In this document: positions 1 to 23,410 of the stretch, piece after piece
Layout of the letters: each line of letters starts with the position of its first letter
How positions within the stretch are numbered: position 1 is the stretch's first letter
IMG/VR virus record: IMGVR_UViG_3300030331_001547
Span: 1-23,410 of that record
DNA length: 23,410 nt
Origin: a virus
Strand: one strand, 5' to 3'
Translations under genes and position numbers: made by a program
The notes under the pieces: generated by a model
Database searches by the model: none
The model's input: the letters and a program-made list of their open reading frames with translations, nothing else
What the model was told of the DNA's origin: nothing

Positions 1-4
1 TTTT

Positions 5-3000
5 ATGGATTTACCACAAGAAGCGTCTGAAGGAGCTAAAACAGCAGCTTTTAATAGTGATATTAATTATGTAGACTATACAGCTGGAGGAGAGTTCTTA
101 AGAAGTTTTACAGCAGGTGTGGGTCAAGTCTTTAATAGTTTTGCTGATACAATGGATTGGCTAACAGGGACGGATAGTGTTACAGGTGAGACGACTCCAG
201 TTTCTCCTGCAGGTGTTATAGAAAAATTTGGACCAGCTACTGCGCAAATGGGACCAGCGGGACCAAGTATAGTTGTTTTAGATAAATTAGTAGGAGCTGA
301 AACGGGTTTAAATATAGCTGATGCTTTTAGGGCAGTAGGTGATGCTTTAGAATCTGTAGACGATAATATTAATATGAGTGGTATTGATGGTCAGTTTACT
401 ACACTAGATGAAAATGGTAATTTAAAAATATCTTTTGCCCAAATGGCAAACCCAAAGTTTTGGTATACAAAGGTGGCTCAACAAATACCTAATTTATTAA
501 CTTTTATGGTTGGTGGTGCCGCTGTAGGTAAATTAGCTGTTAAAGGAGCTAAGGCTATTGGTGTTGCAGATAAAATTGCTTTTAAAGGACCTTCTTTATT
601 AAAAAGTATAGGAACAGGATTGGGAAGTAAGGCAATGGGAAAACTACCAAACACAGTAATAAAAGGAAAAGATATAGCAGGTTTCATTGGTGGTGGTGCT
701 GGAGCTAACATGTTAGAAGGAGCAATGATTGCAGGTGAGGCTCATAGGCAAGTGTTAGAAAAAGGGGGGACATTAGACCAGGCTTCTGCTGCGGCTTATG
801 GAGTTTTTGAAGATAACTTAAAATGGATGGCTATTGATGCCCTACAATACAATATATTAACTAAAGGTTTAAAAGGTATTGGTGCTGCTGTAAAGTTAAA
901 CAGTGGTATTAATTTTAAGACTGCTATTGCAAGATTTGCTTTAGGCTCTGGTGTTGCTGTAAATGAAGGTATATTAGAACAGTTTCAAGAGGTTCATCAA
1001 GATTGGTCTACAAAAAAAAATACTGCAGAGGTTTTAGGCGAAAAATTTGATACAGGTTTTTTTGAATATTTCAATGACCCTGCTGTAGCAGAAACAAGAG
1101 TGGTAGCTTTTAGCTTGGGTATATTAGGGGCGGGTACTGGTATTGTTAATCAGGGCGTAAGAGAGATGGCTATATCTACAATAGACTCTATTGCTGAAAG
1201 GTCTAGAATAATAGATAAAAAAATTAAACAAACTGGATTATCTGAGGAGTATGATGAAAATTTATTATTTGCTCAAGCCACTAAAGAGATAAATGAAAAA
1301 GGTTATTCAAAAGAATTTACAAAAGCAGAGGCTGTAGCACAAAAGGTAGAAGAAATAAGAGAAAAGTTTTTAGCAGGTATTGTAGCAGCAGGAGAGATAG
1401 AATTAGGCAATATGCACATAGACAGGTTAGTAAAAGAACAAAAGCTCACTCAAGAAGAAGGCGATAGCTTTAAGCAAAAGATGAATGAGATACAAGAAGC
1501 TTTTAATAAGTATGATAATGTGGGTATGGGTAGATTGACTTTTGAGGCTAAAAAAGAAATGGCTTACCTAGCTTACTATCAATCTAAAAATGATGAGGTA
1601 ATACAACAAAATAAAGATTATTATCAAGCACAAAGAGAAAAGGTAGAGGCTAACACTAAGATGAGTGATAAGGTAAAGAAACAAAACTTAGAAGATATAG
1701 CTGCAGAAGAAAAACAAACAATAGAAATACTTGAAGAAACTGGCAAAGGTTATCAACAATCTATGGATAATCTTTATGATGAATCTAGAATACTTGCTGA
1801 AAAATTAAAAAAAGAAAGGGAGGATAAAATAAATCAAAGGCTAGCACAACAACAAGAAGAACAAGAGCAAGAATCTCCTACTCAGATAAAAGAACAAGAA
1901 ATTAAGCAAGAGAAAAAAAAAGAAGTAGAAAAAATAAAATCTGAAATAGAAAAATTAAGAAAGCGTGTTGTAGATAATAAAACCACTAAGTCTAAACAAT
2001 CTAATCAAAGAAAAATATTTAGACTATTAGAACAAAAATATATAGCACAAGGCTTGTCTAAAGAAAATGCTAAAAAAACAGTAAAAGAGGTAAGGTCTAT
2101 ATTAGATGCAAATCTAAAGTTTACTCTTTCTAAAAAGGGTCAACAAGAGATAGAGACAGGGCAAATGGATGATGTGAAGATTGAAATGAAAAAAGGCAAA
2201 AGATTCTTTGCTTTAGAAAAAGCTTTAACAGAAAAGTTTAGAAAGAAAAATGTTAATATAGTTATTGGTGACTTTTCTAATACTAGATTTAGTAAAGAGA
2301 TAGGTCAATCATTTGATAATGTAAGATTAAATGGTGCAGCCATGGGTCTATCTGCCTATTTAGATTTAAACAACCTCACTAGAAGTGTTTTAAGGCACGA
2401 GTTTTCACATATATACATGTCTGTATATTGGAATAGCGGACCAATGAAAGCTCTTAAAAAGATAGTTTTAAAGAGTAATTTTTATAAAGAAGCTCAACGA
2501 AATTACTATGACCAGTTAATATTTAAAAAAGACGGTGTAAAGTATAGATTGTCTGACATAATAAATCAACAAGAAATACAGGGATATTTAGAGTGGAGAA
2601 AAAAAACTAAAAAAGCAGACAAGTCTGTAGATGGTTATTTAGCATCACAAAGAAGTAAGCTTACTAAGTTAGGGTATGAAAAACTAACTGCATCACAACA
2701 AAGATTCGTTTTAGAAGAAGCTGTAGCAAAAGTTTTAGAAGCCCCTTTGAGTGATTCGCAGATTAAAAAAGCGTTTACAACACAGGATTCTCCTACTGCA
2801 AAAAGAAAGATTGATGGATTCTTTTCTTATGTATCTAGTGTGTTTACAAGACAAGACTCTAAGCAAATATTAGAGGCTGCAAATATAGAAGGTTTAGTTA
2901 CAGAGTTAAAAGATGCTGTGGGTGCAGTAGATATTGATATGAAAAAGGTTAAGCCTTTTACTAAAAGAGTTAGAAGACAAAAGGGTTATGGAAACAAAAT

Positions 3001-6000
3001 GCAGAGTCGTTATATTATGAACACTAGACAGACTGCAAAAAACGCTATTAAAACAGAGATAAATAACTTAATATATTCAGAGGCATTTAAAGAAACTAGA
3101 GAGTCTAAAGATAGCTTTAACCCTACAGGTAAAAGAAAAGGTATGCCTACAGCAAAGTATATACAAGCCTTACAAAATCTTATAACACAAAACTCTGAAC
3201 AAATGCAGGAAAACGTTCAGCAGTATGGAGAAGAAGTTTCTAACTATTTATTTGATAATAATGGTAAGCCTAGAAAAGATTTCTTTGAATTAGTTAATGA
3301 AGAGTTCCAATCTTATAGAACATCTCCTATTGTAAAAATGGATTCAGAGTATGAAAGCTTTACAGAAAATGATGAAAACTTTGTTGAAGCATTTTTAGAA
3401 ACTAGAAATGGTGAAGGGCGTATGGGTGAGTTTATGTCAGACTTTGTAAAAAAACAAATATCCATAGGTGGTGTAGATATAAACCTAAGACACTTAAGAC
3501 AAGTTCTATATAACTCTGTAAAAGATATTAACGGTGTTATGTTAACAAAGGAGCAGTATGTAGAAAGGCAAGAGACTATGCTAGACATACTAAAAGAAGG
3601 AGAAACATTTACATCTGAAAATCAATTGTTAGCAAACTTTATGAATTATATGAAAGAAGTTTATAAAGGCGACAACACTATGCAGGGCAATCCTATAGAA
3701 CATATATATCAAGAGCTATCTAGTTTTAAGCAAATAGATTTCCATACCATATCTTTAGTAAACGGAAAGTATCAAATAAAAAAAGCTACTAAAATAGAAA
3801 ACAATATTATTAAAAATAGAGCCAGAAAGTTTTTTACAAACTCTTTTCAAGTAAAAGACAACAAGCTTACAGGAGAGGGCTTTACAGATAATATGGTTTC
3901 TAGACTTAATTTAGTCTCTAATTTAATGTCTGTTCATAACAAAATGATAGATAGCTCTTTGTCTGATGAGCAAAAAACAAAAATAGCAAAAGAGTTTGTT
4001 TACGAAAATTTATTTAAAAACAATAACGAGTTATATAGTAGCCCTGAAGCTATAGATGATGCTGTAGTTGAAGAGTTTGTTAAGTTTGAAAATGTAGAAG
4101 AATCTGCTACATTTAAATTAATTCAAGATTTAGCAAGAATAGAGTTTCAAGACAAAAAAGGCTCTAAACGTGCGTATGCGCAAGATGCAAGAAGAGGTAA
4201 AAAAGACCGAGCGCACGTTATAGAAGTTATTAAGAAGTTTGCGGAAAGAAATGATTTACAATTAGCTATAGAAGAAGGTAAGTTAGACCCTAATTTCAAA
4301 GAGAACTTTAAATCTTTAATGGAGTTCTCTATTAACAATAATAACTTTTTAAGAGCTATTAACAAAAAGACAACCACTCCAGCTAGATTAATTATTAACA
4401 GAGATGGTTCTTTAAATTTTGCACAGGTTTATCCAGACGCAAAACGTTTTTCACAAGGTGTTTTAAATAGTATATTAGAAAAGGCTATAGAAACACAAGA
4501 GTTAAAAGAGTTTGACTCTATGATGCTTATGCCTAACAATGAAAAGATTAATGTAACAGCTAAAATGAATTTTACTGATAATCTAATAGGTTATATTAAT
4601 CAAGAGATGAAAACAGAAGAAGGTAAGAAGAATCTGTTAGAGATGTTTGAGGGTAACTTGTATATAGAAAATGCTATAAAAAACAATACGCTTCCTGAGA
4701 TAGTAGAAGTAATGGGTTATGTGCGAGGGGAAGATGGATTTGCTAGGGGTAAAGCTCCAGCAAATGTATATACTTCAGCTCAAATAGGATTAATAGTAGA
4801 TGCTATAGAATCAGGAACAGATACTTATAGTCAAAGTGTAACAGTATTTTCTGACAAGAAAAATGAAGTTCACATTAAAAACACTAAGCTATTAACTTTA
4901 GAAGAGGCTCGTAAAGAAATAAAGAAGTTTGAAGGCAGTCCTGTAACATTTTTAAATGGAGATACTTATTTATCAGGAGACCAAAACTTTATAAATCAAT
5001 TAACTAAAGATTTAGAAACTTTTGTTAATAATAACAGTATTGAAGTAAGTCCTAATATATTAGAACAAGTAGCCCTAAACTATGCTATAAACAAAATGCA
5101 TGCCAAAGATTTATTATTAGGTCCTGCTAAATACTTTAAAAATGGTAGAGATTATATTAAAAGGTCAGCTGGTCCTATTGCATCAGGTATAAAGATGGGT
5201 GGAAGGATAGAGCCTATTATGATTAAAGATTCTGTGTTTTATTTAAACAAAGAAGATGAGTCTGATATTATATTCGAAGAACAGTATAACAAACTTCCAA
5301 ATAAAAAAAAGAAACAATATGATGAAGTTAACAGGACGGATGCTACATCATTTATTTTACCTGAAGATGGAAAAGATATTAAAAGTTTATTTGGTGGAGT
5401 AAGACAGCCAGGTAATCATTATAAGTTTGTATATAATGGACAAAACTTTGACAACAAACAATTTGAAAATAAATTTGGTAAAAGACTTCCTTTTTATGGA
5501 AAAACTAATGTATTTGTATTGTCAGATAATTTAATTGCTCAATATCCTAAATTTGCACAACTAGCTCAAGCATTAAGGTTAAGAAGAAAACAAGGCGTAG
5601 TTCCTGTTATTATGTTTAATTCAGCTATTAAAGTTCAAAGTAATGAAATGACAGAGTCTTTAGTAAGTGTAGATGAATTACAAGAGCTTTTAAAAAATGA
5701 AGGAAAGAAGCTGAACGAAATGCAAGATGACTTTTTTGTAGACAGAGAAAATGGATTGACTGGCTTAGATGGTAATAATTTCTTTTTACAAACGGAATTA
5801 GATAAATCTTCAAGTGATGCTATATTTGGAAAGCAGTTTATAGCCATGCTACTATCTTTACCACAAAACAGTAAAGAAGCTGTAGGTGTAGTTAAAAAGC
5901 TAATGAATGCTAGAAACTCTTTAAATGAAAATAAGCTAAGCAAGTTTAGACCTGACAATAAAGACTTTAGAGAAGCTGTTGCTAATGTTATGGACCCAAA

Positions 6001-9000
6001 GATATTTGGTGAAGCAATAATAGAGCAAGTAAGAAGCGGAAGTATAGACTCAAACACTATAGAGGTAATAAACAAAACCCTTAAATCGCAGTTCCAAAAA
6101 TCTATGAAGCTACGTGCTCCAGGTGGACTACTACATCAATCTACAGACTTTGCTATAGACACAGAGAACATATCTAAAGATAAGATATCTGAATCTCCAG
6201 GACTAAAAGGTTATGTAAAAGAAGATGGTAACATAAAAGAATATGCAGAGGTTATTGTAGATGAGTCTTTGGGTTATGGAGAAGGTGATGTTATTATACT
6301 ACAAAGGGTTCCTTTCTCTAAATTAGGAGATGCTGTAATAGGTAGGGTAAAAGGCACTGTGTCTAATTCAGGTTCTATGGTTATGATTCCAGCAGAGCTT
6401 TCACACAAGATAGGTTCTGATATGGACGGTGACTCATTGCATGTTGTAGGTAAGTTTAAAGAAGAAAAAAACAAAGCTCAAGAAGAATTCAATGCAGCTT
6501 TTCAGTCGGTTGTAGATATGTTAAGCAAGAAAGAGTATCAAGCATACATGGAGGCTGATATGAACTTTGAGTCTGCTGTAGAAGAAGCTGTAAGTAAATT
6601 TCCAAAAGGAATAACCCCAGTCAATGATAATAAAAATGATTTATCTATACTAGGTAATAACGATATATACAAATCAAATGTATTAGGTGCTGGTATGATA
6701 GGTATTGCGGCTGTGTTAAACACTACACAAAAGACATTAAGTAACTTTAAAGTTCTGGGACACCCATTAAAAAGCACTATTAATGGCAAAGAAATACAAA
6801 GAAGCTTTGAGGATGGTGGTAATGCATTTAAAAATGTAGCCTATATATTAAACATCTTTTTAGACAATGCAAGTAAAGGTAAGGCTAACCAGATGAATAT
6901 GAACATCCATACGTTTCCTATTATACAACAACTTGTATTAAGAAACGTAGAGTTCAATAATATTATGGCTATACTTAATCACCCTGCTACAAAAAGGGTT
7001 TCAGAAATACTATCTAATACAGAGGGTAGGCCAGCAGATAATATTCCAACAGCTATAGGACAAGCTTTACAAGAATTAAATGTTACATCTTTAGCTGAGT
7101 ATGATATACAAATAAATGATGGCTTTGTAAATCAAAATGCTGAAGTGTTAACTTTATTACGTGAAATCTATGATGTAAAGGAAGGGGCTGAGCAAAATTA
7201 TTTTGGTCAAGGAACTTCTTTCTTGGGAACTATTAGCACGTTAAATAACTTGGACAGTAAAATGCCTGAAAACATACACGGTGCTAGAGAGTTAAAGGCT
7301 AAAATAGATAAGTTAATAAAACATATATCTGGAACAAAAGGCTCTGCAATATTTGATGCATCTGATTTATATAAAAATGGACAGTTTACTTCACCTGTGT
7401 TACAAGAAAACTATACTAAACTAACTGAATATATAAATGATTTAACTAAGCTAGACCCTGTTCACCAATCAGAGCTTAAATCTCTAGCCACATCAGAAGA
7501 GTTTACTAATAAATTAAAATCATTACTGTTAAGAAAAGTAGGTCCAGAACTATATCAATACAATCCTGCAAATATTTTAGGAAGCGTAATGTCTGCTGAT
7601 GTAAAGGTTCTTGAAAAACTAGCTAATCCAGAATCAAAAATTCAAGAAGTTAACAATATAATTTTAGAAAATTTATTAAAAGTCTCTTTGAACAATTCGC
7701 AGTATGAGTTCTTTAAGTTTTTGACTATAGAAAAGGTAGGGTCAAACTACAAAATTAAACTAAACAGAAACATAAAAGAAAACTACGAATTAGCACAAGA
7801 GGCTTTTGAAAAACTACCACTTAACATGCAAGACTATTTAGCTCATTATGATTTAGTTTTTAATAATCATACGGGTATAGATGCTATATTACCTTACATG
7901 GGTAAGTCAAAAAAATCAAAAAGATTTGGTATATACAAATTAGGTAAAAAAATAAATTTAGAAAAGGTAGCAGAAGGGGTGGATTTAAAAAGAGTAGAAA
8001 ATTATATAAAAAGTCCAACAATTACCGCGAAAATGAATTACTTTTTTATAGAAAAGGCTAGAGAAGAACTTGTTATAGAAGAAAACGAGTCAGGCGAGGT
8101 AATGTATTCTAGAAAGGTTCAGCCAGAGGTGTTGGGTGTAGCTAAAGGTAAACAAATTATAGACCAAGATGGTAACTTTGGTAGCACAGCTATGTATTCT
8201 TATTCAGAACAAATAGATTCAGAAGAAAATATGCCTGGTATTAAAGGTATGATTGAATATTTAAGAGTTGCTGCAGGTAAATCTTTTGAAAGCAAACAAG
8301 ACATGGAGGCTAGAATGGAGACAAAGCAAAAAGAGGCTTACGAAGAAATGTATAAAAAATACAGAGAGGACTTTGTTAAAGTGTCTGAGTTAGAAGCTCA
8401 ACTATTATCTACTGATGAAAGTGGTAATATGAAAATTGAATCTGATGCATATACTGTAGATGATTTAATTAAACAAATGAAAGAGTTAAACACGTTTGAC
8501 AAAACTGCTAAAACAAGACTTTATAACACTATTGGTCAAGTTGTAGGAGCTAAAATAGCATTAAAGGTTATTCAAACACAACTTAACAATGCAGAAAAAA
8601 ACGGTCTTTCTCAAGAAATAATAGATAAATTAGAAAAAGAAAAACAAGACATAAAATTAAAAAAACAAGGGGGTGATGTTAGTAAGGTTGCTAAATGGTT
8701 AAGCACTGATATAAGTGATTCAATTAGAGGTGAAATAGCAGAACTTCTGAATGTTCTTAATCAAGAAGAGATGTTGTATGGAATAGAAATGGATAAGGTT
8801 AATAATAAGTTTAAAATGGATAAAACTTATGAAAACTTATTAAAATCTAAACTTGGTAAAGGTAAAAGTAGCCTGTGGTTTTTAAAGTATGGCTTGTATA
8901 AACTTAGTTATGTGGCTAGATATTATTATAATCAAAGAATTTTTGGAAACATAATGATAGAAGAACAAAAAGAAGTCCCTGCAATGATTGAAAGAAATGG

Positions 9001-10969
9001 CAAACAAGTACAGGTTGGAACTAAATATGCTAGAGTGTTAAGATTAAAAAATGAAGCAGAGGCTAAAAATTCTAATTTTTCTAAAGAAGAACAAGCTTAT
9101 TACAATATGTATAAGCAGGTAACTGAAACTTTCCAAAATCATTTATCACAAAAAATAGGACAAGATGGAGAAGTGGTCTTAAAAGAAAAAAGAAAAGATT
9201 ATATACCTCACAGAAGTATGTCTAGGAATGAAATGATGATTGCTAGGAATTTAACTTCTGCTTATATATTAAATAACTACTCGCATGAACTATCTAAGAT
9301 TGTGGTCGTAAACAGAAAAACTGGAGAGTCTAAACCTTTGCGTGACTTTATTGAAGAATATAAGATTTTACAAATAGATAAAAATACAAAGGGCTCTATT
9401 AAATTAGGCTCTGCGCAAGATAGAGCTTTGAGGTCAGAAATAAAACAACTTATATCTGATGCTAATAGGTATTTAAAAAGAGGAACTGATGCAGATGGTA
9501 ATATTATCATTAGAGAACAAGCGCAAGATAATGAAATGGGTAAATACTTTAACAGATATGTAGAAGAACGTTCTAGTTCTGCTGAATTTAAAGGCTCAAT
9601 AGATATGCACGCAGCTTTACAAGACTACGTTAGAACTAATTTATTTTATCATGGTTTAGATTCTCAGTCAGGATTTAAATTTAAAGGTATAACAGAGCAG
9701 ATACCATTAATAGATGGTATAATGGGTTATCAATCTTTAAGGGGCAGAGAAAACGCAAGAACTTGGGTAAAAGAGTTATTGTTAGAAAGATATGTTTTGA
9801 AAAAGACAACTAAAAAATCTTTATTTACAGCTAGTGGAGAAAGAATTTGGGCAGACAAAATATTTGAAAATTTACATAAGTGGACAATGTTTATTGGTTT
9901 AGGTTTTAACTTTACTGCGGGTGCTGGTAACATATTAATAGGTAAGTACAACACCTTTAGACAAGCTGGTTGGACTAAATTTAGAGTTGGTGAAGCTAGA
10001 TTTTTTGGTATGACTAAAAAAGGTTTTGATAAAAACATTGCTAATAAAACTAGAAAGATAACTACATACTTTGGTTTATTAAATGAATCTTCTGCACAAA
10101 TTAGTGAAGATATATTTAGAGGTCCATTTGGAGATTTAGTGTTTGTTGCCATGGTAGGTTCAGAGAAGTATATACAAAGAGCACAGTTCGCAGGTATGAT
10201 GACAGATGCTGAGTTTGATTCTTTTGAAATAGTAAATGGTCAAGTAAAAGTAAAACCAGGCCAAAACACTGTAGAGAAAAACAAAACTAATCAAGAAGTA
10301 TTTGATGAGTTATCTAAAAATGCTGACAGATATAAGTCAAAAATATTTGAAGTGCAGGGTCAGGGTTATACAGCATTAGACCAAAGATTAATACAACACT
10401 ATTCTATTGTAAATGGTTTGTTACAATTTAAGAGATGGTTGCCTACATTTATATTAGATAGAATGTCTGCAGAAAAACAACTAAGAAGTGGAGAGTGGTA
10501 CATAGGTACAGCTCCTGCTATGATATCTTATATGAAAGATGTTATACTTGACCCAGATGGTAAAGATGTAAGAGGTAAGTTTGGCGCTGCCTTTAGAAAG
10601 CTTCCAAAACACAGACAAGAGGCTGTAGCTAGAGCTTATAGAGGTGTGCTTGGTATGATGACTGTAGTTTGTTTATATGCATTTACAGGAGGGTTTAGTG
10701 AAGATGATGATGAAAGTGCTGTACAGAAACAATTAAAAAGAACTTTCTGGGATATGAACCTTATGTTAAACATAGACAAATGGCAATATATGATTTCTAT
10801 GCCAGCAGCACAAACAGGTGAAAACTTATTATTTGGTATGAAAGATTTAGTTACTAGAGCAGAGTATCAAAGAGATGCAAAGTATGGTGATAAAGGAGAT
10901 TTAAAAGCGCGTGGTAGATTAGCTAGATTGTTCCCTAATATTGTTAGAGGTACGTTTGCTAAAGAGTAA
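5..10969 (+). CDS. Giant virion-associated polyprotein with RNA-polymerase-like DxDGD and HExxH motifs
   Basis: At least 3654 residues. The frame is open to the window edge, so the ATG at 5 may be internal and the true start upstream. Seen in order: Gly/Ala-rich hydrophobic segments near residues 160-187, 226-246 and 366-385; a Lys/Glu/Gln-rich coiled-coil region at about 480-670; an HExxH zinc-peptidase motif (H798, E799, H802) with EEAVA at 904-908 as a possible third ligand; GGLLHQ at 2040-2045; then R2101-x-P2103 followed by IPAELSHKIGSDMDGD with D2139, D2141 and D2143; and hydrophobic stretches near 3300-3315 and 3546-3564. The spacing from RxP to GSDxDGD is that of the double-psi beta-barrel holding the catalytic Mg-binding aspartates of two-barrel RNA polymerases; crAss-like phages carry a similar signature in a huge virion protein. 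Inference: it is packaged in the capsid and ejected with the DNA, and may transcribe early genes. The polymerase call is motif-based only. It could instead be a large polyvalent protein that has lost activity. Confidence 0.75.
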   Translation: MDLPQEASEGAKTAAFNSDINYVDYTAGGEFLRSFTAGVGQVFNSFADTMDWLTGTDSVTGETTPVSPAGVIEKFGPATAQMGPAGPSIVVLDKLVGAETGLNIADAFRAVGDALESVDDNINMSGIDGQFTTLDENGNLKISFAQMANPKFWYTKVAQQIPNLLTFMVGGAAVGKLAVKGAKAIGVADKIAFKGPSLLKSIGTGLGSKAMGKLPNTVIKGKDIAGFIGGGAGANMLEGAMIAGEAHRQVLEKGGTLDQASAAAYGVFEDNLKWMAIDALQYNILTKGLKGIGAAVKLNSGINFKTAIARFALGSGVAVNEGILEQFQEVHQDWSTKKNTAEVLGEKFDTGFFEYFNDPAVAETRVVAFSLGILGAGTGIVNQGVREMAISTIDSIAERSRIIDKKIKQTGLSEEYDENLLFAQATKEINEKGYSKEFTKAEAVAQKVEEIREKFLAGIVAAGEIELGNMHIDRLVKEQKLTQEEGDSFKQKMNEIQEAFNKYDNVGMGRLTFEAKKEMAYLAYYQSKNDEVIQQNKDYYQAQREKVEANTKMSDKVKKQNLEDIAAEEKQTIEILEETGKGYQQSMDNLYDESRILAEKLKKEREDKINQRLAQQQEEQEQESPTQIKEQEIKQEKKKEVEKIKSEIEKLRKRVVDNKTTKSKQSNQRKIFRLLEQKYIAQGLSKENAKKTVKEVRSILDANLKFTLSKKGQQEIETGQMDDVKIEMKKGKRFFALEKALTEKFRKKNVNIVIGDFSNTRFSKEIGQSFDNVRLNGAAMGLSAYLDLNNLTRSVLRHEFSHIYMSVYWNSGPMKALKKIVLKSNFYKEAQRNYYDQLIFKKDGVKYRLSDIINQQEIQGYLEWRKKTKKADKSVDGYLASQRSKLTKLGYEKLTASQQRFVLEEAVAKVLEAPLSDSQIKKAFTTQDSPTAKRKIDGFFSYVSSVFTRQDSKQILEAANIEGLVTELKDAVGAVDIDMKKVKPFTKRVRRQKGYGNKMQSRYIMNTRQTAKNAIKTEINNLIYSEAFKETRESKDSFNPTGKRKGMPTAKYIQALQNLITQNSEQMQENVQQYGEEVSNYLFDNNGKPRKDFFELVNEEFQSYRTSPIVKMDSEYESFTENDENFVEAFLETRNGEGRMGEFMSDFVKKQISIGGVDINLRHLRQVLYNSVKDINGVMLTKEQYVERQETMLDILKEGETFTSENQLLANFMNYMKEVYKGDNTMQGNPIEHIYQELSSFKQIDFHTISLVNGKYQIKKATKIENNIIKNRARKFFTNSFQVKDNKLTGEGFTDNMVSRLNLVSNLMSVHNKMIDSSLSDEQKTKIAKEFVYENLFKNNNELYSSPEAIDDAVVEEFVKFENVEESATFKLIQDLARIEFQDKKGSKRAYAQDARRGKKDRAHVIEVIKKFAERNDLQLAIEEGKLDPNFKENFKSLMEFSINNNNFLRAINKKTTTPARLIINRDGSLNFAQVYPDAKRFSQGVLNSILEKAIETQELKEFDSMMLMPNNEKINVTAKMNFTDNLIGYINQEMKTEEGKKNLLEMFEGNLYIENAIKNNTLPEIVEVMGYVRGEDGFARGKAPANVYTSAQIGLIVDAIESGTDTYSQSVTVFSDKKNEVHIKNTKLLTLEEARKEIKKFEGSPVTFLNGDTYLSGDQNFINQLTKDLETFVNNNSIEVSPNILEQVALNYAINKMHAKDLLLGPAKYFKNGRDYIKRSAGPIASGIKMGGRIEPIMIKDSVFYLNKEDESDIIFEEQYNKLPNKKKKQYDEVNRTDATSFILPEDGKDIKSLFGGVRQPGNHYKFVYNGQNFDNKQFENKFGKRLPFYGKTNVFVLSDNLIAQYPKFAQLAQALRLRRKQGVVPVIMFNSAIKVQSNEMTESLVSVDELQELLKNEGKKLNEMQDDFFVDRENGLTGLDGNNFFLQTELDKSSSDAIFGKQFIAMLLSLPQNSKEAVGVVKKLMNARNSLNENKLSKFRPDNKDFREAVANVMDPKIFGEAIIEQVRSGSIDSNTIEVINKTLKSQFQKSMKLRAPGGLLHQSTDFAIDTENISKDKISESPGLKGYVKEDGNIKEYAEVIVDESLGYGEGDVIILQRVPFSKLGDAVIGRVKGTVSNSGSMVMIPAELSHKIGSDMDGDSLHVVGKFKEEKNKAQEEFNAAFQSVVDMLSKKEYQAYMEADMNFESAVEEAVSKFPKGITPVNDNKNDLSILGNNDIYKSNVLGAGMIGIAAVLNTTQKTLSNFKVLGHPLKSTINGKEIQRSFEDGGNAFKNVAYILNIFLDNASKGKANQMNMNIHTFPIIQQLVLRNVEFNNIMAILNHPATKRVSEILSNTEGRPADNIPTAIGQALQELNVTSLAEYDIQINDGFVNQNAEVLTLLREIYDVKEGAEQNYFGQGTSFLGTISTLNNLDSKMPENIHGARELKAKIDKLIKHISGTKGSAIFDASDLYKNGQFTSPVLQENYTKLTEYINDLTKLDPVHQSELKSLATSEEFTNKLKSLLLRKVGPELYQYNPANILGSVMSADVKVLEKLANPESKIQEVNNIILENLLKVSLNNSQYEFFKFLTIEKVGSNYKIKLNRNIKENYELAQEAFEKLPLNMQDYLAHYDLVFNNHTGIDAILPYMGKSKKSKRFGIYKLGKKINLEKVAEGVDLKRVENYIKSPTITAKMNYFFIEKAREELVIEENESGEVMYSRKVQPEVLGVAKGKQIIDQDGNFGSTAMYSYSEQIDSEENMPGIKGMIEYLRVAAGKSFESKQDMEARMETKQKEAYEEMYKKYREDFVKVSELEAQLLSTDESGNMKIESDAYTVDDLIKQMKELNTFDKTAKTRLYNTIGQVVGAKIALKVIQTQLNNAEKNGLSQEIIDKLEKEKQDIKLKKQGGDVSKVAKWLSTDISDSIRGEIAELLNVLNQEEMLYGIEMDKVNNKFKMDKTYENLLKSKLGKGKSSLWFLKYGLYKLSYVARYYYNQRIFGNIMIEEQKEVPAMIERNGKQVQVGTKYARVLRLKNEAEAKNSNFSKEEQAYYNMYKQVTETFQNHLSQKIGQDGEVVLKEKRKDYIPHRSMSRNEMMIARNLTSAYILNNYSHELSKIVVVNRKTGESKPLRDFIEEYKILQIDKNTKGSIKLGSAQDRALRSEIKQLISDANRYLKRGTDADGNIIIREQAQDNEMGKYFNRYVEERSSSAEFKGSIDMHAALQDYVRTNLFYHGLDSQSGFKFKGITEQIPLIDGIMGYQSLRGRENARTWVKELLLERYVLKKTTKKSLFTASGERIWADKIFENLHKWTMFIGLGFNFTAGAGNILIGKYNTFRQAGWTKFRVGEARFFGMTKKGFDKNIANKTRKITTYFGLLNESSAQISEDIFRGPFGDLVFVAMVGSEKYIQRAQFAGMMTDAEFDSFEIVNGQVKVKPGQNTVEKNKTNQEVFDELSKNADRYKSKIFEVQGQGYTALDQRLIQHYSIVNGLLQFKRWLPTFILDRMSAEKQLRSGEWYIGTAPAMISYMKDVILDPDGKDVRGKFGAAFRKLPKHRQEAVARAYRGVLGMMTVVCLYAFTGGFSEDDDESAVQKQLKRTFWDMNLMLNIDKWQYMISMPAAQTGENLLFGMKDLVTRAEYQRDAKYGDKGDLKARGRLARLFPNIVRGTFAKE

Positions 10970-10991
10970 AAAATCAATAAATAAAAATTAG

Positions 10992-10999
10992 TATATTTG
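10992..10999 (+). promoter_or_regulatory. Bacteroidota-type -7 promoter element for the structural operon
   Basis: The octamer TATATTTG is an exact match to the Bacteroidota sigma-factor -7 consensus TAnnTTTG. It lies in the 53-base gap between the giant gene and the next start, 23 bases before the ATG at 11023, which predicts a short leader. No TTTG -33 element is present at the usual 19-21 base spacing; the sequence there is A-rich. It is supported by position and by the exact core. In DNA this AT-rich a chance match is possible. Confidence 0.5.
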
Positions 11000-11022
11000 T
11001 ATAACGATAAAACTGAAAAATA

Positions 11023-11505
11023 ATGGCGTATTCAACAACACCAACAACAAAAGTTACCATTAGCATTAGTAGTAGTGGACTAACTTCAGAAGCTATAAAT
11101 GTTAGTCAAACATTTGAGCTTACTGCTATTGATAATGTTACAGGGTTAAAAAACTCTACAGGGATAAGAAGACAAAAAGGATTTAATAGTGGCGTAGTAG
11201 TTTATGATGCAAGTGAGCATGGAGCTGCAGCTAATCAAGGCTGGTTGTGGGTTCATAATCCTAATACAAGCACAAATGGTAGCGTTTTTATTACTATAAC
11301 CGCTACTAATCATCAAGACCCTGTAGAAAATTGTGTTATAGGAAAAATTTATGAAGGTAAAAGTTGTTTAATACCATTAGAAGGACACACGGGAGCTTCA
11401 GATATAACACTAACCACTGCAAACGCAGGAGATTTTGTTGAATATTGTGTATTTGCAGAAACTGTAGACAATGATTCAACTACAAACGAATTAGGTAAAG
11501 CTTAA
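11023..11505 (+). CDS. Probable virion structural protein, paralogue 1
   Basis: 160 residues, rich in Thr, Ser and Asn with alternating hydrophobic positions, so mostly beta-strand; no signal peptide or membrane segment. It is the first gene after the -7 box at 10992. It shares a layout with the next gene product: an N-terminal KV-x-ISI-S segment, a central region with an IxRR motif, and a C-terminal G-x-(I/V)-Y-x-G-x-x-x-x-IP-x-x-GH block (about residues 109-125). The pair therefore looks like a tandem duplication. Position directly after a giant virion protein and the composition suggest a capsid-decoration, head or tail component, but no specific family is recognised. The start is supported by an A-rich upstream sequence (aaaaataATG), normal for Bacteroidota. 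Confidence 0.7.
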   Translation: MAYSTTPTTKVTISISSSGLTSEAINVSQTFELTAIDNVTGLKNSTGIRRQKGFNSGVVVYDASEHGAAANQGWLWVHNPNTSTNGSVFITITATNHQDPVENCVIGKIYEGKSCLIPLEGHTGASDITLTTANAGDFVEYCVFAETVDNDSTTNELGKA

Positions 11506-11516
11506 AATAATATAAT

Positions 11517-11948
11517 ATGGCAACAAAAATAGTAGACCCAGTAAGCAAAGTTAATATAAGTATAACTTCTGCTAACATAACATCTAATCCTCTTAATTTA
11601 AATTGCTCTTTTGACCTTAATAAAGCAGGAACAAGAAATGGTTTAGATGTGTTTACAGGAATATCAAGAAGAAGTCATGGTTCAACTACCGCGTTAAGAG
11701 TAATAGATGAGGCTGATTTTGATGATGATAAAGCTCATGTGTTATACATAAAGTGTTTGTCTACAGATATTACTGAGTTTTTAGAAATCTTTGTTAAAGA
11801 TGGTGATTCTCCAGATGATGCTAACAATTTATTAGGGAGAGTTTATGCAGGAAATGCATTTGTAATACCTTACGCAGGTCATTTAGATGTATTTGTTGGA
11901 CAGTCAGCTGCTGCAATGGAATATGAAATAGCGCTATTTAGCGAATAA
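11517..11948 (+). CDS. Probable virion structural protein, paralogue 2
   Basis: 143 residues. It aligns by eye with the preceding product: KVNISI near residue 11, a GISRR motif mid-protein against GIRRQ, and GRVYAGNAFVIPYAGH near 107-122 against the corresponding GKIYEG...IPLEGH. Acidic residues (DFDDD) mark the central region. It is predicted to be beta-rich and soluble, with no export signal. The 11-base gap to the upstream stop indicates co-transcription. The role is inferred as structural, perhaps the partner or an alternative version of its paralogue in the capsid or tail. No enzymatic motif is visible. Confidence 0.7.
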   Translation: MATKIVDPVSKVNISITSANITSNPLNLNCSFDLNKAGTRNGLDVFTGISRRSHGSTTALRVIDEADFDDDKAHVLYIKCLSTDITEFLEIFVKDGDSPDDANNLLGRVYAGNAFVIPYAGHLDVFVGQSAAAMEYEIALFSE

Positions 11949-11968
11949 TAATAATTAAAATTAAAAAA

Positions 11969-12160
11969 ATGGGAAGTTTATTAGATAACCTTAGAGGTTC
12001 AAGAAAAACAAGTAGAAGTAAAAGCAGAACGTCTGTTGCTAAATCAAGATTTAAAAGCAAACTATCTTCTAAAGCTACTAAAATCGTTGCTAAGCCTAAA
12101 AAGGCAGCTTCAAAACCTGGAAAACCTGGAAAACCTGGAAAAGGAAAAGGTAAAGGTTAA
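11969..12160 (+). CDS. Small Lys/Arg/Ser-rich protein with KPG-repeat tail
   Basis: 63 residues, extremely basic. The N-terminal two thirds is rich in Ser, Arg and Lys (SRKTSRSKSRTS). The C-terminus is three exact KPG repeats followed by GKGKG. The composition is like histone H1 tails or other disordered nucleic-acid-binding peptides; the short Gly-Lys-Pro run also resembles a minimal collagen-like tract. It sits between two probable structural genes with gaps of about 20 bases, so it is probably expressed late. Inference: DNA condensation or charge neutralisation inside the head, or an accessory virion peptide. No defined family is recognised. Confidence 0.6.
   Translation: MGSLLDNLRGSRKTSRSKSRTSVAKSRFKSKLSSKATKIVAKPKKAASKPGKPGKPGKGKGKG
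12113..12139 (+). repeat. Three tandem 9-base repeats (AAACCTGGA) encoding KPG
   Basis: Three identical in-frame copies of AAACCTGGA, followed by degenerate Gly-Lys codons up to the stop at 12158-12160. The exact nucleotide identity, not just the amino-acid repetition, points to recent slippage expansion. Confidence 0.85.
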
Positions 12161-12179
12161 ACAACAAAAAATATAAATT

Positions 12180-12794
12180 ATGCCTGGAATAAAAACAACC
12201 ATATATGATGCTTGTGTAATGGTAAATAACACAACATTTGATTTAAGGGGACCTGCAGCTAAAGTTGGTATTACCGCTAATGGCCCTGTGTCTAAAGGAC
12301 AAAAAACTATTAGGGTAAATGGGACAGATGCAACGGGATTAGATGTAGGTGATAAATTAGTAAGTGGACTAACTGGAAATGCTATAGGTATTGTTGAATC
12401 AACAACAACGAATTCTATAACCCTTGTAAGAGGCAGTCTTACTAGTTTAATTAATGATGACACTATAGAGTTAGCTCCTAGATTTGAAATTGTAGCTATT
12501 ATGCCTCTTGGTAAAACAGCTTCTGATTTAAATGAAAGTTCTACAGAGCTTACTGTTTTAATACCAGTTAATAGAAATTGGATAGGAACACTTGCGCCTA
12601 ATGGAGGTACTTATTCTGACTTTGACGATGCTGTTACTAGATTTGGCGCTGGTAGTGAGACCACAAAACCCCTTATAGCCTCTCAATGTTTTCCTTCTGG
12701 AACTTTAATTGAAGGAAGATGGAAAGCTTGTGGTGTGGGTGCTAATGAGTTTGCTATGCTTTATTTAAAAGCATCTCCTTCTCAAACTTTTTAA
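12180..12794 (+). CDS. Probable beta-rich virion structural protein
   Basis: 204 residues. The segment at about residues 38-97 has the pattern of a small beta-barrel seen in many phage head or tail proteins: KTIRVNG, GLDVGDKLV, AIGIVES, SITLVRG, INDDTIEL. The remainder is also beta-rich, and there is a Gly/Phe-rich stretch near 140-160 (GGTYSDFDDAVTRFG). There is no signal peptide or membrane helix. It lies in the structural operon with a one-base gap to the next start, so the two genes are probably translationally coupled. Likely a head-decoration or tail-associated protein; I cannot name the family. Confidence 0.65.
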   Translation: MPGIKTTIYDACVMVNNTTFDLRGPAAKVGITANGPVSKGQKTIRVNGTDATGLDVGDKLVSGLTGNAIGIVESTTTNSITLVRGSLTSLINDDTIELAPRFEIVAIMPLGKTASDLNESSTELTVLIPVNRNWIGTLAPNGGTYSDFDDAVTRFGAGSETTKPLIASQCFPSGTLIEGRWKACGVGANEFAMLYLKASPSQTF

Positions 12795-12795
12795 A

Positions 12796-13866
12796 ATGAA
12801 AAATATATTAGTCATATTAGTATTACTATGTTCTGTGGCTAATGCCCAAATAGAAAACTTTTTTAAATATTCTACTTTTTATGTATCTAGCTCAATGAGT
12901 TCTTCTACATTGGAAGATGGTATGTATAAAATAGAAAACAAAGTCTTAATGGATATTACAGAAGTAAATCCATTTGATTATAACTACACTATAGGTCTGC
13001 GTAAGGTGGCTCGTTTTGATTACGAACACAAAGTTAAATCATTCTATGATGGTACAGAGTCACAGATATCAAATAAAGCTCCTATAGGCAACGCAAAAGG
13101 CTTTGAATACTTAGCAAACCTTTCTTTGGTACGAGATAGAGGAGAGGAGTTTGTAAATCAGGATTTCTTCCTACGTTATTTGAGTGATTCGTACCTTATT
13201 AAAAGTCAGTTTGTAGACAATCAAAAGTATGATTTAAAGTATATATTATCAGAGTTAAGATGGAGAAAAAACGTAGGAAACTTTGATTTTTCTATAGGTG
13301 CAGCATTTAGAGTGCACCCTGTTTATGGGATAGTTCCTATAAACGAATCTTGGGACCCAGCTGTAACACCTTTTTCTGCAATAGCAGAAGATTTTGGTTA
13401 TGTAAGCGAACAGTGGTCACAAGGAGGCTACGTAAACTATGATTGGTTTGATATTTCTAGTGGAGATTCAGTTCAAGTAGCACATTCAACAGGAGAATTT
13501 ATGAGACATTACTTTGGTAATGCTATAGATGAATATAATGACAGAGAACTTAAGAAATTAGGTTTACAAAAAGAATTATCTGTTATATTCGGGGTTGCTT
13601 ATTATAAGTACACTTCTGATTTTTGGCTACATGGCTGGATGAATGTCCTGCCCTACCATATAGGACTAGACGATTATAGTTTTGATTACAGTGATAATCA
13701 GTGGTCAGAGGAGGGCATACCAGCTATTATAGAATGGGATGCTGGACTTGTTATGGGGTATAGAATAACTAGAAATCTTGGCTTTTTTGTAGAAGGGACG
13801 CACCAAAGATATTGGATGCGCCCCATATATGAATTTAAGATTGGAATAAATTTCTTATTTTTATAG
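12796..13866 (+). CDS. Phage-encoded outer-membrane beta-barrel-like exported protein
   Basis: 356 residues beginning with a classical signal peptide (MKNILVILVLLCSVANA, predicted cleavage ANA|Q at 17/18; Gln at +1 is typical of flavobacterial exported proteins). The mature part is rich in Tyr, Phe, Trp and Asp with alternating hydrophobic positions. It ends in amphipathic strands (GFFVEGTHQRYW, then YEFKIGINFLFL) like those that close outer-membrane barrels. No catalytic motif is seen. It is followed after one base by another exported protein. Possible roles, all inferred: remodelling the host outer membrane late in infection, superinfection exclusion, a lysis aid, or a virion protein that happens to carry a cleavable leader. 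Confidence 0.7.
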   Translation: MKNILVILVLLCSVANAQIENFFKYSTFYVSSSMSSSTLEDGMYKIENKVLMDITEVNPFDYNYTIGLRKVARFDYEHKVKSFYDGTESQISNKAPIGNAKGFEYLANLSLVRDRGEEFVNQDFFLRYLSDSYLIKSQFVDNQKYDLKYILSELRWRKNVGNFDFSIGAAFRVHPVYGIVPINESWDPAVTPFSAIAEDFGYVSEQWSQGGYVNYDWFDISSGDSVQVAHSTGEFMRHYFGNAIDEYNDRELKKLGLQKELSVIFGVAYYKYTSDFWLHGWMNVLPYHIGLDDYSFDYSDNQWSEEGIPAIIEWDAGLVMGYRITRNLGFFVEGTHQRYWMRPIYEFKIGINFLFL

Positions 13867-13867
13867 T

Positions 13868-14542
13868 ATGAAAAGATTATTATTTATAATATTATTTGTA
13901 TTTGGTTATGGATTTAGTCAAACAAACTGTCAACTATGTGTTGAACAAAATGGATTTTATTGTGGAGATGACCCTGCTAATTGGACTCAGTATTCTCCTA
14001 ATGGCTGCGTTCCTAATGGTCTTAATGACCTTTTTTATCTTAATGATGGGTGGGAAGATTGTGTCGATGGTAGCGACGAGCAAGACGCTGTTCCTACAAC
14101 GATTTTAGATTGTTTGCCGCCACTTCCTGATTGTGATACTATATTCTTAACAGAATACGAAACTATATTTGATACTATAATAAACACAGAATTTGTTTAT
14201 GAAATTATAATAGACACCGTAGAAGTAGAGGTGTTTGTACCAGAATATATATATGTAATAGATACTGTAACTGTATATGAAGATATTTTAGACACATTGT
14301 TTGTAGATGTAATAGAGTATGTAGATGTTATGGTTTATGATACTATTATAGAAATAGAATATGTAGAGTTTATAGAATATGTAGATTGTGAAACGGGTTT
14401 ACCTTGTTCGTCTAATCTACAAGAAATAATAAAAGCAACAGAGGGCAATAATAGAATGTATAACTTATTAGGTCAGGCAATCAGAGAACCTAAGGGTTTA
14501 TATATCCAAAATGGAAAAATTAAGTATAAATTAAAAAATTAA
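13868..14542 (+). CDS. Secreted protein with LDLa-like motif and T9SS-like C-terminal sorting signal
   Basis: 224 residues. A signal peptide (residues 1-17, GFS|Q) precedes a Cys-rich segment (C21, C24, C32, C47, C65) with NGCVPN and then GWEDCVDGSDEQ (61-72). That is the calcium-binding end of LDL-receptor class A modules (C-x-D-G-S-D-E), although the last Cys is late (C82). Residues about 90-173 are a low-complexity acidic beta-prone tract of repeating Asp-Thr-Ile/Val and Glu-Tyr-Val units. The last 30 residues (MYNLLGQ... KGLYIQNGK... then a Lys-rich end) match the type A T9SS sorting domain, in which YdllGq and GiYi-ngkK are the hallmarks. Inference: it is exported through the host Sec and T9SS pathways and displayed on or released from the cell surface. 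Confidence 0.7.
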   Translation: MKRLLFIILFVFGYGFSQTNCQLCVEQNGFYCGDDPANWTQYSPNGCVPNGLNDLFYLNDGWEDCVDGSDEQDAVPTTILDCLPPLPDCDTIFLTEYETIFDTIINTEFVYEIIIDTVEVEVFVPEYIYVIDTVTVYEDILDTLFVDVIEYVDVMVYDTIIEIEYVEFIEYVDCETGLPCSSNLQEIIKATEGNNRMYNLLGQAIREPKGLYIQNGKIKYKLKN

Positions 14543-14547
14543 AAGTC

Positions 14548-15072
14548 ATGCCTAATAAAAAAAGAAAAAAATTATTTAAAATAACAAGATTTACAGATGA
14601 ACTTGGAAATAAAAAAGGTTCTCTTAAAGAATACAGAAATCCTTTTACAGGAGCGTATAGAACAGTAGAAAAAGATAGAAGAAACATAACTGGTACCGGT
14701 GAACTTTCTAAAACAAAACAGGTAGGAACACGTAAAAAAGGATTAAAAAAAATAAAATCTAAGAGACCTGGTATGGGATATTCAAAGGTGAAGTATATGC
14801 ACGGAGGAATGACAATGAGCTCTCCTAGTTTATTAGACAATGTAAAGACTACTTATGAAATGGGTGGTGTTATGGAAAAATATGCTATGGGTGGAAAACT
14901 AAAAGAGGTTATGCCAAATCAAAAAGGATTAGCAAAGTTGCCTAAAGAGGTTAGAAACAAAATGGGATATATGAAAAAAGGTGGAATGATGAAAGAGTAT
15001 AGAAAAGGTGGAAAAATGGAATATGGTCATGGAGGAATGATGAATGGAGGAATGATGAGACAACACGACTAA
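14548..15072 (+). CDS. Basic protein with repeated Y-x-x-GG-x-M units and C-terminal QHD
   Basis: 174 residues. The N-terminal half is Lys/Arg-rich (KKRKKLFK, RKKGLKKIKSKRPG). From about residue 83 onward GG recurs seven times, in units such as YMHGGM, YEMGGV, YAMGGK, YMKKGGMM, YRKGGKM and YGHGGMM, ending NGGMMRQHD. The unit resembles the single GG-(I/M) plus Q-x-D ending found on five other small proteins nearby, so this gene may be the repeated form of that tag. It has no membrane helix or signal peptide and is probably disordered or DNA-binding. The function is unknown; similar Gly/Met/Lys-rich small proteins are common in environmental phage genomes. Confidence 0.65.
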   Translation: MPNKKRKKLFKITRFTDELGNKKGSLKEYRNPFTGAYRTVEKDRRNITGTGELSKTKQVGTRKKGLKKIKSKRPGMGYSKVKYMHGGMTMSSPSLLDNVKTTYEMGGVMEKYAMGGKLKEVMPNQKGLAKLPKEVRNKMGYMKKGGMMKEYRKGGKMEYGHGGMMNGGMMRQHD

Positions 15073-15074
15073 TC

Positions 15075-15362
15075 ATGCCAGGTAGAAAAAAATATAGAAA
15101 TATAGCTTCTTCTATGGGTGAAAACTCTAAAGTAATAACCACTGACACAAAAATTAAAGAAAAAGGTAAAAGGGGAAAATTTAAATATAAATTTAACCCT
15201 GACGGAACTCTTAAAAAAACTGTTAGAAAAAAAGGTTTGAGAAGAGTAGTAGATAAACCTAAAAGAGATTCTAGAAAAACTATGGCTAATAGATTTAGAA
15301 ATATCATAGATGAAAGAAGAACTTCTAGGTTTATGGATGGTGGAATAATTCAACACGATTAA
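15075..15362 (+). CDS. Small basic protein ending GGIIQHD
   Basis: 95 residues, Lys/Arg-rich throughout, with no hydrophobic helix. Starts MPGRKKYRN; mid-protein Lys-Gly-Lys-Arg-Gly-Lys runs; ends RFMDGGIIQHD. It begins two bases after the previous stop (TAATCATG). The final seven residues are identical to the end of the 18688-18957 product, although the rest of the two proteins does not match. It is likely expressed late with the lysis and structural genes; the role is unknown, with nucleic-acid or virion-interior binding inferred from charge. Confidence 0.65.
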   Translation: MPGRKKYRNIASSMGENSKVITTDTKIKEKGKRGKFKYKFNPDGTLKKTVRKKGLRRVVDKPKRDSRKTMANRFRNIIDERRTSRFMDGGIIQHD

Positions 15363-15364
15363 TT

Positions 15365-15598
15365 ATGAATATATTTAAAGACGATAACAATTGGAATGAA
15401 AAGTCTATAGTAGGATTTATAGCTTTTCTTATTATGGTTGTTGTTATGGTAATAGATTTAATAACTGGAGCTGTAGGTTCTGATTTAGTTATAAATAAAT
15501 TTGTGTATGATTCATTTGTATGGGTTGTTCTTGGCTGTTTTGGAATAAGTGGTGTAGAAAAGTTTTCAAATAAAAAATGTAATAATTGTCCTAAATAA
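15365..15598 (+). CDS. Small two-helix membrane protein, holin-like
   Basis: 77 residues with two hydrophobic segments (about 15-36, IVGFIAFLIMVVVMVIDL, and 48-64, around FVWVVLGCFGI), a charged N-terminus and a short Lys/Cys-rich C-terminal tail (NKKCNNC). Size and topology fit a class II holin or a small membrane accessory protein of the lysis cassette. Its stop codon overlaps the next start by one base (TAATG), indicating translational coupling. A second, longer holin candidate lies at 17196, so which one sets lysis timing is open. Confidence 0.6.
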   Translation: MNIFKDDNNWNEKSIVGFIAFLIMVVVMVIDLITGAVGSDLVINKFVYDSFVWVVLGCFGISGVEKFSNKKCNNCPK

Positions 15599-15882
15599 TG
15601 TCAAAAGAAATATCAGAAGATTCAAAGTTTGAAGTTAGTATTAAAACCCTAGGTGGACTAGCGGTGTTAATATTTGCTTTTGTAGGCATGTGGTTTACTC
15701 TTCAAGCTGAGATAGCTGAAGCAAAGTTACTTCCTATACCGCCTGACCCTGAAGTAACAAAAATGGAATTTGATATGAAAGACCAAATGATTAGACAGAC
15801 TATATTAGATACACAAGAAGACATGAAAGAGGTAAAAGAAGACTTAAAGTATCTAAGAAACAAACTAGATAACATGAATTAA
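15598..15882 (+). CDS. Membrane-anchored coiled-coil protein, spanin-like topology
   Basis: 94 residues: a short cytoplasmic-type N-terminus, one hydrophobic segment (about 18-35, LGGLAVLIFAFVGMWFTL), a Pro-rich linker (PIPPDPE) and a C-terminal amphipathic coiled coil (about 58-94) rich in Glu, Lys, Asp and Met. A type II anchor with a periplasmic coiled coil is the layout of inner-membrane spanins, and the neighbours are holin-like and endolysin-like. No o-spanin lipoprotein partner with a lipobox is seen nested in or next to it, so the spanin assignment is tentative. It overlaps the upstream stop by one base. Confidence 0.5.
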   Translation: MSKEISEDSKFEVSIKTLGGLAVLIFAFVGMWFTLQAEIAEAKLLPIPPDPEVTKMEFDMKDQMIRQTILDTQEDMKEVKEDLKYLRNKLDNMN

Positions 15883-15883
15883 T

Positions 15884-16273
15884 ATGAATATTGCCAACGT
15901 TCTATATGTACTAATGATGTTGTTTTTTTTTGGATTAGGAATAACATTTGGACAAGGCTTTATTTGTTCTGATAATTTTAAAAATACAATAGCAAAAGAT
16001 ATAGTTGCTATAGAATTTTGGGCCTCTTGGAATTCATCTAATGAGTTTTCAGAGTTTTCTAAACTAAAAGAATGCTCTAAATATAGAGTAGATGTAGGTA
16101 AATGTAACGAAATACAAAAACAGTATAGTGTTACAGGTATTCCTACTGTTATTATATTTGAAAACGGAGAAGAAAAAGAAAGGTTTAAACCTAATATTAT
16201 GTTTCAATTAAATGCAGATAGAAAAACTATACAACATTCAATAGACACATTAACATTAAATAAATTTCAATAA
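15884..16273 (+). CDS. Exported thioredoxin-fold protein lacking the CxxC active site
   Basis: 129 residues. An N-terminal hydrophobic segment (about 6-22, ending TFGQG) serves as signal peptide or anchor. The thioredoxin signature follows: VAIEFWASWNSSNEF (41-55), YRVDV, then the cis-proline loop TGIPTVIIFENGEE (84-97). Where thioredoxins have WCxxC there is W49-N-S-S-N53, so both redox cysteines are missing while the fold-defining residues are kept. The only cysteines (C28, C64, C74) lie elsewhere. Family knowledge says such proteins cannot do disulfide exchange in the usual way; a chaperone, inhibitor or binding role in the periplasm is inferred. It ends at the A of the next gene's ATG (TAATG overlap). 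Confidence 0.7.
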   Translation: MNIANVLYVLMMLFFFGLGITFGQGFICSDNFKNTIAKDIVAIEFWASWNSSNEFSEFSKLKECSKYRVDVGKCNEIQKQYSVTGIPTVIIFENGEEKERFKPNIMFQLNADRKTIQHSIDTLTLNKFQ

Positions 16274-16584
16274 TGACAGATTATAGTAAAAAATTTCGTA
16301 AAGAAAGAGATAAGTTTAAAAAAAAGAATATAAGGAGAAAAAAAAGGGGTAAAGAACTTATTGACCCTAGTGAATATACTTTTAAATATAGACCAAAAGG
16401 CTCAGGTCTTTTTAGTAAAAGAAAAACTTCTACAGTAGAGACAAGAAGTGAAAAACAAAAAAGAACAAAGCGTAAAATGCCACAACAATCAATACAGGGT
16501 GTAGGACGAGATATAGCATCTTCTAGATTTGGTCGTGGTGGTATTACAAAAGGTAGAGATATGTTTACTCAACAATATGATTAA
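16273..16584 (+). CDS. Small basic protein ending GGITKGRDMFTQQYD
   Basis: 103 residues, strongly basic (KKFRKERDKFKKKNIRRKKRG in the first 30), with a central YTFKYRPKGSG segment and a second Lys/Arg block. The end carries GRGGIT and, after a spacer, QQYD, fitting the GG...Q-x-D ending shared by six proteins of this cassette. No membrane or catalytic motif is seen. It sits between the thioredoxin-like and endolysin-like genes and overlaps the former by one base. Function unknown. Confidence 0.65.
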   Translation: MTDYSKKFRKERDKFKKKNIRRKKRGKELIDPSEYTFKYRPKGSGLFSKRKTSTVETRSEKQKRTKRKMPQQSIQGVGRDIASSRFGRGGITKGRDMFTQQYD

Positions 16585-16585
16585 T

Positions 16586-17194
16586 ATGAAATTAACTAAA
16601 GAAATAATAGAAGAGGGCGTAAGGTCAAAAGGTTATAGATGGTTTGAAAAAGGCGACTATAATCTTAATATAGTAGGCGTAAGAAACTCTAACACAGGCA
16701 CAGAAGTTACTAATAAGTTTGATGATAAGATAACATTATCATTTAAATGTGATGGTCAGTGGGAGTTTTATTGTTATGATTGTACTACTGACCCCGGTAA
16801 ATATTGGGTGGAGAATATAATGAGAGTGGAGGGTGTGGCCGTATTGAAGGAAGGACAGTATCGTGGTTCTCATAAAATTAGATTACATCAAGGTAGATAC
16901 GAGGCTTTAGGACAAAATGGTCCTGTAACTGTATATAGAGACGCTAATAAGGACAATAAGTTTGATTTAAGCGACGATAATACACAAACTGGACTCTTTG
17001 GTATAAACATACACAGAGCAACAAAATGGGGGGGTAAAAAATCTTCTAAGGTAGATAAGTGGTCTGCTGGATGTCAAGTAATAGCTGCTAATGACGATTG
17101 GCATGAGTTTATGGATATTTGTAGAGTGGCTAGAGATACTTGGGGTAACAGCTTTACTTATACTTTATTAGACAGTAAGGATTTAAAAATATAA
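16586..17194 (+). CDS. Putative endolysin with YkuD/L,D-transpeptidase-like H...SxGC motif
   Basis: 202 residues from the ATG at 16586, chosen over upstream ATGs (16529, 16577) because it follows the previous stop by one base (TAATATG), the junction used elsewhere in this operon. Conserved-looking blocks: CTTDPGKYW (66-74), YEALGQNGPVTVYRD (105-119), FGINIHRA (138-145) and KWSAGCQVI (158-166). H143 and C163 separated as H-x16-S-A-G-C reproduce the catalytic His...(S/T)-x-G-C pattern of the L,D-transpeptidase (YkuD) fold, although the usual His before Gly is Ala. Adjacent to holin-like genes, so a peptidoglycan-cleaving lysin acting on cross-bridges is the likely role. No signal peptide, so export would depend on a holin. 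Confidence 0.6.
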   Translation: MKLTKEIIEEGVRSKGYRWFEKGDYNLNIVGVRNSNTGTEVTNKFDDKITLSFKCDGQWEFYCYDCTTDPGKYWVENIMRVEGVAVLKEGQYRGSHKIRLHQGRYEALGQNGPVTVYRDANKDNKFDLSDDNTQTGLFGINIHRATKWGGKKSSKVDKWSAGCQVIAANDDWHEFMDICRVARDTWGNSFTYTLLDSKDLKI

Positions 17195-17195
17195 T

Positions 17196-17582
17196 ATGTT
17201 TAAAGAACTTTTAAAATCATTAGTAGGTGACGCAAGTAACATTATAGATAATGTTGTAACTACAAAGGAGGAAAAAATAAGATTAAAGAATGAGATGAAG
17301 CAAATGCTTTTAAATTCTGAAGCTGATTTACAAAGAAATGTAACAGATAGATGGAAAGCAGATATGGCATCTGATTCTTGGTTAAGTAAAAATGTAAGAC
17401 CAATAACTCTTATATTTATGTTAGTTTGTACTATGTTATTGATATTTATTGATGCAGGTGCAATAGACTTTACAGTAGAAGACAAATGGACAGATTTGTT
17501 ACAAATTGTTTTGATTACTATTGTAGGTAGCTATTTTGGAGGAAGGTCAATAGAAAAATTAAAAAATGGCAAAGGGAAATAA
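17196..17582 (+). CDS. Putative holin of the 3TM / gene-transfer-agent type
   Basis: 128 residues. An amphipathic, charged N-terminal half (KEEKIRLKNEMKQML) is followed by DRWKADMASDSWLSKNVRP (51-69), two clear hydrophobic helices (about 69-88 and 101-116) and the ending GSYFGGRSIEKLK. The DRW-x-AD...SWLSKN-x-RP block and the YFGGRS-x-EK tail are hallmarks I associate with phage holin families of the GTA 3TM type. It lies one base after the endolysin candidate (TAATATG), completing a holin-lysin pair. Its last codons overlap the start of the 41-residue gene at 17566. Confidence 0.7.
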   Translation: MFKELLKSLVGDASNIIDNVVTTKEEKIRLKNEMKQMLLNSEADLQRNVTDRWKADMASDSWLSKNVRPITLIFMLVCTMLLIFIDAGAIDFTVEDKWTDLLQIVLITIVGSYFGGRSIEKLKNGKGK

Positions 17583-17691
17583 TTTTAAATTTGTAGGGAA
17601 CAAAAGAAGTAAAAGACCTGGTGTACATTCAAAAAATGCATCTAAAGGTCAGAGTGCATATAAAAAACAATATAGAGGACAAGGTAGATAG
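17566..17691 (+). CDS. 41-residue basic protein (KRPGVHSK... YRGQGR)
   Basis: A short gene starting at the ATG inside the last codons of the holin gene (17-base overlap, different frame). The product begins MAKGNNFKFVGNKRSKRPG, contains VHSKNASKG, and ends KKQYRGQGR. The KRPGVH-x-K and YRGQGR ends match a tiny conserved protein I recognise from other environmental phages, which supports it as a real gene. Lys/Arg/Gly-rich and likely disordered. Unlike six neighbours it does not end in Q-x-D. Followed by tagTTATGGC, the start context of the next gene. Confidence 0.65.
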   Translation: MAKGNNFKFVGNKRSKRPGVHSKNASKGQSAYKKQYRGQGR

Positions 17692-17693
17692 TT

Positions 17694-18023
17694 ATGGCTA
17701 AAACACCCGCATGGCAACGTAAAGAAGGTAAAAATCCTAGTGGAGGATTGAACAAGAAAGGTGTAGCCTCTTATAGAAGAGCAAATCCAGGCTCTAAATT
17801 AAAAACAGCCGTAACTACTGACCCTAAAAAATTAAAAAAAGGTAGCAAAGCTGCTAAAAGAAGAAAGTCTTTTTGTGCTAGAATGAAAGGAATGAAGAAA
17901 AGATTGACTAGTGCAAAGACAGCAAGAGACCCTAATTCAAGAATTAATAAGTCATTGCGTAAATGGAACTGTGAAAAAGGGGGTATAGTTCCAATGCGTG
18001 ACGAATATGGACAATTAGATTAA
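17694..18023 (+). CDS. Conserved small phage protein with TPAWQRKEGK and RRKSFCARM motifs
   Basis: 109 residues. Motifs: TPAWQRKEGKNPSGGLN at the N-terminus, GVASYRRANPGSKLKTAV, then AKRRKSFCARMKGMKKRL and DPNSRINKSLRKWNC. This series is a widely distributed uncharacterised phage family (I believe a Pfam DUF, possibly DUF6321; the number is from memory). The two Cys (C61 and C93) lie in the conserved blocks. After the family domain ends at WNC there is an extra tail, EKGGIVPMRDEYGQLD, with the GG...Q-x-D ending shared by neighbouring unrelated proteins. That tail therefore looks like an appended tag. The role is unknown; strongly basic. Confidence 0.75.
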   Translation: MAKTPAWQRKEGKNPSGGLNKKGVASYRRANPGSKLKTAVTTDPKKLKKGSKAAKRRKSFCARMKGMKKRLTSAKTARDPNSRINKSLRKWNCEKGGIVPMRDEYGQLD

Positions 18024-18028
18024 TAGTT

Positions 18029-18196
18029 ATGGCAAAAAAATCAGTAAAAGCTCCAGCAGGTTTCCATTGGATGAAAAAAGGAAACAATACATTTAAGTTA
18101 ATGAAACATACAGGTAAATTTAAACCGCATCCAGGTGGAAGTTTATCTGCAAGTTTTGATGTACAAAAAAGACATAGAGTTGCAAAGAAAAAGTAA
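18029..18196 (+). CDS. 55-residue basic protein (PAGFHWMKKG...)
   Basis: Product begins MAKKSVKAPAGFHWMKKGN, continues FKLMKHTGKFKPHPGGSL, and ends QKRHRVAKKK. The paired blocks GFHWMKKG and KLMKHTGKF, with a central GGS, resemble a conserved small phage family seen beside the other basic proteins of this cassette. It begins five bases after the previous stop in the recurrent context TAGTTATGGC. Its 3' end overlaps the following gene in another frame by up to 38 bases, depending on that gene's start. Function unknown; basic and soluble. Confidence 0.65.
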   Translation: MAKKSVKAPAGFHWMKKGNNTFKLMKHTGKFKPHPGGSLSASFDVQKRHRVAKKK

Positions 18197-18473
18197 AGAC
18201 CCAAAAGTAGGGACAGGAAAAAAACCAAAAGGTTCTGGACGTAGATTGTATACTGATGAGAATCCTAAGGATACTGTAAGTATTAAATATGCTACAGAGG
18301 CAGATGCTAGAGCTACTGCAGCTAAAGTAAAAAGAATTAATAAATCTTTTGCTAGAAAAATACAAATACTAACAGTTGGAGAACAAAGGTCAAAGTATGG
18401 TGGTAAACCTAGACAAGCAGGTATATTTAAAAGAGCAAAACAAGCTATAAGAAGAAACCGTAAAAAAAAATAA
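18159..18473 (+). CDS. Conserved basic phage protein (GTGKKPKGSGRRLYTDENPKD)
   Basis: 104 residues if translated from the ATG at 18159. The conserved region runs from KDPKVGTGKKPKGSGRRL through YTDENPKDTVSIKYAT, to FARKIQILTVGEQRSKYG, and ends in a Lys/Arg tail (RRNRKKK). I recognise this as an uncharacterised family recurrent in phages, in which the conserved part begins close to the N-terminus. A TTG at 18180 (giving LQRKSKDPK) is therefore a plausible alternative start. An ATG further upstream at 18135 would deepen the overlap with the 55-residue gene and is less likely. The long overlap suggests translational coupling. No catalytic motif; nucleic-acid binding inferred from charge only. 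Confidence 0.7.
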   Translation: MYKKDIELQRKSKDPKVGTGKKPKGSGRRLYTDENPKDTVSIKYATEADARATAAKVKRINKSFARKIQILTVGEQRSKYGGKPRQAGIFKRAKQAIRRNRKKK

Positions 18474-18476
18474 ATT

Positions 18477-18686
18477 ATGCCAAAAGACGCGTGTTACCAT
18501 AAAGTTGTTCGTAGATACGGACCAAAGACATCAGCATACAGGAGTGGTGCTATGGCTAAATGTAGAAAAGTTGGAGTCTCTAACTGGGGAGAAGGTGGAA
18601 AGAAAAAGAAAAGAAGAGGAGGTGTTGTTAGAAAGATGAAACATGGTGGAATGATTAAATGTTTATTAGAGTATCAAAAAGATTGA
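18477..18686 (+). CDS. Small Cys-containing basic protein (DACYHKV) with GGMI...QKD ending
   Basis: 69 residues. The N-terminal half DACYHKVVRRYGPKTSAYRSGAMAKCRKVG with two Cys (C6, C29), and then NWGEGGKKKKRRGG, matches a recurrent uncharacterised phage family (D-A-C-Y-x-K-V ... S-A-Y-x-S-G-A ... K-C-R-K). The two Cys and His could bind a metal, but four ligands are not evident. After the Lys/Arg stretch the protein ends KMKHGGMIKCLLEYQKD, again GG-(M) with a spacer and terminal Q-x-D. Three bases separate it from the previous stop. Confidence 0.7.
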   Translation: MPKDACYHKVVRRYGPKTSAYRSGAMAKCRKVGVSNWGEGGKKKKRRGGVVRKMKHGGMIKCLLEYQKD

Positions 18687-18687
18687 T

Positions 18688-18957
18688 ATGGCTGTAAGAA
18701 AAACAAAAGCTGGATTAAGACTTAAGCGTTGGTTTAAAGAAGATTGGCGTACACCAAAAGGTAAAAAAGATTATAAAGGTGGGGAAAATACTTTTAGACC
18801 AACTAAAAGAATAAGTAAAGATACTCCTACCACATGGAGTGAGTTAAGTCCATCTGAAAAAGCTAGAGCTCAAAAAGAAAAAAACACAAAAGGTAGAGTT
18901 AGTAGATATAAAAAAAAGAAAAGATTTAGTAAAGGTGGTATAATACAACATGACTAG
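18688..18957 (+). CDS. Conserved basic protein (GLRLKRWFKEDW) ending GGIIQHD
   Basis: 89 residues. GLRLKRWFKEDWRTPKGKKDY, then TFRPTKRISKDTPTTWSEL and SPSEKARAQKEK, form a conserved pattern (K-R-W-F-K-E-x-W ... R-P-T-K-R-x-S-x-x-T-P-x-T) that I recall from uncharacterised proteins of phages and some large eukaryotic viruses. The final KGGIIQHD repeats exactly the last seven residues of the 15075-15362 product. The gene follows the previous stop by one base and precedes TAGTTATGGC. Function unknown; Trp/Lys-rich, likely nucleic-acid-binding. Confidence 0.7.
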   Translation: MAVRKTKAGLRLKRWFKEDWRTPKGKKDYKGGENTFRPTKRISKDTPTTWSELSPSEKARAQKEKNTKGRVSRYKKKKRFSKGGIIQHD

Positions 18958-18959
18958 TT

Positions 18960-19241
18960 ATGGCAAGAAATTCATTAGCAGGTAAAAGAACAGGAAAGTC
19001 TAAGACAGCAAAATTTTATGCAAAAAATCCTAAATCAAAGTCAAAAAAGAAATCATATGATAAAAAATATCATAGCACTACAGAAAGAAAAAACTACCGT
19101 GTATCGTTAAATAAAGCTAATAGAAACAATCCTAGAAGCAAAAAAGGTGATGGTAAAGATATGTCACATACTCAGACAGGTTCACTAGTTTTAGAGCTAC
19201 AAAGACGAAACAGAGCTAGAAATAGAGGTAAAAAGGCGTAA
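18960..19241 (+). CDS. Conserved basic protein (SKTAKFYAKNP ... DMSHTQTG)
   Basis: 93 residues. Conserved-looking blocks: SKTAKFYAKNPKSKSKKKSYD, KYHSTTERKNYR, LNKANRN, then GDGKDMSHTQTGSLVLEL and a final RNRARNRGKKA. The same order of blocks occurs in a small uncharacterised family found in many environmental phages. Start context TAGTTATGGC two bases after the upstream stop. It is the last gene of the basic cassette and lacks the Q-x-D ending. DMSH with upstream His residues is suggestive of a metal or nuclease site but is not enough to call one. Confidence 0.7.
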   Translation: MARNSLAGKRTGKSKTAKFYAKNPKSKSKKKSYDKKYHSTTERKNYRVSLNKANRNNPRSKKGDGKDMSHTQTGSLVLELQRRNRARNRGKKA

Positions 19242-19251
19242 TTAACACCTA

Positions 19252-19284
19252 TTTGTTGATAATTTAGCATTATAAATACTTTTT
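19252..19284 (+). promoter_or_regulatory. Candidate Bacteroidota promoter for the 19299-21006 genes
   Basis: TTTG at 19252-19255 and TACTTTTT at 19277-19284 (seven of eight bases of TAnnTTTG), separated by 21 bases, match the Bacteroidota -33/-7 arrangement. It sits in the 57-base gap between the basic cassette and the next gene, and predicts a transcript starting about ten bases before the ATG at 19299. The last base of the -7 element deviates (T instead of G), and a T-run in AT-rich DNA makes chance matches likely. Confidence 0.4.
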
Positions 19285-19298
19285 TTTATTAAAAAATT

Positions 19299-19736
19299 AT
19301 GATATTGGGTGGCATGAATACCAAGAAACCTCAATATTTAGTTATTAATGCTTTATATTTAGATGACTCCAAAACAAGTTTAATGGACAAAATATGTACT
19401 TTAAATGGAAAATGGGATATAATAAATTTAGATGGCAGTTTAACTTCAATATCAAATCACTGTTTTTCTTACGATGAATTTTATGAAGATAATTTTATAA
19501 GAATAGCTTATGTAAAATCTTTAAAAAATAATAATGTAGATAACAGAACTTATAAACAAGTAGATTCAATGGAAGCTTATATACGTTATAAATTACTTAA
19601 GAATCCATCATTAACAATTTGTGATATAAATATATTTACAGAATATACAATGGGATTTGATTTAGAGAATTTAGCAAAAGAAATTGGTATTCCTAAAAAA
19701 AATTTAATGTATAAATACGATGAATCGAAACAATGA
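19299..19736 (+). CDS. Hypothetical protein
   Basis: 145 residues from the ATG at 19299; a second ATG at 19314 would give 140 (MNTKKPQYLVINALY). The first fits the A/T-rich start context (aaaaattATG) used here. It is soluble, with an ordinary composition of Asn, Asp, Lys and Tyr, quite unlike the basic genes before it. It contains YLVINALYLDDSKTSLMDK, a middle Tyr/Phe-rich acidic segment, and LAKEIGIPKKNLMYKYD near the end, which could be a helix-turn-helix-like pair. I do not recognise the family. Its end overlaps the phosphoesterase gene by 17 bases, so the two are probably co-translated. Confidence 0.6.
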   Translation: MILGGMNTKKPQYLVINALYLDDSKTSLMDKICTLNGKWDIINLDGSLTSISNHCFSYDEFYEDNFIRIAYVKSLKNNNVDNRTYKQVDSMEAYIRYKLLKNPSLTICDINIFTEYTMGFDLENLAKEIGIPKKNLMYKYDESKQ

Positions 19737-21006
19737 AATAACCAAGTATTTACTTGACAATCCAGAAAAACTTACAGGAGATTATGCTAATACAGCTGCA
19801 ATGTTTGGAACAAACTATGAGCAGATAAGAAGTTTAGCTAGAAGAATACGCGGCACACACTCTAATAATAAAACAAAAAAGAAAGAAAAGCTACATATGG
19901 AAGAAGGCCCAGAGGGTAGATTTATTATAGCTGAGGATACAACGCGAGTAAAGTCATTAGATGACCTGCTAGAAGCATTTGATGTTGATGATAGTGAATG
20001 GGAAGTTGACTGGTATGATATTGGTACTTACGAGCAGACAGGGTTTGACAGTGAAAGAAAACCTGTCACCACTACCATGTACCGTTGTAAGGCAAAGCTA
20101 AAACGTATAGACCCATTTAAAAATATCAAAACCACGCGACAGTCTTTGATGGAAGACCTGTCCTATTTAACCACTTATACACCCAAGCATAAGAAAATAA
20201 TAAAAGGTCAAGATACTACCGCGCATATGCTAGAGATTGGAGCTTATGATTTACATTTAGGAAAGATAGGAATAATAGGAGATGAGTATAGTATGGAAAT
20301 AGCTGAACAGAGGTTAATGAAAGCTATAGAGCACTTGTTGATGAGGGCGTCTGCGTTTACTATAGATAAGATACTCTTTGTTGTTGGAAATGATTTACTG
20401 AACAGCGACGGAGATAAGCCAATACCACGGACAACTAAGGGGACACCTCAATTTAATAGTGACCACCATATAGAGATGTATAAGAAGGCTAGAAGATTAA
20501 TGATAATGGTTATAAATGAATTAGCGGCTATATGCCCTGTGCATGTAGTTATAATGCCTGGAAACCATGATGAAGAATGTATAATGTACCTAGGAGACGC
20601 ATTAGAGCTATACTACGAGCAAAATGATAACGTTCTAGTAGATAATACTAGACCACTAATGAAAGGTTTTAAATACGGTAAAAATCTTATTGCGTTTGAC
20701 CACGGACATAAAATGAAAGCGGACAAAGCTGTACAAATATTGCCACAAAGATTTAAAGAAATGTGGAGTGATGTTAATTATGTAGAGTTGCATAGAGGGC
20801 ATTTACACGGAGTTCATCATAACAAAATTGGTGCAACGAATGAGTTTAGTGGTATTACAGTTCGTAATCTTGGAAGCATGTGTGCTACTGACCAATGGCA
20901 TGATGATAAAGGATATGTAGGAAATATTAAAAGAGCACATGGTTTTGTATGGAGTAAAAACAACGGTCTACAAGCAGAATTTTATTATAACGTTCCTATG
21001 GAATAA
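19720..21006 (+). CDS. Calcineurin-like metallophosphoesterase (Mre11/SbcD-type)
   Basis: 428 residues. All five metal-binding motifs are visible: D177-L-H179 (AYDLHLGK), G223-N-D225 (GNDLLN), G-N282-H283-D284 (MPGNHDEE), D327-HGH (327-330) and H358-R-GHLHG (358-364). These form the two-metal site of nucleases and phosphatases of this superfamily. An N-terminal extension (about 1-160) includes an early helical part (ITKYLLDNP ... QIRSLARRIRG), possibly winged-helix, and a charged linker. Role inferred: a DNA end-processing or recombination nuclease, consistent with an exonuclease and an HNH protein in the facing operon. The phage has no visible Rad50/SbcC partner in this window. Substrate is not determinable from sequence. 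Confidence 0.85.
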   Translation: MNRNNEITKYLLDNPEKLTGDYANTAAMFGTNYEQIRSLARRIRGTHSNNKTKKKEKLHMEEGPEGRFIIAEDTTRVKSLDDLLEAFDVDDSEWEVDWYDIGTYEQTGFDSERKPVTTTMYRCKAKLKRIDPFKNIKTTRQSLMEDLSYLTTYTPKHKKIIKGQDTTAHMLEIGAYDLHLGKIGIIGDEYSMEIAEQRLMKAIEHLLMRASAFTIDKILFVVGNDLLNSDGDKPIPRTTKGTPQFNSDHHIEMYKKARRLMIMVINELAAICPVHVVIMPGNHDEECIMYLGDALELYYEQNDNVLVDNTRPLMKGFKYGKNLIAFDHGHKMKADKAVQILPQRFKEMWSDVNYVELHRGHLHGVHHNKIGATNEFSGITVRNLGSMCATDQWHDDKGYVGNIKRAHGFVWSKNNGLQAEFYYNVPME

Positions 21007-21034
21007 AAAAAAGGGAGCACTACACTCCCCTTTA
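21007..21034 (-). terminator. Intrinsic terminator between convergent operons
   Basis: On the minus strand, AAGGGGAG (21032-21025), a seven-base loop, and CTCCCTT (21017-21011) form a GC-rich stem with one unpaired base, followed by a run of eight T (the complement of 21005-21012). This is a textbook rho-independent terminator for the minus-strand operon, whose last gene stops at 21041. For the plus strand the same stem is followed only by TTT, so it should terminate the phosphoesterase transcript less efficiently. Confidence 0.8.
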
Positions 21035-21040
21035 AATAGT

Positions 21041-21493
21041 TTATAGAGATATTAACTCTTTTAACTTTTGAAATTGTTTTAATTGCTTAGACAATTCCTT
21101 GTTCTTAAATTTTAAAGATGCTACTTCTTGTTTTAACGCAAGTATAATAGCATTACTTTTTAACCCCTGTATTTGAGGCTCATGACCTAAATCCTTTGCA
21201 AAGATACTTAACTCATTATATATATCTCTATAATAATTTAAAGTCATCATTCTATTGTGTTCCCTTTCGTAGAACTGTATAGTTGAATGGTCCCTGCCTA
21301 GTATCTCTCCAGTTTCTACTTGTGTTATTCCAAATGCAGTTCTTAATACAACACCTACACAAGCTCTTACTTCTCTAACTTTACCCTTTCTAGAGTCACT
21401 TAATAATTCTGTTTTATTGACATTACCTATTTTACAAGCAAGGTCTATAAGCTTCTTGACACTTTCTTTGTCTGTTTTTACTTTATACATCAT
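21041..21493 (-). CDS. Stand-alone DnaA domain-IV-like DNA-binding protein with C-terminal coiled coil
   Basis: 150 residues. Residues about 33-80 match the DnaA C-terminal DNA-binding domain: SRKGKVREVRACVGVVLR (34-51), then the helix-turn-helix and the signature GRDHSTI (66-72) followed by an aromatic and EREH. GRDHST is the DnaA motif that contacts DnaA boxes. Full DnaA has about 450 residues with an AAA+ ATPase; no Walker motif is present here. The C-terminal third (about 115-150) is a Lys/Glu/Leu coiled coil for self-association. Likely roles, inferred: a replication-origin or promoter-binding protein of the phage, or a competitor of host DnaA. Start MMYKVK; the upstream HNH gene overlaps by 4 bases (ATGA-type). 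Confidence 0.75.
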   Translation of the reverse strand: MMYKVKTDKESVKKLIDLACKIGNVNKTELLSDSRKGKVREVRACVGVVLRTAFGITQVETGEILGRDHSTIQFYEREHNRMMTLNYYRDIYNELSIFAKDLGHEPQIQGLKSNAIILALKQEVASLKFKNKELSKQLKQFQKLKELISL

Positions 21494-21735
21494 AATAATT
21501 TTAAATGTTTTTCTTTTACTTTTTGGTTAAACTCTTTGTTTCTTTCTGCCTTATCATGACAACTTCTGCAAAGAGCAGCTAAGTTTTCTATGTAGTCTTT
21601 GTTCTTGGAACCCCCGATACCACGTCTTTCAATGTGATGAATATCAACAGCTCTAGCATTACATACTGTGCATCCTATGAAATCATCTATCCCATAGTTA
21701 AAGTATTTCATGTAAACTTTAGTGTGTTTCTTCAT
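21490..21735 (-). CDS. HNH endonuclease domain protein
   Basis: 81 residues. Zinc-knuckle Cys pairs C22-x2-C25 and C56-x2-C59-H60 frame the HNH core: D31-I-H33-H34 (DIHHI), an Asn at 51 (ENLAALC) and H60. That is a complete beta-beta-alpha-metal nuclease in minimal form. HNH proteins in phages act in homing, packaging (next to terminase) or DNA degradation. Here the neighbours are replication and recombination genes, so a role in DNA processing or as a free-standing homing-type nuclease is inferred. It overlaps both flanking genes by four bases, which argues for an integrated operon member rather than a recent insertion. Confidence 0.85.
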   Translation of the reverse strand: MKKHTKVYMKYFNYGIDDFIGCTVCNARAVDIHHIERRGIGGSKNKDYIENLAALCRSCHDKAERNKEFNQKVKEKHLKLL

Positions 21736-22082
21736 CTTCTTTCGTAGTCACCAGATTCTACTAGATGTCCATCTTTAGTATTGTTAAAATATAACCATGC
21801 TTTATACCTTTTCTTACTACCAATCACAATTATTTTTTTTCTTTCATACCAAGATGGATGACCTTCTAATAAATCTAACATACGAAGTGTATGATTTGAT
21901 ACCTTATACAACTCTCCAAATATACTTGACACCTCTTCATCATCACTAACAAAAGGTATTCCATTTGCATACATGGCATACTTTTTTTTAGTAAGACCTG
22001 CGTCTACAAATTGAGAGTTTTTTAAAAGGACATGATTACCATGCCCTCTTCTTAATGTTCCGTAAACAAAAACTAATTCCAT
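21732..22082 (-). CDS. Gamma-glutamylcyclotransferase-like (AIG2/GGCT fold) protein
   Basis: 116 residues, the usual size of the family. Signature FVYGTLRRGHGNH (5-17) binds the substrate; D70-LLEGHPSWYER (70-81) contains the expected catalytic Glu (E73) and the Y-x-R motif; FGELYKV (55-61) and a Trp-Tyr strand (AWLYF) follow. Known relatives release 5-oxoproline from gamma-glutamyl amines or dipeptides. In a phage the substrate is unknown: host glutathione-type metabolites or a modified amine on nucleic acid or protein are possible. Starts one base after the 33-residue microprotein stop (TAATATG) and overlaps the HNH gene by four bases. Confidence 0.8.
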   Translation of the reverse strand: MELVFVYGTLRRGHGNHVLLKNSQFVDAGLTKKKYAMYANGIPFVSDDEEVSSIFGELYKVSNHTLRMLDLLEGHPSWYERKKIIVIGSKKRYKAWLYFNNTKDGHLVESGDYERR

Positions 22083-22083
22083 A

Positions 22084-22185
22084 TTATATACAGTCGCTCA
22101 AAATTTTAATTAATAATACATTAATAGTTGCTAATGTTAAAAATATTAATATAGCAACTAAATCTATTGGTTTTATATTTCGCAT
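22084..22185 (-). CDS. 33-residue single-pass membrane microprotein
   Basis: A short gene whose product begins MRNIKPIDLVAILIF, continues LTLATINVLLIKI, and ends LSDCI. A basic N-terminus is followed by one hydrophobic helix (about 8-29). Support: GGAG lies six bases upstream, one of few good Shine-Dalgarno-like sites here; its start overlaps the exonuclease stop by 13 bases in another frame; its stop abuts the next start as TAATATG, the same junction used by confirmed neighbours. It fills exactly the otherwise empty gap between two genes. Function unknown; a membrane regulator or exclusion peptide is possible. Confidence 0.55.
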   Translation of the reverse strand: MRNIKPIDLVAILIFLTLATINVLLIKILSDCI

Positions 22186-22988
22186 ATCTCTCCTAAATTA
22201 TAATCTAACATCTCTACTTCATCAGGAAACCTACCGTCACTTTCAGAAGCTATTAAACTTTTATATAATACAAGTGCATTCATATAAAGTTTTCTACCAT
22301 CATTAATTATTTCTTTACTTAATTTAAATGTGCATATACAATGCGGCTTATCTTTCTCAATAGCGATAATATAATAATCATCGTACCCCAAAGCATCAAG
22401 ATAATAAGCCGCTTGCATGTGATAACATGAATTAAGTATAATATCTAAATACATTTTTGGATGTGCATTTCTAGTTGTTTTTAAATCAACTATATACTTT
22501 TTTGAATTATTAATTGCATCAGGTTTACCCTTACAAAGTATATCTACATCTTCATTTTTCCATGTATATATTTTTTCTACTTCGTCACACCCCCTTAATA
22601 AATCTATATGTTTGTGATTTACTAACTCTTCATACATGCCCATCATAGTTTCATAATTCTTTGTGCTAATAGGTTGTCTGCCTTTTAGTTGTTCATTAAA
22701 CTTTGCTAATGTTGTTTTACCTAAAGTAGTTCTTTTGTCTACGTCTGGTTCTTTAACATAGTTTTTTGTAAACTTATCCAAACCCTCCAATGCTAACATG
22801 TGAAACGCTGTTCCAAATTTCATTGCTTGGGTTGGGGTAATGGGGTTTTCTAACCTATACATATAATGTTTAGGGCATTTATCTATAAATGATTTTAACA
22901 TAGAGTTAGATAAATACATACAGTCCTCATAGTATGTGTGGTCTGTTACTTCTGGGTCTTTAATTAATTTAATCTTTGGTCTTTTCAT
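22173..22988 (-). CDS. PD-(D/E)XK exonuclease (RecE/Cas4-like, DUF3799 type)
   Basis: 271 residues. Layout of the family: LSNSMLKSFIDKCPKHYMY near 26-44, FGTAFHMLALEG (58-69, with His63), KGKPDAI (153-159) giving acid D157, YIVDLKTTRNA (165-175) giving D168-x-K170, and YHMQAAYYLDAL (189-200) with Q192. These are the metal and catalytic positions of RecB-like single-strand or 5'-3' exonucleases such as phage RecE-type enzymes. The likely role is recombination or end resection during phage replication, usually paired with a single-strand annealing protein; none is visible in the window, but the operon continues upstream beyond the edge. The start ATG overlaps the preceding gene's stop by four bases. 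Confidence 0.85.
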   Translation of the reverse strand: MKRPKIKLIKDPEVTDHTYYEDCMYLSNSMLKSFIDKCPKHYMYRLENPITPTQAMKFGTAFHMLALEGLDKFTKNYVKEPDVDKRTTLGKTTLAKFNEQLKGRQPISTKNYETMMGMYEELVNHKHIDLLRGCDEVEKIYTWKNEDVDILCKGKPDAINNSKKYIVDLKTTRNAHPKMYLDIILNSCYHMQAAYYLDALGYDDYYIIAIEKDKPHCICTFKLSKEIINDGRKLYMNALVLYKSLIASESDGRFPDEVEMLDYNLGEICEI

Positions 22989-23209
22989 CTTAATATATAT
23001 TTTGCAATGGTAGTGTTGTTACCCCATCTGTTCTTTACTTTTAAATCTTCACTAATTATATTGTGTCCATCTTTTCTTAATTCATATATGGTTGCTGATA
23101 ATCTAGTGTTACCTAAATCTCTAATTGCATCTAGACTAGTTATATGTTTAAACTCTTTAAGGTATTCTAATAGTCTAGTATAATGAGTATTATTTCTTCT
23201 CTTTATCAT
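22985..23209 (-). CDS. Winged helix-turn-helix DNA-binding protein
   Basis: 74 residues. LLEYLKEFKHITSLDAIRDLGNTRLSATIYELRKDGHNI (about 13-51) is a compact helix-turn-helix with a recognition helix (TRLSATIYELRKDG), followed by a wing strand pair ending in TTIAKYIL. It matches a small phage helix-turn-helix family (HTH_39-like, from memory). Such proteins are usually encoded beside recombination exonucleases and may regulate the early operon. It overlaps the upstream partial gene by 20 bases and the exonuclease by four. Confidence 0.75.
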   Translation of the reverse strand: MIKRRNNTHYTRLLEYLKEFKHITSLDAIRDLGNTRLSATIYELRKDGHNIISEDLKVKNRWGNNTTIAKYILR

Positions 23210-23410
23210 TTGTATTCGATTTTATGGTGATTAATACACCTGGTTTAACTTTGTTGTATTCATACGGTTCTAAAACAGGTAATAAAAAGTCTGCATTATC
23301 ATCCTCTATCCACTCGTACTTAACCATAAGGTCTTGTACAGTTTGTAAAGGATTAACATAATCAAACTTTCGTTTACTGTTTCTAATAAATTTAAATGAA
23401 ATTGTATAAG
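23190..23410 (-). CDS. C-terminal part of an unidentified protein (5' end outside window)
   Basis: An open frame on the minus strand runs from the window edge to a TAA at 23192-23190, giving 72 residues. It contains FIRNSKRKFDYVNPLQTVQDLMVKY in two adjacent blocks, then EWIEDDNADFLLPVLEPYEYNKV and a beta-like end KPGVLITIKSNTND. The 20-base overlap with the helix-turn-helix gene and continuous operon spacing support it as real. No family recognised. Too little is visible to judge function. Confidence 0.6.
   Translation of the reverse strand, partial: YTISFKFIRNSKRKFDYVNPLQTVQDLMVKYEWIEDDNADFLLPVLEPYEYNKVKPGVLITIKSNTNDKEKK

Follow-up and report, generated by a model that had tools for sequence, protein, structure and literature searches.

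The gene described here lies in a viral DNA stretch of 23,410 nucleotides (IMG/VR record IMGVR_UViG_3300030331_001547, positions 1 to 23,410; referred to as the window) and encodes a protein of 224 residues with a Sec-type signal peptide. Judged by its sequence, the C-terminal tail of this protein corresponds to the short class of type IX secretion system (T9SS) C-terminal domains (CTDs) described for Prevotella intermedia and not to the 72-position classical domain. The tail is likely to be a T9SS targeting signal, in which case the protein would be exported by Sec and then carried to the surface by the T9SS of the host.

From the N- to the C-terminus, the protein contains a Sec-type signal ending in FSQ (MKRLLFIILFVFGYGFSQT, recognized by inspection and by the Bacteroidetes signal-peptide Q-rule, PMC5837995), a Cys-rich LDLa-like head, a DT/EY-rich stalk, and then DCETGLPCSSNLQEIIKATEGNNRMYNLLGQAIREPKGLYIQNGKIKYKLKN (Table 1). 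In viral contigs, 133 relatives of the window protein were confirmed, and the conservation counts given here refer to 75 distinct homologue sequences. These range in whole length from 169 to 314 residues, and longer proteins have more DT motifs (r=0.93); conservation is seen in the head and in the tail, and the stalk varies in length. For the head, stalk, and tail, dN/dS is 0.15, 0.18, and about 0.20, respectively. Residues D60, D64, D70, and E71 of the head are invariant. The PF00057 profile scored 13.7 bits on the window protein, below its cut-off of 24.1, and gave weak matches to 37 of 46 family members (best E 7e-4). Because of this sub-threshold score and the replacement of the usual fourth Cys by Asn, the head appears to be LDLa-like only and not a full LDL receptor class A domain. 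No relatives of the whole protein were found in the genome contigs, and the LDLa-like head was not found in cells. The AF2 model of the window protein was poor (pLDDT 50 overall), which weighs against the targeting reading, and its fold search gave no match; within this model the C-terminal strands 211-214 and 217-220 were predicted as a hairpin with a pLDDT of about 76, where a short CTD would be expected to form a three-stranded sheet.

Table 1. Features of the cassette and the adjoining lysis genes in the window, with the basis of each assignment
Feature	Position	Strand	Basis
Outer-membrane beta-barrel protein, 356 aa, Q-rule signal peptide	12796..13866	+	Stop 1 nt before start of T9SS-tail gene
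T9SS short-CTD cargo-like phage protein, 224 aa	13868..14542	+	ORF; 133 relatives in viral contigs
Signal peptide region, Q-rule, FSQ, Q18 invariant	13868..13921	+	Homologue alignment; rule from PMC5837995
LDLa-like Cys-rich head, aa 20-82	13925..14113	+	Sub-threshold PF00057 and conservation
DT/EY-rich stalk, aa 90-172, variable length	14135..14383	+	Length versus DT motif count
C-terminal module DC-TGLPC ... end, aa 173-224, predicted short T9SS CTD	14384..14539	+	Conserved in 75/75; hhalign
Small membrane protein, 77 aa, cassette member in some phages	15365..15598	+	tblastn matches in 29/80 loci
N-terminal TM and C-terminal coiled-coil protein, i-spanin-like topology by inspection	15598..15882	+	Conserved gene order
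Exported thioredoxin-fold protein without CxxC, Q-rule signal peptide	15884..16273	+	PF00085 E 1.3e-8
Endolysin, phrog_33083-like	16586..17194	+	PHROGs match
Holin, phrog_3427	17196..17582	+	PHROGs match

A preliminary description of the DNA had read residues 195-224 as a T9SS sorting signal on a protein with a Sec signal peptide. These residues of ORF 13868-14542 were confirmed at window positions 14450-14539 (NRMYNLLGQAIREPKGLYIQNGKIKYKLKN), and they carry a motif that exceeds chance: motif B is Y198-G202, motif D is G210-I213, and motif E is K217-K223. Y198, G202, I213, and G216 are invariant, Y212 is conserved in 99% of the homologues and G210 in 93%. If motif D may have S or D at its G position and F at its Y position, 75/75 homologues contain all three elements (Y-x-x-G, [GSD]-x-[YF]-I, and basic residues at the end). 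From the DC to the stop there are 50-52 residues in 75/75, or about 44 when counted from a GI-like site at which cleavage is presumed. In every one of the 75, the tail forms the very C-terminus of a protein with a signal peptide, as judged by the Q-rule and the sequence, and every one has Gln at the expected cleavage site of the signal peptide. The best 80 tail matches in viral contigs all belong to the same LDLa-like family, with none on other heads.

The description had gone further and matched the tail to the type A T9SS sorting domain, for which it named the TIGR04183 profile as a check, and this assignment was not supported. The profile (curated cut-off 23 bits) was silent at E<=10 on the window protein, on the record of the window (G000), and on 44 tails of the protein and its relatives, and Pfam reported no sorting domain in the window protein or its relatives, both of which count against a targeting signal. 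However, TIGR04183 also misses 10/10 bacterial tails of the same type; therefore, the profile is blind to the short tail class, and TIGR04183 and Pfam were set aside as arbiters of the sorting signal. The earlier reading is supported insofar as it puts a T9SS-type signal at the C-terminus of a phage protein exported by Sec, but not insofar as it takes this signal for the classical type A domain. A sub-threshold TIGR04183 score together with an unconserved C-terminus had been named as the outcome that would speak against the reading; the score is indeed sub-threshold, but the conservation of the C-terminus is strong. The phage tail shares the vYnllGq, the GlYi, and the Lys-rich end of the type A domain, but it differs in having no profile match, in having no NP motif upstream, and in being about 25 residues shorter.

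The class to which the tail does correspond was described in a recent study by Ye et al. (2025, PMC11969387), in which 48 short CTDs of about 40-55 residues were reported for P. intermedia. These have a motif B with Tyr and an invariant Gly, a motif D of GxY followed by Ile, a basic motif E, and a PT/GI-type cleavage site, and both cleavage and C-terminal glycosylation were shown experimentally. According to earlier work cited in PMC11285876, the signal of Porphyromonas gingivalis HBP35 maps to the last 22 residues. The phage tail has every short-CTD sequence feature that can be checked (C-terminal site, motifs B, D, and E, and length). The experimental backing for short CTDs comes from one species only, which tempers the targeting reading.

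Similar tails are found in bacteria. A phage-only tail alignment was scanned against one genome per species from about 85,000 prokaryote species, and 18 loci were confirmed, 18/18 in Bacteroidota, with the match ending 0-5 residues before the C-terminus of mostly long ORFs. A phage-only HMM placed 30/30 significant matches on bacterial loci at ORF C-termini. The phage tails were aligned by hhalign to 27 bacterial short tails of the Prevotellaceae type with a Prob of 98.9 and an E of 1.4e-17 over 42 columns, and the score was 74.7 versus at most 13.7 in 40 column-shuffled controls. The bacterial tail set is not blind in this comparison, as the 27-column profile that collected it held phage and some bacterial tails, whereas the scan of about 85,000 species used phage tails only; the hhalign alignment also reaches the upstream T/GI-like cleavage region, which is outside the 27 positions of the collecting profile. 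It could be argued from the silence of TIGR04183 that the C-terminal resemblance is due to chance or composition, but conservation across 75 sequences, the consistent C-terminal placement, and the hhalign result against the shuffled null make this so improbable as to be nearly negligible. Less favorable to the targeting reading is the likeness to classical long CTDs, taken from one Flavobacteriales genome (G001), which is marginal at a score of 17.9 versus a null maximum of 15.1. When 296 genomes of the phylum were sampled with the 27-residue profile, only G001 was strong and the others were near chance level.

Close bacterial counterparts are found in Flavobacteriales. A chromosomal protein of 634 residues (L082) has a signal peptide, GCTDxxACN repeats, and a closely similar stalk and tail at its end, and a search of 395 genomes of its order gave three further strong cases. 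One of these (L271) is an LRR protein beside lysS and rpiB and another (L272) adjoins O-acyltransferase-type and metG-like genes, the neighbors being named by inspection of their translations; the third (L263) is a fragment. Between each of the four tails and the phage tail nearest to it, identity is 61-67%. The heads of the four proteins are related neither to that of the phage protein nor among themselves, save for the GCTD repeats common to L263 and L082. Because unrelated heads bear this module in host genomes, an exchange of the tail with surface proteins of the host is most likely; the host tails fall among the phage tails, and the sequence is too short to give the direction of transfer.

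The preliminary description had also proposed a T9SS-bearing Bacteroidota as the host. Four small-genome Flavobacteriales that bear the module (G001, G334, G348, and G374) all have SprA and GldM (4/4), and G001 has 36 classical CTD matches. The nearest relatives of the window's endolysin are found in Bacteroides phages and crAss-like phages. On account of the SprA and GldM in the module-bearing genomes and of this endolysin, the best inference is a Flavobacteriales-like Bacteroidota host with a T9SS, in line with the proposal. Of the tail-bearing genomes, 10/12 and 9/10 gave a SprA_N match; three lack SprA, and one of these has GldM. Two genomes with such tails (G305 and G526) gave no SprA or GldM match, which counts against the targeting reading, although both are MAGs and possibly incomplete. 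The host bacteria are presumably marine, as suggested by the isolate name of a MAG. By tblastn, no named phage record matches the window protein, the barrel, or the thioredoxin-like protein, which is a further weakness since host and export are thereby inferred.

The gene is part of a conserved cassette. In 80/80 relative loci, a barrel homologue (median identity 52%) precedes the T9SS-tail gene on the same strand, the gap between the two being 1-3 nt in 57/78, and the genes upstream of the barrel match those of the window in only 6-8 of 80. The barrel was modelled by AF2 as a beta-barrel (pLDDT 77), and its best structural match has a Z of 10.8 to generic outer-membrane barrels, with tied Z values that give the fold class only; for this reason a PorV/SprF-like identity is not claimed. 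The barrel family has no match in Pfam, NCBIfam, PHROGs, or PDB sequences, and it resembles one unnamed viral model, A0A516LKJ4 (TMq 0.69, 30% identity). The order of the LDLa-like, coiled-coil, and thioredoxin-fold genes is the same in 72/72 loci with all three, and the latter two genes overlap by 4 nt in 49/72 relatives. CxxC is present in 0/65 relatives of the thioredoxin-fold protein, which is therefore a fold match only and not a redox thioredoxin. The Q-rule residue is found in 69/70 barrels, in all of the T9SS-tail proteins, and in 65/65 thioredoxin-fold proteins, versus 5/58 in the coiled-coil control. Among the types tested, an endolysin or holin was recognized in 40/55 loci with enough downstream sequence, and two unrelated endolysin types occupy the same slot after the cassette. 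The cassette order, the Q-rule exports, and the nearby endolysin and holin indicate that the T9SS-tail protein probably belongs to a late, envelope-directed module.

Other features of these phages were also observed. Within window positions 14548-18957, small Lys/Arg-rich proteins end in Gly-Gly ... HD/YD/LD (GGMMRQHD, GGIIQHD twice, QQYD, and GQLD), and the corresponding basic proteins of two relatives (L009 and L014) end in SYSYQDFLDL instead; the shared ends look like a lineage-specific C-terminal tag. Upstream of the cassette, these two relatives have GCTDxxAxNYNxxA repeats (L009 32-1879 and L014 23-1681), which are typical of Flavobacteriales surface proteins. The window also has a giant ORF of 3654 residues (5-10969) with GSDMDGDSL at residues 2137-2145, near position 6419, that resembles the DxDGD of RNA polymerases; its product is possibly a virion-packaged polymerase.

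Several roles can be considered for the T9SS-tail protein. It is plausible, if a little short of probable, that the barrel, surface protein, coiled-coil, and thioredoxin-fold protein carry out an outer-membrane disruption step in lysis that replaces spanins. The recurring order of barrel, LDLa-like, (TM), coiled-coil, and thioredoxin-fold genes before endolysin and holin, with neighboring genes that overlap or abut, agrees with this, as does the lack of recognizable spanins in some Bacteroidota phages, including B124-14 and P2559S/Y (PMC6139136). On the other hand, no lysis gene was recognized in the flanking sequence covered for 15/55 loci, the endolysin is on the upstream side in 8, no spanin homology was found, and proximity does not equal function. 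By inspection the coiled-coil protein has the topology of an i-spanin, and no o-spanin lipoprotein was identified. A surface-type tail, a binding-type head, a variable stalk, and an outer-membrane partner would also suit a protein that acts with the barrel to bind or mask the receptor of the phage and stops superinfection or the re-adsorption of progeny to debris. This is possible but somewhat doubtful: a receptor blocker would be expected to vary, but strong conservation of the head is seen in phages whose upstream genes differ, and the synteny with lysis genes is left unexplained. It is improbable that the protein belongs to the virion as a fibre or decoration, with a stalk and tail that merely resemble host surface modules: the genes immediately upstream of the cassette look structural and GCTDxxAxNYN repeats occur on another gene of relative phages, but the invariant Q-rule signal peptide, the T9SS-type cargo tail, and exported neighbors that are not virion-like argue otherwise.

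The targeting reading brings together the conserved tail, the Flavobacteriales proteins with a similar stalk and tail, the Q-rule residue of the three exported cassette proteins, and the lysis synteny. A phage of Flavobacteriales-like Bacteroidota would make the protein, probably late in infection, and the protein would be exported by Sec with the signal peptide cut before Gln. The host type IX system would then recognize the short CTD of about 45-50 residues and move the protein across the outer membrane, where PorU-type cleavage and anchoring may follow. The LDLa-like head, possibly binding Ca2+, would be displayed on its stalk at the cell surface and act with the upstream barrel and the downstream coiled-coil and thioredoxin-fold proteins as an envelope module that is usually near lysis genes. 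Its purpose would be, as a first guess, to alter or break the outer membrane at lysis and, as a second, to block the receptor or superinfection. That T9SS-exported cargo, barrel, inner-membrane coiled coil, and CxxC-less thioredoxin fold form a mobile envelope module performing the outer-membrane lysis step in many uncultured Bacteroidota phages is unlikely in this full form; if true, lysis would follow a pathway that depends on the T9SS and resembles neither spanins nor disruptins.

These results indicate that, throughout a large group of uncultured phages, selection maintains a surface-export signal of the host. They would extend short T9SS signals beyond Prevotella-type bacteria, and as the standard profile misses the short class, both phage and host cargo are undercounted. 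A T9SS export tied to a lysis-adjacent phage module provides a connection, open to testing, between secretion by the host and the release or exclusion of phages.

Reports of phage-encoded T9SS cargo date to 2019 and 2020. The use of a T9SS by a phage, called unusual in the preliminary description, is thus less so, as crAss-BACON lineages have ORFs with a T9SS sorting domain (PMC6949934) and Cryophage carries T9SS cargo genes (PMC7468147). Proteins with Q-rule signal peptides are found in P. gingivalis phages (PMC10367356), which likewise follow the Bacteroidetes Q-rule; there, unlike here, the T9SS is named 0 times in the main text. The short CTDs of P. intermedia (PMC11969387) share with the phage tail the C-terminal position, the length of about 40-55 residues, the Tyr/Gly motif B, the GxYI motif D, the basic motif E, and the N-terminal signal peptide. 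The phage tail differs in being phage-encoded, in a motif B that is usually GQ and not GR/GK, in the preceding DC..GxPC and DT stalk, in the Flavobacteriales-type hosts, and in cleavage and glycan linkage that are only predicted. Within the literature searched, what appears to be new is that short CTDs occur in phages and in Flavobacteriales and how widespread they are, together with the chimeric relationship with proteins of the host and the cassette next to lysis genes. Cryophage and crAss-BACON are alike in their phage-encoded T9SS sorting domains, but theirs are on enzyme, PA14, or BACON heads, whereas here a short CTD is on an LDLa-like stalk protein in a lysis-adjacent cassette that is conserved over 100 or more contigs.

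Follow-up and report, generated by a model that had tools for sequence, protein, structure and literature searches.

A group of marine phages carries, at the exact C-terminus of many otherwise unrelated small basic proteins, a short peptide closing in Q-x-D. This tag is present in an all-or-none fashion across the core families of a genome, lies outside the conserved protein bodies and is replaced in other lineages by peptides that those lineages share among the same proteins. By analogy with the internal proteins of phage T4, the ending probably serves as an address label for loading into the phage head.

The tag came to attention in a single window, the 23,410-nucleotide stretch of DNA analysed here (the first 23410 bases of a virus record of 32.6 kb). 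A first-pass annotation had listed six products with such endings, and all six, encoded on the plus strand, are present as it described them. A GG-repeat small basic protein of 174 residues (14548..15072; tag codons at about 15046-15069) ends in GGMMRQHD; it has no PHROG or Pfam match and has tag-bearing homologues in most genomes with QxD endings. It is followed by a small basic protein of 95 residues ending in GGIIQHD (15075..15362; tag codons at about 15339-15359), for which a search returned a 91%-identical relative in one other locus (L082) and clustering returned more tagged members. The third product (103 residues, 16273..16584; tag codons at about 16537-16581) is small and basic and ends in GGITKGRDMFTQQYD, and its longer tail, [RN][DN]xF[TS][QE]QYD, also occurs on other bodies in genomes G002, G012 and G019.

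The remaining three tagged products belong to recognizable families. The product of 17694..18023 (109 residues, ending in GGIVPMRDEYGQLD with the tag EKGGIVPMRDEYGQLD; tag codons at about 17979-18020) is a DUF6321 protein (Pfam accession PF19846, E 3.8e-20, 72.7 bits against a cut-off of 28.5) that also matches phrog_727 (E 8.9e-39), and its relatives stop at the WNC residues without the tag. The small basic protein of 69 residues encoded at 18477..18686 (ending in GGMIKCLLEYQKD; tag codons at about 18645-18683), which we call 'DACYHKV', matches residues 268-310 of phrog_727, a cyanophage family that also contains DUF6321; in its relatives the tail is swapped or missing. The product of 18688..18957 (89 residues, ending in GGIIQHD; tag codons at about 18934-18954) is a DUF5872 protein (Pfam accession PF19197, E 5.2e-12, 46.8 bits against a cut-off of 27.5). 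The tag lies beyond the family domain in both Pfam-matched products, as the first-pass annotation had noticed: DUF6321 spans residues 12-91 of 109, and DUF5872 residues 5-67 of 89.

Five other small basic proteins of the window, with genes starting at 11969, 17566, 18029, 18159 and 18960, lack the tag, which is therefore selective. They include a protein of 41 residues ending in YRGQGR from the same operon as the tagged genes (17566..17691), one of 55 residues (18029..18196), one of 104 residues counted from the ATG at 18159 in a frame that opens with a GTG at 18135 (18159..18473) and a member of phrog_6437 of 93 residues (18960..19241), all on the plus strand. Of the 47 proteins predicted in the 32.6 kb record, 6 have QxD endings (binomial P ~3e-10).

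With the DUF5872 protein as query, we found 80 loci in viral contigs and compared the whole or nearly whole records of 24 phages from these loci with the window's record. Among 13 related genomes, 57 of 907 predicted proteins end in QxD, where composition predicts about 2 and where the total, coming from mechanical gene calls, includes some false ORFs. This excess rules out a chance origin and answers the concern of the first-pass annotation that such endings might be common by chance. The tagged proteins are concentrated among small basic proteins (54 of 188, vs 3 of 719 other proteins), and no other final a-x-b pattern is as common as QxD in these genomes, while none of the 806 proteins in 12 related records holding the same families ends this way. 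Compositional bias of basic proteins was rejected as a source, since internal QxD occupies 8 of 14568 positions in them and the untagged genomes have no QxD endings.

The distribution is also concordant between families. DUF5872, DUF6321 and DACYHKV, three unrelated core families, have the same tag status, present or absent, in 76 of the 78 loci that hold at least two of them, these records being related rather than 78 independent events. The two discordant loci end in EQHA and EQHG, which are near-tag forms. A lone tag among the core families, which the first-pass annotation had named as evidence against its proposal, was found in no related genome.

The consensus of the tag is GG-[FMI]-[YLI]-R-Q-[HLY]-D. 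Every one of 49 non-redundant tails has Q as its third-last residue, and the last is D (44) or N (5); since selection of the tails required Q and D/N, only the second-last residue, the residues upstream and the genome-wide counts carry free information. The second-last residue is H, L, Y, K or N, nearly always one of the first four, and upstream of the Q there is a preference for R, then Y/L/I, then F/M/L, then G. The Q-x-D that the first-pass annotation called invariant is thus fixed at its Q but not at its D, and one subclade's DUF5872 proteins end in EQH plus a variable residue. Its description of GG followed by Ile or Met holds within the window, but outside it K, R, F, S and other residues come after GG, and some tails have GC or CG instead. 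Within their last 25 residues, 83% of tagged proteins contain GG, vs 10% of other small basic proteins in the same genomes, and its distance from the end varies widely.

The codons of the tag vary (CAA/CAG, GAT/GAC, ten middle codons and all three stops), which identifies it as a protein-level signal; a DNA-level cause or a ribosome-binding constraint is ruled out by the varying codons, stops and spacing. Clustering of the bodies after removal of the last 22 residues gave 17 groups, one of which resembles a chance ORF, so that about 16 body families carry the one tag, in agreement with the first-pass view that the bodies belong to different families. Even groups confined to one or two genomes, of which there are several, are tagged, which suggests that newly gained genes acquire the tag. 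AlphaFold models of the DUF5872 and DUF6321 proteins are of low confidence (mean pLDDT 52 and 59, respectively), with the tails least ordered.

Head and tail genes were read in the complete or near-complete tagged genome G002, the window's own record being without that gene region. G002 encodes proteins matching Crass_capsid (1.7e-32), CrAss_Ring_1 (1.2e-29), CrAss_Ring_2 (6.9e-12) and P22_portal (9.1e-11), and its capsid protein is ~28% identical to gut crassvirus capsids. Judged by these matches, the tagged marine phages are relatives of crAssphage, with a crassvirus-like capsid and tail rings. A search of INPHARED revealed no isolate of the DUF5872 group, and a scan of bacterial genomes no DUF5872 relative.

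Comparison across lineages revealed that the bodies remain more than 75% identical while the tail changes by lineage. In an alignment, DUF5872 bodies of different lineages are 78-88% identical to that of the window, with a different tail in each: after RVSRYK the proteins continue with GGIIQHD, SGGKFLRQLD, VKAVRKRKR, GGGFILPGPTMI or RINKRKKKK. Some DUF5872 proteins have lost the tail and gained an N-terminal SPF peptide, and an N-terminal SPF-K peptide is common to the same families in G028 and its relatives. VNK[KR] is found at either end of the same families in G006 and G009, and an N-terminal MRxYY..GG in 8 loci (13 ORFs, vs 3 of 9405 elsewhere); these peptides were spotted by eye and then counted, MRxYY being the firmest and the others resting on few genomes. 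GG also closes the N-terminal tags of other lineages (MRxYY..GGx, KKGGS).

Relatives in other phages link some of the tagged families to the head. The internal proteins of T4 have only a short N-terminal capsid targeting sequence in common, which suffices to load foreign proteins (PMC9026906, PMC3012670, PMC7697877). The main determinants of targeting are residues 4 and 7, and those of processing residues 8 and 10; the peptides are cleaved (PMC9026906). T4 IPII and IPIII start with MKTYQEFIAEA, and we found T4-type sequences at the start of five short DUF6321 proteins encoded by T4-like cyanophages. The S-CREM1 start, MKTYNDFITE, directly precedes the start of DUF6321 (VAAWQRKEG) and matches T4 at both the targeting and the processing residues. 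The others are MKTYSQFIEE (P-SSM7), MKNFAQYIEE (P-TIM40) and the less T4-like MKSFKQLRID (S-RIM44) and MRDYKELKEL (ACG-2014j). The loose T4-type start pattern is matched by 9 of 1540 background ORFs, a frequency from which P is only indicative because the pattern was chosen after seeing the sequences. T4-like starts are also found on DUF6321 proteins in AG-345-E15, L168, L170 and L185. Several large DUF6321 proteins of T4-like phages have no T4-type start, and an evident tag is missing from many DUF6321 proteins, including some of marine phages.

Two S-CREM2 proteins, ORF137 and ORF160, have been detected in the virion by mass spectrometry, with the authors' caveat that highly expressed proteins may contaminate virion preparations (PMC10665884, Table 3). 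We identified DUF6321 in ORF137 and the DACYHKV domain in ORF160, neither of which has a T4-type start; the virion support thus covers relatives of DUF6321 and DACYHKV, not of DUF5872. In S-B43 and other cyanophages a single fusion protein contains both DUF6321 and DACYHKV, which therefore probably act in one place. Phage phi-crAss001 keeps cargo proteins inside its capsid (PMC10172136); a search for the QxD tag on the known phi-crAss001 cargo proteins did not find it. From these relatives, we infer that the tagged families are head cargo.

We consider it reasonably probable that the C-terminal peptide is a portable sorting signal, the C-terminal counterpart of the T4 signal, that loads small basic proteins into the head. 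The free C-terminus of unrelated small basic proteins would dock onto a shared part of the head during assembly, which by analogy with T4 is most likely the inner scaffold or the shell. Docked proteins would thereby be incorporated and would travel with the DNA into the next cell. Three features of the tags, a fixed Q and terminal D/N, a variable GG linker and low predicted order, suggest that a flexible C-terminal peptide would dock into a pocket. Targeting would be the job of the tag, and its removal is possible. The first-pass annotation had proposed a shared recognition signal on unrelated proteins, with capsid loading, portal or scaffold binding and a processing protease as examples. The core of this proposal, with capsid loading as the probable purpose, is strongly supported by the presence of the tag on all or none of the core families, by the exchange of tails between lineages, by short DUF6321 relatives that start like T4 internal proteins and by the mass spectrometry of DUF6321 and DACYHKV relatives in the S-CREM2 virion.

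The component that would read the tag is harder to single out. In a portal tree the tagged genomes form nearly one group, and one or two changes suffice to explain the distribution of the tag, so clade-level gene association cannot separate a partner from shared descent. The search for a linked receptor suggested by the first-pass annotation returned about ten families exclusive to tagged phages, all of which follow the clade, and naming a receptor on this basis was rejected. An acidic scaffold-like protein of ~340 residues, encoded between the portal and capsid genes, belongs to one family in the tagged phages and to two others in the untagged phages. It is the only clade-matched partner candidate, and its pattern, confounded with phylogeny, fits a tag-reading scaffold but also descent alone.

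It seems unlikely that the tag is chiefly a maturation signal, recognised in the maturing head by a protease of the phage or its host that might cut after GG. Models for such a process are the removal of the T4 targeting peptide by gp21 and the GG-specific proteases that mature core proteins of some eukaryotic viruses, and both the cleavage of T4 peptides and the GG that borders most tags, and ends N-terminal tags elsewhere, speak for it. The distance of the GG is variable, however, GC or CG can substitute, and a fixed Q and D/N suits binding of a free end better than cutting; moreover, nine complete or near-complete records contain no match to the prohead proteases Peptidase_S78 or S77.

We give still less credence to a role for the tag in sending proteins elsewhere in the assembling particle, for instance to the portal, to the tail barrel or to a nucleoprotein complex that condenses DNA outside the capsid. 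In favour of this are the basic nature of the proteins, the position of DUF6321 genes beside terminase genes in many cyanophages and the additional storage of phi-crAss001 cargo in the tail barrel (PMC10172136). The T4-type capsid sequences on short DUF6321 relatives nevertheless point to the head interior. A stability signal for small basic proteins generally, such as a C-terminal degron or a shield from host proteases, would suit a position at the free C-terminus of small and, from their low-confidence models, probably poorly folded proteins, but is improbable given that the same operons also encode untagged small basic proteins and that the same bodies elsewhere carry different peptides, some of them N-terminal. 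That the shared ends are a functionless by-product of gene-end recombination or of constraint from the next gene start, as the frequent adjacency of tagged genes and stops within a few bases of the next ATG might suggest, is very unlikely in light of the codon variation and the all-or-none pattern, the differing stops and linker lengths, tags on widely separated genes of a genome (G043 36397, G019 28358) and the persistence of QxD across divergent genomes.

If the tag is a sorting signal for the head, the swapped ends acquire a broader meaning. We tentatively propose, as a reading with a little under even confidence, that marine phages draw on a common pool of small basic cargo, which is re-addressed in each lineage by a swap of terminal peptide matching that lineage's head-assembly machinery. 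T4-like phages would use an N-terminal T4-type sequence, one crassvirus-like lineage the C-terminal GG..QxD, and others an N-terminal SPF, MRxYY..GG or VNK peptide. Were this so, a code of cargo address labels would be readable from sequence. A tag that labels cargo would make cargo predictable from sequence in uncultured phages, would show that several phage lineages evolved T4-style address peptides, and might offer a further, independent means of directing proteins into phage particles. It would also give likely roles to DUF5872 and DUF6321, for which the literature searched yielded a single paper, with a mention of DUF5872.

Several known systems resemble the tag in part. Encapsulin cargo-loading peptides are short, C-terminal and preceded by a glycine-containing linker, and load unrelated cargo into a shell of HK97 fold; encapsulins are cellular compartments, and their motif and shell differ from those of the tagged phages. 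The phi-crAss001 cargo proteins gp45, gp46, gp47, gp49 and gp50 are stored in a virion of related capsid and ring architecture but are large and without a shared terminal tag. The cyanophage proteins of phrog_727 and phrog_3477 (T4-GC 119), relatives of which are found in the S-CREM2 virion, are large fusions without the Q-x-D tag that combine in one polypeptide DUF6321 and DACYHKV, separate families here. The literature searched, including the available part of the phi-crAss001 structural paper, contains no explanation of how crassvirus-like phages select their head proteins and nothing relevant on a C-terminal sorting tag of this kind.

The closest parallel is the T4 capsid targeting sequence (CTS), likewise a peptide of about 10 residues on otherwise unrelated, mostly small basic proteins (IPI, IPII, IPIII and CTS-like basic proteins), and one that is also present on DUF6321 proteins of some T4-like phages. 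The CTS is N-terminal, has the consensus MKT[YF]xxF[IL]xE and is cut by gp21, whereas the tag occupies the exact C-terminus, ends in Q-x-D and belongs to a different phage group, in nine records of which no S77 or S78 match was found. The tag thus shares with the CTS the principle of one peptide on many unrelated proteins but differs in position and consensus, and is not a member of the CTS family. The first-pass suggestion of an undescribed system accordingly applies to the tag and not to the principle: as far as the literature was searched, a C-terminal targeting peptide of unrelated sequence in crassvirus-like phages is new, and loading by a targeting peptide is known from T4.

A single ORF of 3654 residues (window positions 5-10969) lies upstream of the late genes, and its counterpart in the related tagged phage G002 has 3753 residues. 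The product is probably a giant virion protein; a search with its last 989 residues only did not identify it. The window also encodes a thioredoxin-like protein (15884-16273) whose match to TIGR01068 (E 5e-10) does not reach the cut-off. Its usual CxxC site apparently reads WNSS, and this protein may thus be redox-inactive.

Two secreted-looking proteins, encoded at 13868-14542 of the window and at 6447-7109 of locus L014, have C-termini (LYNLLGQ..I..P.GLYIQNGKIKYKLK) that by eye resemble Bacteroidota type IX secretion sorting domains. An NCBIfam search with the window protein gave no match at E 0.1.

Shared terminal peptides were also observed in other lineages. In an untagged lineage, whose proteins lack Q-x-D endings, the DUF5872, DACYHKV and DUF6321 proteins share an N-terminal SPF-K peptide with a KSP-repeat protein of 188 residues (16599-17561 and 46560-46847 of phage record G028; also loci L048-L050). 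DUF6321 and DACYHKV-type proteins elsewhere begin with MRxYY..GG (L171, L172, L192, L193, L196, L200, L209 and L226). At least six small basic protein families of one lineage carry [RK][VIL]NK[KR] at either end (phage records G006, 12618-14572, and G009, 6793-7848 and 52237-52572).

In many cyanophages, DUF6321 genes have a neighbour whose conserved product is about 105 residues long (L247, L248, L250, L254 and L260). This protein, probably a further head cargo protein, starts with MKSFxxFxxE, similar to the T4 capsid targeting sequence of internal proteins.
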